Assembly: GCF_028553765.1 (NCBI RefSeq)
Contig: NZ_CP067134.1
Location: 1,407,001 to 1,471,000 of the forward strand
Length of the DNA: 64,000 bases
Direction: 5' to 3'
Origin: Paracoccus stylophorae
GTDB lineage: Bacteria > Pseudomonadota > Alphaproteobacteria > Rhodobacterales > Rhodobacteraceae
A program made the position numbers and the translations under genes. Positions 1 to 64,000 of this stretch are shown here, in pieces. The notes beneath the pieces are model-generated. The model saw only the letters and a program-made list of their open reading frames with translations, did not search any database and was not told the DNA's origin. Numbering within the stretch: the first letter of the stretch is position 1; each line of letters starts with the position of its first letter.

Positions 1-2
1 TC

Positions 3-725
3 ATCCAGGCGGTGGGGCGCGGCCTGCGCCGTGTCGATCCCGCGCGTTTCCCGGGCGTCGTGAAGACCGACTGCATCGTGCTCGATTTCGCGGGCGCCGC
101 GCTCCGGCACGGGTCGCTCGAACAGGAGATCGACCTCGACGAGGACGATCCCGAGCCCGGCCAGGCCCCGTGGAAACTCTGCCCGACCTGCGAGGCGGAA
201 CTGCCGCTCGGCGCCTCGGTCTGCGATTTCTGCGGACATGTCTTCACGCGCGAGCGTGGCGAGGCCCGGCTGCTCACCGCCTTCGACATGATGGAGATCG
301 ACCTGCTGGAACGGTCGCCATTCGCCTGGTGCGACCTGCATGGCGACGGCCAGGCGATGATGGCGAGCGGGTTCAATGGCTGGGCCGGCGTGTTCCACGA
401 CGGCACGCTCTGGCATGCCCTCGGACAACCGAGGAGCAAACCGATCCGACCGCTCGCCATCGGCACCCGGGTGCAGGCGCTCGCCGCCGCCGACGACTTC
501 CTGCGCGCCACTGAGACCGGCACCGCCTCGATCAAGAGCCGCCGCTGGCTGAACGATCCTGCCACGATGAAACAGATGGCGCTGCTGCAGCGCGCGGGGC
601 ACGAGGCGGACGGGCTGGATTTCAGCCTGTCGAAATACGCCGCCAACTGTCATCTGAACTTCCGCTGGAACCGTGGGGCGATCACCGCCGCGGTTCTGGG
701 CCGGGCGGAGCGGTCGGCCGCATGA
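3..725 (+). CDS. C-terminal part of a superfamily II DEAD/DEAH helicase (5' end outside the window)
   Basis: The reading frame is open to the left edge, so the gene begins upstream. The first visible residues, IQAVGRGLR, match helicase motif VI (QxxGRxxR), which carries the arginine finger for ATP hydrolysis. About 50 residues later a four-cysteine zinc ribbon follows (CPTCEAE, then CDFCGH). The rest is a roughly 150-residue C-terminal domain I do not recognise. The product is probably a DNA helicase of a phage or integrative element. Its stop overlaps the next start (ATGA), which opens a run of four coupled genes ending with the recombinase. Family is fairly sure; the exact role is inferred. 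Confidence 0.75.
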   Translation: MQAVGRGLRRVDPARFPGVVKTDCIVLDFAGAALRHGSLEQEIDLDEDDPEPGQAPWKLCPTCEAELPLGASVCDFCGHVFTRERGEARLLTAFDMMEIDLLERSPFAWCDLHGDGQAMMASGFNGWAGVFHDGTLWHALGQPRSKPIRPLAIGTRVQALAAADDFLRATETGTASIKSRRWLNDPATMKQMALLQRAGHEADGLDFSLSKYAANCHLNFRWNRGAITAAVLGRAERSAA

Positions 726-925
726 AACGCCCCAATCCGCTGCCGCCCGACCTGATGACGCCCGCCGAGCGCCGCACCGAGCTGTGCGGCCTGCTGGCAC
801 TGGGGCTGGTCCGGCTGCGGATGCGGGAGGCGGGCGAAGTATCTGACGATACAGGAGAAAGTTGCCTACACTATCCACCCGACCAATGCCGTCATGCAAC
901 TCCAACGCACCGGAGAACCGCATGA
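722..925 (+). CDS. Small protein of a recombinase-associated gene chain
   Basis: This 67-residue protein has no domain I can name. Its N-terminal half is amphipathic and probably helical (LMTPAERRTELCGLLALGL); the rest is polar. It overlaps the helicase stop by ATGA and its own TGA overlaps the next ATG in the same way, so it sits in a tightly coupled series. That coupling and the helicase - small protein - DUF2924 - recombinase order are the main reasons to accept it as real. Function unknown; it may assist the recombinase or helicase. Confidence 0.6.
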   Translation: MKRPNPLPPDLMTPAERRTELCGLLALGLVRLRMREAGEVSDDTGESCLHYPPDQCRHATPTHRRTA

Positions 926-1377
926 CGACCCACGATCCCATCCCCGCGCGCCTGGCCGCGCTGAAATCCACCCCGACGCCCGAGCTGAAAGCGCAGTGGC
1001 GCGATCTGTTCGACAGCGAGCCGCCGCCGTTCAATCGCCGCTACCTTGAATCCCGTCTGGCCTACCGCATTCAGGAACTGGCCTATGGCGGGCTGAAGCC
1101 GGAGACGATCCGGCGGCTGGAGCGGCTGGGCGAGGAACTGGATGGCGGCGACCGGGCGAAGCGCAGCATCCGCGCCGACCGCGACCGCCCTATCACCGGC
1201 ACGCGCCTCCTGCGTGAATGGCAGGGCGTCGAGCAGGTGGTCACCGTCACCGCCGACGGCTTCGAGTGGCAGGGGCGGCCCTACAAGTCGCTGTCCGCCA
1301 TCGCGCGAGCCATCACCGGCACGCGCTGGAACGGCTGGGTCTTCTTCGGACTCAGGAACTACAGGGGGAGGAGATGA
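922..1377 (+). CDS. DUF2924 family protein
   Basis: A 151-residue protein. The ATG at 922 is chosen because it overlaps the previous stop (ATGA), and the conserved part starts soon after it. The C-terminal half has the DUF2924 pattern: a basic stretch with GTRLLREWQG, then a small beta module with the FEWQGRPYKSLSAIA and ITGTRWNGWVFFGL segments. Such modules resemble DNA-binding folds and are regularly found directly before serine recombinases in alphaproteobacterial mobile elements. Here the stop again overlaps the recombinase start. It may be an accessory or directionality protein for recombination, which is inference only. Confidence 0.8.
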   Translation: MTTHDPIPARLAALKSTPTPELKAQWRDLFDSEPPPFNRRYLESRLAYRIQELAYGGLKPETIRRLERLGEELDGGDRAKRSIRADRDRPITGTRLLREWQGVEQVVTVTADGFEWQGRPYKSLSAIARAITGTRWNGWVFFGLRNYRGRR

Positions 1378-2699
1378 CGAAGCCGCCCGAAAAGTCCAAG
1401 GTCGTCCGCAAGCTGCGGTGTGCCGTCTACACCCGGAAGTCCTCCGAGGAAGGGCTGGAGCAGGAGTTCAACTCGCTCCACGCCCAACGCGAGGCCTGCG
1501 AAGCCTATATCGCCAGCCAGCGGTCCGAGGGCTGGGTTCTTGTCCGCGATCAATATGACGACGGCGGCATCTCGGGCGGCACGTTGGAGCGCCCCGGCCT
1601 GAAGCGGTTGCTGGAGGATATCGAGGACGGGCTGGTCGACGTGGTCGTGGTCTACAAGATCGACCGCCTCAGCCGCTCGCTCGCCGACTTCGCCAAGTTG
1701 GTCGAGGTCTTCGACCGGAACGGCGTGACGTTTGTTTCCGTGACCCAGTCCTTCAACACGACCACGTCGATGGGGCGGCTGACGCTGAACATCCTGCTGT
1801 CCTTCGCCCAGTTCGAGCGCGAGGTGACGGCCGAGCGCATCCGCGACAAGGTCGCCGCGAGCCGGAAGAAGGGTATGTGGATGGGGGGCGTGCCGCCCTA
1901 CGGCTACCGGGTGGAAAACCGCAAACTGCTGGTGGACGAGGAAGCCGCCGCGCACGTCCGCTGGATCTTTGCCCACTTCCTCGAGATCGGGTCGGGCACG
2001 GAGCTGGCGAGAGAGATCACGAAACGCGGCATCCGAACGCCGCGCGGCAACCGGATCGACAAGAAATACATCTACCGGATGCTGAGCAACCGCGCCTACA
2101 TCGGCGAGGCGGTGCACAAGGGCGACAGCTACCCCGGCGAGCACGACGCCATCATCGACAGCGAGACATGGGACCGTGTCCACGCCATCCTGCAGGAGAG
2201 CCCGCGCAAGCGCGCCGCGCGGACCCGCGCCGAGACGCCCGCGCTGCTGAAGGGGCTGCTGTTCGGGCCCGATGGCGCGGCCTTCTCGCCAACGCACACC
2301 CGCAAGGGCGACAGGCTTTACCGCTACTACGTCAGCCAGACCGTGCTGAAGCACGGGGCCGGATCATGCCCGGTCGGTCGCGTGCCGGCGGGGGAGATCG
2401 AGGCCGCGGTCATCGACCAACTCCGTGTCGTGTTCCGACAGCCAGAGATTGTTGCGGGGACTTGGAAGGCGGCGCGTGCCCACGCCGACGGCGTCTCCGA
2501 GGCCGACGCACGCGCGGCATTGCAGCAGCTCGACCCGCTGTGGGACGAACTCTTCCCTGCCGAGCAGGCACGCATCGTGACATTGCTGGTCGAGCGTGTC
2601 GACATCGGCACAGGCGGGTTAAACGTCCGGCTCCGGATTGACGGCCTCGGAGGGCTCGCGCGCGAGATGCTATCTGGCAGCATCGGAGCAGCGGCATGA
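1374..2699 (+). CDS. Large serine recombinase / site-specific integrase
   Basis: A 441-residue protein. The ATG at 1374 is used rather than the upstream in-frame start because it overlaps the DUF2924 stop (ATGA) and is preceded by GGGGGAGGAG. The N-terminal resolvase catalytic domain (about 14-165) contains YTRKS, whose serine (about residue 23) is the expected nucleophile, and YKIDRLSRS with catalytic arginines. A Recombinase domain (about 190-290, GVPPYGYRV onwards) follows, then a C-terminal region. The paired-cysteine zinc ribbon of many large serine integrases is absent; instead there is LLFGPDGAAFSPTHTRKG, as in related element-borne recombinases. It probably mobilised the element at the left edge. 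Confidence 0.9.
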   Translation: MTKPPEKSKVVRKLRCAVYTRKSSEEGLEQEFNSLHAQREACEAYIASQRSEGWVLVRDQYDDGGISGGTLERPGLKRLLEDIEDGLVDVVVVYKIDRLSRSLADFAKLVEVFDRNGVTFVSVTQSFNTTTSMGRLTLNILLSFAQFEREVTAERIRDKVAASRKKGMWMGGVPPYGYRVENRKLLVDEEAAAHVRWIFAHFLEIGSGTELAREITKRGIRTPRGNRIDKKYIYRMLSNRAYIGEAVHKGDSYPGEHDAIIDSETWDRVHAILQESPRKRAARTRAETPALLKGLLFGPDGAAFSPTHTRKGDRLYRYYVSQTVLKHGAGSCPVGRVPAGEIEAAVIDQLRVVFRQPEIVAGTWKAARAHADGVSEADARAALQQLDPLWDELFPAEQARIVTLLVERVDIGTGGLNVRLRIDGLGGLAREMLSGSIGAAA

Positions 2700-3091
2700 C
2701 CCGCGCGACGGCGGTCCCCGAGACGGTGACAATCCACGTGCCATTCCGCATCGTGAAGCGCGGCGGGCGCAAGGAGATGCAGCGACCCTCAGACACCCAA
2801 GCGCGCGGGCGGCCGGACGATACGCTCATCAAGGCGCTTGCGCGCGCGTTCCGCTGGAAAAGCATGCTCGACAACGGTGACTTTGCCACGGTAGCCGACC
2901 TCGCCGCACAGGAAGGCATTGCTGTCTCCTACCTCACGCGCGTGCTTCGGCTGACGCAGCTTGCACCCGATCTCGTCGAGGCGATACTCGACGCACGGCA
3001 TCCACCGGGCCTGACGCTTCAGTCGCTGCGAGTGCAGATCCCTGATGACTGGTCGAGGCAGCGCGAGTCCTTGCTGCCAGGGACGGAATAA
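2696..3091 (+). CDS. Small HTH-like protein coupled to the recombinase
   Basis: A 131-residue protein starting in an ATGA overlap with the recombinase stop. Residues about 45-110 read like a helix-turn-helix of the ParB/KorB kind: LIKALARAFRWKSMLDNG, then VADLAAQEGIAVSYLTRVLR, then LAPDLVEAILD. Proteins of this sort often follow such recombinases, and the final PPGLTLQSLR resembles their shared ending. It probably binds DNA and acts with the recombinase. No known name; role inferred from context and the HTH pattern. Confidence 0.7.
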   Translation: MTRATAVPETVTIHVPFRIVKRGGRKEMQRPSDTQARGRPDDTLIKALARAFRWKSMLDNGDFATVADLAAQEGIAVSYLTRVLRLTQLAPDLVEAILDARHPPGLTLQSLRVQIPDDWSRQRESLLPGTE

Positions 3092-3248
3092 GGCTTGCGG
3101 CATCAGTCGGCCACGCTGTAGCTTCTCCGAGCCGTTGTCAGGCGAAAGAGCTGCCAAACCAAAGAATTGCGCGTTGATCTGAGCCGAGTTCTTTGACAAG
3201 CCGTTTGCTGCGCGATGGCATGTCGAAACCGGGCGAAGTAGATTGCGC

Positions 3249-5627
3249 ATGAACGAAGCCGATACCTGCAGAAAGTTCGTCGTCCCGAAACTGCAGGAAG
3301 CAGGCTGGGATGATCGCCCGCACGCGATAAACGAGCAGAGAACTTTCACCGACGGCCGGGTCGTGTTTGTCGGTGGCAAGGCTCGCCGCGGAAAACAGAA
3401 GCGTTCAGACTATCTTCTCCGATATAATCCGGATTTCCCGATCGCCGTCGTTGAGGCCAAATCCCGCTACCGGCACGCCGCGGAGGGGCTCCAACAAGCC
3501 AAGGAATATGCGGAAATACTTGGTCTTCAATTCGCGTATTCGACCAACGGGATCGAGATCGTCGAGTTTGACTACACGACCGGCATCGAGCGAACCATTG
3601 CTGATTTCCCAGCGCCTGATGACCTCTGGGCTCGGCTCCGCCGTGCCGAGGGCATTGTCGACGACCAGGTGGCCGAACGGCTGCTGACGCCCACCTTTCC
3701 AGACCGAGCCAAACCGCTTCGCTACTATCAGGAGATCGCCGTGAACCGCGCCGTACAGGCGGCGCTTCAGGGCAGGAAGCGGGCATTGCTCACACTGTGC
3801 ACCGGAGCGGGCAAGACTGCCGTCGCCTTCCAGATCTGCTGGAAGCTGTGGTCGGCACGCTGGAATTCCAAAGGGGTGAACCGGAACCCGAAGATCCTGT
3901 TTCTCGCTGATCGCAACGTCCTGGTCGACGATCCGATGGCAAAGGATTTCGGCCCGTTTGGCGACGCCCGTCACAAGGTAGCTGGCGGCGTGGCGGTCAA
4001 GAGCCGCGACATGTATTTCGCGATCTACCAGTCCATCGCGCGTGACGAGAACCGTCCCGGCCTCTACCGAGAGTATGCGCGCGACTTCTTCGATCTCATC
4101 ATCATTGACGAATGCCATCGCGGCAGTGCGCGCGACGACAGCAACTGGCGGGAAATTCTCGAGTGGTTCGAGCCCGCAACGCAGATCGGGATGACAGCGA
4201 CGCCGCGGCGAGAGGACAACGTCGACACCTACAACTATTTCGGCGATCCGCTCTATGAGTACAGCCTCGCGCAGGGCATCGCTGACGGCTTCCTGGCCCC
4301 GTATCGCGTCCATCGCGTCATATCGGACTACGACGCTGCCGGCTGGCGTCCAACGCGGGGTGAACTTGATCGCTATGGTCGCGAGATCCCCGACGCCGAA
4401 TACTCGACGCGGGACTTCGAGCGGGTCGTGGCGCTGCGTGCACGAACGCAGGCCATTGCGAGACATCTGGCGGGCTTTATGGCCGAGACCGACCGCTTCG
4501 CCAAGACCATCGTCTTCTGCGTCGACCAGGAACACGCGCTCGAGATGCGGCAGGCGCTCGCCGCCCTGAACACCGATCTCGTGAAGGACCATCCCGACTA
4601 CGTCTGCCGTGTGACGTCCGACGAAGGCGATGTGGGAAGCGCGCACAGGGCGAAGTTTCAGGACGTCGAGACCCAGACGCCGGTCATTCTCACCACGTCG
4701 CAGCTTCTCACGACCGGAGTGGACGCCCCGACCTGCAAGAATGTCGTGCTCGCGCGGGTCGTGGGCTCGATGCCCGAGTTCAAGCAGATCATCGGACGGG
4801 GCACCCGCCTCAGGCCCGACTACGGCAAGCTCGCCTTCAACATCATCGACTACACCGGAACCGCGACGCGCATGTTCGCCGATCCCGCCTTTGACGGCAA
4901 TCCCGTCCGCGAGGACGAAGCAGTCATCAATGCCGACGGCGACATCGTGGAAGAGCGCGAGATCGAAGACGTGGCGCCGGATCCGGACGATCTTCCTGAA
5001 GGACCCGATATCCCGGATGGACCCGTCGAGTTGGGGGACGAAGGCGAGAACGGGCCCCGCAAGTTCTATGTCGACGGCGGCGAGGTAGCGATTGTCCGGC
5101 ACCTCGTGTACGAACTCGATTCCGATGGGCGGCAGCTCGCCTGCCGCCAGCTTACCGATTACACCGGCGACAAGGTTCGCACGCTCTATCCCAATGCGTC
5201 GGAACTGCGCACGGACTGGCTTGACCCCGAACGCCGGGCGGAAATCGTCGAGCGGCTCGAGGAGAAGGGCATCGACCTAGACTCATTGGCTGATGCAGTC
5301 GGAAAGCCGGAGGCCGATCCGTTCGATCTCCTTTGCCATCTGGCATATAACGCGCCGCTGCGAACCCGGCGCGAGCGCGCAGACCGTCTGCTGAGAGAGC
5401 AGGACGAGTTTCTGGACCGCTTCGGGCCGGATGCCCGCGAGGTCTTGGATGCCGTGCTTGAAAAGTATGCCGAACATGGCAGTGCCCAGTTCAAGCTACC
5501 CGACATCCTCGAAGTGCCCCCGTTCAACGAGTGGGGCAACGTCATCGAAATCGCCGCCCGCTTCGGCGGGGGCAAGGAGCTGCGCAGCGCCGTCACCGAG
5601 CTGCAGCGTCTGCTCTACACCGCTTGA
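3249..5627 (+). CDS. hsdR: Type I restriction enzyme, motor/nuclease subunit HsdR (EcoEI type)
   Basis: A 792-residue ATP-dependent DNA translocase and endonuclease, the cutting subunit of the Type I complex. The N-terminal PD-(D/E)xK nuclease is visible as NPDFPIAVVEAKSRY (about 60). Helicase motifs follow: Walker A CTGAGKT (about 183), Walker B IIIDECH (about 287), MTATP (about 314) and motif VI QIIGRGTRLRPD (about 512). The C-terminal part (about 700-790) resembles the EcoEI R C-terminal domain. The ATG at 3249 is preferred over the TTG two codons upstream; neither has a strong ribosome-binding site. hsdM begins 17 bases after the stop. All key motifs look intact, so the gene should be functional. 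Confidence 0.93.
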   Translation: MNEADTCRKFVVPKLQEAGWDDRPHAINEQRTFTDGRVVFVGGKARRGKQKRSDYLLRYNPDFPIAVVEAKSRYRHAAEGLQQAKEYAEILGLQFAYSTNGIEIVEFDYTTGIERTIADFPAPDDLWARLRRAEGIVDDQVAERLLTPTFPDRAKPLRYYQEIAVNRAVQAALQGRKRALLTLCTGAGKTAVAFQICWKLWSARWNSKGVNRNPKILFLADRNVLVDDPMAKDFGPFGDARHKVAGGVAVKSRDMYFAIYQSIARDENRPGLYREYARDFFDLIIIDECHRGSARDDSNWREILEWFEPATQIGMTATPRREDNVDTYNYFGDPLYEYSLAQGIADGFLAPYRVHRVISDYDAAGWRPTRGELDRYGREIPDAEYSTRDFERVVALRARTQAIARHLAGFMAETDRFAKTIVFCVDQEHALEMRQALAALNTDLVKDHPDYVCRVTSDEGDVGSAHRAKFQDVETQTPVILTTSQLLTTGVDAPTCKNVVLARVVGSMPEFKQIIGRGTRLRPDYGKLAFNIIDYTGTATRMFADPAFDGNPVREDEAVINADGDIVEEREIEDVAPDPDDLPEGPDIPDGPVELGDEGENGPRKFYVDGGEVAIVRHLVYELDSDGRQLACRQLTDYTGDKVRTLYPNASELRTDWLDPERRAEIVERLEEKGIDLDSLADAVGKPEADPFDLLCHLAYNAPLRTRRERADRLLREQDEFLDRFGPDAREVLDAVLEKYAEHGSAQFKLPDILEVPPFNEWGNVIEIAARFGGGKELRSAVTELQRLLYTA

Positions 5628-5644
5628 ATTGAAGGAGATCCAAC

Positions 5645-7210
5645 TTGGCCAAAACCGCCCGTAAGAAGGCTGAGCCGAAGCAACTGACCACTGCCCAGCG
5701 TCTCGACAGCATCATCAAGTCCGCCCGCAAGATCATGCGGAAGGACAAGGGGCTGAACGGCGACCTCGATCGGTTGCCGATGCTCACCTGGATCATGTTC
5801 CTGAAGTTCCTCGACGACATGGAGCGGATCGAGGAGGGACGCGCGGAGCTCGCAGGCAAGGACTATCGCCCGATCATCGAGGCTCCTTATCGCTGGCGCG
5901 ACTGGGCTGCGGATGCGGATGGCATCACAGGCCCGGACCTCCTGTCGTTTCTCGTTTCCGAGATGACGGAGCGTCCGGACGGCACCCGCGGCCCGGGACT
6001 CTTCGCCTATCTCCGAGGCTTGCGCGGCGACAATGGGCGGCGAGAGCGGCGCGACGTGATCGCCACGGTCTTCCAGGGCTTCGCCAACCGCATGGAAAGC
6101 GGCTACCTGCTGCGCGACGTGGTCAACCTGATCGACGGCATCCATTTCGACTCTTCGGAGGAAGTCCATACCCTTGGCCGCCTCTACGAGACGCTGCTGC
6201 GAGAGATGCGCGACGCGGCGGGGGACTCGGGCGAGTTCTACACGCCCCGCCCGGTCGTGCGGTTCATGGTTGAGGTGACCGATCCCAAACTGGGCGAGAC
6301 CATCCTCGACCCGGCATGCGGAACCGGGGGATTTCTGACCGAGGCCTTCCAGCATCTCGAGCGCCAGGCAGACACGGTCGAGAAGCGGCGCATCCTGCAG
6401 GAAGACAGCTTCTTCGGTGGCGAGGCCAAGTCGCTGCCGTTCCTGCTGTCCCAGCTCAACCTCCTGCTGCACGGCCTGCACGCCCCGCGCATCGACCCCG
6501 GCAACGCCCTTCGTTTCCGCCTGGCCGAGATCGGCGAGGATCAGCGGGTCAATGTCATCCTGACCAATCCGCCATTCGGCGGCGAGGAGGAGGCAGGCAT
6601 CCTCAACAACTTCCCCGAGGACCGGCGCACGGCCGAAACGGCGCTGCTGTTCCTGCAACTGATCATGCGGCGGCTGAAGCGGGCCGGGCGCGGGCGGGCC
6701 GCGGTCGTCGTTCCGCATGGCACGCTGTTCGGCGATGGCATCTCGGCGCGGATCAAGGCGGATCTGCTCGAGAAGTTCAACCTGCACACGGTGGTCCGGC
6801 TGCGTGAGGGGGTGTTCGCGCCCTATACGGACATCCCGGCCAACCTGATCTTCTTCGACACGACCGGACCGACGAAGGACATCTGGTACTACGAGATGCC
6901 GCTGCCTGAGGGCCGCAAGAAGTACTCGAAAACTGCGCCCATGGCCTATGAGGAGTTTGCGGACTGCCTCGCCTGGTGGAAGAAGCGCGAGCCGAACGAG
7001 CGCGCCTGGAAGGTCTCGGCCGCTGACCTGGTCCAGCGAGATGCGCAGGATCGCATTGTCGCCTGCAATCTGGACATCAAGAACCCGCATTCCGCAGAGG
7101 TCGTAGATCACCGTGCGCCGGCGGAGATCGCGGATGCGATCATCGCACAGGAGCAGCGGATCATCGAAATTATGGACGAGATCAAGGCCGTGCTAGCGGA
7201 GCGAGTGTGA
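5645..7210 (+). CDS. hsdM: Type I restriction-modification DNA methyltransferase subunit HsdM
   Basis: A 521-residue N6-adenine DNA methyltransferase, which modifies the site read by HsdS. The start is TTG, with a strong AAGGAG about 7 bases upstream and no better ATG in range. There is an HsdM N-terminal helical domain (about 20-150), then the SAM-binding motif DPACGTGGF (about 221) and the catalytic motif IV NPPFGG (about 307). The stop overlaps the start of hsdS (GTGATG), so translation of M and S is probably coupled, which suits their M2S1 stoichiometry. Confidence 0.95.
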   Translation: MAKTARKKAEPKQLTTAQRLDSIIKSARKIMRKDKGLNGDLDRLPMLTWIMFLKFLDDMERIEEGRAELAGKDYRPIIEAPYRWRDWAADADGITGPDLLSFLVSEMTERPDGTRGPGLFAYLRGLRGDNGRRERRDVIATVFQGFANRMESGYLLRDVVNLIDGIHFDSSEEVHTLGRLYETLLREMRDAAGDSGEFYTPRPVVRFMVEVTDPKLGETILDPACGTGGFLTEAFQHLERQADTVEKRRILQEDSFFGGEAKSLPFLLSQLNLLLHGLHAPRIDPGNALRFRLAEIGEDQRVNVILTNPPFGGEEEAGILNNFPEDRRTAETALLFLQLIMRRLKRAGRGRAAVVVPHGTLFGDGISARIKADLLEKFNLHTVVRLREGVFAPYTDIPANLIFFDTTGPTKDIWYYEMPLPEGRKKYSKTAPMAYEEFADCLAWWKKREPNERAWKVSAADLVQRDAQDRIVACNLDIKNPHSAEVVDHRAPAEIADAIIAQEQRIIEIMDEIKAVLAERV

Positions 7211-8367
7211 TGCGCGACAAGAGTGTTCCGCTGTCCGAAGTTCTGCGGCTTGATATAGATGCAGTCGATATTGATGCGACAACAACTTACGAAATGTCTG
7301 GCGTCTACGGCTTTGGGCGAGGGCTTTTCCATCGTGAGCCGCTGCGCGGATCGGAGACAACCTACAAGCGTTTTCACCAGCTTTCGGTCGGGCAGGTCGT
7401 CTTAAGCCAGCTCAAGGGCTGGGAAGGTGCGATCGCCGTCGTTGACCCAGAAAATTCTGGACGCTTTCTCTCGACCCAGTTCCCCACATTCCGGTGCGAC
7501 GAGGAACGGGCAATTATCGCCTATGTGGGATGGTTCCTTAAGTACGCTCCCAATTGGCATGCACTACGTCGGAAGTCTCGCGGTATGGGCGCGCGCCGCG
7601 ACACTATTTCTCCAGAAAAGTTCCTGTCGCTAGAGATCCCGCTGCCGTCCCTCGACGATCAGCGCCGCATCGTCGAAAAGCTCGACAGGGTCGCGGCACT
7701 GGTGGACGAACGCCGCAACGCCATCGAGGAGGCCGAGCGCGAAACGCAGGCGCTGCTGCTGAAAGCCTTCCAGCGCGCCATCGATGGCGCCCCCCTGCGC
7801 CCCATGGCCGAGGTCGCGCCGCTGGTGCGCAGGCCGGTCGAGATCGATCTTGACGCGAGCTATCCCGAGCTCGGCGTCCGTTCGTTCGGCCGCGGTACTT
7901 TTCACAAGCCCGATCTGCTGGGCGCGGACCTGAGCTGGCAAAAGCTCTTCCTTGTTCAGCAAGGCGACCTCGTGTTCAGCAACATCAAGGCTTGGGAGGG
8001 GGCGTTCGCGGTGGCTGGCCCCGACGACCATGGGCGGGTCGGCTCGCACCGCTACCTGACATGCGTTCCCACTCAGGGGCTCGCGACAGCCGATTTCATC
8101 TGGTTCTACCTCCAGACCTCTGAAGGTCTCGGTAAGGTCCAATCCGCATCGCCTGGAAGTGCCGACAGAAACCGCACTCTGGGGCAAGGAGCGCTGGAGG
8201 CGATCACTGTCCCGACGCCACCGATCGGCCGCCAGCAATGGTTCGACCGTCTTCATGCGAAGGCGCACGAAGCCCGCACCATCCGCGCCAACACCGCGCA
8301 GGATGTGGAGGCCCTGATCCCGGCCATGCTGCACGAGACATTTGGGAGGCAGCATCAGGCGGCGTGA
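7210..8367 (+). CDS. hsdS: Type I restriction-modification specificity subunit HsdS
   Basis: About 385 residues with the usual two target-recognition domains (TRDs) and two helical spacers. TRD1 is about 20-145; the central spacer is about 150-190 (QRRIVEKLDRVAALVDERR); TRD2 is about 210-345; a short helical end follows. The two TRDs resemble each other: GVYGFGRGLFH with LKGWEGAIAV, and GVRSFGRGTFH with IKAWEGAFAV. Translation may start at GTG 7207, overlapping the hsdM stop, or ATG 7210. The first half is much richer in A and T than the spacer, a mark of TRD exchange. The gene ends 12 bases from the stop of the opposing tcmP. Confidence 0.92.
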   Translation: MRDKSVPLSEVLRLDIDAVDIDATTTYEMSGVYGFGRGLFHREPLRGSETTYKRFHQLSVGQVVLSQLKGWEGAIAVVDPENSGRFLSTQFPTFRCDEERAIIAYVGWFLKYAPNWHALRRKSRGMGARRDTISPEKFLSLEIPLPSLDDQRRIVEKLDRVAALVDERRNAIEEAERETQALLLKAFQRAIDGAPLRPMAEVAPLVRRPVEIDLDASYPELGVRSFGRGTFHKPDLLGADLSWQKLFLVQQGDLVFSNIKAWEGAFAVAGPDDHGRVGSHRYLTCVPTQGLATADFIWFYLQTSEGLGKVQSASPGSADRNRTLGQGALEAITVPTPPIGRQQWFDRLHAKAHEARTIRANTAQDVEALIPAMLHETFGRQHQAA

Positions 8368-8379
8368 AAATCAGCCGGC

Positions 8380-9531
8380 CTATTTGTCCGACGCCGTTCC
8401 GGTCCAGAGTCTTGTATCTGGGCTCGGCGTCCGTTTGCCATTTGGGAGGTCGAAACGCAGCAAGCCGGCCTTTCGGTTAGTCGTCGCGATCTTGTTGAGA
8501 TGTGTGGTCCGCACCGGCACTAGCTCCATCACCTCACTGGCAAGTGGCCCGAACGCGATCCCCGGTCTCTGTGACACCGTCTGCAACAGGAGTTCGGTCG
8601 CCCAACCGACATGAGCAGAGCATCCGACCCCGTCGCGATCGGTCTCGAACGCGATGATCTGGTCCTCTGGAAACAGCTGCGACTGCCTGCTTTCCTCGGT
8701 CTGGATGGCGTGGCGCGTGCGGACAGCTTCCTTCTCCACCTTTTCTTGAACGGTCCGGAAAACCTCGACGCCGATCCCACTATGAGTGCCAAGTATGAGC
8801 CGCATCTTGATGCGATCCTCACGCGGCTTTCGGATAGCCATATCGGTCAGGTAGGTGGCGACCCGGGCCTCCTTCATCTTGGCCTTCAGGAGCTGCAGGA
8901 TCTTGGTCTCGTTCGAGCCCTCCGGCATCGCCTCGAATGCATCCTTCCAAGCAGGATCCGCTAGGAAACGACCGACGGATGCCGCAACTCCATCCCAGCC
9001 AGCGTGCCTGTTCACCTCTTCAGCCATGAAGTTGAAAAGGAATTCGCCGTTCAGGCTCCGCAGGAACTCAAAAACCTTGGCGGATTCAACATTCCAGCCG
9101 GTTGGATCGATGAATGTGAAGGTGAAGCCGTCCCGGCAGGCAGTGCGTATGCCGTCGAGGTTGTCTTCGAACTGGCCTGAGAACACCTGAATGTCGAACT
9201 CCGGCTTCTGGGCTGCGAACTCCCGCAATTTCGCGACGGATACAGGGTTCCGTTCGCAGAACCGAAAACGGACCTTGAGGCCGGGACGTCCCATATCGAG
9301 CAAAGATCGCCGAACCGTTTCCAATGTTTCGATGGCCTGAGAAAACGAGGCGTCGGAATACCTGTTAGTGTCAGATACCCGCCAAGGGCCCGCGAAGGCG
9401 TCCACGAAGTTGAAGACCGGCGATCTGCCTTGGAACAGCTTGTAGGCTGCGGACTCGAGATAATTGTTGAGAAACAGATGCTTGATGAAGGACTGCTCGC
9501 GCCCGTGATAGTTTTCTATCCTGGGCGGCAT
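8380..9531 (-). CDS. tcmP: Three-Cys-motif partner protein TcmP
   Basis: A 383-residue protein. The ATG at 9531 is used because it lies in a TGATG overlap with the stop of the upstream three-Cys-motif gene. Family features are clear: MPPRIENYHGREQSFIKH at the start, NFVDAFAGPW (about 40-50) and FTFIDPTGW (about 125-135). The FAGP and DPxG positions look like the nucleotide/SAM-binding and acidic loops of a Rossmann-type methyltransferase fold, which is my reading rather than a proven activity. The family is defined by its pairing with Gp37/Gp68-type three-Cys proteins, exactly as here. Biochemical function is unknown; the setting beside a Type I RM system suggests defence or DNA/RNA modification. 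Confidence 0.85.
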   Translation of the reverse strand: MPPRIENYHGREQSFIKHLFLNNYLESAAYKLFQGRSPVFNFVDAFAGPWRVSDTNRYSDASFSQAIETLETVRRSLLDMGRPGLKVRFRFCERNPVSVAKLREFAAQKPEFDIQVFSGQFEDNLDGIRTACRDGFTFTFIDPTGWNVESAKVFEFLRSLNGEFLFNFMAEEVNRHAGWDGVAASVGRFLADPAWKDAFEAMPEGSNETKILQLLKAKMKEARVATYLTDMAIRKPREDRIKMRLILGTHSGIGVEVFRTVQEKVEKEAVRTRHAIQTEESRQSQLFPEDQIIAFETDRDGVGCSAHVGWATELLLQTVSQRPGIAFGPLASEVMELVPVRTTHLNKIATTNRKAGLLRFDLPNGKRTPSPDTRLWTGTASDK

Positions 9532-10298
9532 CAGGCATCCTCGGGCTGCAGGGCGCGAATGATAGGTTCGGGAACGATCTGCCAGGGAAAACCATTCCAC
9601 TCTTCACCGTCGAGAAGGCGCCCGCCGGATTTCGGTCTTGCACCGCCCCACTGCTTGAAGAAGAACGCCACATCGTCACGGTCACAGATGTCCCGTATCT
9701 GGCGGGCCCAGCTTTCGTCCATGGGCCGAGCCCGGGGCCCGCTCTCCCCCCCGACGATGGCCCAAGCGACGCCCTGCAGATCGACATCCCCGACCGGTCC
9801 GAGCAGCGGCTCGAACGAGATGAAGCGCGCGTCGGAATTGATCTGCTTCAGGTGCTCGATCCGGCTCGCGTGCGCGGCGTCCTCGACAGAAACGCCGAGC
9901 CAGATGTGCCGAGGGATCGGCCCTCCATCATACCGCTTCCGAACGTAGTTGCGCATGAGCGAGCTGCGCTTGGTCAGCACCTGGTAGACGTGCCAGTCCG
10001 CCAGCTCCATGGCGTCGAACACCGCGTCGATGAATGTACGGTCGATGTCCTTGTGGAACAGGTCGCTCATCGAGTTCACGAAGATCATCCGCGGCTTTTT
10101 CCAGAGCACGGGCTGCTTCAGCCTCGACGGCCAGAGTGTCAGGTCAAAGCCCTGCTCGTAGGGGTGTCCAGGGATTCCACGCCAGCGCTCTGCGAACCGC
10201 TCGGCGTAACAGTTGTCACAACCGGGACCGACCTTGGTGCAGCCCGTCACCGGGTTCCACGTCGCGTCCGTCCATTCGATGTCTGACTTCTGGGCCAA
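9531..10298 (-). CDS. Three-Cys-motif protein, phage Gp37/Gp68 (DUF5131) family
   Basis: A 255-residue protein that opens with SDIEWTDATWNPVTGC and continues GPGCDNCYAE. The GCx6GCxxCYAE cysteine trio is the family signature and recalls the CxxxCxxC cluster motif of radical SAM proteins, so an iron-sulfur enzyme is plausible. Further conserved stretches are MIFVNSMSDLFH, WHVYQVLTKR, IWLGVSVE, FISFEPLLGP and WAIVGGESG, all typical and intact. The last looks like a glycine-rich binding loop. It is first in a two-gene minus-strand operon with tcmP, overlapping by one base. The reaction and substrate are unknown. Confidence 0.88.
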   Translation of the reverse strand: MAQKSDIEWTDATWNPVTGCTKVGPGCDNCYAERFAERWRGIPGHPYEQGFDLTLWPSRLKQPVLWKKPRMIFVNSMSDLFHKDIDRTFIDAVFDAMELADWHVYQVLTKRSSLMRNYVRKRYDGGPIPRHIWLGVSVEDAAHASRIEHLKQINSDARFISFEPLLGPVGDVDLQGVAWAIVGGESGPRARPMDESWARQIRDICDRDDVAFFFKQWGGARPKSGGRLLDGEEWNGFPWQIVPEPIIRALQPEDA

Positions 10299-10679
10299 CT
10301 GCTCGCCTCACACTTTTTCACAACGGTAACACGCGGTTGACTCAGCACAAAGCACGAACAGCGGCTGAGGTGAGATTGGTCCCAGCCGCAGCCGAACCAG
10401 CGCGCAACGGGCGGCGTTCGATCTCTGTTCCATCCGCCATCCAGATGAATTTTCCAAATCGCGTGCATCACGGACTTCGAAAGATCAATTGAAAGCAATG
10501 ATTTAAAGCTGTTCACCGAAAGCGCGGCGGTTAACAGGTCCGGAGAATATCGGCCCGGAGAGAACGCGTGGCCGCCCTTCGGGGCGTAGGCCGGTTAACA
10601 GCCCCTCCTGCATAACCTTCGAAAACAACGGAAAAATCCGGCGGCAGCCGGATGGGGAGAACGCTTTCGCAGGGGCAAG
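10299..10679. other. Non-coding end of the island, next to tRNA-Ser
   Basis: These 381 bases hold no convincing gene. The left part should carry the promoter of the three-Cys/tcmP operon. A 10-base direct repeat (CGGTTAACAG) occurs at 10528-10537 and 10592-10601. Between them a short hairpin (GCCCTTCGGGGC region, about 10573-10586) lies downstream of the tRNA on its strand, but without a clear T tract. The segment adjoins the tRNA 3' end, a usual place for island attachment sites, but I cannot point to an att core. Confidence 0.5.
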
Positions 10680-10769
10680 TGGCGGAGGCGGTGGGATTCG
10701 AACCCACGGTGGGCGTTGACCCACGTCGGTTTTCAAGACCGGTGCAATCAACCACTCTGCCACGCCTCC
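10680..10769 (-). tRNA. tRNA-Ser (anticodon UGA)
   Basis: A class II tRNA with a long variable arm. The acceptor stem GGAGGCG pairs with CGCCTCC, the T arm contains GGTTCGAATCC, and CCA is encoded at 10682-10680. The anticodon loop CTTGAAA gives UGA, decoding UCN serine codons. Its 3' end faces the defence island, so it is a candidate integration landmark. Confidence 0.95.
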
Positions 10770-10918
10770 GACGGGTGTCGCTTATCTGTTGCGCGAAATT
10801 GGCGCAAGGGGCGGGCAGGGGGTGGCATCTTGCGTGCTGCCGGGCGCAGGATCGGCGGCATTTCCTCGCGCGCCTTTCCGCGCTTGCCCGTGCCTCGGGT
10901 TTTGCCTAATCCGGACCC

Positions 10919-11533
10919 ATGTTCGAGTGGATCAGCGATCACAGCACGTTCGTGCAGGCCTCGGTCGGTATCGTGACCGCGCTGGTCTGGGTGATCTATC
11001 TGCATATTCTGGTCTCGGGGCTGCGGCGGCAGCGGCGGTCCGAGATCCTGATCACGCTGGCGGGGGCGCGCGATCTGTCGGGGCGGATCCTGGTCAGCAA
11101 TCTGGGCTTCGAGCCGATCTATATCCTCGACATCCTGCTGCGCAGCCGGGCGGAGGCGGATGAGCGGACCGTATCGGTCGCCGAGCGCACCGAGGTGAGG
11201 TTCGAGGATCGCACCTCGTCCGATCAGGTGACGTTGCAGATGCCTTTGAAATCGGGGGATTTCGTCGATATCGGCCAGTTCGAGACGCTGTTGCGGCGGG
11301 CGCGTCCGTCAGCGTCGCAGCATGGGGATGCCAGCGATCTGACGCATGTGGAAATCACCGTCGTCGCGGTCACGGCGGCCACGACCAGTATCGTCGCGGC
11401 GCGGCGCGGGTTCGGGATCGAGCGTTCCGGAAAGGATAGGATCAGCCTTCGCGCCGACAGCCTGTATGCGCGGCAGATCAGGCGCCGGCGGGAACGCCGC
11501 CGCATCGAGCGGCAGCTGGAAGACCTGCTTTGA
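10919..11533 (+). CDS. Membrane-anchored protein of unknown function
   Basis: A 204-residue protein with one N-terminal membrane segment (about 13-34, ASVGIVTALVWVIYLHILV), then a basic stretch (LRRQRRSE). The soluble domain (about 40-165) is rich in beta strands, followed by a very basic C-terminal tail (RQIRRRRERRRIERQLEDLL) that could contact RNA, DNA or acidic lipids. No motif names a function. It lies alone between tRNA-Ser and a bidirectional terminator, and its codon use matches the chromosomal neighbours rather than the island. Confidence 0.75.
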   Translation: MFEWISDHSTFVQASVGIVTALVWVIYLHILVSGLRRQRRSEILITLAGARDLSGRILVSNLGFEPIYILDILLRSRAEADERTVSVAERTEVRFEDRTSSDQVTLQMPLKSGDFVDIGQFETLLRRARPSASQHGDASDLTHVEITVVAVTAATTSIVAARRGFGIERSGKDRISLRADSLYARQIRRRRERRRIERQLEDLL

Positions 11534-11546
11534 ATGTGCGGGGACG

Positions 11547-11582
11547 CAAAAAACCCGGCCCATGGGGGCCGGGTTGTTTGGG
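11547..11582. terminator. Bidirectional rho-independent terminator
   Basis: The arms AACCCGGCCC (11552-11561) and GGGCCGGGTT (11566-11575) form a strong GC stem with a four-base loop. On the minus strand the stem is followed by a run of T (complement of 11547-11552), on the plus strand by TTGTTTGGG. It lies between two convergent genes and can serve both. Confidence 0.85.
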
Positions 11583-11619
11583 TCAGGTCGGGGCGGTGTT
11601 TCTGCCCCGCAGTCGAGTC

Positions 11620-12519
11620 TCAGTTCTCGTATTCGGGAAGCTGTTCCATCTCTTCCTTCGTCATACCGACATAGGCGCGCACATCGCCACCCTCATCGCG
11701 CATGATCTGAAGATCCTCGACCGGCAGGGCGACGCGCTTGGCGCCGATGCCCAGGAAGCCGCCGACATCGACGATGGCCTGCGAGACGGTGGTGCCGTCC
11801 TCGTTGAGGACCAGGTCCTCGATTTCGGCAATGCTTTCGTCGTTGGCACCATAGAGCGACGCACCGGTCAGATCCTCGGCGGTCAGGTCTTCCAACGCCA
11901 CGGCGGTATAGCCTTCGCGCGGGGTGACCATGGTGTTGTCGGCATCGGCCTGTTCGGCCGCAGGAACCGGTGCGACGGCCGGATCGGTCGTGGCCGTATC
12001 ATTGGTTACGACGGTGGCGTTGTCGGTTGCCGTGTCATTGGTGACGACGGTGGCGTTGTCGGTTGCCGCCGCGTCGGTCGCGGCTGCCTCGGTCTGCTCA
12101 TCCATATAAGCGGGCGCCTGCTCCAGCGCCTCGCGGGACGAGGGCAGGACGATGAAATAGTCGTCCGGATCTTCGGTGCCTTCGTCGGTCATGAACTTCA
12201 GCTGGTCCATGTTCACGGCCACGCGCTTTTCGCCCATGCCCAGGAAGCCGCCGATGTCCAGCAGGACGGAACTGACCGAGCCGTCGCGCGACAGCACAAG
12301 GTCGTTCACCTCGCCCAAATCTTCCCAATCGGCCTGTGCGCCATCGACAGCGTCCATGTCGGCCGCGGTTTCGGCCTCGGAGGTGTAGATGCGCGATCCG
12401 ATGAATTCGCTGGCCAGAAGGTCATTGGCATCCATCGTGCGATAGGCGTTGCCCGCATCCTGCGCCAGGACGGGGGCGGCGGTCAGCATCAGGGCGGCAA
12501 TAGAAGTTGTCAAACGCAT
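11620..12519 (-). CDS. Periplasmic protein with two PRC-barrel domains
   Basis: A 299-residue protein with a Sec signal peptide (about 1-20, MRLTTSIAALMLTAAPVLAQ). It has two PRC-barrel modules (about 30-110 and 205-285), each with the pattern IGxxIY, IxDLVL, V.VGGFLGxGxKRVAV, and a low-complexity linker rich in Thr, Asn, Asp and Ala between them. The linker holds a perfect 12-residue duplication. PRC barrels bind proteins or surfaces, and in Rhodobacteraceae such exported forms are common; no enzymatic role is known. It is monocistronic, ending at the terminator near 11550. Confidence 0.88.
   Translation of the reverse strand: MRLTTSIAALMLTAAPVLAQDAGNAYRTMDANDLLASEFIGSRIYTSEAETAADMDAVDGAQADWEDLGEVNDLVLSRDGSVSSVLLDIGGFLGMGEKRVAVNMDQLKFMTDEGTEDPDDYFIVLPSSREALEQAPAYMDEQTEAAATDAAATDNATVVTNDTATDNATVVTNDTATTDPAVAPVPAAEQADADNTMVTPREGYTAVALEDLTAEDLTGASLYGANDESIAEIEDLVLNEDGTTVSQAIVDVGGFLGIGAKRVALPVEDLQIMRDEGGDVRAYVGMTKEEMEQLPEYEN
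11992..12063 (-). repeat. 36-base tandem repeat inside the PRC-barrel gene
   Basis: Two adjoining 36-base units (11992-12027 and 12028-12063) each encode TDNATVVTNDTA. They differ at only a few bases, so the duplication is recent. It lies in the disordered linker, where copy number can change without breaking a domain. Confidence 0.85.
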
Positions 12520-12680
12520 GTCGAAGCATCTCCGTATTGTGTTTCGGTGTCGGGGTCTAAACGCGGTCGGGTGACAGAGGTTCCTTGGATTTCGCAGTCT
12601 CGTGGAGGGGGGAAGCAGGAACTTGTGTCATCGTCGCGATCGGCAGGTTTTGCCGGCGCGCGCGGTTGCACCGGCGTCGG

Positions 12681-13637
12681 TCAGTCGGGCGCAGCGGACC
12701 CTTCGGAACGGTCGGCGCCCGTTGCGGGCAATTCCTGCGTCAACGTGCGGTTCACGGCGATCAGACGCCAGGCGTCGTCCTCGCCGCCAATCCGGCGTGC
12801 CTGATCCTCGGGCAGGGCGCGTCCGGAATCTGGCTCGACGCTGGCGCGGACGAAGCGGCCAGTCTCGCGGATCTTGACGGTCATGCCGGATGCGTTCCGT
12901 TCCAGATGCTGTCCAAGACGGTCCACCAGGGGGTGAATGTCGGGGCTGTCCAGCTTGCGCGGCGCGCCGTCCAGCAGTTCCGCGACCGAGATGCGCATGG
13001 CGCGCAGCCCGTCGCGCAGGATGTCGATGGCGATGAAGCCCGCCGCGGCCGCGTCGGCCCACCAGAAGCCGAACCCGATCCCCACGATCCCGGCGATGCC
13101 GGCCGCGCCCGTCTTCCAGTCGGCGGCGTTCATCTGGGCGTCGGTGTGCAGGATCTTGTCCATGGCCTTGTGCGCGAGCGGCAGCTTCTTGTGGCCCAGG
13201 ATCACGGGCGGGATGATGGAATAAATCAGCGCGGCGATCATCAGCCAGCCCAGCCAGACATCCAGTCCCAGGAACTGCACATTGCCGATGGTCGGGTGTT
13301 CGCGCAGCAGCAGCGCCGAGCCGGAATCGTAGATCAGGAACGCGCCCATCCCGCTAAGCGCCGTCGCCGACAGAAAGAACCCCAACGAGCCGACCCGGTG
13401 AAACCCATAGGGATAGAACCGCGTCGGCGGTTTCGTTTCGATCTTGCGGGTGATCAGGAACAGGATGGGCGGGATCAGGCTCAGCGTGTCCTCGATCCAG
13501 GCGGTCTTCATCGCCTGGCTGGACCCCATCGCGAAGTACATGACGACGATGATGCTCAGCAGGAAACCAAGGCTCCACCATTCCAGACGTTCGGCGCGGT
13601 CCAGCGTCTTGCGGATGTCGTCGGGGATATCCTTCAT
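12681..13637 (-). CDS. CDF-family cation transporter
   Basis: A 318-residue inner-membrane protein with about six membrane segments in the first 210 residues and a cytoplasmic C-terminal domain. The order and look of the helices fit cation diffusion facilitators, which export Zn2+, Co2+, Fe2+ or Mn2+ in exchange for protons. Acidic and histidine residues that may bind metal are seen in AWIEDTLSL and HTDAQMNAADW. The C-terminal domain (about 215-318) holds only a weak match to the usual CDF dimer domain. Its start overlaps the stop of the upstream lipoprotein gene (ATGA). The metal cannot be told from the sequence. Confidence 0.8.
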   Translation of the reverse strand: MKDIPDDIRKTLDRAERLEWWSLGFLLSIIVVMYFAMGSSQAMKTAWIEDTLSLIPPILFLITRKIETKPPTRFYPYGFHRVGSLGFFLSATALSGMGAFLIYDSGSALLLREHPTIGNVQFLGLDVWLGWLMIAALIYSIIPPVILGHKKLPLAHKAMDKILHTDAQMNAADWKTGAAGIAGIVGIGFGFWWADAAAAGFIAIDILRDGLRAMRISVAELLDGAPRKLDSPDIHPLVDRLGQHLERNASGMTVKIRETGRFVRASVEPDSGRALPEDQARRIGGEDDAWRLIAVNRTLTQELPATGADRSEGSAAPD

Positions 13638-14062
13638 GGTGCGACCTCTTGCAGCGCGCGGTTCACGGTGACCAGAAACGCGTTCTCGCCCCGGCGCAGC
13701 GCCAGGACCTGCTGTTTCGTCTTGCCGTTCAGGGTCAGCGTGCCGACCGGATCGCTTAGCGCGACGGAGTGGCGGAACGGCGTATCTTCGGGAATCTGGC
13801 CTGCGACGATGTGCAGCCGACCCTGTTCCAGAAGGACGAACAGGCGGTGCGGATCATCCTGCACGACCTGCAATTCGGCATCGAAGGCGCGGGCGATCTG
13901 GTCGATGGCGCCTTTGTCCGCATCCTGCAACTGCGTCAGCGCCCCGACCTTCAGCACGGCACCGCGCACCTCGTCGCTGGTTCCTTCGGGATCGGCGGGG
14001 AATTTGCACGCCGCCAGCGACAGCAGCAGCAGAAACGTCAACAGTCTGGATGTTCCGCGCAT
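13634..14062 (-). CDS. Lipoprotein with a partial solute-binding-like fold
   Basis: A 142-residue protein. The start at 14062 is chosen because it gives a clear lipoprotein signal (MRGTSRLLTFLLLLSLAAC), cleaved before the cysteine of LAAC. The mature part reads like half of a bacterial extracellular solute-binding domain (SBP family 3): LKVGALTQ, IDQIARAFDAELQVV, LFVLLEQGRLHIVAGQIPEDTP. Only one lobe is present, so it may bind a ligand or metal weakly, or serve as a partner of the CDF transporter encoded next, with which it overlaps. Function inferred. Confidence 0.75.
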   Translation of the reverse strand: MRGTSRLLTFLLLLSLAACKFPADPEGTSDEVRGAVLKVGALTQLQDADKGAIDQIARAFDAELQVVQDDPHRLFVLLEQGRLHIVAGQIPEDTPFRHSVALSDPVGTLTLNGKTKQQVLALRRGENAFLVTVNRALQEVAP

Positions 14063-14217
14063 CGCCGCCTTCCCGTGCCGTGGTCCTGCCCACAACCTTG
14101 GAAGCCGCGAACGGTTGCACCGGCCGCGCAAGAAAAAGCCGGGAACCCAAGGGGATGTCAGCCGTTGGCGATCAGGGCAGGCGCAACCGGCCTGCATATT
14201 GAAGGGAGAATCCGACC

Positions 14218-14286
14218 ATGCACAGCATCATCTATATCGTCGGCCTTGTGGTCATCGTTCTGGCAATCGTGGGCTTTGTTCTGTGA
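14218..14286 (+). CDS. 22-residue single-span membrane peptide
   Basis: The ATG at 14218 follows a good AAGGGAG site by about 8 bases and opens a short frame: MHSIIYIVGLVVIVLAIVGF then VL, stop at 14286. Almost the whole peptide is one hydrophobic helix. I recall very similar tiny proteins starting M(H/N)(S/T)IIYIVGL in other Rhodobacteraceae, which supports it as a real gene. It stands alone between a lipoprotein operon on the other strand and a hairpin. Role unknown; tiny membrane peptides often modulate larger membrane proteins. Confidence 0.7.
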   Translation: MHSIIYIVGLVVIVLAIVGFVL

Positions 14287-14375
14287 GCGGAAGACAGTTT
14301 CACGTCATAAGCGCCCCGTGACGGGCAAAGACTGAAAAAAGGTGCTGCGCAGCGCGTTTTCCCCAGAATGACAAC

Positions 14376-14405
14376 CTCGCCGGACAAGATGTGTCGTCCG
14401 GCGAG
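14376..14405 (-). terminator. Hairpin downstream of the aldehyde dehydrogenase gene
   Basis: CTCGCCGGAC (14376-14385) and GTCCGGCGAG (14396-14405) form a perfect 10-bp stem with a 10-base loop. It lies 34 bases past the stop of the minus-strand dehydrogenase gene. The T run after it is poor, so it may need Rho or act mainly as an RNA 3' stabiliser. Confidence 0.6.
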
Positions 14406-14439
14406 ATTGAATTACTGAAGAATGGCAGCGCGCAGGGCG

Positions 14440-15876
14440 TCAGACGATCTGCATGCTGTGCGAGATGTTCTTGACGATCATGTAGTTGTCCAGACCCTCG
14501 ATCCCGCCTTCGCGGCCATAGCCGCTGGACTTGACGCCGCCGAACGGGGTTTCGGGCAACGACGCCTCAAGCGTGTTGAACGAGACATTGCCCGCCTCGA
14601 TCTCGTCGGTCATGCGGTCGATATAGTCGGCGCGGTTGGTGAACCCATAGGCGGCCAGACCGAAGGGCGTCGAGTTCGCCTTGGCAATGGCTTCGTCCAG
14701 CGACGAGACGGGGTTGATCACGGCAAGCGGGCCGAACGGTTCTTCCTGCATCACCCGCGCATCGTCGGGGACGTTGACCAGCACTGTGGGTTCGAAGAAA
14801 TAGCCCTTGTTGCCGATCCGCCCGCCGCCGGTGCGGACCTCGGCGCCCTTGGCCCGCGCATCCTCGACCAGATCGGACAGCGCCGGCACGCGGCGTTCAT
14901 TGGCCAGCGGACCCATTTCGATCCCGGCTTCCATGCCGTTGCCGACCGTGGTCGCGGCGGCGCGTTTCACGAAATTCTCGGCATATTGGTCGAAGATGCT
15001 GTCATGCACGAAAAAGCGCGTGGGCGAGGTGCAGACCTGCCCGGCATTGCGATATTTGCGCACGGCGCTGGTGATCGCCGCGCGTTCCACATCGGTATCC
15101 TCGCAGACGATCACGGGCGCATGGCCGCCCAGCTCCATCAGCACGCGGGTCATGTTTTCCGATGCCAGCGTGGTCAGGTGGCGACCCACGGCGGTCGAGC
15201 CGGTGAAGGCCACAAGGCGCACCGGGTCCTGCCGGATCAGGTGATCCGAAATCGTCGCCGGCGTGCCGAAGACCAAATTCAGCACCCCCGGCGGCAGCCC
15301 GGCATCGTGAAAGGCGCGCACGATGTGCAGCGCGCCGGCAGGGGTTTCCTCGGCCGCCTTGAGGATGATCGAACAGCCGGTCGCAAGCGCGCCCGCGATC
15401 TTGCGGCAAGGCTGGCTCATCGGGAAATTCCAGGGCGACAGGCCCAGCACCACGCCGATCGGCTGGTGATGCACGACATAGCGGACGCCGGGCGCGGACG
15501 GGATCACGCGGCCATAGGTGCGCACCGCCTCGCCCGCGTCCCATTCGATGAACTCGCTGCCCCGGATCACCTCCAGCCGCGCCTGCGTCAGCGGCTTACC
15601 GTGTTCGGCGGTGATGGACCGCGCAATCTCTTCCTGCCGTTCGCGCAGAAGGGCGGCGGCCTTCAGCATGACATTCGCCCGGTCGCGCGGGGCGGTGTTG
15701 CGCCAGATGCGGAACCCGTCCTCGGCGGCGGCCAGCGCATCGTCGAGATCCGCGATCTCGGCGTGGGGCAGGCGTCCGATCTCTTCTTCCGTGGCGGGGT
15801 TCACGACCGGAAGATGGTTTTCCGTGTCACGCCATTCGCCCCCGATATAAAGCTTCAGATCCGGATAGGAGGTCAT
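14440..15876 (-). CDS. NAD(P)-dependent semialdehyde dehydrogenase (GabD-like)
   Basis: A 478-residue cytosolic aldehyde dehydrogenase of the succinate-semialdehyde type. The general base glutamate lies in VLMELGGHAPV, the catalytic cysteine in NAGQVCTSPTR, and the cofactor contacts in GLSPWNFP and FTGSTAVGR. Length fits the family. The start at 15876 (MTSYPDLKLYIGGEW) is preferred over one 14 codons upstream because the family alignment begins here. An LTTR-type site precedes the gene, matching sites before the dioxygenase and DapA-like genes, so it probably oxidises a semialdehyde of the ring-cleavage pathway, such as an aminomuconate semialdehyde. Succinate semialdehyde is the alternative substrate. 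Confidence 0.88.
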   Translation of the reverse strand: MTSYPDLKLYIGGEWRDTENHLPVVNPATEEEIGRLPHAEIADLDDALAAAEDGFRIWRNTAPRDRANVMLKAAALLRERQEEIARSITAEHGKPLTQARLEVIRGSEFIEWDAGEAVRTYGRVIPSAPGVRYVVHHQPIGVVLGLSPWNFPMSQPCRKIAGALATGCSIILKAAEETPAGALHIVRAFHDAGLPPGVLNLVFGTPATISDHLIRQDPVRLVAFTGSTAVGRHLTTLASENMTRVLMELGGHAPVIVCEDTDVERAAITSAVRKYRNAGQVCTSPTRFFVHDSIFDQYAENFVKRAAATTVGNGMEAGIEMGPLANERRVPALSDLVEDARAKGAEVRTGGGRIGNKGYFFEPTVLVNVPDDARVMQEEPFGPLAVINPVSSLDEAIAKANSTPFGLAAYGFTNRADYIDRMTDEIEAGNVSFNTLEASLPETPFGGVKSSGYGREGGIEGLDNYMIVKNISHSMQIV

Positions 15877-15958
15877 GTCAATCTCGCTTGCCCAAATGTT
15901 CTGTCGGACCGATGACACATGCTGGCGGGCTTGCGATCAAGTGAATTGGCGAAATACA

Positions 15959-15979
15959 GATATCGGCTTGCGTTATACC
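15959..15979 (-). promoter_or_regulatory. LysR-type operator before the aldehyde dehydrogenase gene
   Basis: On the minus strand this reads GGTAT-N11-ATATC, the interrupted dyad (T-N11-A) used by LysR-type regulators. Its centre is about 93 bases before the dehydrogenase start, a normal activator position. The dioxygenase gene has the same arms in the same orientation at 19810-19830. Confidence 0.65.
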
Positions 15980-15994
15980 GCGTGGGATATCGGG

Positions 15995-16942
15995 CTATTC
16001 GCGTTGCTGCGCGGTCGATCTGAGAAGGTCCAGAAACGCCATCCCCGCCGGCGACAGGCTGTCTTCGCCGCGATGGGACACCCCCACCGGACCCGCGCCA
16101 AAAGGCACCGTCCAGTTGATCTGCGCCAGCAGCCCGGCTGCGACATCCAGCGCCGCGACATCGGCGGGCATCAGGCCCAGAACCTCGTTTCGTCGCAGCA
16201 AGGCCCGATTGGTCAGGAACGAGACCGATTCGATTGTCAGCTTCGGCGCCGATTTCCCCTGCCGGATGAAGAACTGATCGACCTGACGCCGCAACGTTGT
16301 CTCGTTCGGGGGCAGGATCCAGCCGAATTCGTTGATCTCGTCGGGGGTGACCACCGGCTTGCCGGCCAGCGCGTGATCGGGGCCGGCCACCATCACCACG
16401 CGTTCATCGAAGAATTTTTCCTGCACGACGGTCGAGCGGTGGCGATAGACGGGCAGGCGGCCCACGACCATGTCGATCTCGCCCGAGATCAGCGCGGGCA
16501 TCAGGATCTCGTTGGTGCCCTCGACGATCTTGATGGCGACGTTCGGCCGCTCGGCCAGCAGACGCGCCACCGCCACCGGCAGCAGCGACGGCGAGGCCGC
16601 AAGCAAGGTGCCGATCACCACCCGCCCGCTGCTGCCTTCGTTCAGATCGTCCAGTTCCTGTGCCGCGTTCGACACCTGCGCAAAGATCAGCTTGCCGTGC
16701 CGGATCAGTGCCTCGCCCGAGACGGTCGGGATGACGCCGCGATTGGTGCGGCGCAGCAATTCGACCTCGAAATCCAGTTCCAGATCCTGGATCATCTTGG
16801 TGGCCGCGGGCTGCGATATGCCCAGCTCCTGCGCGGCGTTGCGGATGTTTCCGTGGCGGCCCACCGCCACCAGCAGCCGCAACTGCCGCAGTTTCAGCCG
16901 GGTCAGCGCGCGCTCGACGATGCGGGATTGCGGCGAGGCCAT
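15995..16942 (-). CDS. LysR-family transcriptional regulator, probable regulator of the cluster
   Basis: A 315-residue regulator. The N-terminal winged HTH (about 14-75) has LRQLRLLVAVGRHGNIRNAA and ISQPAATKMIQDLE; the C-terminal periplasmic-binding-like effector domain runs about 105-305. The start at 16942 is set by the N-terminus of the HTH. It is co-transcribed with the upstream aspartate-dehydrogenase-like gene, 11 bases apart. Three GGTAT-N11-ATACC-like dyads in the region suit this class of protein, so it is the likely activator of the catabolic genes. The inducer is probably a pathway substrate or intermediate, which is inferred. Confidence 0.88.
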   Translation of the reverse strand: MASPQSRIVERALTRLKLRQLRLLVAVGRHGNIRNAAQELGISQPAATKMIQDLELDFEVELLRRTNRGVIPTVSGEALIRHGKLIFAQVSNAAQELDDLNEGSSGRVVIGTLLAASPSLLPVAVARLLAERPNVAIKIVEGTNEILMPALISGEIDMVVGRLPVYRHRSTVVQEKFFDERVVMVAGPDHALAGKPVVTPDEINEFGWILPPNETTLRRQVDQFFIRQGKSAPKLTIESVSFLTNRALLRRNEVLGLMPADVAALDVAAGLLAQINWTVPFGAGPVGVSHRGEDSLSPAGMAFLDLLRSTAQQRE

Positions 16943-16953
16943 CGGCGCGCCCC

Positions 16954-17736
16954 TCAGATGACGATCGTGGCGCGTTGCCGTTCGATGGCGGCCACCACGC
17001 TCATCGCGGCCAGGGCCGAGCTGCGCGGACTGTCGGGCAGGGGGGTTCCCTCGATGCGGAACGAAAAGCGGCCAAAGGCACCCGAGGCGTGAATCTCGTG
17101 GATGTTCGCGCTGATGCCGGGGTCGGCGATCAGGCGCACCTGGGTGGCGTCGAACCCGGTGCCCGCCAGCGCCACCGCCGCCGCCACATTGGCGTTCTTG
17201 GGGTATTCGGTGGCGGCCCTGCGCGCGTCGCCCGCGAAATGTTCGGCGGCTTTGGTCAGACCATCCAGGTCCAGCGCCGTTTCGGCCGGCGATCCCTTCC
17301 ATCCCGCCGGCGGCTTGCGCCCGATATAGGTCACCTCATCCAGCCCGCCGATCCGCGCGGCCTGAAGACAGTCCAGCGCGCCGATGGCGCCGCTGGCCAG
17401 ATGCAGCCGCGCACCGCCCTGCTGCGCCGCGTCTTCCAGCCTGTCGTGCAGGTCGCGATCCGCCAGCGCCCCAAGCGAGACGCTGACAAGGTCGATCCCC
17501 GCCGCAAGGATCGCGGGCCCATGCGCGGCAAGCCCGGCGTGCCCGGCGCAATCCACCATCAGATCGAGTCCCTCCGGCAGATCCCGCGCCTCCGTCACCT
17601 GCATCGCATCCGCGTCCTGCCCGTCCAGCGCGCGCCGTGTGCGCATCAGGAACACGGCCGGCCGAATGCCCCGCGATCCAAGCTGCGCCGACACATATCC
17701 GGCGATGGCACCGTGTCCGATCAGGCCAATCTTCAT
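16954..17736 (-). CDS. nadX: Aspartate dehydrogenase-like oxidoreductase (NadX family)
   Basis: A 260-residue protein. The Rossmann NAD(P)-binding start MKIGLIGHGAIAGYV and the DUF108 C-terminal half (LASGAIGALDCLQAA, YPKNANVAAAVALAG, DPGISANIHEI) are typical of L-aspartate dehydrogenase, which interconverts L-aspartate and iminoaspartate/oxaloacetate plus ammonia. NAD synthesis by this enzyme would need nadA and nadC, which are not in the window. Its place in an operon with the LysR gene, divergent from the DapA-like gene across an LTTR site, points to a catabolic job such as processing an amino or imino acid from ring cleavage. Family assignment is good; substrate is uncertain. Confidence 0.8.
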   Translation of the reverse strand: MKIGLIGHGAIAGYVSAQLGSRGIRPAVFLMRTRRALDGQDADAMQVTEARDLPEGLDLMVDCAGHAGLAAHGPAILAAGIDLVSVSLGALADRDLHDRLEDAAQQGGARLHLASGAIGALDCLQAARIGGLDEVTYIGRKPPAGWKGSPAETALDLDGLTKAAEHFAGDARRAATEYPKNANVAAAVALAGTGFDATQVRLIADPGISANIHEIHASGAFGRFSFRIEGTPLPDSPRSSALAAMSVVAAIERQRATIVI

Positions 17737-17804
17737 CCTCGCCTCCCTTTTCCCACCATCCTTTCATCACCGCGAAAACCGCAAAAGGCAAATCTTCCGC
17801 GCTC

Positions 17805-17827
17805 CGGTATGCATTTTTTCGATACCG
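17805..17827. promoter_or_regulatory. LysR-type operator in the nadX / dapA-like divergent promoter
   Basis: CGGTAT (17805-17810), 11 bases, then ATACCG (17822-17827) form a perfect six-base dyad with the T-N11-A core. It lies about 80 bases before the nadX start and 124 before the DapA-like start, so one bound regulator could act on both directions and on its own expression. Confidence 0.75.
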
Positions 17828-17939
17828 ACTTCGTCGCAGAACATTTGGCTTCGACGCCAAGTCCTGACTGAATGCCCGCAAACCCGACCTGCCGTCCCGA
17901 CAGGTCCGACCGATGCAATCGAACAGGAAGGCGGCTGCC

Positions 17940-18893
17940 ATGAACTATGCCAAGCACGAAGCCAAGGCCCATGCGCGCGAGACCATGCGCGGAATCTGGG
18001 CCGCCGCGCTGAACCCCTTCGATGCGGATCTGCAACTGGATGAGGCCGGGCTGCGCAGCAATATCCGCCACTGGATCGACGATCTGGGGATTCAGGGGCT
18101 GTTCATCGCCGGCAAGCAGGGCGAATTCTGGTCGATGTCGCTTGACGAACGCAAGCGCAACATGACCCTTGCGGTCGAGGAATGTGCCGGCAAGGCGGGC
18201 ACGATCATGTCGATCTCGGACCAGAACGTGGACACGGTGCTGGAACTGGGCCGTCATGCCCAGGATTGCGGGGCCGATTATGTCGTGGTCCATGCCCCGA
18301 TGCTGAGCTTCTGCACCGAGCGCGACGAGGTGCTGTACAACTATTACAAGCATCTCTGCGACCGGCTGGATATCGGCATCGCCATGTGGAGCCATCCCGA
18401 CAGCGGCTATCTGATGGAACCCGAAACCTGCGCCCGCATTGCCGAGTTGCCCAACATCATGGCGATCAAATATTCCGTCCCCAGAGAGATGTATGCCCGC
18501 CTGACCCGGATGGTCGGAGACAAGATCCTGGTCTCGACCTCGTCCGAGGTCGAATGGCTGGACAATATCGAGGAGCTGGGCTGGCAGCTGTATCTGTGCT
18601 CGTCCCCGCCCTATCAGTTGCAGACCAAGAACGACCGGCGGATGCACGAATATACCGAACTGGCCTTTGCCGGCAAATTCGACGAGGCGCGGCGCGTCCG
18701 CGACAGCCTGAACCCCGTGCGCGAGGCGATCCACCGGACGAAACCCGGCGGCAAGCCCACCGCGCATGGCAAATACTGGCAGGAATTGCTGGGTCAGGTC
18801 GGCGGACGGGTGCGCCATCCGATGCTGGAACTGACCGAGGCGGAAAAGGCCGCGACCAGCGCCGCGTTCGAGGATTGCGGCCTGACGCTGTAA
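17940..18893 (+). CDS. DapA/NAL-superfamily lyase with altered active-site motifs
   Basis: A 317-residue TIM-barrel protein of the dihydrodipicolinate synthase/N-acetylneuraminate lyase superfamily. The start at 17940 has AGGAAGG upstream. The Schiff-base lysine is kept in IMAIKYSVP. The usual G-T-T-G-E loop is instead GKQGE, and the tyrosine of the Y-Y-N-(K/R)-P loop is replaced (VVVHAPMLSF). It is therefore unlikely to be a lysine-pathway DapA. It may be a decarboxylase, hydratase or aldolase acting on a ring-cleavage product, as its regulatory site and neighbours suggest. The EamA gene follows 25 bases downstream. Confidence 0.75.
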   Translation: MNYAKHEAKAHARETMRGIWAAALNPFDADLQLDEAGLRSNIRHWIDDLGIQGLFIAGKQGEFWSMSLDERKRNMTLAVEECAGKAGTIMSISDQNVDTVLELGRHAQDCGADYVVVHAPMLSFCTERDEVLYNYYKHLCDRLDIGIAMWSHPDSGYLMEPETCARIAELPNIMAIKYSVPREMYARLTRMVGDKILVSTSSEVEWLDNIEELGWQLYLCSSPPYQLQTKNDRRMHEYTELAFAGKFDEARRVRDSLNPVREAIHRTKPGGKPTAHGKYWQELLGQVGGRVRHPMLELTEAEKAATSAAFEDCGLTL

Positions 18894-18918
18894 CTCCGCC
18901 GCGGCGGGGGACGAAAGG

Positions 18919-19803
18919 GTGACCGGCGAGATTTTCGCCCTGCTGGCGGCAATGGCCTATGGCATCGCCGGCGTCACCATTGTCAAGGGCCAGGCGACGG
19001 CGCGCGGCGATAACGGCCTGTTCCTGTCGGTCATGGCCACCGCCCTGCTGACATGGACGCTGTGGCTGGGCTGGGGCGAGGTGCCGCTGCACCGCCTGTC
19101 CGAGCCGGGCCATCTGCGCGCGCTGGCGATCTTTGCCTTGGCCGGTCTGTTCTCGACCGTGCTGGGCCGGCTGACCATGTATCGCGCGACCGAACGCATC
19201 GGCGCGGTGCGCGCCAGCCTGCTGCGGCGGCTGACGCCGGTTTTCGCGCTGTTCTGCGCCTTTCTGCTGCTGGCCGAGATCCCCGATGGCCCGACGCTGG
19301 CCGGCGGCGCGATCATCATGGTCGGCGTGCTGTGGTATTGGCGGTCGCCGGCGGGCAAGTCCGCGCGGCTGTTCGATGCGGGGATGGTGCTGGGCACCGC
19401 CTCGGCCTTCTTCTATGCCTTTGCCTATACGCTGCGCAGCCTTGGCCTTGACACGCTGCCCGATGCCGCCCTGGGCACACTGACCGGCGCGATTGTCGGT
19501 GGCGTGTGGTTTCTTGCGGCCGCGTTCGTGCGGCGCGGTGCGGTGGCCGGTATGCGGTATCTGCTGCGCGATTGCGGCGTCTGGCACGCAGCCACCGCCG
19601 TGGCGCTGAGCGTGGGGCAGACGCTGCAGTTCTTTGCGCTGAAATTCACCTCGGTCACCGTCGTCGCCGTTCTGGGCACGCTGGAGGTCTTTTTCTCGGC
19701 GGTCCTTGTCCTTGCCTTCTTTCCGGGCGAGACGATCCCGCGCCGGCGTCTGGTCCTTGCGGGCACCGCCGCCGCCATCGGCACCGCGATCCTGTTCGCC
19801 TGA
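18919..19803 (+). CDS. EamA/DMT-family transporter
   Basis: A 294-residue inner-membrane protein with ten predicted membrane segments in two five-helix EamA repeats (about 3-140 and 155-293). The GTG start at 18919 is the first codon in frame that keeps the whole first helix; it follows GGGGGACGAAAG. DMT proteins usually export metabolites or amino acids. It is probably co-transcribed with the DapA-like gene and may relieve build-up of a pathway intermediate. Substrate unknown. Confidence 0.82.
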   Translation: MTGEIFALLAAMAYGIAGVTIVKGQATARGDNGLFLSVMATALLTWTLWLGWGEVPLHRLSEPGHLRALAIFALAGLFSTVLGRLTMYRATERIGAVRASLLRRLTPVFALFCAFLLLAEIPDGPTLAGGAIIMVGVLWYWRSPAGKSARLFDAGMVLGTASAFFYAFAYTLRSLGLDTLPDAALGTLTGAIVGGVWFLAAAFVRRGAVAGMRYLLRDCGVWHAATAVALSVGQTLQFFALKFTSVTVVAVLGTLEVFFSAVLVLAFFPGETIPRRRLVLAGTAAAIGTAILFA

Positions 19804-19809
19804 CGTTTG

Positions 19810-19830
19810 GGTATCAGCAATCGTGATATC
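19810..19830 (+). promoter_or_regulatory. LysR-type operator before the 3-hydroxyanthranilate dioxygenase gene
   Basis: GGTAT-N11-ATATC, with the same arms and orientation relative to its gene as the site at 15959-15979. The centre is about 115 bases before the dioxygenase start and begins six bases after the EamA stop, so the dioxygenase-TRAP operon can be induced separately from dapA-like/eamA. Confidence 0.68.
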
Positions 19831-19934
19831 CATTTTCGGCGAATCCCCTTATTCTTATCGCCCCGCCTGACCTAGGCTGGGCGTTGCGGGATATCGGAAC
19901 GCGCGCCCGCCCAACTGATCCAAGGGAGGCTTCG

Positions 19935-21537
<1,603 letters not shown>

Positions 21538-21597
21538 CACCGCGACCGACGGCGGCAATCGCGCCGCCGTTTCGGCCGGGCCTGCAGGGAGAACCCG

Positions 21598-22137
21598 ATG
21601 CTGGGGAAACTGTCCGCCGGTTGGGCGCGGATCGAGCTTGGCGCGGCGGCCATTCTGGCCGTCGCGATCACCATCCTGATCCTGCTGAACGTCGTCACGC
21701 GCAGCCTTGGCGCGGCGCTGTTCTGGACCGATGAGCTGGCCATCTATGCGATGGTCTGGATGACCTTTCTGGGCGCCTCCGCCGCGGTCCATCACGGCAG
21801 CGCCGTGGCCGTCACCATCGTGACCGACGCCCTGTCGCCGGGCCTGCGCAAGATCGCCGTCAGGCTGGTCGATCTGATCGTGCTGGGCTTTGCGCTGATG
21901 ATGATCTGGTTCTGCTGGCAGTGGTTCGCGCCCGACATGCTGCTGCGCAGCGGCTTTGACATCGGCGCGTTCCAAAGCGAGACGTTCAAGTTCATCTATT
22001 CGGAACCGACCACGACACTGGGCATCCGCAAGGTCTGGGTCTGGATCGTGGTGTGGCTGTTCTCGGCCGGTGCGACGCTGCATGCGGTGGCAAACCTGTC
22101 GCGGCCGGCCGACCGCGTCAACGTGGAAGCAAGCTGA
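21598..22137 (+). CDS. dctQ: TRAP transporter small permease DctQ
   Basis: A 179-residue protein with four membrane helices (about 15-35, 50-68, 88-110, 140-162), the usual DctQ layout, with FWTDELAIYAMVWMTFLGAS as the conserved helix-2 region. It forms the membrane complex with DctM. Its stop overlaps the DctM start by one base (TGATG), so the two are translationally coupled. Confidence 0.88.
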   Translation: MLGKLSAGWARIELGAAAILAVAITILILLNVVTRSLGAALFWTDELAIYAMVWMTFLGASAAVHHGSAVAVTIVTDALSPGLRKIAVRLVDLIVLGFALMMIWFCWQWFAPDMLLRSGFDIGAFQSETFKFIYSEPTTTLGIRKVWVWIVVWLFSAGATLHAVANLSRPADRVNVEAS

Positions 22138-23396
22138 TGACCCCTGTCCTTTTCCTGGTGCTGCTGCTGCTGTCGGTCCCGGTCGCGCTGGTTCTTGCGC
22201 TGACCGCCATCGGATATATCTGGGCCAGCGGAAACACGGTCCTGTATGACAGCTTCGCGCAGAAGATGTTCGCCGGGATCGAGAATTACGGCCTGCTGGC
22301 GATTCCGCTGTTCATGCTGGCGGGTGAGTTGATGAACGAGGGCGGGATGACGCGCCGCCTGATCAACGCGGCGCGGGTCTTTGTCGGCGGATTTCGCGGC
22401 GGGCTGGCCTATATCAACCTGCTGGCCAACATGTTCATGGCGGCCATCATCGGCTCGGCCACCGCCCAGATCGCCGTCATGGCGCAGGCGATGGTCCCGC
22501 AGATGGAACAGGAAGGCTATGATCGCGGGTTCGCGGCCGCGACCACGGCGGCGGGCGGGCTGCTGGCCCCGATCATCCCGCCGTCGATGATGTTCGTCAT
22601 CTTCGGCGTCCTGGCCCAGATCCCCATCGGCGACATGTTCCTGGCTGGCATCCTGCCCGGCCTGATCCTGGCATTCGCAGTGGTGTGCGTCATCGCCACG
22701 ATCGGTTTCGTGCAGGGGTTTCCGAAGGGCGAATGGTTCACCGCGTCCGAGGCGGCCTCGGCGCTGCTGTATTGCCTTCCCGCCACGCTGATCCCCATTG
22801 CCATCGTGGGCGGCATCCTGCTGGGCATCGCGACGCCCACCGAATCCGCCGCCGTCGCATCGCTGATCGCGTTTCTGGTCGGCTGGCTGGTCTATCGCGA
22901 GTTGAAACCGTCCGCGCTGTTCGGCGTGTTCCGGCGCACGGCGGTGAACGCGTCGATGATCATCTTCATGATCGCTGCGGCCAATGTCTTTGGCTGGGTC
23001 ATCATCTACGAGGCGCTGCCGCAGAAGCTGGCCGCCTATATCACCTCGGTCACCAGCGATCCGTTCGTGTTCCTGCTGATCATCAACGTGATGCTGCTGT
23101 TCGTGGGCATGCTGATCGACGGCATTGCCGCGCTGATCCTGCTGACCCCGATCCTGCTGCCCATCGCCATCGCGCATTACGGCATCAGCCCGTTCCATTT
23201 CGGCGTCGTCGTCTGCCTGAACCTGGCTCTGGGCCTGCTGACCCCGCCGGTCGGCGTCGGCCTGTATATCGCGGCGGCGATGAGCAAGACGAACCCCGGA
23301 CAGGTCCTGAAATCGCTGTGGCCGTTCCTTGTGGCCGTCGCGGCGGTGCTGCTGCTGCTGAGCCGGTTCCCGGTGTTGTCGACGGCGTTGATCTGA
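22137..23396 (+). CDS. dctM: TRAP transporter large permease DctM
   Basis: A 419-residue permease with about 12 membrane segments that carries the substrate using the Na+ gradient. Conserved family parts are IPLFMLAGELMNEGGM, GSATAQIAVMAQAMVP, AAGGLLAPIIPPSMMF and LLTPPVGVGLYIAAA. The ATG at 22137 starts inside the DctQ stop. It is the last gene of the dioxygenase-TRAP operon; the end faces the opposing tctA 81 bases away, with GC-rich hairpins in the gap but no clear T-tract terminator. Confidence 0.92.
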   Translation: MTPVLFLVLLLLSVPVALVLALTAIGYIWASGNTVLYDSFAQKMFAGIENYGLLAIPLFMLAGELMNEGGMTRRLINAARVFVGGFRGGLAYINLLANMFMAAIIGSATAQIAVMAQAMVPQMEQEGYDRGFAAATTAAGGLLAPIIPPSMMFVIFGVLAQIPIGDMFLAGILPGLILAFAVVCVIATIGFVQGFPKGEWFTASEAASALLYCLPATLIPIAIVGGILLGIATPTESAAVASLIAFLVGWLVYRELKPSALFGVFRRTAVNASMIIFMIAAANVFGWVIIYEALPQKLAAYITSVTSDPFVFLLIINVMLLFVGMLIDGIAALILLTPILLPIAIAHYGISPFHFGVVVCLNLALGLLTPPVGVGLYIAAAMSKTNPGQVLKSLWPFLVAVAAVLLLLSRFPVLSTALI

Positions 23397-23477
23397 CGGC
23401 GGCGGGGCCGGGCGGTCCGGACGGCGCGTCGTCAGCGGGCCTTCGGGCCACCGGCCGGCGCGCCTGCCGTCACGCGA

Positions 23478-24959
23478 TCACTCCGCGCTTTCCGCGTGCT
23501 TTTTCCACGCCGACCGCAGGCTCATCACCAGGATGCCTATGATGGCCAGCACCAGCACCGCCGAGATCGGGCGGTCGAAGAAGTCCATCGGCGACTGGAT
23601 GCGCGCCATGGCGCTGCGGAACTTGGCCTCCATGATGCCGCCAAGCACCATCCCCAGAATGATCGGCACGATGGGCACGTTCAGACGCTTCAGGATCGCG
23701 CCGAACAGGCCGAACGCCGTCGCGATCAGGCAGTCGGTGATCGAGTTGCGCAGCGAATAGACGCCCACGAAGGAAAACATCAGCACCAGAACGCCGATGA
23801 TCCGGTTCGGGATGCTGATCACGCGGACCAGCAGCCTGGTGGACATCAGCAGGAACGCCAGCGCGAAGATGTTCAGCACCAGCAGCGCGATATACAGCGC
23901 AATGACGAAATCCATCCGTTCCGCCAGAAGCTGCGGGCCGGGGACGACGTTGTGGACATAGAACACGGCCAGCATCATCGCCGTCAGCGCCTCGCCCGGC
24001 ACGCCAAGCGCCAGCAGAGGGATCAGCGCCGCAGCCGGCACCGAATTGTTCGCCGATTCCGACGCGATCAGCCCTTCGGGCGATCCGTCGCCGAACTGTT
24101 CGGGCGTTTTCGAGGTTCTCTGGGCATAGGAATAGGCCAGGAACTGCGACACGAACTCGCCCACGCCGGGGATGATGCCGACGCCGACGCCGAAGGCCGA
24201 CGACACGCCCGCAATGCGCTTGTGCTGCCAGACCTCGCGCATGGCGCTGAAGACGCTGCCGCGGACCTTCTGCGGTTCCACATGATCGTCCGACCCCGAC
24301 AGCAAAAGGAACGCCTGGCTCAGCGCGAACAGCCCCAGCACCACGACCACCAGATTGACCCCGGAACTGAGCCAGGACTGGCCGAACGTGAACCGCTGCG
24401 TATAGTTGATCGGCTCCATCCCGACGGTGTTCAGCAGGATGCCAAAACAGGCCATCATCCCGGCGGCAAAGACCTGACCGCGATGCGACAGGATCACCAG
24501 GATGACCCCGAACAGCGCAGCAAGGAAAATCTCGCGCGAGCCGAACATCGGCGCGACCTTTGTCAGCACCGGCATCAGCACGACAAGGCTGACGATGGAC
24601 ACCATCGCCCCGAAAAAGGACGCCGAATAGGCCAGGCCAAGCGCCCGTTGCGCCTGCCCCCGGCGCGTCATCGGATAACCGTCATAGGTCGTCAGCGCAT
24701 TGACGGCCGTGCCGGGCGTGTTCATCAGGATCGCCGGAATCGCGCCGCCATACATCGACGAGCCGTAGATCCCCAGCAAAAGCGAAAGCCCGACCAGCGG
24801 ATCGAAGATGAACGTGGTCGGCAGCAGGATCGCGATGGCGACCGCGGGTCCCACGCCGGGGATCGCGCCGATGACGACGCCGCCGACGGACCCCACCAGC
24901 AACGCGACCAGCACGGCCGGTTGCAACAAAAGCCCCAGGGCTGGCAGCACTTGGTCCAC
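23478..24959 (-). CDS. tctA: Tripartite tricarboxylate transporter large permease TctA
   Basis: A 493-residue permease with about 12 membrane segments. The two TctA glycine-rich hallmarks are present: VVIGAIPGVGPAVAIAILLP near the start and VGIIPGVGEFVSQFLAYS in the middle. The start is GTG at 24959 with AAGGGGA upstream. It forms the uptake system with TctB and the binding protein TctC encoded upstream, and is last in the kynureninase operon. TTT systems import carboxylates and aromatic acids; here the substrate is probably tied to kynureninase or the sulfatase-family enzyme. Confidence 0.93.
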   Translation of the reverse strand: MDQVLPALGLLLQPAVLVALLVGSVGGVVIGAIPGVGPAVAIAILLPTTFIFDPLVGLSLLLGIYGSSMYGGAIPAILMNTPGTAVNALTTYDGYPMTRRGQAQRALGLAYSASFFGAMVSIVSLVVLMPVLTKVAPMFGSREIFLAALFGVILVILSHRGQVFAAGMMACFGILLNTVGMEPINYTQRFTFGQSWLSSGVNLVVVVLGLFALSQAFLLLSGSDDHVEPQKVRGSVFSAMREVWQHKRIAGVSSAFGVGVGIIPGVGEFVSQFLAYSYAQRTSKTPEQFGDGSPEGLIASESANNSVPAAALIPLLALGVPGEALTAMMLAVFYVHNVVPGPQLLAERMDFVIALYIALLVLNIFALAFLLMSTRLLVRVISIPNRIIGVLVLMFSFVGVYSLRNSITDCLIATAFGLFGAILKRLNVPIVPIILGMVLGGIMEAKFRSAMARIQSPMDFFDRPISAVLVLAIIGILVMSLRSAWKKHAESAE

Positions 24960-24969
24960 GGCTGTCCCC

Positions 24970-25512
24970 TTACAGATAAACGATGAAGAAATTGCGCCAA
25001 GCGGGCGGCAAAAGCTCGTAGATCGCGCCGCCCGGCACGTTCACCCGCAGACCGACCTTGAACAGCAAGACGATCAGGATGCCCGACAGCGCCGCAAGCA
25101 ACAGCATGCGCGGGCTGCGGTAACCGCTGCGCCAGAACAGCCCGACCGCGATCAGGATGCTTGACGGAAGATAGCCCAGTTGCGGCACCAGCAGCACGAA
25201 GGCCAGAAACCACGCCGCATATTCCACGAATCCCAGCCAGACCCGCAATTCTGCCAGCCGCCCCGGAATCCGCGGCGACAGGACCGAGCCAAGCAGGTTG
25301 AAGGCGGCGAAAACGACCATGCCGAACACGCCGACCGCCGGCCACAGCGTCGGCTGCGCAGACCACACCGTCCCTTCGGCCGGCGTGGTCTGAAAGGGAA
25401 AGCTGACAAGCAGGAAAAGCGAGAAGAGAAGCATCGCCGTGGCGAAGACGAAATCGCCCCGCCGCCTTTCGCGGCGGAAAAACTTCAGGAACCCGGTGGC
25501 GTTGCTGGGCAT
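24970..25512 (-). CDS. tctB: Tripartite tricarboxylate transporter small permease TctB
   Basis: A 180-residue membrane protein with four predicted helices (about 20-40, 55-75, 92-125, 135-158), the normal TctB layout. The start at 25512 is preceded by GGAGGAG. It lies between tctC and tctA with short gaps (27 and 10 bases). TctB sequences vary widely, so the call leans on helix pattern and position. Confidence 0.88.
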   Translation of the reverse strand: MPSNATGFLKFFRRERRRGDFVFATAMLLFSLFLLVSFPFQTTPAEGTVWSAQPTLWPAVGVFGMVVFAAFNLLGSVLSPRIPGRLAELRVWLGFVEYAAWFLAFVLLVPQLGYLPSSILIAVGLFWRSGYRSPRMLLLAALSGILIVLLFKVGLRVNVPGGAIYELLPPAWRNFFIVYL

Positions 25513-25539
25513 GACGTCTTCTCCTCCCCCAAGGCCGCG

Positions 25540-26481
25540 TTACTGCAGCAGCTTCTCGATCGTGGCCAGCGCCGCCTTGTCCGACGCGATCTGGGCATCG
25601 GCCTCTTCCTTCGTCTTCCAGCGGATCAGCGCGCCGGTCTGTTCGGCAATGTCCTGCATCCGCTGCGATTCGACGGCTTTCTTGCCCACCTCGGTGATCT
25701 TGTCGCGGATGTCCTGCGGCGTGTCCTTGTGCACGAACAGACCGTTCCACAGCGACAGGTTCAGGTCCGGCACGATCTCCGCGACCGCCGGGGCGTCGGG
25801 GGCGACGGGCAGGCGGGTATCGCCGAACGCCGCCAGCACATTCACGCTGTCGATGCAGGGCAGGATCGTCTGGACGGTCACCGTCATCACATCGACATCA
25901 CCCGAGGCAAGCGTGTTGCAATCCAGCGCATCGAACGCCGCGTTCGAGGCGAATTCGATGCCCGTCGTCGCGGCCAGCGCGAATGTCGCCCGCGTCGGCA
26001 GAAGTTTCGATCCGAAATGCCCGAACACGACCGGATTTTCCTGCGAATATTCCGCCAACCCCTCGACCGAATCGAAGGGCAGGTCGCCGCGCGAGGCAAT
26101 CACGAACGGATAGGTCAGATAGATGCCAAGCGGCTCGAACGGGTTGGGGTTCAGCTGCGGAATCCCGACCTGGTCGCCAAAGGCCGGGATCGCGTTGACC
26201 AGCGCGCCGATCGTATAGCCATCGGCGGGTTGCTGGGCGAAATAGACCGCGCCGGGGAACGGCCCGCCGCCGCCGCCGGGCTTGTTCAGCACCGCCGAGG
26301 CCACGCCGTAGGTCGCCTGAAACTCATCGGCGATGATCCGGGTGGTGATGTCGGCCAGATCGCCCGGCGGCCAGGGCACGACGAACGAGACGGGTTTTTC
26401 GGGATATTCCGCCTGTGCCGACAGCGGCGCAAGCAGCGCGATGGCGGCGGTGGCCACCGTTCCAAGGATATGCAGTTTCAT
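25540..26481 (-). CDS. tctC: Tripartite tricarboxylate transporter binding protein TctC
   Basis: A 313-residue periplasmic protein with a Sec signal peptide (about 1-24, ending LLAPLSAQA). The mature start YPEKPVSFVVPWPPGDLADITTR is the family signature, followed by VLNKPGGGGGPFPGAVYFAQQPADGYT. The usual A-G-G-x-x-D at the ligand pocket reads WPPGDLAD, a change that may reflect an unusual ligand. Two cysteines (about 191 and 212) could form a disulfide. A good GGGAGGAACC ribosome site precedes the ATG. Ligand unknown. Confidence 0.88.
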   Translation of the reverse strand: MKLHILGTVATAAIALLAPLSAQAEYPEKPVSFVVPWPPGDLADITTRIIADEFQATYGVASAVLNKPGGGGGPFPGAVYFAQQPADGYTIGALVNAIPAFGDQVGIPQLNPNPFEPLGIYLTYPFVIASRGDLPFDSVEGLAEYSQENPVVFGHFGSKLLPTRATFALAATTGIEFASNAAFDALDCNTLASGDVDVMTVTVQTILPCIDSVNVLAAFGDTRLPVAPDAPAVAEIVPDLNLSLWNGLFVHKDTPQDIRDKITEVGKKAVESQRMQDIAEQTGALIRWKTKEEADAQIASDKAALATIEKLLQ

Positions 26482-26518
26482 GGTTCCTCCCAGTTTTCTG
26501 CGAATGGTCGTTACTCCG

Positions 26519-28132
26519 TCAGGACCTGCCTTTCGGGGATTTCATGGCGCGTTCGACATCCTGTTCGTCCCAGAAACCGATCCAGATGCCTTCATCCTTC
26601 TCGATCTCGGTCAGCTGATCGACGCGCGCATCCGTCATCGTGGTGCGGGTGCGCAACTGCTCCATCCATCGGAACAGCCGCTTTTCCAGCCGGTCGCGCA
26701 AACCGCGCGACGCCGGGTCGTTTCCGATATCGACGAATTCCTGCGGATCGGCCTGAAGATCGAACAGCATCGGCCGGTGGCCCGTGACGTGGACCAGCTT
26801 GTAGCGTCCATCGAAGACCATCACCGCCCGGCAGTCGGAAATATCGCGGCCAAGAAGGGTCCGGGCCTCGCGAAAGGCGAAATCGTATTCGGAAATCGCC
26901 GCGTCCCGCGGCCATTCCGTCGCTCCATGCACAAGCGGCAAAAGCGAACGCCCCTCAAGGATGTGGTCGGGCACCTCGCCGCCCGCCGCCTCGATGAAGG
27001 TCGGCACAAGATCTATCGCTTCGACCAGATCGGCGTTGACCCGGCCGCGGGTCGCGTCGGCGCGGGCGTCCGGATCGACGACGATCAGCGGAACGCGGAC
27101 CGACTGTTCGTGAAACAGTTCCTTTTCGCCAAGCCAATGATCGCCAAGATAGTCGCCGTGGTCCGAGGTGAAGACGATCAGCGTCTCATCAAGGCGGCCC
27201 GTCGCCTCAAGATGCCGCATCAACTCGCCGATCTGGTCGTCGATCTGGGTGATCAGCCCCATATAGACCGGGATGACCGTCCGGCGCACATCGTCGCGCG
27301 ACATGCATTTCGACGTGCGGTGCGCCTGATACGCCGCCAGCAGCGGATGGGGGTCCACACGCTCGGCCCGGTCGCGTATCGCGTCAGGCACATCCTCGGC
27401 CGAATACATGTCGTGATAGGGCGCCGGCGCGATATAGGGCCAGTGCGGCTTGATATAGCTGAGATGCAGACACCAAGGCGTGTCGCCGGCCTTGTCGATG
27501 AATTCCATCGCGCGGCGGGTGGTATAGTTCGTCTCGGAATCCTCCAGCCGGACGCGCGCGGGATGTCTGGCGTTCTTCATCAGCCAGCCCGACAGAAGGG
27601 TGCCGTCCGCGTCCTCGGCGGCGGCCGCCCAGTCCTGCCACGGGTTTTCACCCTCATACCCTTCGTCGGCCAGATAGCGGTTGTAATGCGACGGCATCTT
27701 GCCGCCGGTCGGATGCACACCGTCCAGCCGGTCCCAAACCTCGAACCCGCACTCGGACAGCAGCGCGCCGATGCCTTCCGTCTTCGACAGCCCCAGCCGC
27801 TGCATCCCCTCAAGATCGGCGGTCATGTGGGTCTTGCCGCACAGCGCCGTGCGCAGGCCCAGGGGGCGCAGATATTCGCCCATCGTCCGCTCACCCACCT
27901 TCAGGGGCACCATATTCCAGGTCGAGCCGTGGCTGCGGACATAGCGCCCGGTGTAAAAGCTCATCCGGCTGGGGCCGCAGATCGGCGATTGCACATAGGC
28001 CCGGTCGAAGCGCAGCCCGCGCGCGGCCAGCGCGTCGATATTGGGCGTGCGGATCGACGGATGGCCGGTGCAGCCCAGATAATCCCATCTGAGCTGATCG
28101 CACATGATGAACAGGATGTTCCGCGCAGTCAT
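26519..28132 (-). CDS. Sulfatase-family hydrolase (arylsulfatase / phosphonate monoester hydrolase type)
   Basis: A 537-residue alkaline-phosphatase-superfamily enzyme. The C-x-P-S-R motif (CGPSR, cysteine about residue 52) is the site converted to formylglycine, the nucleophile for sulfate or phosphate/phosphonate ester cleavage. Metal ligands are visible in IMCDQLRWD near the start and FTSDHGDYLGDH (about 305). No signal peptide is seen, so it acts in the cytoplasm on an imported ester. Its start overlaps the kynureninase stop (ATGA), a tight link. A sulfated or phosphorylated aromatic substrate for the pathway is a fair hypothesis. Confidence 0.85.
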   Translation of the reverse strand: MTARNILFIMCDQLRWDYLGCTGHPSIRTPNIDALAARGLRFDRAYVQSPICGPSRMSFYTGRYVRSHGSTWNMVPLKVGERTMGEYLRPLGLRTALCGKTHMTADLEGMQRLGLSKTEGIGALLSECGFEVWDRLDGVHPTGGKMPSHYNRYLADEGYEGENPWQDWAAAAEDADGTLLSGWLMKNARHPARVRLEDSETNYTTRRAMEFIDKAGDTPWCLHLSYIKPHWPYIAPAPYHDMYSAEDVPDAIRDRAERVDPHPLLAAYQAHRTSKCMSRDDVRRTVIPVYMGLITQIDDQIGELMRHLEATGRLDETLIVFTSDHGDYLGDHWLGEKELFHEQSVRVPLIVVDPDARADATRGRVNADLVEAIDLVPTFIEAAGGEVPDHILEGRSLLPLVHGATEWPRDAAISEYDFAFREARTLLGRDISDCRAVMVFDGRYKLVHVTGHRPMLFDLQADPQEFVDIGNDPASRGLRDRLEKRLFRWMEQLRTRTTMTDARVDQLTEIEKDEGIWIGFWDEQDVERAMKSPKGRS

Positions 28133-29325
28133 GTCACCAGCGAGCGTTTCTGGAACCGTTCCTCTTTCCAGCGTTCTTCCTTCAGGATGCGCTCCAGCGT
28201 GTCCACGGCACCCATGATGTCATCCTCGCCGATGAACAGGGGCGTGATGCCGAAGCGCATGACATCGGGGGCGCGGAAATCGCCGATGACGTTTTCGGCG
28301 ATCAGGGCCTGCATGCAGGCATAGCCCTGGCCGAAGGCGAAGGACACGTGGCTGCCGCGCGCCTGCGGGTCGCGCGGGCTGACAAGACGCAGATCGGGGC
28401 AGCGGGATTCGACCTCGCGGATGAACAGTTCCGACAGTTCGACCGAACGGCGATGCAGCGCGTCCATGTCCACCTGGTCCCAGATATCAAGCGCCGCCGA
28501 CAGCAGCGCAAAGGCGGCAATCGAGGGCGTGCCGATCCGCATCCGTTCGATCCGGCCCGGCATCGGACGGTAATTGACATCGAAGGCGAACGGCGCCTCG
28601 TGACCGTACCAGCCGGACAGGAACGGCTCGACCGTCTCAAGCAGCCGTGGCGCGACATGGATGAAGCCGGGCGCGCCCGGACCGCCATTGAGGTATTTAT
28701 AGGTGCAGCCGACGGCGAAATCCGTGTCCAGCCCGCCGACATCGACCGGCACCGCGCCGGCCGAATGGGCCAGGTCCCAGACCACCACCGCGCCCACCGA
28801 ATGGGCCTTGTCGATGATCGCCTTCATGTCGTGGCGACGGCCGGTGCGGTAATCCACCTCGGTGATCATCACCACCGCGACCTCTTCGGTGATGTTGTCC
28901 AGCACCGCTTCGGGATCGGGGGTGCGCAGCTGGTATCCCGCATCTTTCAGCCGGATCAGCCCCTCGACCATGTAAAGATCGGTCGGGAAATTGCCGTTGT
29001 CGGACAGGATGACCTTGCGGTCGGGCACCAGCGCCATGCCGGCAGCCACCGCCTGAAAGACCTTGATCGACAGCGTGTCGCCCACCACCGTCGTGCCCGG
29101 CTGGGCGCCGATCAGACGCCCGATCCGATCGCCAAGCGTGTTGGTCTGCATGAACCAGTTCTTGGTGTTCCAGCCCTTGATCAGCTCGGTCCGCCATTCG
29201 TCGTTCAGAAAGCGCGTCATCGCCTCGACCGACGCGGACGGCATGGGACCAAGGGAATTGCCGTTCAGATAGATCATGCCCTCGGGCAGGTCGAACTGGC
29301 GTCGTGTTTGTGAGAAATCGGACAA
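28129..29325 (-). CDS. kynU: Kynureninase
   Basis: A 398-residue PLP enzyme that hydrolyses kynurenine or 3-hydroxykynurenine to (3-hydroxy)anthranilate and alanine. The start is TTG at 29325, six bases after GAGGAG; longer in-frame starts add about 97 residues without homology. Family features: MIYLNGNSLGPMP at the N-terminus, VWDLAHSAGAVPVDV with the PLP-binding aspartate, and CTYKYLNGGPGAPGF with the Schiff-base lysine. No tryptophan dioxygenase or formylkynurenine hydrolase gene is nearby, so kynurenines probably come from outside the cell. It heads the operon kynU - sulfatase - tctC - tctB - tctA. Confidence 0.93.
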   Translation of the reverse strand: MSDFSQTRRQFDLPEGMIYLNGNSLGPMPSASVEAMTRFLNDEWRTELIKGWNTKNWFMQTNTLGDRIGRLIGAQPGTTVVGDTLSIKVFQAVAAGMALVPDRKVILSDNGNFPTDLYMVEGLIRLKDAGYQLRTPDPEAVLDNITEEVAVVMITEVDYRTGRRHDMKAIIDKAHSVGAVVVWDLAHSAGAVPVDVGGLDTDFAVGCTYKYLNGGPGAPGFIHVAPRLLETVEPFLSGWYGHEAPFAFDVNYRPMPGRIERMRIGTPSIAAFALLSAALDIWDQVDMDALHRRSVELSELFIREVESRCPDLRLVSPRDPQARGSHVSFAFGQGYACMQALIAENVIGDFRAPDVMRFGITPLFIGEDDIMGAVDTLERILKEERWKEERFQKRSLVT

Positions 29326-29735
29326 GTTACGCTCCTCGCTTCGCAATGTCGTTTCGGACCTCGGCCCGTCATCCGGTTCGCCGCGGCGCATGCCGGATCG
29401 TCGCCATTGATCCGCCACGCCCGGGCGGCGGTCAATCGACGATCGCAGTCCTGCGGATGTCGCGTGTCGCAGCCGGTTCGGTCCTTTACCTTCTTTTCTA
29501 CGCAAGGCAGACGCGCCGCGCGACAGATCATCCGCGAACTGGACATTCGAAAAACCGATAGCGGGCGTGTTGGCGTTTGCTTTGTAGCGAATTTGAGAGC
29601 GCGCCATCGCCGACATTTTCCCCCGATTTCAGGGATTGTTCGTCGCCAGCCGCCGATCATATCCTGCCGCTCAGGCCAAGGTGGGGCATCCTGGAAATGC
29701 TCGGCAATCAGGGAAAGCTTTAGGGAGAAGTAACC
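29326..29735. other. Divergent intergenic region between kynU and the LVIVD protein gene
   Basis: These 410 bases should hold the promoters of the kynU operon (leftward) and the LVIVD gene (rightward). I searched for the GGTAT-N11-ATACC dyad found before the other cluster genes and did not find one, so kynU may be controlled differently or through a weaker site. The ribosome site of the rightward gene (GGGAGAAG) is at the end. No small gene is convincing here. Confidence 0.5.
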
Positions 29736-31481
29736 ATGTCTTTCAGTTTTGTGCGCCGGTCGCTGATCCTGACAAGCTGTCTTTGCGCGACCGCCGCGCT
29801 GGCCGAGGGGCAGGGCGGCGCGGCTGATCCCGCCGATATCCGCGACCCGATCCTTCAGCGCTGGTTCGACCTCACGCCGCACAATCCTCCGGCCTCGCCG
29901 GAACCGGGCGTCGATTACGGCATGATCGGGCAGGGCGGCGCTTTCGTTGCGCCCACCGCCTCGCCGCTGTCGGACTCCGCCCCCGGCTTTCCCGGCCAGC
30001 TTGCGGGGTGGGACCAGAATTCCTATGCCAAGAATGTCGATGTGCTGGCCTTCTATCCGACCGTCACATCGCCCTGGCACGCCTGGGCCAATGTGGTCGA
30101 CATGGACGGCAAGCGGTATCTTTACGCCCATGACCGCGATTACATGCGCATCCTTGACATCACCGACCCGGCCCACGCGGTCGAGGTCTACAGCCAGGGC
30201 GGCGTCTGGGGGCCGGACGGCTCCAGCGAGGAGTTCGACAGCACGAACGTAACCGACTATTTCGGCGGAATGACGGTCGCCTGGCGCGAGGATCTGCAAA
30301 AACACGTGCTGGTCGCCTCGTACGAGGTCGGGCGTTTCGGCGTGATGGGCCGCAAGACCGAGGATCCCGACGGGGTCGATCTGGTGCGCAACTACACCTC
30401 GCTGAAGGGATTTCGGGTCTATCAGATGGACGGCCCGACCCCGGACGACTGGACCCTGATCGCCGAGCGGACGACCGACCTGACCGATCCGGATGCGCCC
30501 GTCGGCCGACAGCAGGGATCGGGCTCTCTGGATGCGCCGGCATGGACCGGGGGGCGATACATGATCCTGTCCGCCGCGCCGGACGACAGCTTCGCGCTGA
30601 CGGAATATCCCGATTACCTGCACTCACCCGGTTTCCAGATCTGGGATATGAGCGATCCGTCCGACCCCATATTCGTCAGCCAGCTTTCGGTGCCGGGCCA
30701 GGACATCGACGATCCGCAGGACGTGGCGGCCTATCTGGAAAATCCGCGCGCGGGTAACCGGACGTCGTGGATGGGCTCGCGCAACCCGCTTGCCCTGCCG
30801 ACCCCCATCGAGGATGGCGGCAGGATCGGTTTCGGCGGCATGGGCGGTCTTGGGTTCTGGACCTTCGATGTCAGCGATCCGACCGATCCGGTCGTGCTGG
30901 GCGATCTTCAGGTCGCGCCCAGCTTTGCCGGGACCGAGTTCGACAATGTCGATGTCAGCCAGTATGCGCGCACGCGGCACGTCTTCTCGAACGGCTATCC
31001 GATGAACTCGAACTGTTACGAGCCCTACAAGGACATCTTTTCGATCGATGTCAGCGATCCCGAAAATCCGGTCGTCGCGGCCACGTTCCCGCGCCCGACC
31101 CCGCCCGCAGAGGCGTCATTTTCGGATTATTGCCAGCGGCGCGGCAGTTTCGGTCCGAAGCGATCCGGAGGGATGGACCAGCCCGGACGCGGACGCGACG
31201 GGATCGCGGTCTATGCCTTCTACAACGCGGGCATCCAGATCTTCGACGTCGCCGACCCGGCCAACCCCACCATCGCCGGCTATTACGTTCCGGGCTTTCC
31301 GTCGCCCGACGAGGTGCCGGAATGGGTAAACGATAACGCTGTCTTTGCCGTCTTCGTCGAATACGACCGCAACATCATCTGGGCCTTTGCCATCAACGGG
31401 GTCTATGCGCTGACGTCCCCCTTGCTGGGCGAACCGGCGACCGGGCTGCCCGACACGCCATGGCCGCCCCGCAACGGATGA
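29736..31481 (+). CDS. Secreted LVIVD-repeat beta-propeller protein
   Basis: A 581-residue exported protein with a signal peptide (about 1-23, MSFSFVRRSLILTSCLCATA region). At least five LVIVD-type blades are visible from the repeated aromatic-D-(I/V)-(S/T/A)-D-P motif: RILDITDPAHAVEV, IWDMSDPSDPIFV, TFDVSDPTDPVVLG, SIDVSDPENPVVAA and IFDVADPANPTIAGY. Such propellers serve as binding scaffolds at the cell surface; no catalytic residue is evident. Two cysteines near 427 and 462 may form a disulfide. It is divergent from the kynureninase operon, but a functional link is not shown. Confidence 0.85.
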   Translation: MSFSFVRRSLILTSCLCATAALAEGQGGAADPADIRDPILQRWFDLTPHNPPASPEPGVDYGMIGQGGAFVAPTASPLSDSAPGFPGQLAGWDQNSYAKNVDVLAFYPTVTSPWHAWANVVDMDGKRYLYAHDRDYMRILDITDPAHAVEVYSQGGVWGPDGSSEEFDSTNVTDYFGGMTVAWREDLQKHVLVASYEVGRFGVMGRKTEDPDGVDLVRNYTSLKGFRVYQMDGPTPDDWTLIAERTTDLTDPDAPVGRQQGSGSLDAPAWTGGRYMILSAAPDDSFALTEYPDYLHSPGFQIWDMSDPSDPIFVSQLSVPGQDIDDPQDVAAYLENPRAGNRTSWMGSRNPLALPTPIEDGGRIGFGGMGGLGFWTFDVSDPTDPVVLGDLQVAPSFAGTEFDNVDVSQYARTRHVFSNGYPMNSNCYEPYKDIFSIDVSDPENPVVAATFPRPTPPAEASFSDYCQRRGSFGPKRSGGMDQPGRGRDGIAVYAFYNAGIQIFDVADPANPTIAGYYVPGFPSPDEVPEWVNDNAVFAVFVEYDRNIIWAFAINGVYALTSPLLGEPATGLPDTPWPPRNG

Positions 31482-31772
31482 CGCGGGGCACGGGGCGCGG
31501 ACCGGGGCGCGGCTGGAAATGTCGGTAATCACAAGGGAACGCGCAGGCGCTGCGGCGCGGGGTTTTTCGGGGCACCGAAACAGATCTATTGCGGGCATCG
31601 CTGCCACGCGGCAAGCCGGCGCATCCGCCATCCCAAGCCCTGCCCGGTCTGCGGCGTCACCTTCATGCGTATCTGACGGTTCAGGTGACATGCTCACCGT
31701 CCTGCGCAACCGGGCTGTCACGGGCGAAGCTGAAGGGCTGAGACGCGCAACCCGTTCCCCCAGCGTTCCCCC
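31482..31772. other. Intergenic stretch before tRNA-Asn
   Basis: Together with the terminator that follows, about 340 bases separate the LVIVD gene from tRNA-Asn. Frames on both strands lack ribosome sites and family features. I see nothing else of note here. Confidence 0.5.
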
Positions 31773-31811
31773 AAAAAGAAAAAGGACCTGGCGAGCGTAC
31801 GCCAAGTCCTT
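31773..31811 (-). terminator. Rho-independent terminator of tRNA-Asn
   Basis: On the minus strand AAGGACTTGGCG (31811-31800) pairs with CGCCAGGTCCTT (31793-31782), with one mismatch and a six-base loop, followed by a T-rich run (TTTTCTTTTT, 31781-31773). It lies directly after the tRNA-Asn 3' end. Confidence 0.85.
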
Positions 31812-31819
31812 GAAATTGA

Positions 31820-31894
31820 TGGCTCCGGCGGTAGGGATCGAACCTACGACCAATTGATTAACAGTCAACTGCTCTACCGCTGAGCTACGCCGGA
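31820..31894 (-). tRNA. tRNA-Asn (anticodon GUU)
   Basis: Acceptor stem TCCGGCG pairs with CGCCGGA; the D arm has TAGCTCAGCGGTAGAGC, the anticodon loop CTGTTAA gives GUU, the T arm has GGTTCGATCCC, and CCA is encoded. Length is 75 bases. Confidence 0.95.
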
Positions 31895-31953
31895 ACACGC
31901 GGCCCATATAGCAATGCGTCCGGGAGGCGTCCAGAGGCATTGCCAGGATTTTT

Positions 31954-32817
31954 TCACAAAGCCTCGAAGCGGCTCTGGGCCGTGAATTCGCCCGCCGGGC
32001 GGACCGCGCCGAGCGTCGCCAAGGCTATCAGATGGGCCAGCACGTTGCGGGCGGCGGCCGGAAGAAGGTGGGGCGGGATGTCATAGATCCGGCGCGCAAG
32101 TCCCGCGGCGTCGTCGGGCGCGGCGCGCAGCGCGGCAAGGATCTGGGCGGTGCGGGCGCGCCGATGGGCTGCCAGTTCCTCGATGCGCTGCATGGGGTGC
32201 TCGACCGGCTCTCCGTGCGCGGGCAGCAGCCGGCGGTGCGACAACGCGGCGATACGGTCCAGCGATCTGAAATAATCGGCCAGATCTCCGTCCGGCGGCG
32301 AGATGATCGTGCTGGACCAGCCCATGACGATGTCGCCGCAGAACAGCTGGTCGTCCCACAGAAAACACAGATGGCCGCCGCAATGGCCGGGCGTGTGCAG
32401 GGCGATCAGACGCCAGTCGGGCCCCTCGATCAGATCGCCGTCGCGCAGAAGGCGGTCGGGACGGAACTGCATGTCCAGCCCCTCGCCGCCGCCCACAAGC
32501 CCGCCTTCGGCCAGACGCGTCATCACGGCCGAACGTCCCGACAGCGCGTCGCCGAAGGCCAGGACCGGCGCGCCCGTCATCCGCGACAGGGTCGCGGCGC
32601 CGGCGCTGTGGTCGCGATGGGCGTGGGTGACAAGGATATGGCTGATCGTGCCCTCGGCCGCCTCGACCAGCGCGGCCAGATGCGCCGGATCGTCCGGGCC
32701 GGGGTCGATCACCGCGACCTCGTCCGTGCCGATGAGAAAGCTGTTGGTGCCCGCACCGGTCAGTGGCGACGGGTTCGGGGCCAAGATGCGACGGGGCTCT
32801 TTCGTCGGGGTGCTCAT
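31954..32817 (-). CDS. Metallo-beta-lactamase-fold hydrolase (LACTB2-like)
   Basis: A 287-residue cytosolic protein. The zinc-binding motif THAHRDHSAG (HxHxDH) is at about 63-72; further ligands fit HTPGHCGGHLCF and LFCGDIVMGW. A C-terminal helical domain (about 215-285) resembles that of LACTB2-like hydrolases, which include ribonucleases and thioester hydrolases. The substrate cannot be told. It is divergent from the sensor kinase gene with a 34-base gap, so the promoters must overlap. Confidence 0.88.
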   Translation of the reverse strand: MSTPTKEPRRILAPNPSPLTGAGTNSFLIGTDEVAVIDPGPDDPAHLAALVEAAEGTISHILVTHAHRDHSAGAATLSRMTGAPVLAFGDALSGRSAVMTRLAEGGLVGGGEGLDMQFRPDRLLRDGDLIEGPDWRLIALHTPGHCGGHLCFLWDDQLFCGDIVMGWSSTIISPPDGDLADYFRSLDRIAALSHRRLLPAHGEPVEHPMQRIEELAAHRRARTAQILAALRAAPDDAAGLARRIYDIPPHLLPAAARNVLAHLIALATLGAVRPAGEFTAQSRFEAL

Positions 32818-32851
32818 GCCGCTAGCCTAAGGGGCGGCAAGCAGGGTTTCC

Positions 32852-34207
32852 ATGTCCAACGGCGGCGATGCGACTTTTCCCAGATGGCTGTTGCCGCGCG
32901 GCCTTTACGGCCGCGCGGCGCTGATCCTGTTCCTGCCGGTTGTGGTCGTGACGCTGGTCGTCAGCGTGATGTTCCTGCAGCGCCATTTCGAGGGCGTCAC
33001 GCGGCAGATGACCGCCAGCATGGCGCGCGAGCTGAGCTTTGTCGCGCAGCAGATGGAACAGGCCGAGACGCCGGGCGCGGCGTTGTCGGCGGGGCAGGCG
33101 GTTGCCGTCCCCCTTGGTCTGACGCTGCGGTTGCCGGCGCCGGCGCAGGCGGGCGATCGGCGGCTGTTTTACGATTTTTCCGGCCGCGTGGTGATCGAGG
33201 AACTGCGCGAGTCGCTGCCGGCGGTGACCGCCATCGACCTTGCGACCGACGACAAGCGCGTGGCGGTGACGATGGCGGGCCGTCACGGCCCCTATTCGCT
33301 GGCGTTCGAGCGCAGGCGGGTCAGCGCGTCGAACCCGCATCAGCTGCTGGTGCTGATGGCCTTTACCTCGCTGCTGATGACCGGCATCGCGACGGTCTTT
33401 CTGCGCAACCAGCTGCGGCCCATCCGCCGGCTTGCCCACGCGGCCGAGGAATACGGCAAGGGCCGGATGATCCCCTATCGCCCCGGCGGCGCCATCGAGG
33501 TGCGCAGCGCCGGCACCGCGTTTCTGGACATGCGCAACCGGCTGGAGCGGCAGAACGAGCAGCGCAAGATGATGATGTCGGGCATCAGCCACGATCTGCG
33601 CACACCGCTGACGCGGCTGCGGCTGGGGCTGTCGATGATGACGCCCGACATGCCGCCCGACGCCGAGGAAATCGCCGCGATGGAGGCCGACATCGCCGAG
33701 ATGAACCGGATGGTGGACGGGTTTCTGGACTATGCGCGCGACGACGCCGCCGACAGCCCGCCCCAGTCGGTGCCGGTGATGGGCTTTCTGCAAGGCATCG
33801 TCGCGGACGCACAGCGCGCGGGCCAGGCGGTGTCGATCGTCCGGCTGGAGGGTGAGCGGGATGGACACGCGACCTTCCGCCCCGACATGTTCCGCCGCGC
33901 CGTCGAAAACCTGATCGGCAATGCCGTGCGCTATGGCAGCCGCGCGGAGCTGGACGCCACGTTGGGGCCGCGCAGCCTGCGCGTGGGGATCGAGGATGAC
34001 GGACCCGGCATCCCGGACGACGGGCTTGAGACCGCGATGCGGCCCTTTACCCGGCTTGATCCGGCGCGCAACCGCAACAGCGGGCAGGGGACGGGGCTGG
34101 GGCTGGCGATCGCGGCCGATGTCGTGCGCGCGCATGGCGGCCAGCTGCGCCTTGGCCGAGGCCCGCGTCTGGGCGGATTGCGCGCCGAAATCGTGATCCC
34201 GCGCTAG
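32852..34207 (+). CDS. EnvZ-like sensor histidine kinase without an adjacent regulator
   Basis: A 451-residue inner-membrane kinase. TM1 is about 22-42 and TM2 about 165-187, with a periplasmic loop of about 120 residues between them. HAMP follows, then the H box ISHDLRTPLTRLRLG (about 248), N box NLIGNAVRYG, G1 DDGPGIP and G2 GQGTGLGLAIA. The H box is of EnvZ type, whose partner would be OmpR-like. No response regulator gene is next to it; the downstream gene is lon. In many Rhodobacteraceae the OmpR partner lies elsewhere, so this may be an osmotic or envelope sensor. Confidence 0.88.
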   Translation: MSNGGDATFPRWLLPRGLYGRAALILFLPVVVVTLVVSVMFLQRHFEGVTRQMTASMARELSFVAQQMEQAETPGAALSAGQAVAVPLGLTLRLPAPAQAGDRRLFYDFSGRVVIEELRESLPAVTAIDLATDDKRVAVTMAGRHGPYSLAFERRRVSASNPHQLLVLMAFTSLLMTGIATVFLRNQLRPIRRLAHAAEEYGKGRMIPYRPGGAIEVRSAGTAFLDMRNRLERQNEQRKMMMSGISHDLRTPLTRLRLGLSMMTPDMPPDAEEIAAMEADIAEMNRMVDGFLDYARDDAADSPPQSVPVMGFLQGIVADAQRAGQAVSIVRLEGERDGHATFRPDMFRRAVENLIGNAVRYGSRAELDATLGPRSLRVGIEDDGPGIPDDGLETAMRPFTRLDPARNRNSGQGTGLGLAIAADVVRAHGGQLRLGRGPRLGGLRAEIVIPR

Positions 34208-34371
34208 GCCGCCGGTACCGTCTTTGGTGCCGGTCCGGCAAGGCGATGAAATATGTGGTATTATCCGGGTCGTATTGAATGCGCACGTCCGCGCCCCTAG
34301 ATTGACGCGACGCAGGGGCCGTGCGTCGCCATGACGGGGCCACGGCTTCGGGCAGGAAAGGAACGCAAAGC

Positions 34372-36786
34372 ATGAACGAATTCGCTTCTCAGACCTATCC
34401 GGTGCTGCCTTTGCGCGACATCGTGGTGTTTCCGCACATGATCGTGCCGCTTTTCGTGGGGCGCGACAGGTCGGTGCGCGCGCTTGAGGCCGTGATGGAA
34501 TCGGACGGCCCGATTCTGCTGGCCGCGCAGATGGACGCATCGGTGGACGAACCCGCCGAGGAAGGCATTTACCGCACCGGCGTGCTGGCCAATGTCCTGC
34601 AGCTTCTGAAGCTGCCCGATGGCACCGTCAAGGTGCTGGTCGAGGGCCGCGAGCGTGTCGAGATCACGGGCTTCGTGCCCAATGAGGACCATTTCGAGGC
34701 CACCGCCATCGTGCTGGAGGAAAGCGCCGGCGACGAGGCCACGATCACCGCACTGGTCCGCACCGTCGCCGAAGAGTTCGAGCGTTACGTGAAGGTGCGC
34801 AAGAACATCCCCGAAGAGGTGGTCGCCGCCGTTGCCGAGGCGAAAGAGCCGGGCAAGCTGGCCGATCTGGTCGCGGGCCATATGGGGATCGAGCTGGACC
34901 GGAAACAGGATCTTCTGGACACGCTGGACGTCTCGGCCCGGCTGGAAAAGGTCTATTCCCACATGCAGGGCGAAATGTCGGTCCTGCAGGTCGAGAAAAA
35001 GATCAAGTCGCGCGTCAAGACCCAGATGGAGAAGACGCAGCGCGAATACTATCTGAATGAGCAGATGAAGGCCATTCAGAAGGAACTGGGCGACGGCGAG
35101 GATCAGAACGAGATCGCCGAACTGGAAGAACGGATCGAACAGACCAAGTTCAGCAAGGAAGCCCGCGAAAAGGCTGAATCCGAACTGAAGAAGCTGAAGT
35201 CGATGTCGCCGATGTCGGCCGAGGCCACGGTCAGCCGCAACTATCTGGACTGGCTGCTGGCGCTGCCCTGGGGCGTGAAGTCGCGCACCAGGAAGGATCT
35301 GGGCCGCGCCGAACAGGTTCTGGACGCCGATCATTACGGTCTGGAAAAGGTCAAGGAACGGATCGTCGAATATCTGGCGGTGCAGTCGCGCAGCCAGAAG
35401 CTGAAAGGCCCGATCCTGTGCCTGGTCGGACCTCCGGGCGTGGGCAAGACCTCGCTTGGGCGGTCGGTCGCGCGCGCGACGGGTCGGGAATTCATCCGCA
35501 TCAGCCTGGGCGGCGTGCGCGACGAGTCCGAGATCCGGGGCCACCGTCGGACCTATATCGGCAGCATGCCCGGCAAGATCATCCAGGCGCTGAAGAAGGC
35601 CAAGACCACGAACCCGCTGATCCTGCTGGATGAAATCGACAAGATGGGGCAGGATTTCCGCGGCGACCCGGCCAGCGCGATGCTGGAGGTGCTGGACCCC
35701 GAACAGAACTCGACCTTCGTGGACCACTATCTCGAGGTGGAATACGATCTGTCGAACGTGATGTTCGTGACCACGGCCAACAGCTATAACATGCCCGGAC
35801 CGCTGCTGGACCGGATGGAGATCATTCCGCTGGCCGGCTACACCGAGGATGAAAAGCGCGAGATCGCCAAGCAGCATTTGCTGCCCAAGCAGATCAAGGC
35901 CAATGGCCTCAGGAAGGGCGAGTTCAGCATCACCGACGAGGCGCTGACCCATGTGATCCGCTATTACACCCGCGAGGCGGGGGTGCGGTCGCTGGAACGT
36001 GAAATCGCCAAGCTGGCGCGCAAGGCGGTGACCGAGATCCTCAAGGGCAAGGTTCAGTCCGTCGAGGTGACGCCCGAAAAGGCCGAGGAATATCTGGGCG
36101 TGCGCAGGCATCGCTATGGCCTGGCCGAGAAAGAGGATCAGGTCGGCGTGGTGACGGGTCTGGCCTGGACCTCGGTTGGCGGCGATCTGTTGCAGATCGA
36201 GGCGTTGCGCCTGCCCGGCAAGGGTCGGATGAAGACCACCGGCAAGCTGGGCGACGTGATGAAGGAGTCGATCGACGCGGCCTCCAGCTTCGTCCGCTCG
36301 GTCGCGCCCGAAATCGGGGTGAAACCGCCCGAATTCGACAAGCGCGACATCCACGTCCACGTCCCCGAAGGGGCGACGCCCAAGGACGGGCCGTCGGCGG
36401 GGATTGCCATGGTGACTTCGGTCGTATCGGTGATGACCGGCATCCCGGTACGCAAGGACGTCGCCATGACCGGCGAGGTCACGCTGCGCGGCAACGTGCT
36501 GGCCATCGGCGGGCTGAAGGAAAAGCTGCTGGCCGCGCTGCGCGGCGGCATCAAGACGGTGCTGATCCCGGCCGATAACGAGAAGGATCTGGCCGAGATT
36601 CCGGACACGGTGAAAACCGGGCTGAAAATCATCCCGGTCGGCAATGTCCGCGAGGTGCTGAAACACGCGCTGGTGCGGATGCCCGAACCCGTCGAATGGG
36701 ACGAGGCCGCCGAGGAGGCCGCCGAAGCCGCGCGCGTGGCGGCAAGGCAGTCTGCCGGATCGGGCGGCAGCGCCGTGGCGCATTAA
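34372..36786 (+). CDS. lon: ATP-dependent protease Lon
   Basis: An 804-residue cytosolic AAA+ serine protease that degrades misfolded and regulatory proteins. The N-terminal substrate domain opens with [20 protein letters not shown]. Walker A is [13 protein letters not shown] (about 355), Walker [11 protein letters not shown], and the catalytic dyad is the serine of [11 protein letters not shown] (about 677) and the lysine of [14 protein letters not shown] (about 720). The start at 34372 has AGGAAAGGAA upstream. Full family length, single gene, followed by a clear terminator. The C-terminal Ala/Gly-rich tail (after about 780) is variable in the family. Confidence 0.97.
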
Positions 36787-36824
36787 ACCGCGCGGGCGCA
36801 GCCCGACACCGATATGAACGACTC

Positions 36825-36861
36825 GACCGAACCCGACTCGCTCCGGTTCGGTCTTTTATTT
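36825..36861 (+). terminator. Rho-independent terminator of lon
   Basis: GACCGAACC (36825-36833) and GGTTCGGTC (36845-36853) form a 9-bp stem with an 11-base loop, followed directly by TTTTATTT. It ends lon transcription 39 bases after the stop codon. Confidence 0.9.
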
Positions 36862-36948
36862 GGCGATTGCATGCCGATTTATGGTTGACGCAACGTCATT
36901 AGGGTTTCACCCTTAACTAATGTTAACAAATTGGTTGGGGGAAAAGCC

Positions 36949-37293
36949 ATGAAGATCCGGTCTGCGGACAATGCCCGCGGCAACGCCAGATCCGACGGCC
37001 GCTCGGCCGACCCGCAGCCGGCGCAGGTGGTCCAGAAAAAGGAATTCGTCGACCGCGTGGTGGCCGCGACCGGTGCCCGCAAATCCGATGCGCGCCCGAT
37101 CATCGAAGCCACGCTTCAGCAACTGGGCGAGGCGCTGTCCGCCGGCCATACGCTGGCCGTGCCGCCATTGGGCCGCGCGCGGGTCAATCTGGAAAAGGAC
37201 ATGCGCGGCGGCGACGTGATCACCCTGCGGCTGCGGCGCAAGCGCGCAGCGCTGAGCGGATCGGGCCAGACCCTTCCCGATGCCGGGAAATAG
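36949..37293 (+). CDS. HU-family DNA-binding protein with an extended N-terminus
   Basis: A 114-residue histone-like protein. After a polar 32-residue leader the HU fold is seen: KKEFVDRVVAATGARKSDARPIIEATLQQLGEALSAG, then beta-arm residues. The arm proline region reads VPPLGRARVNLEKDM rather than the usual long GFGxFxxxxRxxRxGRNPxTG, and the tail is shortened and basic (LRLRRKRAALSG). This is a divergent type common in Rhodobacterales beside lon. The start at 36949 has GGGGGAAAAG upstream. It probably bends or compacts DNA. Confidence 0.85.
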   Translation: MKIRSADNARGNARSDGRSADPQPAQVVQKKEFVDRVVAATGARKSDARPIIEATLQQLGEALSAGHTLAVPPLGRARVNLEKDMRGGDVITLRLRRKRAALSGSGQTLPDAGK

Positions 37294-37343
37294 CCGATTT
37301 GGCCTTGCATCGCCGCGCGGCTGACGCTAGAAGCCCGTCCACC

Positions 37344-37418
37344 GGGTGATTAGCTCAGCGGTAGAGCGCTTCGTTCACATCGAAGATGTCAGCGGTTCAA
37401 ATCCGTTATCACCCACCA
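37344..37418 (+). tRNA. tRNA-Val (anticodon CAC)
   Basis: Acceptor GGGTGAT pairs with ATCACCC; the anticodon loop TTCACAT, inside a CTTCG/CGAAG stem, gives CAC; the T arm has GGTTCAAATCC; CCA is encoded. It decodes GUG. Confidence 0.95.
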
Positions 37419-37513
37419 TCATTCACCGACGCGCGCGTCGCGCCTTCGCATCGGGCCGCCCCTGACTGGCGGACCCGTTGCAAACCGGGCCGGATCGCGC
37501 GCAGGATCTCGGC

Positions 37514-38116
37514 ATGTTTCCCGATCTTTACCTGATGCGTCACGGAGAGACCGCCTGGAACGCGGAAGGACGGTTGCAGGGGCGGCTCGATTCCCCTCTG
37601 ACGCAGCTTGGATACAGGCAGGCCGCCATGCAGGCGGACTTGCTGAGCGGCGTCGAAGGGCTGCGCGTCAGCAGTCCGCAGGGCCGCGCGTTGCAGACGG
37701 CGCGTATCGTCTTTGGGGATCGGCCCTTCCGCACCGATGACAGGCTGGCCGAGATAGACATCGGCACATTCTCGGGCCAGCTTCTGACCGATCTGCGCGA
37801 CCGCGAACCGTCAATTTTCAGCGGCGGGCGGCTGGCATGGTATGATCGCGCGCCGCAGGGCGAACGTCTTGAGGGTCTGCTGCGGCGTGCCGGCTCGTTT
37901 CTGGCCGAGCTTCGCGGCCCGACCCTGATCGTCACCCATGGCATCACCCTGCGCATGTTGCGGCTGATCGCGCTGGATCTGCCGCTGGACCGGCTGGCCG
38001 AAATGCCGGTCGAGCAGGGCGCGATCCATCTTGTCCGGCAGGGAACCCATCGCATCCTGCGCGGTCATGCACCATGCTGTCCCGAAAGGGCTGGACAACC
38101 GGACCCGAGCGGATAG
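37514..38116 (+). CDS. Histidine phosphatase family protein (phosphoglycerate mutase-like)
   Basis: A 200-residue cytosolic protein. The phosphohistidine motif LMRHGETAWN is at about 7-16 and the second catalytic histidine lies in LIVTHGITLRML (about 137-148). Length and layout fit the cobC/GpmB-like branch. The start at 37514 is preferred because the RHG motif normally lies within ten residues of the N-terminus and an AGGA precedes it. It lies between the two tRNA-Val genes. Substrate unknown; possibly a small phosphoester. Confidence 0.88.
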   Translation: MFPDLYLMRHGETAWNAEGRLQGRLDSPLTQLGYRQAAMQADLLSGVEGLRVSSPQGRALQTARIVFGDRPFRTDDRLAEIDIGTFSGQLLTDLRDREPSIFSGGRLAWYDRAPQGERLEGLLRRAGSFLAELRGPTLIVTHGITLRMLRLIALDLPLDRLAEMPVEQGAIHLVRQGTHRILRGHAPCCPERAGQPDPSG

Positions 38117-38130
38117 AAACGCCGACGAAC

Positions 38131-38206
38131 GGGCGGTTAGCTCAGCTGGTAGAGCGCTTCGTTTACACCGAAGATGCCGGGGGTTCGAATCCCTCACCGC
38201 CCACCA
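38131..38206 (+). tRNA. tRNA-Val (anticodon UAC)
   Basis: Acceptor GGGCGGT pairs with ACCGCCC; the anticodon loop TTTACAC gives UAC; the T arm has GGTTCGAATCC; CCA is encoded. It shares the CTTCG/CGAAG anticodon stem with the tRNA-Val at 37344, so the two are probably old duplicates. Confidence 0.95.
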
Positions 38207-38842
38207 GATATTCAATATCATCAGGTCTGAGATTGCGCGGATTTTTGAGTTTGGCCGCTGTCGACGGCAAAATTGTATGCTCGTTTATTTCGATTTTTCA
38301 TCAATAACATTTAATTCGCATTCGCGCGGCGTCGGCCAAAAGTTATTCTAAGAGAACCCATCGACCAATTGATCAGAGCAGGTTTTTCGAATTCGTGAAG
38401 TCATGGATCCATGGGTCAAGGCTTGGTTCGGCACCCGACCGCAGATCCCGCCACCGCCCCGGCCATGCCCGATTCGCAAGCAGCAAAGATGACGCTGCGG
38501 CAGGTCTTGTTCCGCGCGGGAATTCACATTCGTTTATTCACGCGCAAATAGACCATAACCATCCAGACTAATCGAGCTTATAGGTCGATTTTGGCAGATG
38601 GCTGCCGGCACGCGGCGGCGAACGGTGAAAAATCGCCTATCTGGGGGATGTGAAATGCCCCGCCCTTGCATCGTATCGCGGCCGTCTCATAGGTTGCCCG
38701 CCGACGGTTTGGCGCTCTGTTACCATTAGCATGATCTTAAGATGTTCCGGTCAGACATGACGGCGTCGAGCAACAATGCAATCGACCGATTCGCGGCCGT
38801 TCGGCCCGGATTGACAAGCCTGTTTTGGGAAGGTCGCGGACA
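38207..38842. other. Long non-coding stretch upstream of the G8-domain protein gene
   Basis: These 636 bases contain no supported gene and parts are clearly richer in A and T than the surroundings (for example 38271-38350). A perfect 12-base palindrome (CATGGATCCATG) lies at 38402-38413. The stretch begins right after a tRNA 3' end and leads into a very large surface-protein gene, so it may hold an old island junction, a complex promoter, or both. I found no clear direct repeat of the tRNA end. Confidence 0.5.
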
Positions 38843-41800
38843 ATGGCAAGGGACGAGATGACGACATCGAACACTGGCGGGGCAGGGGCGTCGCACTATG
38901 AGACGGGTCTGTTGGGAGAGTTCTTCAAGGGCGGTTCATTCCGCAGCCTCTTCGACGCGCTGGACAGGATGCAGGGGCGCGCCGACGCCGTGTTCGTGTC
39001 CGACGGGATCGACTATGAGCAGATGGGCGGGACGCTGCGCGACTTTCTGGGCGCAGATGCCGACACGCTGAGCGACGCGGATGCCGCGGAGGTCGAGGAC
39101 CAGTTCGCCCTGCGTCTGTCGGGCGAGGTCTATCTTGAGGCCGGATCGCACCGGTTCTACGCGATGACGGATGACGGCTTTCGCCTGACCATCGACGGGC
39201 AGGTCGTGACGGAATACGAAGGTGCGCGCGCCTCGGACGTCAGCCAGGGGACGATTCGGATCGCCGAATCCGGATGGTATTCGATCAATGTCGATTATTT
39301 CGAGGCCTGGGGTCACTCGGAACTGCGGGTGGGCCACAGCGTCAATGGCGGTCCGTTGGGATATATCGACGAAGGCGCGCTGCGCCACAGCGTCGGCACC
39401 GATGTGGAAGAGCCGTCCAACGCGGCGCCGCAGGCGAACGATGACGGCGGGTTGACGGTCGCGGCCGGTCAGGTGCTGACGATCCGGATCGCCGATCTGC
39501 TGGCCAATGACAGCGACGCGGATGGCGATGCGCTGTCGCTGGTGCGGTTGACCGACGTGACCAACGGCACCGCCGAAATCGTGGGGGATGAGATCCGCTT
39601 TGCGGCCGGCGCGGAGGGCAGCGGCGGTTTCCGCTACGCGGTGTCGGACGGGCAGGGCGGCCGGGACAGCGCCAATGTCTCGATTGCGGTGACGGATGCC
39701 GGCGATCCCCCGACCGAGCCTGCGCCGAACGCCGCCCCGCGTGCGCGCAACGATCAGCGCACGATGGAACAGGGCGGCACGCTGCGCATCGATGCGCTGG
39801 CCAATGACAGCGATCCGGACGGCGACACGTTGACCATCTCTCGGCTTGGACGGGCCGAGCATGGCAGTGTCCGGCTGAACGACGACGGGACGGTGACCTA
39901 TGTGCCGGATGCCGGTTTCTCGGGTCAGGACAGCTTCGTCTATACCGCCAGCGACGGGAACGGCGGACGGAATTCGGCCCGCGTGACCATCGATGTGAAT
40001 GGTGGCAACATGTCGCCCGAGGCCGTCGATGACGGCGGCTTTTCCGCGATCGAGGGGCAGGCGCTGATCATCCCCATCGCCGATCTGCTGGCCAATGACA
40101 GCGATCCCGACGGCGGCAGCCTGTCGATCGAGCGGCTGACCAATGTCCAGAACGGCACCGCGCAGATCGTGGGCGACCAGATCCGGTTTACCGGCGACGA
40201 CGACGGGGCGGCAAGCTTTGACTATGTGCTGTCGGACGGGCAGGGCGGAACCGCACGCGCGACCGTCTCGCTTGAAGTGACCGAAGCCGAGGATGACGGC
40301 GACGACGATCAGGAACCGGGTCCGGGACCCGACACCGGCGGCAGCGACGGCGAGGGCGGTGATGGTGGACACGGTCACGGCTCGTTCGAGCCGATCGACC
40401 CGCCGCAGACGCCCGCCGAGATCGCCCGGTTCGTCGAGACAGTGATGAACATGCCGGAAGCCGAAATGTCCGGCCCGCCCGAGGCGATGGCGGGACACAT
40501 GGCCGCGCTGAACCTGGTGGATCGCGGCGAATCGACCCATGTTGCTGTCAGTCACGGCGACTGGAACGACGCTTCCACCTGGCATAACGGCGAAATCCCC
40601 GGCGAGGGCGCGCGGGTTTTGATCCCCGAGGGCATCTCGGTCGGCTACAGCGCCGAAAACGACGCCTCGATCTTTACCGTGCGTGTGGACGGCGAACTTC
40701 ACTTTGCCACCGATCAGGACAGCCGCCTGCTGGTCGACACTCTGGTCGTGTCGCCCACCGGCCGGCTTGAGATCGGCACCGCCGATCATCCGGTCGAGGC
40801 CGGCACCAATGTCGATATCGTCTTTGCGGATAACGGCGACATCAATGTCGGATGGGATCAGGCGCTGCTGTCGCGCGGGATGATCGCCTTTGGCGAGGTC
40901 GATATTGCCGGGCAGGAAAAAAGCTCGCACCTGAAGGTTCAAGTCGATGCCATGGCCGGCGATACCGCGCTGACCCTGGCCGAGGAGCCAAGCGGCTGGC
41001 AGGTCGGCGACAAGCTTGTCCTGACCGGCACCTATCAGCAGGGTTTCTACTGGAACAACGACACCCGGGCGATGGACTTTGCCGAAAGCCAGGATGAAGA
41101 GGTCACCATCACCGCCATCGACGGCAACACCGTCACGCTGAACCGGCCGCTGATTTTCGATCACGATACGCCGCGTGACGATCTGAAGGCCTATGTCGCG
41201 AACATGACGCGAAACGTCACCTTCTCAAGCGAGGGGGGAGACGATCTGCCGGTGCATCAGCGCGGTCATGTGATGTTCATGCATAATGACGACGTGGACG
41301 TGCGGTATGCGGGCTTCGACGATCTGGGCCGCACCGACAAGGCGGAATTCGCCGGTCCGCCCAGTGCGTTCGGCGGGGTCGGCAATCTGTCGCCCGACAC
41401 CAATCTGGAAGCGCGCTATCCGTTCCATATCCACGAGGCCGGACTGGACGACATCGAAAATCCCGCCATTGCGATCGGCAACGTGGTCGATGGCTCTCCG
41501 GGGTGGGGGTTCGTGCAGCATTCGTCCAATGCCAACCTGACCAACAACGTCGCCTTCGATGCCTGGGGTGCAGCCTTTGTCGCCGAAGACGGCAACGAAA
41601 CCGGGACCTGGCTGCGCAACATCGCCATCAAAAGCCAAGGCTGGTCCTATGGTGACTGGGCGGTCAAGGAAAGCCCGATCGACGGCAACTCCGCACGAAC
41701 GGGCGACGGGTTCTGGTTCGGCGGCCGGCTGGTCGAGGCCGCCGAGAATGTAGCGGCAAACACCACCAACGGCTTCGTCTGGCTGCAACGTGGTGACCGC

Positions 41801-42991
41801 GACAATATCGATCCCGCAACGACCCACCGTCCCGAGATCGGCTATGGTCAGGATGAACTGCGTCCGGACAAGCATCCGATCCAGGGATTCCGGGACAACG
41901 AGGCTTTCGGCACCAATACCGGGCTGATCGTCGTCAAGGCCTCGCCCGATCAGGGCCATGACGTTCGCAGCGTGTTCGACGGTTTCCTGAACTGGGAAAC
42001 CCGCGAAGGTGCCGCCGTCAGCTATACCAGCCATTACACGTTCCTCGATTTCGATCTGGTCGGACAGCGCCCCGAATCCGGTCTTGGCTGGGATTATGCC
42101 TATCACGGTGTTACCCTCGGCACGAACGCCATCGACATGGTCTTCAACGGCATTCGCATCGAGGGGTTCGACCACGCCTTCAACCTGGCCGACAACATTG
42201 ATGTGGAGACGCGCAGGGCGGGCGATTTCCACAACACCGTCATCGACGGGGATTTCCGCAACATCCGCAACGAGGATATCAGGCAGGAGTTTGACGGTCA
42301 GTTGCAGTTGCTGCAGGGATCCGATTTGACCGAGGGACGGATGCAGTTCCGTCTGACCGCGGATCGGATCATCTCGGATGCCGACCACATGTTCTTCAAC
42401 GGCATCAAGACGGATTCCATCGGTGAGATTGAACGATCCTTCGTTCTGGAGGAACAGGGTCTGTGGGGCTGGGACAAGGAGCATTATCTGAATACCAACG
42501 GCTTCTGGCGCCTGCCCGACGGAACGCCTGTCGCCCTGGTCGAGGATTTCGTCGCGGACCGCGCCACGGGCGAGTTGACCAAGCAGATGCTGGTGTTCGA
42601 ACTGGATTATTCGGACCGCGGGCTGGAAAGCCGCTATCCGTTCAACGGTGTGGTCGATCTGGGCGGGCCGGCGGTGACGGCGCGCGACGACAGCGCCACG
42701 ACGATGATGAACACGGATATCCGCATCGACCTGACCGCCAATGACAGCGATCCCGATGGCGGTCGCGTGGTTGTCAACGGTCTGGTCAATCCCGTTCATG
42801 GCGATGTCTTCATGCAGGATGACGGGACGGTTCTGTATCGCCCCAACGAGGGCTTTACCGGTGTCGACAGGTTCTCGTACTGGGCGGCCGACGAGGAAGG
42901 AAACTTCAGCCGCGCCGACGCCGTGGTGACGGTAGAACCCGGCAACGACCTGCTGCATCAGGCGATGCAGAGCGACATGTTCGACCTCTGA
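38843..42991 (+). CDS. Very large G8-domain surface protein with PA14 and cadherin-like repeats
   Basis: A 1382-residue modular protein. Domains in order: PA14-like (about 20-175, with HRFYAMTDDGFRLTIDG); three Ig/cadherin-like repeats (about 190-480), each with a LxANDSDxDGx calcium-type motif; an acidic Gly/Asp linker (about 483-519); a G8 domain (about 570-660, with STWHNGEIPGEGARVLIPEG); a right-handed beta-helix region (about 790-1150) with RYPFHIHE; and a last Ig-like repeat (about 1279-1369). No N-terminal signal peptide is seen, so export by a type I system is likely, though RTX nonapeptides are absent. ATG 38858 is an alternative start. G8/beta-helix proteins include polysaccharide-active enzymes such as CEMIP; a glycan-binding or -cleaving role is inferred. 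Confidence 0.82.
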   Translation: MARDEMTTSNTGGAGASHYETGLLGEFFKGGSFRSLFDALDRMQGRADAVFVSDGIDYEQMGGTLRDFLGADADTLSDADAAEVEDQFALRLSGEVYLEAGSHRFYAMTDDGFRLTIDGQVVTEYEGARASDVSQGTIRIAESGWYSINVDYFEAWGHSELRVGHSVNGGPLGYIDEGALRHSVGTDVEEPSNAAPQANDDGGLTVAAGQVLTIRIADLLANDSDADGDALSLVRLTDVTNGTAEIVGDEIRFAAGAEGSGGFRYAVSDGQGGRDSANVSIAVTDAGDPPTEPAPNAAPRARNDQRTMEQGGTLRIDALANDSDPDGDTLTISRLGRAEHGSVRLNDDGTVTYVPDAGFSGQDSFVYTASDGNGGRNSARVTIDVNGGNMSPEAVDDGGFSAIEGQALIIPIADLLANDSDPDGGSLSIERLTNVQNGTAQIVGDQIRFTGDDDGAASFDYVLSDGQGGTARATVSLEVTEAEDDGDDDQEPGPGPDTGGSDGEGGDGGHGHGSFEPIDPPQTPAEIARFVETVMNMPEAEMSGPPEAMAGHMAALNLVDRGESTHVAVSHGDWNDASTWHNGEIPGEGARVLIPEGISVGYSAENDASIFTVRVDGELHFATDQDSRLLVDTLVVSPTGRLEIGTADHPVEAGTNVDIVFADNGDINVGWDQALLSRGMIAFGEVDIAGQEKSSHLKVQVDAMAGDTALTLAEEPSGWQVGDKLVLTGTYQQGFYWNNDTRAMDFAESQDEEVTITAIDGNTVTLNRPLIFDHDTPRDDLKAYVANMTRNVTFSSEGGDDLPVHQRGHVMFMHNDDVDVRYAGFDDLGRTDKAEFAGPPSAFGGVGNLSPDTNLEARYPFHIHEAGLDDIENPAIAIGNVVDGSPGWGFVQHSSNANLTNNVAFDAWGAAFVAEDGNETGTWLRNIAIKSQGWSYGDWAVKESPIDGNSARTGDGFWFGGRLVEAAENVAANTTNGFVWLQRGDRDNIDPATTHRPEIGYGQDELRPDKHPIQGFRDNEAFGTNTGLIVVKASPDQGHDVRSVFDGFLNWETREGAAVSYTSHYTFLDFDLVGQRPESGLGWDYAYHGVTLGTNAIDMVFNGIRIEGFDHAFNLADNIDVETRRAGDFHNTVIDGDFRNIRNEDIRQEFDGQLQLLQGSDLTEGRMQFRLTADRIISDADHMFFNGIKTDSIGEIERSFVLEEQGLWGWDKEHYLNTNGFWRLPDGTPVALVEDFVADRATGELTKQMLVFELDYSDRGLESRYPFNGVVDLGGPAVTARDDSATTMMNTDIRIDLTANDSDPDGGRVVVNGLVNPVHGDVFMQDDGTVLYRPNEGFTGVDRFSYWAADEEGNFSRADAVVTVEPGNDLLHQAMQSDMFDL

Positions 42992-43014
42992 CCATCGCGA
43001 AATCTGTTGTGACA

Positions 43015-43047
43015 GGGCCCGGCGCGCGTGATGTGCGCCGGGCCTTG
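43015..43047. terminator. Terminator hairpin between the G8-protein gene and the ABC operon
   Basis: GGCCCGGCGC (43016-43025) and GCGCCGGGCC (43035-43044) form a perfect 10-bp stem with a nine-base loop, followed by TTG. It lies between convergent genes and probably ends the G8-protein transcript; the T tract is short. Confidence 0.7.
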
Positions 43048-43107
43048 CCGTTGATGCGTCCACAAACCGGCTTCGGCAAGCCGCACGGCACCCGCGCGGC
43101 GTGATCG

Positions 43108-44214
43108 TCAGTTCAGCCGGCTGCCATCCTGTGGCGAGAAATACGAAACCTTCGACAGATCGAAGGCCAGCGGAAAGCTGCGCTTGGCCGCGACCGCGCT
43201 TTCGGCGCGCAGGCGTACGGTCACCGGCGTTCCGCCCAGATGGGTTACGGCATAGGTGTCCGCGCCTGCCGGTTCGACCACGTCGATCATCACCTCGCCG
43301 CCCGCGCCGTGCAGATCCTGGGGCAGATGCGCCTGTCCGGTCGCCTCGTGGATATCCTCGGGGCGGACGCCCAGGATGATCTGCGAAGGCAGGTCGCGGG
43401 CGATCGGATCGGTGATCACCAGCGGGTCGGACCCGTCGCGGTCGATCTCGATCCGGGTCGTTCCGTCCTCGGTCCGGGCGCGCGCCGGGATCAGGTTCAT
43501 TGCCGGGCTGCCCATGAAGTCGGCCACGAACATGTTCGCGGGCCGGTTATAGATCTGGGACGGTGTGCCGACCTGCTGGATCGTGCCGGCCTTCATCACC
43601 ACAATGCGCGTCGCCAGCGTCATCGCCTCGATCTGGTCGTGGGTGACATAGACGATCGAGGCGTTCAGATCCTGATGCAGCTTCTTGATCTCGGTGCGCA
43701 TGCTGACGCGCAGCTTGGCGTCCAGGTTCGACAGCGGCTCGTCGAACAGGAACAGCCGCGGGTCGCGCACCAGCGCGCGGCCCATCGCCACGCGCTGACG
43801 CTGTCCGCCGGACAGTTGCGCGGGCTTGCGGTTCAGCAACGGCTCGATCTGCAACTGTCCCGCGACCTCGGCCAGTTTGCGCGCCTGCGTTTCCTTGTCG
43901 ACACCGCGCACCTGCATGCCGAAGGTAATGTTTCTGGCCACGCTCATCGTCGGGTACAGCGCATAGGACTGGAACACCATGGCGATATCGCGATCCTTGG
44001 GCGATACGCCGGTCACGTCGCGCCCGCCGATGCGGATGGTGCCGCCGCTGATCGGCTCCAGCCCGGCGATGCAGTTCAGCAGCGTGGATTTGCCGCATCC
44101 GGACGGGCCGACCAGAACCAGAAAATCGCCCTCGTCGATGCTGACATTGATGTCGTGCAGGACGCGGGTGTCGCCATAGGATTTGTGCAGATGGTCGATT
44201 TCAAGAACCGGCAT
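43108..44214 (-). CDS. Sugar ABC transporter ATP-binding protein (MalK/UgpC type)
   Basis: A 368-residue ATPase that drives the sugar importer. Walker A is GPSGCGKSTLL, the signature LSGGQRQRVAMGRAL and Walker B LFLFDEPLSNLDA. The C-terminal TOBE/MalK regulatory domain (about 240-365) is present, including ILGVRPEDIH. It is last in the operon, four bases after the permease. The name UgpC is commonly given to this family, but the operon mates point to glucose or mannose rather than glycerol phosphate. Confidence 0.93.
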   Translation of the reverse strand: MPVLEIDHLHKSYGDTRVLHDINVSIDEGDFLVLVGPSGCGKSTLLNCIAGLEPISGGTIRIGGRDVTGVSPKDRDIAMVFQSYALYPTMSVARNITFGMQVRGVDKETQARKLAEVAGQLQIEPLLNRKPAQLSGGQRQRVAMGRALVRDPRLFLFDEPLSNLDAKLRVSMRTEIKKLHQDLNASIVYVTHDQIEAMTLATRIVVMKAGTIQQVGTPSQIYNRPANMFVADFMGSPAMNLIPARARTEDGTTRIEIDRDGSDPLVITDPIARDLPSQIILGVRPEDIHEATGQAHLPQDLHGAGGEVMIDVVEPAGADTYAVTHLGGTPVTVRLRAESAVAAKRSFPLAFDLSKVSYFSPQDGSRLN

Positions 44215-44218
44215 GGGA

Positions 44219-45073
44219 TCAGCCTTTCACGGAACCGGCGGTCAGACCGCGGATGAAGTATTTTCCGGCGACGACATAGACCAGCAGCGTGGGCAGGGCG
44301 GCGATGATCGCCGCGGCCATGTCCACGTTGTAGGCTTTCACGCCGGTGGTCGAATTGACGATGTTGTTCAGCGCCACGGTCACGGGCTGGCTGCCCGGCC
44401 CGCTGAAGCTGACCCCGAACAGGAAGTCGTTCCAGATCTGGGTGAACTGCCAGATCACCGACACGGTGACGATCGGCAGCGACAAGGGCAGGAAGATGGC
44501 AACGAAGATGCGAAAGAACCCGGCGCCGTCGACCTTGGCCGCGCGCACCAGCTCTTGCGGGATGGTGACGTAATAGTTGCGGAAGAACAGCGTGGTAAAG
44601 CCGATCCCATAGATGACATGGACAAGGATCAGCCCCGGAATCGTGCCGGCCAGACCCAGCAGCCCCAGCATCCGCGCCATCGGCATCAGCACGACCTGGA
44701 ACGGAATGAAGCATCCGAACAGGATCGCCGCAAAGAACAGGTTCGCGCCCGGAAAGCGCCACTGGGCGAAGACATAGCCGTTCAGCGCGCCGATCGCGGT
44801 CGAGATGACCACCGCCGGAACCGCCATCAGGACGCTGTTCCAGAAAAACGGGCGCAGGCCCTGGCACTGGGTGCCGGCGCAGGTGCTGGACCACGCCTCG
44901 ATCCAGGGCTGGAAGGTCAGCGCGCGCGGCAGCGCCAGCAGGCTGCCGGTGCGGATTTCCTCGAGGCTTTTCAGCGAGGTGGTCACCATCACGAACAGCG
45001 GCATCAGATAGAACAGCGCGAACAGGATCAGGATCGCATAAAGGCTCCAGCGCAGCATGATGTCAGTTTTCAC
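44219..45073 (-). CDS. Sugar ABC transporter permease (MalG/GtsC type)
   Basis: A 284-residue inner-membrane protein with six helices. The EAA loop that docks onto the ATPase is visible as ELVRAAKVDGAGFFRIFVAIFLP. The start overlaps the other permease gene by 11 bases. The odd CAGTQCQGLRPFF segment in the first periplasmic loop, with two cysteines, could form a disulfide and is seen in the glucose/mannose GtsC group. Confidence 0.92.
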   Translation of the reverse strand: MKTDIMLRWSLYAILILFALFYLMPLFVMVTTSLKSLEEIRTGSLLALPRALTFQPWIEAWSSTCAGTQCQGLRPFFWNSVLMAVPAVVISTAIGALNGYVFAQWRFPGANLFFAAILFGCFIPFQVVLMPMARMLGLLGLAGTIPGLILVHVIYGIGFTTLFFRNYYVTIPQELVRAAKVDGAGFFRIFVAIFLPLSLPIVTVSVIWQFTQIWNDFLFGVSFSGPGSQPVTVALNNIVNSTTGVKAYNVDMAAAIIAALPTLLVYVVAGKYFIRGLTAGSVKG

Positions 45074-45935
45074 GGCGCGGCCTCAATTCGCTGTAAAGAT
45101 AGGGCACGACGATGGCGAAGATGACCATCATCATGATCATGGCGCTGGCCGCCGCCTGCCCCAGATCGCCGCGCGAGAACGCCATCGCATACATGTAGGT
45201 CGCCGGCAGGTCCGTGGCATAGCCCGGCCCGCCATTGGTCAGCGCGATGACCAGATCGAACGCCTTGATGGCCAGATGCGCCAGCACGATGAAGGCTGAC
45301 AGAAAGATCGGCGCCATCGTCGGGATGATGATCGCGGTATAGATGCGCCGGGTCGGGATGCCGTCGACCTGTGCGGCGCGGATGATCTCGGTATCGACGG
45401 ATCGCAGCCCGGCCAGAAACAGCGCCATTACAAACCCCGATGCCTGCCAGACGGCCGCGATCACGATGGTATAGATCGCCATCTCGGGGCGGATCAGCCA
45501 GTCGAAGGAAAAGTTCTGGAACCCCCACCCGCGCACCATTTCCTGGATGCCGAGGCCGGGGTTCAGGATCCATTTCCACGCCGTTCCGGTCACGATCAGC
45601 GACAGCGCCATCGGATACAGATAGATGGTGCGCAGCACGCCCTCGGCCCGGATCTTCTGGTCCAGAAAGATCGCCAGCATCAGCCCGATCAGCATCGAGA
45701 TCGCGATGAACAGGCCGCCAAAGATGAACAGGTTGTTCATCGCCACATCCCATCTGGGCGAGGCGAACAGCCGCGCATACTGGCCAAAACCGTCGATCTC
45801 GTATCGCGGCATCAGCCGGGATCGGGTCAGGCTGACCCACGCCGTCCAGCCGATAAACCCATAGACGAAGATCAGGATCGCGACGAAGGACGGCGCAAGC
45901 ACCAGCTTGGGCATGTTGCGTTCAAGCCATTCCAT
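45063..45935 (-). CDS. Sugar ABC transporter permease (MalF/GtsB type)
   Basis: A 290-residue permease with six helices and an EAA loop (EIIRAAQVDGIPTRRIYTAIIIP). It forms the transmembrane pathway with the second permease, whose gene overlaps its end. The short N-terminus and ALTNGGPGYATDLPATYMYAMAF fit the glucose/mannose GtsB group. Confidence 0.92.
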   Translation of the reverse strand: MEWLERNMPKLVLAPSFVAILIFVYGFIGWTAWVSLTRSRLMPRYEIDGFGQYARLFASPRWDVAMNNLFIFGGLFIAISMLIGLMLAIFLDQKIRAEGVLRTIYLYPMALSLIVTGTAWKWILNPGLGIQEMVRGWGFQNFSFDWLIRPEMAIYTIVIAAVWQASGFVMALFLAGLRSVDTEIIRAAQVDGIPTRRIYTAIIIPTMAPIFLSAFIVLAHLAIKAFDLVIALTNGGPGYATDLPATYMYAMAFSRGDLGQAAASAMIMMMVIFAIVVPYLYSELRPRREN

Positions 45936-45995
45936 GTCCGAAATTTCCTTGGGAAATGCCTGCGGCGGCGCATCGCCGCAGGCGGTTGTCGGTGA

Positions 45996-47237
45996 TTACA
46001 TCTGCGACGCGGCGACGGCGTCGGCCAACTGCTGCACCGCGTCCTCCGACGACATGTCGCTGTTGAAGAAGTTCGTCACCACATCGGTGACGGCCCCCGC
46101 CTGCGCCCCGCGCAGCGCCATGCCATGAGCATAGGACGGCAGAAGAGAGCCGTCCTGCGCGTCCTCGGTCATGTCCTTGCTGGACTGCTTGGCGCACTCG
46201 TCGAACTCGTCCAGCGCGACGTCGGTGCGGGCGGGAATCGAGCCCTTGTTGAGGTTGAAGGTCTTCTGGAACTCGGGGCCCATGATCAGCTTGGCCAGCA
46301 GTTTCTGGCCCTGCTGCCGGTCCTCGCCATCGACGTTGAAGAAGGCAAAGCTGTCCACGTTGTAAAGGAACCCCTGACCCGGCGTCGGCCAGCAGACGAA
46401 ATCGACGCCCGGCTGCTTGCCGGCCGCCAGGAATTCGCCCTTGGCCCAGTCGCCCATGATCTGGAACGCGGCCTCTCCGTTCATCACCATCGCGGTCGCC
46501 AGGTTCCAGTCGCGGCCCGAGAAATTGTCATCGACATATCCGCGCAGCGTCCGCAACTCGTCGAAGACGGCCTTCATCGTGTCCGATGTCAGCGCCTCGG
46601 GGTCCAGATCGATCAGCGCCTTGCGATAGAAATCCGGCCCCTGCGCCAGCACGATGGTTTCGAACACGGTCGCGTCCTGCCAGTTCTGGCCGCCATGGGC
46701 CAGCGGCGTGATGCCGGCCTGCTGCAGCTTTTCGGCGGCGGCGTTGAACTCGTCCCAGGTGGTCGGCATCTCGATGCCGTTATCGTCCAGGATCTGCTTG
46801 TTGCCCCAGATCCAGTTGACGCGGTGGACGTTCACCGGCGCGGCGCACCACTGGCCTTCGCATTTCATGTGCTGGGCGATCTGGTCGGGCAGCGCCGCGG
46901 CCCAGTCGTTTTCCTCGGCCACGTCGGAAATGTCGGCAAGGCCGGTTTCCTCATACCATTCCTGGATCGCCGGCCCTTTCAGCTGGACGGCGGTGGGGGC
47001 GTTGCCCGACAGCACCCGCGCGCGCAGGGCGGTCATGGCCGCATCGCCCGCGCCGCCCGCCACCGGCATGTCGGTCCAGGTGCCGCCTTCGGCCTTGAAC
47101 TGATCCTGCAGGACGGCGACGGATTTTGCCTCGCCGCCCGAGGTCCACCAGTGCAGGACCTCGGCCGTGGGCTCTGCCGCGACAGGGCCTGCAAGCATCA
47201 GGGCGGTCGAGGCCGCCAGAACGGATTTCATGTACAT
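45996..47237 (-). CDS. gtsA: Sugar ABC transporter substrate-binding protein (glucose/mannose GtsA type)
   Basis: A 413-residue periplasmic binding protein. The start at 47237 follows GGGAGGA and gives a signal peptide of about 22 residues (MYMKSVLAASTALMLAGPVA region). The mature N-terminus EVLHWWTSGGEAKSVAVL and the segments VAGGAGDAAMTALRARVLSG and PTAVQLKGPAIQEW are typical of GtsA glucose/mannose binding proteins. It heads the operon gtsA - permease - permease - ATPase. No sugar regulator is adjacent, so control is not visible. Confidence 0.9.
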   Translation of the reverse strand: MYMKSVLAASTALMLAGPVAAEPTAEVLHWWTSGGEAKSVAVLQDQFKAEGGTWTDMPVAGGAGDAAMTALRARVLSGNAPTAVQLKGPAIQEWYEETGLADISDVAEENDWAAALPDQIAQHMKCEGQWCAAPVNVHRVNWIWGNKQILDDNGIEMPTTWDEFNAAAEKLQQAGITPLAHGGQNWQDATVFETIVLAQGPDFYRKALIDLDPEALTSDTMKAVFDELRTLRGYVDDNFSGRDWNLATAMVMNGEAAFQIMGDWAKGEFLAAGKQPGVDFVCWPTPGQGFLYNVDSFAFFNVDGEDRQQGQKLLAKLIMGPEFQKTFNLNKGSIPARTDVALDEFDECAKQSSKDMTEDAQDGSLLPSYAHGMALRGAQAGAVTDVVTNFFNSDMSSEDAVQQLADAVAASQM

Positions 47238-47398
47238 GGATCCTCCCAGATCGTTGTTGCACGGACATTGGCTGTCCGCGTCGCGGCCATCATGCCAAAT
47301 TCGACGCCTCGACCACAACGCGGATCAGCGATGTGCAGCACAGTTTTCCGCCCGCGCGTGGCGATCGGCCGCGAAAACAGGGATCTTGGGGTTGTTTG

Positions 47399-47782
47399 TC
47401 AGGAGGATTTGCTGTTGCGCAGCACCAGTTCCAGGTAATCGCGCAACACCACCGCATTGTTGTGGTCGCGGTCCCGGGCCGCGAACAACAGCGTGACCGT
47501 GCCCTTGCGGACCCAGTCCAGACATTCATCGACCGCGTCGCGATTGTCCTTCAGCTCGGACATATAGCGGTTGCGGAACTCGGCCCATTTGTCGGGGTCG
47601 TGGTTGAACCATCGTCTCAGCTTGTCGCTTGGCGCGACCTCTTTCACCCACGCGTCCAGCGCCAGATCGTCCTTGCTGATCCCGCGCGGCCAGATGTGAT
47701 CGACCAGCAGGCGCGCGCCGTGAAAGTTGCCGGCGTCGTCATAGGGGCGGGCCAGATGGATGTTGTGGTCAGAGCCTGTCAT
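47399..47782 (-). CDS. DUF488 family protein
   Basis: A 127-residue protein. The start at 47782 has GGAGGATCG before it; the upstream extension to 47848 lacks homology. DUF488 features are clear: VDHIWPRGISKDDLALDAWVKEVAPS, LRRWFNHDPDKWAEFRNRY and VTLLFAARDRDHNNAVVLRDYLE. The family is widespread with no settled function. It is divergent from the Rrf2 regulator gene, sharing a 130-base region. Confidence 0.88.
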   Translation of the reverse strand: MTGSDHNIHLARPYDDAGNFHGARLLVDHIWPRGISKDDLALDAWVKEVAPSDKLRRWFNHDPDKWAEFRNRYMSELKDNRDAVDECLDWVRKGTVTLLFAARDRDHNNAVVLRDYLELVLRNSKSS

Positions 47783-47875
47783 CGATCCTCCTGCAATGTC
47801 GTGGGGTGCGCGGGCCGATCCGGTGGCAAGGAAAACGCGGCCGGGCATTTATCAGATGCAAATCTTCTGCTAATA

Positions 47876-47902
47876 GGTATTCTGTATACCGATTCAGATC
47901 AA
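47876..47902. promoter_or_regulatory. Dyad and FNR-like site before the Rrf2 gene
   Basis: GGTAT-TCTGT-ATACC (47876-47890) is a perfect inverted repeat, a size suited to an Rrf2-type dimer and possible autoregulation. It overlaps CCGAT-TCAG-ATCAA (47889-47902), which matches the FNR consensus TTGAT-N4-ATCAA at 8 of 10 positions. It begins 37 bases before the regulator start. Oxygen-dependent control of the cbb3 locus would fit. Confidence 0.5.
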
Positions 47903-47912
47903 CGGTGCGGCG

Positions 47913-48329
47913 ATGCGGCTGACCTCTTTCACCGATTACGGATTGCGCATCCTGATGCGTCTGGCCGCGCAATCGGGGCAGGTGCTGTCGACCGCCGAAC
48001 TGGCCAGCGACCTGCATCTGTCGCGCAACCACCTGTCGAAGATCGTGCAGCACCTGTCCCGCCACGGCATCGTCGTCACGCAGCGTGGCGGCGGCGGCGG
48101 TGCGGCGCTGGCGCTTCCGGCGGATCAGGTGCGGCTTGGCGATGTCGTCAGGCTGCTGGAAGACGGACAACCGCTTGTCGAATGTTTCGCGGCAGGTGGC
48201 GGGGAGTGTTCGCTGGACGGATGCTGCCGGCTGAAATCGCGGCTGCGCCACGCCGAGGCCCGGTTTCTGGACGATCTGAACCGATCCACCATGGCCGATA
48301 TCGCGCTGAAGAAAACGGAGATGGCATGA
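47913..48329 (+). CDS. Rrf2-family transcriptional regulator (NsrR-like)
   Basis: A 138-residue winged-HTH repressor. The DNA-binding part has LTSFTDYGLRILMRLA and STAELASDLHLSRNHLSKIVQHL; the cysteines for an iron-sulfur cluster are in VECFAAGGGECSLDGCC (about 90-107), the spacing typical of NsrR, which senses nitric oxide. It is coupled to the next gene (ATGA) and heads the cbb3 oxidase locus, so it probably adjusts oxidase genes to NO, oxygen or iron-sulfur status. Whether NO is the true signal is not shown. Confidence 0.87.
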   Translation: MRLTSFTDYGLRILMRLAAQSGQVLSTAELASDLHLSRNHLSKIVQHLSRHGIVVTQRGGGGGAALALPADQVRLGDVVRLLEDGQPLVECFAAGGGECSLDGCCRLKSRLRHAEARFLDDLNRSTMADIALKKTEMA

Positions 48330-48631
48330 CCCGCGCCGAAACCAACCCGCCACCCGTCCGGATCGCCTTCGACAACGGATCGCCGGTCGTCGATGCGGAC
48401 GCGATCGCGCCCTTGCTGGGGATCGAGGTGGACGAGTTGCGCCGCGGCCTGCAGCAGGGCCAGATCACCACCGGGGTCGAACGGGGCGAGGCCGAGGATG
48501 AGGGCCGGTTCCGGCTGACATTCGTATCGGCACAGTGGCGGCTGCGGCTGACCTGCGACGCGGACGGCAATGTTCTGTCGGTGTCGCGCGTGCAGCGCGG
48601 GGCACCGACTCGGTTGACCCCGCACGATTGA
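48326..48631 (+). CDS. DUF6522 family protein
   Basis: A 101-residue protein starting in an ATGA overlap with the Rrf2 regulator. It has a small HTH-like middle (DADAIAPLLGIEVDELRRGLQQGQI) followed by a two- or three-strand beta part (FRLTFVSAQWRLRLTCDADGNVLSVSRV). It matches the DUF6522 group as I recall it, often found by respiratory or Rrf2 genes. Function unknown; it may sense or bind a partner in the regulator's circuit. Confidence 0.75.
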   Translation: MTRAETNPPPVRIAFDNGSPVVDADAIAPLLGIEVDELRRGLQQGQITTGVERGEAEDEGRFRLTFVSAQWRLRLTCDADGNVLSVSRVQRGAPTRLTPHD

Positions 48632-48710
48632 GAGGACAGGATGCAATCGACCTGTTCATGCAGCAGCAAGCCTGCAACCAGACGGCGAATGACGAGCGGA
48701 GGGTGACTGG

Positions 48711-48902
48711 ATGGGTGTTCTCGTCTTTCTGATCCCGGTGACGATCGCGATGGGTCTTATCGGGCTGTTCGCGTTCTTCTGGAGCCTGCGCAGCGGGCAA
48801 TACAACGATCTCGACGGCGATGCCACGCGCATCCTGAACCCCGATGAGGACCGGCCGCTGGTCCCGACCTCGCCTGCACCACCCAAGGAGAAGCAGTCAT
48901 GA
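48711..48902 (+). CDS. ccoS: cbb3 oxidase maturation protein CcoS
   Basis: A 63-residue protein with one N-terminal membrane helix (VFLIPVTIAMGLIGLFAFFW) and the CcoS motif WSLRSGQYNDLDGDATRIL. CcoS is needed to put the copper and heme cofactors into CcoN. It normally follows ccoGHI; here it precedes ccoN, and its stop overlaps the ccoN ATG (ATGA). ccoG, ccoH and ccoI are not in the window. The start is preceded by GGAGGGTG. Confidence 0.9.
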   Translation: MGVLVFLIPVTIAMGLIGLFAFFWSLRSGQYNDLDGDATRILNPDEDRPLVPTSPAPPKEKQS

Positions 48903-50548
48903 TCGCCAATCTGACCCGCAACGAGCGTCAGGGCGCGCTGATGATCTCGATCTCGGTCCTGATCGTGGGGCTGGCGATGGCCGCGCTTGGCGCCGGCGAT
49001 CTGATGGGGATGCAGGGCTGGGTGGTGATCCTGTTCGCCGCCGTCATGTGCACCATCGTGCTGCGCGGGCTGGACGCAGACGAGCCGACCGAGGATCGCG
49101 CCGCCAGCTATTACGACGATCCGACCAAGGTGGGGATCGTGATCTCGCTGATCTGGGCGGTGATCGGGATGGGAGTCGGGGTCTGGGTCGCCTCGATGCT
49201 GGCCTGGCCCAATCTGCGCTTCGACGCCGCCTGGTCCAGCTTTGGCCGGGTGCGCCCGGTGCACACGTCGGGGGTGATCTTCGGCTTTGGCGGCAATGCG
49301 CTGATCGCCACCTCGTTCCACATCATGCAGCGGACGTCGCGGGCGCGGATGCCCAATCAGGTGCTGCCGTGGTTCGTGCTGTTCGGCTTCAACCTGTTCT
49401 GCATCGTCGCCGCCAGCGGCTATCTGATGGGGATCACCCAGTCCAAGGAATATGCCGAGCCGGAATGGTATGCCGATATCTGGCTGGTCGTGGTCTGGGT
49501 GGCGTATTTCGTGCTGTATATCCGCACGCTGGCCCGCCGGAACGAGCCGCATATCTATGTGGCGAACTGGTATTACATGGCCTTCATCCTGGTCATGGCG
49601 GTGCTGCACATCGTCAACAACCTTGCCGTCCCGGCCAGCTTGACCGGGGCCAAAAGCTATTCCGCGTTTTCGGGCGTTCAGGACGCGATGACGCAATGGT
49701 GGTACGGCCACAACGCGGTGGCGTTCTTCCTGACCTCGGGCTTTCTGGGGATGCTGTATTATTTCCTGCCCAAGCGCGCGGGACGGCCGATCTATTCCTA
49801 TCGCCTGTCGATCCTGTCCTTCTGGGGCATCGTGTTCTTCTATATCTGGGTCGGCTCGCACCACCTGCATTACACGGCGCTGCCGCATTGGGTGCAGACG
49901 CTTGGGATGACGTTCTCGGTCATGCTGCTGGTGCCGTCATGGGCGTCGGCGGGCAACGCGCTGATGACGCTGAACGGGGCCTGGCACAAGGTGCGCGACG
50001 ACGCCACGCTGCGCTTCATGATGGTCGCGGCGGTGTTCTATGGCCTGTCCACGTTCGAGGGGTCGTTCATGGCGATCCGTCCCGTGAACGGCCTGTCCCA
50101 TTACACCGACTGGACCGTGGGTCACGTTCATGCCGGCGCGATGGGGTGGGTTGCGCTGATCACGTTCGGGTCGATCTATGCGCTGGCGCCGCTGCTGTGG
50201 CGGCGCGAAAGCATGTATTCCTGGAAGGCGGTCGAATGGCATTTCTGGCTGGCTCTGGCCGGGACGGTGATCTACGTCTTCGCGATGTGGAACAGCGGCA
50301 TCATCCAGGGGCTGATGTGGCGCACCTATTCGGAAAGCGGCACGCTGCGCTACTCCTTCGTCGATTCGCTGGTCGCGATGCATCCCTATTACATGGCGCG
50401 GGCCTTTGGCGGGCTGCTGTTCCTGATCGGCGCCGTCATCGGGCTGTGGAACGTGGTCATGACCATCCGGCACGTCCCGCGCCGGACGCCCGAGCTGGAT
50501 TATCCCACCGGTTCCGAGGCGAACGAACCAGCCGTCCCGGCGGAGTGA
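48899..50548 (+). CDS. ccoN: cbb3-type cytochrome c oxidase catalytic subunit CcoN
   Basis: A 549-residue inner-membrane subunit I that reduces O2 to water at a heme b3-CuB centre while pumping protons. About 14 membrane helices are expected. Histidine ligands lie in [35 protein letters not shown] (CuB pair) and [10 protein letters not shown] (b and b3). The N-terminus has two extra helices, as in many alphaproteobacterial CcoN. It is co-translated with ccoS and precedes ccoO, enabling growth at low oxygen. Confidence 0.96.
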
Positions 50549-50555
50549 CAAGACC

Positions 50556-51341
50556 ATGAACCGCGTTCTGAAAACACTTCTTCGGCCCTTCGCCCGCTTT
50601 TTCGAGTTTCACGCCCGCACCCATTACCGGGCCGAGCGTCATTCGATGGCGCTGACCGCGGGGATCATCGCCGCCGCCGGCGTCGGCGGCTTTGTCGAGA
50701 TCGCGCCGCTGTTCACGATTGCCGACACGGTGGAGACCGCGCCCGACATGCGGCTGTATACGCCGCTGGAACAGGCGGGGCGCGACATCTATATCCGCGA
50801 AGGCTGCTATCTGTGCCACAGCCAGATGATCCGCACCCTGCGCGACGAGGTCGAGCGATACGGTCCCTATTCGCTGGCCGTCGAAAGCAAATACGATCAC
50901 CCGATGCTGTGGGGGTCGAAGCGAACCGGCCCCGATCTGGCCCGGCTTGGCGACAAGTTCTCGGATGACTGGCATGTGCGGCATCTGATCGACCCGCGCG
51001 ATCTGGTGCCGGAATCGGTGATGCCGCAATATGCGTTCCTGCAGAACGCCACGCTGCAAACGCGCGATCTGCCGGACCGTCTGGCCGCGCTGCGCGCCGT
51101 GGGCGTGCCCTATACCGACGAGATGATCGCGGCCGCCTCGGCCGACGCCAGCGGACAGGCCCGCCCCGATACCGAGGGCGCGGACGGGGTTCTGGAACGC
51201 TATGGCGAGGAGACCGCGATCCGCGTGTTCGACGGCCGGCCCGAACTGGTGACCGAGATGGACGCGCTGGTCGCCTATCTTCAGGTGCTGGGCAAGCTGA
51301 CCGATCTGGCCCACGAAACCCAACCCGTCGCAGAGGAGTAG
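50556..51341 (+). CDS. ccoO: cbb3 oxidase mono-heme cytochrome c subunit CcoO
   Basis: A 261-residue membrane-anchored cytochrome c. One helix (about 30-52) holds it in the membrane. The heme c motif is [10 protein letters not shown] (about 87-96), with the distal methionine likely in VMPQYAFL. It passes electrons from CcoP to CcoN. It starts seven bases after the ccoN stop. Confidence 0.95.
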
Positions 51342-51344
51342 GCC

Positions 51345-51515
51345 ATGCAGATCTCGCACGAGTTGCTGGTGGGCATCGCCAAGTCGTTCGGCCTGTTCTA
51401 TCTGATCGCGCTGTCGATCGGGATCACGGTCTATGCCTTCTGGCCGTCCTTGGGCAAACGCTTTGACCGGGCGGCGAAAAGCATTCTGGACGATGAGGAC
51501 GGGCCATGTCGGTAA
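51345..51515 (+). CDS. ccoQ: cbb3 oxidase small subunit CcoQ (FixQ)
   Basis: A 56-residue protein with one membrane helix (FGLFYLIALSIGITVYAFWP) and a charged cytoplasmic tail, the CcoQ pattern. It stabilises the oxidase. The ATG at 51345 is three bases after the ccoO stop, and its end overlaps the ccoP start by ten bases. Confidence 0.9.
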   Translation: MQISHELLVGIAKSFGLFYLIALSIGITVYAFWPSLGKRFDRAAKSILDDEDGPCR

Positions 51516-52378
51516 AGGATCGCGACCCGCTGACCGGCCACAAGACGACCGGGCACGAATGGAACGGCATCACCGAACTGAATACGCGCGTGCCCCGCTC
51601 GATCTGGTTCTTTGTGATCGTCACCCATCTGTGGGCGCTGATCGTCTGGATCCTGCTGCCGACCTGGCCTCTGGTGACGACCTATACCAAGGGCATTCTG
51701 GGCGTCGATCAGCGGCAGGAGGTCGAGGAAGCCGTGATCGCGGCCAATCAGGCGCGGTCGGACTGGGCACAACAGATCGACGAGCTGGATGCCGAACAGA
51801 TCATGGCCGAACCGGCGCTGTCGGCGCGGGTGCGGGCGACCGGGCACCAGCTGTTCGGCGACAACTGTGCCGGCTGTCACGGCCGCGACGCGGCAGGCGG
51901 GCCGGGCTTTCCCAGCCTGATCGACGATGCGTGGCTGTGGGGCGGCGACACCGACACGATCATGGAAACGCTGCGGGTGGGCATCAACGCGCCCCATCCC
52001 GAAACCCGTTACGCCGAGATGATGGCCTTCGGCCGCAACGGCATTCTGGACCGCGAGCAGATCCGCGTCGTGGCCGATTACGTCCAAAGCCTGTCGGGCG
52101 CGCAGGTCGCGCCGGCCCGGCTGGAACAGGGCGCCCAGATTTTCGCCGACAACTGCGCAAGCTGTCATGGCGAGGACGGGACGGGCAGCACCGATCTGGG
52201 CGCCCCGAACCTGACCGACGATTTCTGGATCTATGGCGGCGACGACCAGTCGCTGTTCACCACCATCCATGACGGCCGCGCCGGCTGGATGCCCGCATGG
52301 GAAGGCCGGCTGACCCTGACCGAACGCAAGATCCTTGCCGTCTATCTTCAGCAACTGCATCAGGAGGCGCGACAGTGA
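51506..52378 (+). CDS. ccoP: cbb3 oxidase di-heme cytochrome c subunit CcoP
   Basis: A 290-residue subunit with one N-terminal membrane helix (about 33-55) and two periplasmic cytochrome c domains, marked by NCAGCHG (about 122) and NCASCHG (about 217). It receives electrons from soluble or membrane cytochromes. The start lies inside the end of ccoQ; the stop overlaps the GTG start of the next small gene. Confidence 0.95.
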   Translation: MSVKDRDPLTGHKTTGHEWNGITELNTRVPRSIWFFVIVTHLWALIVWILLPTWPLVTTYTKGILGVDQRQEVEEAVIAANQARSDWAQQIDELDAEQIMAEPALSARVRATGHQLFGDNCAGCHGRDAAGGPGFPSLIDDAWLWGGDTDTIMETLRVGINAPHPETRYAEMMAFGRNGILDREQIRVVADYVQSLSGAQVAPARLEQGAQIFADNCASCHGEDGTGSTDLGAPNLTDDFWIYGGDDQSLFTTIHDGRAGWMPAWEGRLTLTERKILAVYLQQLHQEARQ

Positions 52379-52572
52379 CCCAAGGCGTGAAACCGCGCGG
52401 CTTCGCACCTTCGCGCGCCGTGGCGCTGACGGCGGCGTTTCTGGTCGCGGTGGTGTTCGTGGCCGCCAATGCCCATCTGGTCCTTGTCTCTGTCCGTTCG
52501 CAACCCGAATGCGCCCTGCAACCCCTTCAGGAAGGCGCCGCCAGCTATCGTGCGGCGAAACCATCATGCTAG
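52375..52572 (+). CDS. Small membrane protein after ccoP
   Basis: A 65-residue protein starting with GTG in a GTGA overlap with the ccoP stop. It has one membrane helix (ALTAAFLVAVVFVAANAHLV), then a short periplasmic part with two cysteines (PECALQPLQEGAASYRAAKPSC). I recall similar small genes after ccoP in Paracoccus-like genomes, but no function. The stop overlaps the next start. The two cysteines could bind a metal such as copper on its way to CcoN, which is speculative. Confidence 0.7.
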   Translation: MTQGVKPRGFAPSRAVALTAAFLVAVVFVAANAHLVLVSVRSQPECALQPLQEGAASYRAAKPSC

Positions 52573-53450
52573 GTGACCGCGACGACGCCCCGCCCCCGCC
52601 CGACAACCCGGACGCCCACGGCGCGATCCCCAAGGTCGTCCCGCCGCTGCCGCGCGAGAACAAGCGGGCGCGCAACCTGCCCTGGCAGACCGCGTTCCAC
52701 TGGCTGCGCGCCGGGTGGTCGGATCTGTGGCACAACCCGGTGCCCAGCCTGCTTTACGGGATCGCCGTGTTCGTCGTCTCGGCGCTGATCGTGTGGCTGC
52801 TGTTCCGGTTCGATCTGGAATACGCGCTGCTGCCCGCTTTGGCCGGTTTTCTGGTCGTCGGTCCGCTGGTCGCCAACGGGCTTTACGAAAAAAGCCGTCA
52901 GCTGGAACAGGGGGACGACGTCACCTTTACCCAAATGCTGTTCGTCAAGCCCGCGGCAGGTCACGCGGCACTGTTCATGGGGGTGCTGCTGCTGGGGCTG
53001 TTCATGCTGTGGCTGCGGGCGGCGGTGCTGATCTGGGCGCTGTTTTTCGGCATCGCACCCTTTCCCGGCATGGACGAGATCATCTCGACCCTGTTCCTGA
53101 CCCCGACGGGCTGGGGGCTGCTGCTGGTCGGCGGGGCCGTGGGGGCGCTGTTCGCGGCCTTCGCCTTTGCGATCAGCGTCTTTGCAGTGCCGATGCTGCT
53201 GGTCGAACGGACCGATGCGATGTCCGCCCTGGGCATCAGCATGGCGATGGTCTGGAACAACCGCGCGGTGATGATCGCGTGGGGCGCCATCGTGATGGTG
53301 CTGTTCGGGATCGCCATCGTGACCGCCCTGGTCGGTCTGATCCTGATCTTCCCGGTGCTGGGCCACGCGACCTGGCACGCCTATCGCGCGATCCGCGCCG
53401 ACGACCGGCAGGAGGGCGAGACCGAGCGGATGTTCGTCCGCCCCGCCTGA
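52566..53450 (+). CDS. DUF2189 family integral membrane protein
   Basis: A 294-residue protein with six predicted membrane helices after a soluble proline-rich start. DUF2189 features are seen in HWLRAGWSDLWHNPVPSLLYG, LPALAGFLVVGPLVANGLYE and MLLVERTDAMSALGISM. Its gene overlaps the preceding small gene by seven bases and closes the cbb3 run. Members are often beside cbb3 genes in alphaproteobacteria, but the role is unknown. Confidence 0.85.
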   Translation: MLGDRDDAPPPPDNPDAHGAIPKVVPPLPRENKRARNLPWQTAFHWLRAGWSDLWHNPVPSLLYGIAVFVVSALIVWLLFRFDLEYALLPALAGFLVVGPLVANGLYEKSRQLEQGDDVTFTQMLFVKPAAGHAALFMGVLLLGLFMLWLRAAVLIWALFFGIAPFPGMDEIISTLFLTPTGWGLLLVGGAVGALFAAFAFAISVFAVPMLLVERTDAMSALGISMAMVWNNRAVMIAWGAIVMVLFGIAIVTALVGLILIFPVLGHATWHAYRAIRADDRQEGETERMFVRPA

Positions 53451-53497
53451 CGCCAGCCCCGCCTGATTCCTGCCCCGATCGGCGGCGCGATGACGGA

Positions 53498-54064
53498 TCA
53501 GCGTTCCAGAACCAGCAGATCGCCCTCGAAACTGACGCGGGCGAAGGTCCGCAAATAGGACATGCCCAGAAGCGAGCCGCTCAGATCCGCGCCGATCACC
53601 CACGCCCGGACATTGCGGTCCACGATATCGCCGATGGCCAGTTCGTCGATGGTGACGGGGGCGGTCTCGACCTCGCCATTGGCGGTCATGGCCCGGCCGA
53701 TATAGGCCAACGAGTCGGGGTCGATCCCGATGCGGCGCGCGTCGGGCGGCGCCAGGGCGATGCTGGATGCGCCCGTATCCACCAGGAATCGCACATCGAC
53801 GCCGTTCAGCTGCGCGGTCAGATGGAAATGCCCGTCGCGGCCGACCGGAATCTCGATCCGTCCGCCCTGCACGATCTGCTGGCGCGTGCCGCCGTCCAGC
53901 CACAGATTGGCGGCAAAGATCGCGCCGGCGAAGATGACGACCCACAGCACCAGTTGCCGCAGCGCCTGACCCCCGCGGCCCGACAGCTCGAACAGCATCG
54001 CGCCGCCGATGACCACCAGCAGCAGGACGTAATAGGCAAGCTGCATCCCCTCGTCGCCGCCCAT
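53498..54064 (-). CDS. Retropepsin-like aspartic protease, membrane-anchored (TIGR02281 type)
   Basis: A 188-residue protein with two N-terminal membrane helices (about 9-25 and 38-55) and a periplasmic single-lobe aspartic protease domain. The catalytic motif is FLVDTGASSIAL (about 95) and the matching hydrophobic-glycine motif is GSLLGMSYL (about 163). It would dimerise to form the active site. Its ATG overlaps the MarC stop (TGATG). Substrate unknown. Confidence 0.88.
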   Translation of the reverse strand: MGGDEGMQLAYYVLLLVVIGGAMLFELSGRGGQALRQLVLWVVIFAGAIFAANLWLDGGTRQQIVQGGRIEIPVGRDGHFHLTAQLNGVDVRFLVDTGASSIALAPPDARRIGIDPDSLAYIGRAMTANGEVETAPVTIDELAIGDIVDRNVRAWVIGADLSGSLLGMSYLRTFARVSFEGDLLVLER

Positions 54065-54681
54065 CAGAACAGACCCGATCCCTTCAGCCCGTCGATGACG
54101 AACTGGACCGACAGCGCCGCAAGCAGCATCCCCAGAAGGCGGGTGACGACCATCGTCCCGGTCCGCCCCAGCACGCCCGCGATGGGCGTTGCCAGATGGA
54201 ACAGCACGATGGCGATGGCCAGCACCGACAGCATCACCAGATGGATCATCACCAGATGCGCCCAGCCCGGCTGCTGCCCGGCCAGCAGGATCATCGTGGC
54301 CAGCGACCCCGGCCCCGCCAGAAGCGGCGTGGCCAGCGGAAAGACCGACGGATCGTCGTCGACGGTGTCGTCATGGGCCTGCCCCTCGCGCCGCTCGGTC
54401 CGGCGTTCGAACAGCATGTCCAGCGCGGTCAGCAGCAACAGGATGCCGCCCGCGATCCGGAAGGCCGAGATCGAGATGCCGATGCCGTGCAGGATCGCCT
54501 CGCCGGCCAGCCCGAACAGGGTCAGCAGGATCGCGGCGATGACGACCGCGCGCAGCCCGATCCGGTTGCGCTGCACGGCCGTGCGACCGGGGGTCAGCGC
54601 GATGAAGATCGGCGCAAGGCCGATCGGGTCGATCACCACGAACAGCGTCACGAAGGCGGTGATATAGGGGGCCATGTCCAT
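54064..54681 (-). CDS. MarC family membrane protein
   Basis: A 205-residue protein with six helices. The MarC opening [26 protein letters not shown] and the later [22 protein letters not shown] are clear. Members were once linked to antibiotic resistance but that is not upheld; transport of amino acids or small compounds is suspected. Start 54681 is used because AAGGG precedes it; ATG 54675 is also possible. Confidence 0.88.
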
Positions 54682-54838
54682 CCGGCCCTTATCGCCCGGT
54701 CCGCGGGCGCTGCCAAGACAAACGGCGGAAGCGGGCCGAAAACGCTTGCGTGATCGGACATTCGGGCTTTGCAATCCGCGCGGCGACGTCCTAAATCTGT
54801 CGCGCGGACGGTGGTTCCGTCCGGCAAGGGAGTTTCGC

Positions 54839-55078
54839 ATGCTGAACAATATCGGCCTTCCCGGCCTTCTTCTGATCGCAATCGTCGTGCTGGTCCTGTT
54901 CGGACGCGGCAAGATCTCGTCGCTGATGGGCGAGGTCGGCAAGGGCATCACCGCGTTCAAAAGGGGCGTCAAGGACGGCACCGAGGAAATCGAAAGCGCG
55001 GTCGACGACGACGACACGCGCAACGTGCCCGGCGAAAAGGCGCGCGACGTGACGCCGCACAGCACCGACCGCAGCTGA
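54839..55078 (+). CDS. tatA: Twin-arginine translocase subunit TatA
   Basis: A 79-residue protein with a short membrane helix (about 3-22, [20 protein letters not shown]), the F-G hinge and an amphipathic helix ([21 protein letters not shown]), then an acidic tail. It forms the pore for folded proteins. The start is supported by AAGGGAG eight bases upstream. First of tatA-tatB-tatC. Confidence 0.95.
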
Positions 55079-55100
55079 CCGGACAAGGGCGCCGCGCATC

Positions 55101-55664
55101 ATGTTGGATATCGGCTGGACCGAGCTGCTGCTGATCGGCATCGTGGCGCTGATCGTCGTCGGTCCCAAGGATCTGCCGCATCTGTTCCATGCGTTGGGCC
55201 GGTTCACCGCCAAGGCGCGCGGCATGGCGCGCGAATTCACCTCGGCGATGGAGGATGCGGCCAAGGGATCGGGGCTGGACGAGGCATCCAACAGCATCCG
55301 CGACCTGAAATCGCTGACCTCGAAGAAATCCCTGGGGCTGGATGCGCTGGACCGCGCCGCCGAGCGGTTCGAGAAATGGGACCCCAAGGTTCCTGACGCG
55401 CGCACCAAGCCGGTCAGGGACCCCGCCGCCCCGGCCAAGCCTGCCGCAGATGGAGAAACCCCGGCCAGCCCGACGCCCACCAGCCCGACCCCTGCCAGCA
55501 CGACGCCCGACAGTCAGACATCTTCCGGCGCGACGCCAGACGCCGGCGATGCGGCGGCGCTGCCGCAGGGTGCGGTGGGCGACGAGGCTGCGGTCGCGCC
55601 CGCATCGGCGCCGGGCACACGGCGTCTGCGCGCGGTGCGTCGCAGCGACATGAAGGACGATTGA
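55101..55664 (+). CDS. tatB: Twin-arginine translocase subunit TatB
   Basis: A 187-residue protein. The membrane helix with the TatB E-L-L-L start and G-P hinge ([20 protein letters not shown], then GPKDLPHL) is clear, followed by the amphipathic helix and a long Pro/Thr/Ala-rich tail (about 105-170). TatB receives the substrate with TatC. The tail is longer than in enterics, as is usual in this group. Confidence 0.94.
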
Positions 55665-55665
55665 A

Positions 55666-56550
55666 TTGGCCAGCCATATCCCCCAGGACGACGATCTCGA
55701 CGACAGCTCGGCCCCGCTGATCGAACATCTGGCGGAGCTGCGCACCCGGATCATCTGGTCGCTGCTGGCGTTCATCGTCGCGATGGTGCTGTGCTATACC
55801 GTCTGGAATCCGATCTACAATTTCCTGACCCGGCCGATCTGCCACGCGCTGGAACTGCGCGGGCAGGAATGCGGCCTGATCCTGCTGAAATTGCAGGAGG
55901 GTTTCTTCGTCGCCATCCGCATCTCGCTGCTTGGCGGCTTTGCGCTGGCCTTTCCGATCATCGCCTTCCAGATGTGGCGCTTCGTGGCGCCCGGCCTGTA
56001 TCGCAACGAGAAAAGCGCCTTTCTGCCGTTCCTGATCGCCTCGCCCGCGATGTTCTTTCTGGGCGCGGCCTTTGCCTATTACGTCATTCTGCCGATGGCC
56101 TATGATTTCTTCCTGGGCTTTCAGCAGGGTCCGCTGACGCTGCCCGACGACGGCACGGGGGCCGAGGCGCCGCCGGTGGACGATCCGATGGCCGCGATCG
56201 TCTTTCAGGGCTCGGTCGATGAATACCTGTCGCTGACGACCAAGTTCATCCTGGCGTTCGGCCTCAGCTTTCAGTTGCCGGTGCTGCTGACGCTGATGGG
56301 CAAGGCCGGGCTGGTCACGGCCGAGGGGCTGGCGTCGGTGCGCAAATACGCGGTCGTCGCGATCCTGATGCTGGCCGCTGTCGCCACCCCGCCCGACGTG
56401 GTCAGCCAGGTGGTGCTGTTCGTCGTGGTCTACGGCCTTTACGAGATTTCGATCCAGCTGGTCCGCCGCATCCAGAAACGCCGCGAGGCCGAGCTGCGGG
56501 CACAGGGGCTGTGGGTCGATGACGATGTCGAGGAAAAGGATGACCTATGA
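55666..56550 (+). CDS. tatC: Twin-arginine translocase subunit TatC
   Basis: A 294-residue membrane protein with six helices, the receptor for twin-arginine signal peptides. The N-terminal [19 protein letters not shown] is the family signature, with [11 protein letters not shown] and a conserved glutamate further on. The TTG start at 55666, one base after the tatB stop, is accepted because GAAGGA precedes it and no ATG lies before the conserved region. An insert of about 25 residues ([18 protein letters not shown]) sits in a periplasmic loop. Confidence 0.94.
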
Positions 56551-57418
56551 CGCGCCGCGCATGAAGGACCGCGCTGATCCTGACGATGCGCTGGCCCGGA
56601 TCGCGGAGGCGCTGGAACGTCTGGCCCCGCCGCCCGCGCCGGTGCCCAGCTTTACCGAGGCCACGGCCTATGTCTGGCATCCCGATCCCGACCGCCTGCA
56701 CCCGGTCCGGTCCGTCAACCGCGTCGATCTGGTGCAGCTGATCGGCATCGACCGGGCCAGGGACACGCTGCTGACCAACACGCTGCAATTCGCGCGCGGA
56801 TACGGGGCCAACAACGCGCTTTTGTGGGGCGCGCGGGGGATGGGCAAATCCTCGCTGGTCAAGGCCGTGCATGCCGAGGCGGTGTCGCAGGGATTGCCGC
56901 TGGTTCTGGTCGAGATCGCGCGCGAGGATCTGGCTTCGGTCGGACGGCTGCTGGACATTCTGGGCCGCGCGACGGACCGGCGGTTCCTGCTGTTTGCCGA
57001 CGATCTGTCCTTCAGCCATGACGACACGCAGTACAAATCGCTCAAGGCGGTGCTGGACGGCGGCATCAGCGGCCGCCCGCCCAACGTGATCCTGTATGCC
57101 ACCTCGAACCGGCGCCACCTGATGCCGCGCGACATGATCGACAACGAACGCTCGACCGCGATCCAGCCCGGCGAGGCGGTCGAGGAGAAGGTGTCGTTGT
57201 CGGATCGCTTTGGCCTGTGGCTGGGATTTCATCCCTGCTCGCAGGATGAATATCTGGCGATGGTGCAGGGTTATTGCGCGGCCCACGATCTGGACATCCC
57301 GGCCGAGGAATTGCGCGCCCAAGCCATCGAGTGGCAGGCCACGCGCGGCGGCCGGTCGGGCCGCGTGGCGTGGCAGTTCTTTACCGATCTGGCCGGGCGG
57401 TACGGCATCGCGGTCTGA
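56540..57418 (+). CDS. DUF815 family ATPase
   Basis: A 292-residue AAA-like protein. Walker A is [14 protein letters not shown] (about 95-108) and Walker [11 protein letters not shown] (about 150-158), with sensor-like [12 protein letters not shown] (about 190). ATG 56540 overlaps the tatC end by 11 bases and follows GAGGAAAAGG; ATG 56561 is also possible. DUF815 ATPases often follow tatC in alphaproteobacteria, yet their role is unknown; a link to protein export or quality control is possible. Confidence 0.87.
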
Positions 57419-57469
57419 ACCCCGACGCGCGGCTTGCCTTGCCGCACCGCGCGGGCTTTGATCGCGATC

Positions 57470-58744
57470 ATGACTCAGCGTGGCGCCACTCATGTCCTGA
57501 CCGGAACCCGGATCCGCGAACGCCGTCTGGCGCTGTCGCGGCGGCAGGCCGATGTCGCGCGCGCGGCCGGGATCTCGCCGGCCTATCTGAACCTGATCGA
57601 ACATAACCGCCGGCCCGTGGGCACCGATCTGGTCCGGCGTCTGGCCGAGGTGCTTGAGGTTCCGTCCGAGGAACTGGCCGAGGGCCGCGAAGAGGCGCGC
57701 ATCGCCGCGCTGCGCGAGGCCGCGGCCCGGCTGCCGCAGGCCGCGCCCGGACCGCCGCCCGAACTTGACCAGGCACCGGAATTTCTGGCCCGCTTTCCGG
57801 GCTGGGCCGAGGCGCTGATCGCGCTGTCGCGGCGGTCCGAGGCGCTGGAACGGCAACTGGTGACGCTGTCAGACCGGATGCGGCAGGACCCCTATCTGCT
57901 GACCACGCTGCACGAAATCCTGTCGGCGGTGACCTCGGTCCGCTCGACCGCGTCGATTTTGGCCGAGGAACGCGACATCCCCGATGACTGGCGGGGCCGG
58001 TTTCACGGCAATCTGGATCAGGACAGCCAGCGCCTGTCGGCCACCGCGCAGGCGCTTGTCGCTTATCTGGACAGTTTCGAGGCCGAAGACCCGATCTTCA
58101 CCCCCCAGGAAGAGGTCGAGGCGTGGATCGCCGCCGGCGCGCCGCCCATCGACGAGGCCGGCGATCTGGCCTCGGACGCGGCGCGGCTGCTGGCCGGCGC
58201 GCATCTGGCCCGGATCGAGGAAGACCGTGCCCGTCTGCCGGATGCGGACTTGACCGCCGCGTCGGCCGCGACGTCCGATCCGATGCAGATGGCCGCCGGT
58301 CTGGGCCAGCCGCTGGATCTGGTCATGCGGCGACTGGCGCAGCTGCGCCCGCCGGGGTTTCAGCGTGCGGGCCTGCTGGTCTGCGACGGCTCCGGCGCGC
58401 TGACGCTGCGGCGGCCGGCGCCGGGCTTTCCGCTGCCGCGCCCCGGCGATGCCTGTCCGCTGTGGCCGCTGTATCAGGCGCTGGCCGCGCCCCAGACCGC
58501 GATGTCGCATGTCGTCGTCGCACCGGAAGGGCGGCGGTTCGCCACGCTCAGCTTTGCCACGCGCAGCCAGCCCGGCGGGACGGCGGGGCCGGTTCTCAGC
58601 CGGGCGCAGATGCTGATCCTGCCGGCCGACGGCGCGCCCTCCGGGGTGGCGGTGCCCGAAATCGCCATCGGCCCGTCCTGCCGCATCTGTCCCCGCACCG
58701 ATTGCGCGGCGCGGCGCGAACCCTCGATCCTGCTGGCACGCTAG
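57470..58744 (+). CDS. ScfR-type transcriptional regulator (XRE HTH, DUF2083)
   Basis: A 424-residue regulator. The N-terminal HTH_3 (about 10-65) has TGTRIRERRLALSRRQADVARAAGISPAY. A long middle helical region follows, and the C-terminal DUF2083 domain (about 300-420) ends with CRICPRTDCAARREPSIL, a cysteine-rich signature of short-chain fatty acyl-CoA regulators such as RamB/PrpR/MccR. In the usual order an IrrE-like DUF955 domain lies in the middle; here the HExxH peptidase motif is not seen. It may sense an acyl-CoA. It is transcribed alone. Confidence 0.85.
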   Translation: MTQRGATHVLTGTRIRERRLALSRRQADVARAAGISPAYLNLIEHNRRPVGTDLVRRLAEVLEVPSEELAEGREEARIAALREAAARLPQAAPGPPPELDQAPEFLARFPGWAEALIALSRRSEALERQLVTLSDRMRQDPYLLTTLHEILSAVTSVRSTASILAEERDIPDDWRGRFHGNLDQDSQRLSATAQALVAYLDSFEAEDPIFTPQEEVEAWIAAGAPPIDEAGDLASDAARLLAGAHLARIEEDRARLPDADLTAASAATSDPMQMAAGLGQPLDLVMRRLAQLRPPGFQRAGLLVCDGSGALTLRRPAPGFPLPRPGDACPLWPLYQALAAPQTAMSHVVVAPEGRRFATLSFATRSQPGGTAGPVLSRAQMLILPADGAPSGVAVPEIAIGPSCRICPRTDCAARREPSILLAR

Positions 58745-58844
58745 CGGGCGGTGCCGCGCGACGGGGCAATGTTTCTTTGACAGCCACGCCGAATCCGGCA
58801 CATCATCCATGTCAATCCGCAAAGGGGGGAGGCGGGGCAGGACG

Positions 58845-59201
58845 ATGCTGGACATCCTGATGATCGAGGACGAACCGAACATCGCCGAGGCCGTGCGCTT
58901 CATCCTCGGCCGCGACGGCTGGAACCTGTCGCTGCACGCCGACGGTCAGGGCGGGATCGAGGCGATCCGCCGCCATCGTCCGCGGCTGGTGATCCTTGAT
59001 CTGATGCTGCCGCACCGGTCCGGCGCCGAGATCCTGGCCGATCTGCGGCAAGAGGACGATGCCGGGCTGGCCGCGACGCCGGTCCTGATGCTGACCGCGC
59101 GCGGGCAGACGACCGACGGCGCGGCGCAGGCGGATGCGGTGCTGGCCAAGCCGTTTGCCAATGACGAACTGCGCGCGGTCGTGCGCCGGATGCTGGCGTG
59201 A
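58845..59201 (+). CDS. Single-domain response regulator
   Basis: A 118-residue receiver. The acidic pair is in MIEDEPNIAEAV, the phospho-acceptor aspartate in LVILDLMLPHRSG (about 52), the threonine in VLMLTARGQ and the lysine in VLAKPF. There is no output domain, so it signals by protein contact, as CheY does. The start at 58845 is used because the fold begins there. The kinase two genes on is its likely partner. Confidence 0.92.
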   Translation: MLDILMIEDEPNIAEAVRFILGRDGWNLSLHADGQGGIEAIRRHRPRLVILDLMLPHRSGAEILADLRQEDDAGLAATPVLMLTARGQTTDGAAQADAVLAKPFANDELRAVVRRMLA

Positions 59202-59260
59202 GGCAGATGCCCGCGCGGCGGGGCGTGGCGTTGGGAATCAATGCGGCAAGGAGGCACCTG

Positions 59261-59572
59261 ATGGCCCAACAGCCGCTGTTTCTGGAACGCGCGTCCTTTC
59301 GCCGCCGGCGTCTTGGCGATGCCGCCCGCGTCCTGCCGGTCGCCGCGCTTCTGGCCGTGCTGCTGCCGGTCTGGTGGATCCCGGCCGAGGTCAGCTTTGC
59401 CGCCGGTGCGGCGTGGTTCTTTGGGCTTTGGGCATTGCTGATCGTCGCGATCTGGGCCTTGCACCGCGCCCTTCTGCGCGCCGAGGCGGCCACCGCGCGG
59501 GCCGAGGCGCAGGCGGCCGAGGCAGGCGCCGCCCCCGCCGCCGCGCCGGAGGGGCGCGACGATGCCGTTTAG
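59261..59572 (+). CDS. Small two-helix membrane protein between receiver and kinase genes
   Basis: A 103-residue protein with two membrane helices (about 22-42 and 47-70), then an Ala/Glu-rich cytoplasmic coil. ATG 59261 has an ideal AAGGAGG six bases upstream, whereas the GTG at 59198 would give an unsupported leader. Its end overlaps the kinase start by 11 bases. In related sodium/solute symporters a small partner (DUF4212) precedes the large protein; this could be a comparable partner. Confidence 0.8.
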   Translation: MAQQPLFLERASFRRRRLGDAARVLPVAALLAVLLPVWWIPAEVSFAAGAAWFFGLWALLIVAIWALHRALLRAEAATARAEAQAAEAGAAPAAAPEGRDDAV

Positions 59573-62234
59573 GGCGCTGGTCGCGGGCTGCATCGCCTAT
59601 GCGGTGCTGATGTTCGCGGTCGCCTATGCGGCCGACCGCGCGGCCGCGCGGGGGCGCGTGCGCTGGCTGGATCATCCGCTGATCTATACGCTGTCGCTGT
59701 CGGTCTATTGCTCGGCCTGGACGTTTTACGGCGCGGTCGGTTATGCGACCCGGTCCGGGCTGGAATTCGCGACGATCTATCTGGGACCGACGGTCGTGTT
59801 CGCGGGCGCGTGGTGGCTGCTGCGCCGGCTGGTGCGGCTGGCGCGGATGCATCACGTGACCTCGATCGCGGATCTGATCTCGGCCCGGTTCGGCAAGTCG
59901 AACCCGCTGGCCGCGCTGATCACCCTGATCTCGGTCATCGCGGCCACGCCCTATATCGCGCTGCAACTGCAATCGGTCAGCCTGTCCTTTCAGGTCTTCG
60001 CGACCGAGGCCGCCGATGGCGCCGCGTTGCAGGCCGGGTCGGGCGCCACCGCGCTTGGCGTGGCGGCGGGGCTGGCGCTGTTCACGATCCTGTTCGGCAC
60101 CCGCAACCTGGCGGCGGACGAACGTCACCACGGCGTCGTCACCGCCATCGCGCTTGAGGCGGTGGTCAAGCTGCTGGCCTTTCTGGCGTTGGGCGTGTTC
60201 GTCGTCTGGGGGCTGGCCGACGGGCCGGCCGACATGCTGGCGCGGATCGCGCGCTCGGCCGAGGACCCGGCCATCGCCGAAGGCTGGCGGTTGCGTCCCG
60301 ACCGCTGGACCGCGCTGATCGTCGTGTCTGGCGCGGCCGTCGTCACCCTGCCGCGCATGTTCCAGGTGATGGTCGTCGAGGCGGCGGACGCGCAGCGCCT
60401 GCACGTCGCGGGCTGGGCGTTTCCGGCCTATCTGTTCGCCATGTCGCTGTTCGTGCTGCCGATCGCGGTGATGGGCCGCGAGTTGCTGCCCGCCGACGCC
60501 AACCCCGATTTGTTCGTGCTGACGCTGCCTGCATCTGCCGATCAGGGTTTGCTTGCATTTCTGGTGTTTCTGGGCGGTTTCTCAGCCGCCACATCAATGG
60601 TCGTGGTCTGCGCCATCGCGCTGTCCACGATGATCTCGAACCACTGGATCGTGCCGGGTTGGCTGGCGCTGCGGCGGCGACCGTCGGGCGAAGAGACCGA
60701 GAATCTGCGCGGCTTCGTGCTGAACGCGCGCCGGCTGTCGATCCTGGCCGTGGTCGGCGCGGGATGGGTGTATCACGAGGCATCGGGGGGCGCGGCGGCG
60801 CTGGCCTCGATGGGGCTGGTGGCGTTCACGGGCATGGCGCAGGTGCTGCCGGCGATGCTGGGCGGGCTGTTGTGGCGCGGCGCCAATCGCGGCGGCGCGT
60901 ATGCCGGGTTCGGGGCGGGGTTCGCCTTGTGGATGATCCTGATCTTCCTGCCCTCCATCGGCGTCGGGAACCCGCCCACTGTGTCGCCGCAGGTGGATTC
61001 GCTGGCTTTCAGCATTTTCGTATCCTTGACCGCCAATACGCTGATCTTCATAGGATTTTCGATCTTTGCCTTTCCCGACCCGGTCGAACGTCTTCAAGGC
61101 CTGACCTTCGTCAGCGCGGTCGAGCCGATCCGCCACAGCCGCACCATGCGGGGCGAGGATCGGGCCGAACCCCTGCTGGCCATGACCCGCCGCGTCTGGG
61201 GCAGCGACGCGGCGCTGCGCTTTTTCCAGGCCGAGGCTGCGGCGCAGGGGAAATCCGGGTATCTGCCCGATCTGACGATGGATTTCGTGACCCGGCTGGA
61301 ACGCCGGCTTGCCGGTTCCATTGGCGCGGCCACGGCCCATGCGATGGTCGAACGGGTCGCGGGGGGCGGGGCGCTGACCGTGTCGGACCTGTTGCAGGTC
61401 GCCGACGAGGCGCAGCGCGCCAAGCAAGAGGCGCAGCGCCTGGAATCCGCCACGACCGAACTGGCCCGCACCGCCACGCAGCTGCGCGAGGCGAATGACA
61501 AGCTGACCGCGCTGTCGGTGCAGAAGGACGCGTTTCTCAGCCAGATCAGCCATGAATTGCGCACGCCCATGACCTCGGTCCGCGCGTTCTCCGAGATTCT
61601 GATGACGCCGGATCTGTCGGAACAGGATCGCGCGCGGTTCGCCGGCATCATCGCGACCGAGGCGGGCCGGCTGACCCGGTTGCTGGACGATCTGCTGGAC
61701 CTGTCCGTGCTGGAAAGCGGGCGCGCGCAGCTGAGCGTGTCGGTGGCCAATCTTCACGACCTGATTTCGCGCGCGCTGGACGCGGCCTCTGCCACCCGGC
61801 CGGAACGGGTCTTCACCATAGACCGCGACATGCCGGCCGAACATGTCCCGGTGATGACCGATACCGACCGGCTGTTGCAGGTCCTGATCAACGTGATCAC
61901 CAATTCGCGCAAATACTGCGACGCAGCCCGTCCGGCCCTGAAGATCCGTGTGCAGCGACCGGCCTCGGGCGGCGCGCAGATCGACATCATCGACAACGGC
62001 AGCGGGATCGAGGGGTCGCGGCAGGCGCTGATCTTCGAGAAATTCTCGCGCCTGAACGATCCGTCCCGCGCGGGCGGCGCCGGGCTGGGCCTGGCCATCT
62101 GCCGCGAGATCATGGAGGTTCTGGGCGGCGGCATCACCTATCTGCCGGGTCAGGGCGGGGCGGCATTCCGCATCACCCTGCCGCGCAGACCGCCCGCCGG
62201 GGCCGCCGTCGCGCAGGATCAGGCGCAGCCGTAA
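59562..62234 (+). CDS. Transporter-fused sensor histidine kinase (SSS domain + HisKA/HATPase)
   Basis: An 890-residue inner-membrane protein. Residues about 1-520 form a sodium:solute symporter-like domain with about 13 helices (LSVYCSAWTFYGAVGYATRSG is the family opening). A linker coil (about 600-640) leads to the H box QISHELRTPMTSVRAF (about 663), N box NVITNSRKYC, G1 DNGSGIEG and G2 GAGLGLAICREIM. This is the CbrA/CrbS type, which may couple solute uptake or sensing to signalling. No PAS domain is obvious. The receiver two genes upstream is the likely target. Confidence 0.92.
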   Translation: MPFRALVAGCIAYAVLMFAVAYAADRAAARGRVRWLDHPLIYTLSLSVYCSAWTFYGAVGYATRSGLEFATIYLGPTVVFAGAWWLLRRLVRLARMHHVTSIADLISARFGKSNPLAALITLISVIAATPYIALQLQSVSLSFQVFATEAADGAALQAGSGATALGVAAGLALFTILFGTRNLAADERHHGVVTAIALEAVVKLLAFLALGVFVVWGLADGPADMLARIARSAEDPAIAEGWRLRPDRWTALIVVSGAAVVTLPRMFQVMVVEAADAQRLHVAGWAFPAYLFAMSLFVLPIAVMGRELLPADANPDLFVLTLPASADQGLLAFLVFLGGFSAATSMVVVCAIALSTMISNHWIVPGWLALRRRPSGEETENLRGFVLNARRLSILAVVGAGWVYHEASGGAAALASMGLVAFTGMAQVLPAMLGGLLWRGANRGGAYAGFGAGFALWMILIFLPSIGVGNPPTVSPQVDSLAFSIFVSLTANTLIFIGFSIFAFPDPVERLQGLTFVSAVEPIRHSRTMRGEDRAEPLLAMTRRVWGSDAALRFFQAEAAAQGKSGYLPDLTMDFVTRLERRLAGSIGAATAHAMVERVAGGGALTVSDLLQVADEAQRAKQEAQRLESATTELARTATQLREANDKLTALSVQKDAFLSQISHELRTPMTSVRAFSEILMTPDLSEQDRARFAGIIATEAGRLTRLLDDLLDLSVLESGRAQLSVSVANLHDLISRALDAASATRPERVFTIDRDMPAEHVPVMTDTDRLLQVLINVITNSRKYCDAARPALKIRVQRPASGGAQIDIIDNGSGIEGSRQALIFEKFSRLNDPSRAGGAGLGLAICREIMEVLGGGITYLPGQGGAAFRITLPRRPPAGAAVAQDQAQP

Positions 62235-62293
62235 GGGTTTCGTAAACCTGTCTTTGCCAGATTGGTCCGCGCAGAAGGCGATTCGGATCGGGC

Positions 62294-63454
62294 ATGGCAC
62301 AGGACGGCACAGCGGCGGCAGGCAGGGACACAGGGCCGGGGGGCGGCGTGCTGCGCCGGATGCTTGCCGCACGCCGTGAGGATCGGGACAGGCAGGGCCG
62401 CGCGCCGCAGATGCCGCAACCGGTGCCGCCGACGCCCGCGCGTGCGGCGGCGACCGCCGTGGGGCGGGCCGCCGACCGCCTGTACGGGCTTGGCGTGCAG
62501 CCCATTTCGGTCACGCCGGGGGCGCTGACGCTGGCGGAGCTGCCCGAACTTCTGCCCGCACCGGCGCTGCTGGTGGTGTTGCAGGGGCAGGGCGATCTGG
62601 TGGGCGCGATGGCCCTGTGTCCGCAGGCCGTGACCGCGCTGATCGAGATCCAGACCCTGGGCCGGATCACCGCCCGCCCGGTCGAGGCGCGCCGCCCGAC
62701 GCGCAGCGACGCGATGCTGTGCGCCGATTTCATCAACGCGCTGATGTCCGAACTGGCGTCCGAGATGGCCGGCCTCGACGGGTTCGAGGGGATCGCGGGA
62801 TACCGCTATGCCAGCTATCTGGACGACCCGCGGCCCCTTGCGCTGATGCTGGAGGACAGGCCCTATCGCAGTCTGTGCTTCAAGCTTCGTCTGGGCGGGG
62901 CAGAGACGCGCGAGGCCGCGATCTTCCTTGCCCTGCCGCAGCCTTCGGCGCCCGAACGGACGGTGCCGGCCAGCCGCGACCCGGATGCGGGGCGCACGGA
63001 AGCGCCTGCCGCCGCAACCGCGCAACCGCCCGCGCCGGACGTGCAAGCGGTCGCACTGGGCGCGACGGTCGGCGATGCGCCGGTCGATCTGGTCGGCGTG
63101 CTGTGCCGCCGCCGCATCACGCTTGGCGAACTTCGCGGCTTGGTGGACGGCAAGCTGCTGCATCTGCCCCGCGTCAGCCTGTCCGAGGCCCGGATCGAGA
63201 CGCCGGGCGGGCAGTTGCTGGCCGTGGGCAAGTTCGGCGAGGCCGAGGGTTGTCACGCGATCCGCCTGCGCGACCCTGCCGCGCCGGTGTCGCAGACTGC
63301 GCCATCCGGACCGGCGGCCACCGCCGCGCCGCCCCCACCGCCGACCGGACCAACGACCGGACCCGAGCCGCCGATGGACGATCTTGATGGGCCGGACTTG
63401 TTCAGACATGATGACCCGCATGAGGGCGCCGGACGCGACGGGACGGCGCCCTGA
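62294..63454 (+). CDS. FliM/FliN-type (SpoA domain) flagellar motor switch protein, isolated gene
   Basis: A 386-residue protein. An N-terminal basic helix (LRRMLAARREDRDRQGR) is followed by a region resembling the FliM middle domain (about 55-210), then a SpoA/FliMN domain (about 255-330) with LRGLVDGKLLHLPRVSLSEA, and a Pro-rich tail. FliM forms the rotor C-ring that CheY contacts. No other flagellar gene is in the window, so it may belong to a scattered motility set or have another role. Confidence 0.8.
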   Translation: MAQDGTAAAGRDTGPGGGVLRRMLAARREDRDRQGRAPQMPQPVPPTPARAAATAVGRAADRLYGLGVQPISVTPGALTLAELPELLPAPALLVVLQGQGDLVGAMALCPQAVTALIEIQTLGRITARPVEARRPTRSDAMLCADFINALMSELASEMAGLDGFEGIAGYRYASYLDDPRPLALMLEDRPYRSLCFKLRLGGAETREAAIFLALPQPSAPERTVPASRDPDAGRTEAPAAATAQPPAPDVQAVALGATVGDAPVDLVGVLCRRRITLGELRGLVDGKLLHLPRVSLSEARIETPGGQLLAVGKFGEAEGCHAIRLRDPAAPVSQTAPSGPAATAAPPPPPTGPTTGPEPPMDDLDGPDLFRHDDPHEGAGRDGTAP

Positions 63455-63580
63455 TCGGCCCCACAGTGTCAAAAGCGTCGCACCCCACCGGGCAGAGGCG
63501 CTTTTCCCTTGAAATCGCCGGCTTTGAGACGCATCTAACCACCGTCCCGAATCCTGCGGGGCGATTGCAACGGAGTGACC

Positions 63581-63799
63581 ATGGCCAAGGAAGAAATGCT
63601 CGAATTTCCCGGCGTCGTGAAGGAACTCCTGCCCAACGCGACGTTCAAGGTCGAGCTTGAAAACGGTCATGAGATCATCGCGCATATGGCAGGAAAGATG
63701 CGAAAGAACCGCATCCGCGTTCTGGCCGGCGACAAGGTTCAGGTCGAGATGAATACCTATGACCTGACGAAAGGGCGGATCAATTACCGCTTCAAGTGA
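63581..63799 (+). CDS. infA: Translation initiation factor IF-1
   Basis: A 72-residue S1-like OB-fold protein, with the standard text [20 protein letters not shown] and [20 protein letters not shown]. It binds the ribosomal A site during initiation. ATG 63581 gives the normal length and is preceded by GGAG. It is followed by maf, the usual order in Rhodobacterales. A GC hairpin (63801-63819) lies between them. Confidence 0.98.
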
Positions 63800-63827
63800 C
63801 CCGGCGGACGCTTCGCCGGGACAGACG

Positions 63828-64000
63828 ATGACGCTGGACCCATTTCCACCGTCGCTTGTATTGGGATCGGCCAGCCCGCGCCGGCTGGATCTGCTGGCGC
63901 AGATCGGGATCGTTCCCGCCGCATCGCGCCCAGCCCATATCGACGAAACCCCGCGCAAAGGCGAATTGCCGCGCGACTATATCCGGCGGATGGCGCTGGA
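63828..64000 (+). CDS. maf: Maf-family nucleotide pyrophosphatase (5' part)
   Basis: Only the first 57 codons are in the window. [20 protein letters not shown] shows the Maf signature (L-x-S-x-S-P-R-R), which binds the nucleotide phosphate, and [20 protein letters not shown] follows. Maf proteins hydrolyse non-standard nucleoside triphosphates. The gene runs off the right edge. Confidence 0.9.

Follow-up and report, generated by a model that had tools for sequence, protein, structure and literature searches.

The window, the whole stretch of 64,000 nucleotides (64 kb) analysed here, contains at positions 14440-29325 a gene cluster that includes genes for kynureninase and 3-hydroxyanthranilate 3,4-dioxygenase (HAO) (Table 1). 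Open reading frames and profile searches recovered all the genes named in an earlier note on this DNA, at the positions given there. HAO, which that note had regarded as firmly identified, passed both NCBIfam equivalog cut-offs (252.7 against 220 bits and 224.4 against 145.95 bits) and matched PDB 1yfu with 200.5 bits. The His, Glu and His that we take to be its iron ligands and the Arg, Arg and Glu that are presumably its substrate residues are kept in 77-78 of 78 loci with matches of at least 140 residues. HAO would open the ring of 3-hydroxyanthranilate to give 2-amino-3-carboxymuconate semialdehyde (ACMS). The identification of kynureninase also stood, its score exceeding the TIGR01814 cut-off; the cluster gene is the single kynureninase match at E<=1e-60 in the genome that carries the window (hereafter the home genome), and its stop overlaps the start of the sulfatase gene by 4 bases. 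A neighbour family, F11, seems to be no gene but an open frame running antisense to HAO.

Table 1. Genes and operator sites of the cluster, in positions of the window. Two scores joined by "vs" are score and model cut-off; fractions are counts among 98 loci carrying the DapA-like gene.
Feature	Position	Strand	Evidence
Aldehyde dehydrogenase (ALDH)	14440-15918	-	Pfam Aldedh 517 bits; PDB 5x5t 511 bits
LysR-type operator GGTAT-N11-ATATC before ALDH	15959-15979	-	pattern scan of window
LysR-family regulator, nearest named family PcaQ	15995-16921	-	TIGR02424 214.9 vs 303.8 bits
NadX-type aspartate dehydrogenase	16954-17736	-	NF009828 347.9 vs 177 bits
Palindromic operator GGTAT-N11-ATACC, nadX/DapA-like spacer	17806-17826	.	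pattern scan of window
DapA-superfamily protein (DapA-like), 317 aa, ATG start at 17940	17940-18893	+	
EamA/DMT-family transporter	18919-19803	+	PF00892 73.8 bits; 23/98 loci
LysR-type operator GGTAT-N11-ATATC before HAO	19810-19830	+	pattern scan of window
HAO, 187 aa, ATG start at 19935	19935-20498	+	NF009763, TIGR03037
TRAP solute-binding protein DctP	20530-21537	+	NF037995 165.8 vs 50 bits; 43/98 loci
TRAP small permease DctQ	21598-22137	+	PF04290 82.8 bits
TRAP large permease DctM, start inferred inside ORF 22053-23396	22137-23396	+	PF06808 352.8 bits
Tripartite tricarboxylate transporter large permease TctA	23478-24959	-	PF01970 432.3 bits
TctB small permease	24970-25512	-	PF07331 38.4 bits
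TctC solute receptor	25540-26481	-	PF03401 55.8 bits
Sulfatase-family hydrolase, CxPxR motif, putative accessory	26519-28132	-	PF00884 165.1 bits; motif CGPSRMSFYTG
Kynureninase	28129-29325	-	TIGR01814 273.8 vs 246.4 bits; PDB 1qz9 384.9 bits

By fold and Schiff-base Lys, the DapA-like protein is a member of the class I aldolases/hydratases of the DapA superfamily. It is not DapA proper (TIGR00674, 75.2 bits against a cut-off of 206.15), and it stays below the cut-off of every NCBIfam model matched. The altered DapA motifs that had been noticed in the window were confirmed. All 98 loci retain the Schiff-base Lys; the position of the catalytic Tyr, placed from alignments and presumably the one that follows the Pro of the strand-4 motif, is Met, Val or Ile in 96 loci and Pro or Leu in two. 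Because this Tyr is lost, the textbook mechanism of DapA or of the hydratase-aldolases cannot simply be transferred. The AlphaFold model (pLDDT 88.5) matches DapA and sialic-acid lyases alike, and the fold therefore cannot discriminate between reactions; solved hydratase-aldolases were absent among the structure matches listed, which does not count against such an activity. The family is sharply bounded and has no name of its own; the annotated records examined label the protein 'dihydrodipicolinate synthase family protein' or '4-hydroxy-tetrahydrodipicolinate synthase'. At E<=1e-10, 5942 of 8000 scored candidates matched the DapA-like query, a number that may include distant superfamily members, and of at least 563 related stretches, 80 were retained in the scan of genomes.

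The gene set is conserved elsewhere far beyond chance and carries shared operators in other genomes. Among 289 genomes of the class to which the window organism belongs, 18 have the DapA-like gene and 17 of these 18 have HAO (Fisher 4.6e-20 over the 289 genomes, not corrected for kinship); a general occurrence of the gene apart from the dioxygenase, which the earlier note had weighed as an objection, was not seen. HAO lies within the fetched flank of the DapA-like gene at 79 of 98 loci, and about seven of the 19 loci without it are short or cut contigs. Five of the 17 genomes with both genes (G007, G065, G099, G185 and G279) have HAO elsewhere in the genome, and in the HAO tree these unlinked HAOs fall outside the clade of the linked ones. 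The linked HAOs group in a single well-supported clade, which also takes in one HAO of a genome lacking the DapA-like gene; repeated recruitment of unrelated HAOs by the unit is therefore not borne out. A Sinorhizobium mexicanum plasmid has a compact run of DapA-like, HAO, aspartate dehydrogenase and ALDH genes, and a Phaeobacter inhibens plasmid carries HAO, ALDH, kynU, Tct, TRAP, LysR, NadX and DapA-like genes together. NadX is present in 76 of the 98 loci, with none in the fetched flank of the other 22, and the LysR regulator in 72. The sulfatase gene is present in five loci, four of which also have kynureninase; among the 30 kynureninase loci listed (53 genomes had a match), the only sulfatase in the short flank is that of the window itself.

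The oxidation step is encoded in two ways. An ALDH is present in 59 of the 98 loci (ALDH-type) and a molybdenum (Mo) oxidase in 31 (Mo-type), never together, and no Mo oxidase match at E<=1e-10 was found in any ALDH locus. This mutual exclusion points to one oxidation carried out by two unrelated enzymes. On the DapA-like tree the oxidase label requires five changes, at least three of them forced by well-supported branches. The closest solved relatives of the ALDH are alpha-ketoglutaric and succinic semialdehyde dehydrogenases, and the best NCBIfam match of the Mo oxidase, below its cut-off, is a glyceraldehyde dehydrogenase subunit. The superfamily of the Mo subunit also holds ring hydroxylases, and the Mo oxidase might accordingly convert ACMS-derived quinolinate to 6-hydroxyquinolinate, which in formal terms is the lactam of 2-amino-3-carboxymuconate, with the DapA-like protein acting later on a pyridine-derived product. 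We consider this very unlikely: at the ALDH-type loci the ALDH replaces the Mo gene, and since hydroxylation of a pyridine ring is beyond an ALDH, oxidation of an aldehyde is the simplest reading of the step that the two enzymes share.

The LysR-type sites recognised in the window linked the dioxygenase to its neighbours, and they proved genuine. GGTAT-N11-ATAYC occurs at three places (four strand matches), before ALDH, between nadX and the DapA-like gene and before HAO, and nowhere else in the 64 kb; shuffled sequences gave a mean of 0.03, and none of 100 shuffles reached four strand matches. The pattern was framed after two of the three sites had been seen; independent evidence comes from the third site, from the lack of further matches in the window and from recurrence in relatives. 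A strict palindrome was found at 35 of 75 loci against 13.0 expected, and the core TAT-N11-ATA was therefore used for the counts. At ALDH-type loci the core lies upstream of HAO in 44 of 54 cases, of ALDH in 50 of 59, and of the DapA-like gene and NadX in 52 of 59 and 49 of 54, the last two counts not being independent as they mostly reflect one common spacer. At Mo-type loci it precedes the Mo gene in 19 of 31, NadX in 14 of 19 and HAO in 9 of 20 cases; the background was 57 of 1180 random stretches. Kynureninase, part of the gene set as first described, often lies nearby (13 of 98 loci) but is not a core gene; the operator precedes it at only 2 of 9 ALDH-type loci and at none of the 4 Mo-type loci. 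The LysR regulator falls short of the PcaQ equivalog (Table 1). This PcaQ-like protein presumably binds the GGTAT-N11-ATAYC operators and would control the unit.

The nba cluster represents the classical 2-aminomuconate branch of the kynurenine and 2-nitrobenzoate pathway. In this branch (nba, onb), HAO is followed by ACMS decarboxylase (ACMSD), the dehydrogenase AMSDH, aminomuconate deaminase and the lower meta pathway; the steps of the onb cluster are given in PMC5817917. HAO ring cleavage, aldehyde oxidation and an upstream source of 3-hydroxyanthranilate, kynureninase or other, are common to this branch and the cluster. Unlike the classical branch, the cluster has the DapA-like protein and NadX, with ACMSD absent from the 98 loci and the home genome and an AMSDH-type ALDH (at least 60% identity) in 0 of 98 loci. 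The missing decarboxylase had been noted from the window, and a search of the home genome with a genuine ACMSD likewise gave nothing at E<=1e-20 (5 of 5 first-look candidates were scored there, and only seven candidates in some other genomes). No standard ACMSD turned up elsewhere in the home genome, and the variant route was not refuted on this count; the sole home-genome Amidohydro_2 protein above the Pfam cut-off has 568 aa and is probably exported, and a second match is below the cut-off. None of the 18 DapA-like genomes has an ACMSD-type match of at least 244 bits; of the nine HAO genomes that lack the DapA-like gene, four do. DmpG, the aldolase of the lower meta pathway, was not found in the home genome; it is an imperfect marker: two of the 18 DapA-like genomes carry it, and only two of the four genomes with HAO and ACMSD do. 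A search of the loci for RidA-type 2-aminomuconate deaminases gave matches in 3 of 98, strong in one, and locus L032 encodes a RidA-type protein that shares 59% identity with the putative deaminase from a classical cluster.

The DapA-like protein could instead be a non-homologous ACMS decarboxylase, from which the route would run through 2-aminomuconate semialdehyde, 2-aminomuconate and oxalocrotonate or another lower route. Some members of the DapA superfamily decarboxylate, the model being Schiff-base decarboxylation of a beta-imino acid, and ACMS has a carboxyl beta to its C2 imine. Such an enzyme would fill the slot of ACMSD, which is absent from 17 of 17 genomes with HAO and the DapA-like gene, compared with 4 of 9 other HAO genomes that have it; like the classical route, the cluster includes an ALDH, and the RidA-type protein of L032 is in keeping with it. 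We nevertheless hold it to be unlikely, with perhaps a modest chance of being right, because a strong RidA deaminase is found at one locus only, the AMSDH subtype at none, and DmpG is missing from the home genome and from 16 of 18 DapA-like genomes, although half of the genomes with HAO and ACMSD also lack it. NadX would, moreover, be left without a substrate.

Domain architecture, the curated cut-off (NF009828, Table 1) and conserved Asn and His residues identify the NadX of the cluster with L-aspartate dehydrogenase; the stricter equivalog TIGR03855 is missed (167 against 206.55 bits). The Asn and His, at aligned positions 182 and 212, are kept in six of six rows, and we take them to be catalytic. 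Of the nine HAO genomes that lack the DapA-like gene, eight also have NadX. This weakens the case for a specific genome-level pairing of NadX with the DapA-like gene: it tracks HAO in any case, and what is specific is linkage and the operator. HAO and NadX can both feed quinolinate synthesis, and database records give NadX an NAD-biosynthesis term. That the two serve NAD biosynthesis via quinolinate, with their neighbours incidental, is nonetheless hardly credible. NadA and quinolinate phosphoribosyltransferase, each matched in 12 of 14 control genomes, were not found in the home genome, and for this genome we reject the reading; with no NadA found, the NadX of the cluster cannot feed the usual NAD route, and HAO and NadX look catabolic. 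Transporter genes and an oxidase also lie in the same unit, and HAO, ALDH, NadX and the DapA-like gene are joined by their conserved operators. Iminosuccinate is a substrate of NadX, and ACMS is a 3-substituted iminosuccinate. We propose NadX as a candidate iminosuccinate reductase or oxaloacetate-aminating enzyme. The same reduction of iminosuccinate to aspartate occurs in the beta-hydroxyaspartate cycle, as described in PMC8307300. Unlike in that cycle, the reductase proposed here is of the NadX/aspartate dehydrogenase family and its iminosuccinate would be supplied by ring cleavage instead of glyoxylate.

Our data indicate that the cluster genes very probably form one unit that does the job of the ACMSD branch. 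This supports the variant breakdown of the ring-cleavage product put forward in the earlier note, with DapA-like and NadX-like proteins replacing the decarboxylase. As to specific chemistry, we lean towards a hydratase-aldolase/aspartate branch of 3-hydroxyanthranilate breakdown that bypasses ACMSD, in which we infer whether oxidation precedes cleavage, which bond is split, what is formed and what NadX does. ALDH, or the Mo oxidase in other lineages, would oxidise the C6 aldehyde of ACMS to give 2-amino-3-carboxymuconate, which would also prevent closure to quinolinate. Lys177 of the DapA-like protein would attach to C2, water would be added at C4, and cleavage between C3 and C4 would release malonic semialdehyde (C4-C6). 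The C4 fragment (C1, C2, C3 and the C3 carboxyl) would leave as iminosuccinate or, once hydrolysed, oxaloacetate. Transimination at C2 by the Lys would expel ammonia early, and no iminosuccinate would then be released. NadX might then form L-aspartate by reduction of iminosuccinate or amination of oxaloacetate, with NADH from the ALDH step. Malonic semialdehyde may be converted to acetyl-CoA by a methylmalonate/malonate semialdehyde dehydrogenase encoded elsewhere in the home genome (664.9 bits), a common enzyme unlinked to the cluster.

The hydratase-aldolases NahE and PahE act by hydration and retro-aldol cleavage. The hydratase-aldolases of the DapA superfamily (trans-o-hydroxybenzylidenepyruvate hydratase-aldolase, PahE) have the fold and Schiff-base Lys in common with the DapA-like protein, for which the same two steps in aromatic catabolism are proposed. 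Unlike PahE, it has lost the catalytic Tyr position, and its proposed substrate is aminocarboxymuconate. The place of PahE in an aromatic catabolic pathway is described in PMC10783047.

With an identical gene set, the DapA-like protein might act on ACMS before oxidation, giving malondialdehyde and iminosuccinate or oxaloacetate, and ALDH or the Mo oxidase would then oxidise the C3 dialdehyde or malonic semialdehyde. The relatives of the ALDH, which act on short omega-semialdehydes, and the sub-threshold glyceraldehyde dehydrogenase match of the Mo oxidase would suit this order. We think it improbable, since free malondialdehyde is reactive and unoxidised ACMS would stay exposed to quinolinate ring closure.

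According to PMC10143591, the kynurenine pathway has one enzymatic exit from ACMS, the decarboxylase, together with leakage to quinolinate. No description of a 3-hydroxyanthranilate route that skips ACMSD was found among the titles and opening lines of abstracts listed from the open-licence literature, subscription papers being mostly outside this scope. On a balance only slightly in its favour, the oxidative hydratase-aldolase route would give ACMS a third fate, in addition to decarboxylation and spontaneous ring closure to quinolinate, one without loss of CO2 at the ACMS step and with transfer of the ring nitrogen to aspartate, widespread in marine Alphaproteobacteria, rhizobial plasmids and some Gammaproteobacteria. 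If true, it would explain NadX in a catabolic cluster of a genome without detected NadA, and would be an enzymatic means of removing ACMS before conversion to quinolinate. It would also give a function to a large, sharply bounded family of DapA-like proteins, and a second enzymatic exit from ACMS would change the annotation of tryptophan, kynurenine and nitro- and aminobenzoate breakdown in very many genomes.

The genes of the kynurenine/3-hydroxyanthranilate cluster that the earlier note had read from sequence were confirmed in the window by ORF calling and Pfam/NCBIfam scans. An aldehyde dehydrogenase (ALDH), a PcaQ-like LysR regulator and the aspartate dehydrogenase-type NadX are encoded on the minus strand, divergent from a DapA-superfamily (DapA-like) gene, an EamA transporter, 3-hydroxyanthranilate 3,4-dioxygenase (HAO) and a TRAP transporter. 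Beyond the TRAP genes lie TctABC, a sulfatase and kynureninase, again on the minus strand. HAO and kynureninase both exceeded curated NCBIfam equivalog cut-offs, and each iron-ligand and substrate residue of HAO is conserved in all 78 loci compared or in all but one. The starts of the DapA-like gene and HAO were set by homologue length and upstream sequence. Tryptophan 2,3-dioxygenase is encoded outside the window, and the window kynureninase is the sole match in the Paracoccus stylophorae genome at E ≤ 1e-60.

Coordinates of the features discussed, in the window and in two other loci
Sequence	Position	Strand	Feature
Window	1218-9600		Large serine recombinase (below cut-off), type I restriction-modification genes, adjacent three-Cys-motif partner TcmP protein
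Window	15959-15979		GGTAT-N11-ATAYC, before ALDH
Window	17806-17826	both	GGTAT-N11-ATAYC, nadX/DapA-like spacer
Window	17940 (start)		DapA-like gene, 317 aa
Window	19810-19830		GGTAT-N11-ATAYC, before HAO
Window	19935 (start)		HAO
Window	26519-29325	-	Kynureninase stop and sulfatase start overlapping by 4 bases, TctCBA next
Window	29736-31481	+	581-aa protein adjoining kynureninase; sole Pfam match LVIVD repeat, no NCBIfam match
Window	38825-42991	+	1388-aa protein; PA14, four bacterial Ig/cadherin-like repeats, G8 domain, CEMIP-like beta-helix
L164 (genome G065)	7380-10245		Unlinked HAO adjoining a molybdenum oxidase large subunit
NZ_CP041239.1 (L220, Sinorhizobium mexicanum)	106277-107541		NAD(P)H-dependent oxidoreductase and flavin reductase genes adjoining the compact run

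The decarboxylase of the ring-cleavage product (ACMSD) was sought with an authentic ACMSD taken from a classical cluster (L158), which also encodes kynureninase, AMSDH-type ALDH, a RidA-type protein and HAO. This query scored 437 bits against the solved bacterial ACMSD and 268 bits against a second solved group, the human-type enzyme. The P. stylophorae genome has no match to it at E ≤ 1e-20, in agreement with the earlier note, which had seen none in the cluster. The genome's above-cut-off Amidohydro_2 match is a 568-aa protein that is probably exported. Five of 289 class genomes (G001, G122, G175, G184 and G226) have a match of 244 bits or higher, and G226, which is 70% complete, shows no HAO. 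Six of the 18 genomes with the DapA-like gene have paralogues, the best of which score no more than 134 bits, and ACMSD is found in 0 of 98 DapA-like loci. A RidA protein matching that of the classical cluster is present in three of the 98, strongly in one. The RidA-type protein of L032, a locus with a molybdenum oxidase, shares 59% identity with the classical cluster's presumed 2-aminomuconate deaminase; this counts against the proposed route, and may indicate a mixed one.

Of the 289 class genomes, 18 encode the DapA-like protein, all with at least 59% identity, and the next hit listed (E ≤ 1e-40) has 33%. In raw counts that ignore kinship, HAO (E < 1e-35) is present in 17 of these 18 genomes vs 9 of the 271 others, and the 26 HAO genomes divide into 17 with the DapA-like gene, four with ACMSD, five with neither and none with both. 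Of the 17 genomes with both HAO and the DapA-like gene, 12 carry the two on one fetched stretch. In the other five (G007, G065, G099, G185 and G279) HAO lies elsewhere, which counts against the proposed unit. Beside the unlinked HAO of G065 is a molybdenum oxidase large subunit that shares 45% identity with the unit's own, which again hints that this oxidase works next to HAO.

Conservation of the gene set beyond the window, a check proposed in the earlier note, was examined in 98 loci. These comprise 17 from the class genomes, the window, and 80 from a contig scan that turned up at least 563 related stretches, of which the best 80 were retained. This set leans towards the window's kin, because the 80 stretches are its closest relatives; by record labels they belong to Rhodobacterales, other Alphaproteobacteria and some Gammaproteobacteria, with one record labelled Flavobacteriaceae. 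HAO is present in 79 loci, NadX in 76, LysR in 72, TRAP DctM in 43, EamA in 23 and kynureninase in 13. HAO was not seen in the available flank of 19 loci, about seven of which are short or cut contigs, and this too counts against the unit. NadX is also found in eight of nine HAO genomes without the DapA-like gene, which counts against a specific tie. The catalytic Tyr is missing from the DapA-like protein, so the DapA mechanism cannot be transferred to it. That it acts as a decarboxylase is less likely than the proposed role as a hydratase-aldolase that would replace the ACMSD step. In L035, the region immediately upstream of the DapA-like gene and HAO encodes a solute-binding protein and a Rieske-type ring-hydroxylating oxygenase (family judged by eye), and these neighbours hint at another aromatic source of 3-hydroxyanthranilate.

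ALDH is present in 59 of the 98 loci and the molybdenum oxidase large subunit in 31; no locus has both and eight have neither. No ALDH-bearing locus contains a molybdenum oxidase match at E ≤ 1e-10, and two molybdenum-type loci contain different ALDHs (30 and 34% identity). On the DapA-like protein tree the oxidase label requires five changes, at least three of them forced by well-supported branches. The nearest curated relative of the molybdenum subunit is a glyceraldehyde dehydrogenase subunit, with a score below cut-off. This interchange of two unrelated oxidases is the best evidence for an aldehyde oxidation within the route.

The operator pattern GGTAT-N11-ATAYC occurs in the window only at the three sites in the table; it gives four strand matches vs a mean of 0.03 in 100 shuffles, the pattern itself having been derived from the second and third sites. 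The LysR protein presumably recognises these sites. The shorter TAT-N11-ATA has a background rate of 57 in 1180 random 280-bp stretches. In ALDH-type loci it lies upstream of the DapA-like gene (52/59), HAO (44/54), ALDH (50/59) and NadX (49/54), the counts for the DapA-like gene and NadX overlapping since the two mostly have one spacer in common. In molybdenum-type loci it precedes the molybdenum gene in 19 of 31, NadX in 14 of 19 and HAO in 9 of 20, while the DapA-like gene stands directly behind the molybdenum gene and has its own copy in 1 of 31. The molybdenum gene is therefore in the regulon that ALDH occupies elsewhere. Upstream of LysR the motif was found in 3 of 50 ALDH-type and 5 of 18 molybdenum-type loci, and upstream of kynureninase in 2 of 9 and 0 of 4.

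On the HAO tree, the linked HAOs group in a single well-supported clade (99/93), joined by one HAO whose genome lacks the DapA-like gene. The five unlinked HAOs and those of ACMSD clusters fall outside it. HAO has therefore diversified largely together with the unit. The DapA-like gene was also found on 47 plasmid records, and among the matches listed it is annotated as 'dihydrodipicolinate synthase family protein' or not at all. A Phaeobacter inhibens plasmid set, present for example in strain P66, carries the window's genes within about 15 kb in a different order (HAO, ALDH, kynU, TctCBA, TRAP, LysR, aspartate dehydrogenase, DapA-like and a DMT transporter), with no sulfatase listed. The ALDH-to-TRAP order of a Pukyongiella plasmid is that of the window. 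A Chelatococcus plasmid has molybdenum oxidase, DapA-like, HAO, an ABC transporter and aspartate dehydrogenase, and a Sinorhizobium mexicanum plasmid has a compact run of DapA-like, HAO, aspartate dehydrogenase and ALDH with an ABC transporter. The oxidoreductase and flavin reductase beside this run may supply a flavin-dependent reaction that feeds into 3-hydroxyanthranilate.

The sulfatase has a CxPxR motif, and its homologue occurs in five DapA-like loci, four of which also have kynureninase. Of 30 kynureninase loci, taken from a list of 53 class genomes with a match, the 29 besides the window's show no sulfatase within the short flank available. Sulfatase, kynureninase and TctCBA possibly serve to take up and desulfate a sulfated compound of the 3-hydroxykynurenine type. 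Elsewhere in the window, the type I R subunit is of EcoAI/FtnUII type (1012 bits) and its region may be a defence island. The domain mix of the 1388-aa protein is reminiscent of animal CEMIP-type proteins.

NadA and QRPTase each had no match in the P. stylophorae genome, and each was detected in 12 of 14 control genomes. HAO and NadX of this organism cannot supply quinolinate to NAD via known enzymes and look catabolic. With neither NadA nor QRPTase found, the organism probably relies on salvaging NAD precursors. DmpG aldolase was also not found in this genome. Its presence in 2 of 18 DapA-like genomes counts against the proposed route. Its absence here speaks against the classical lower pathway, although two of the four HAO genomes with ACMSD lack it too. 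A methylmalonate/malonate semialdehyde dehydrogenase is encoded in the genome (664.9 bits). Passages of PMC7842363, PMC10143591 and PMC5817917 describe decarboxylation and spontaneous closure to quinolinate as exits of the ring-cleavage product, and no account of the proposed route was found in the open-licence literature searched. In our assessment the proposed route would add a new branch to a known pathway, carried by a new family of a known superfamily.
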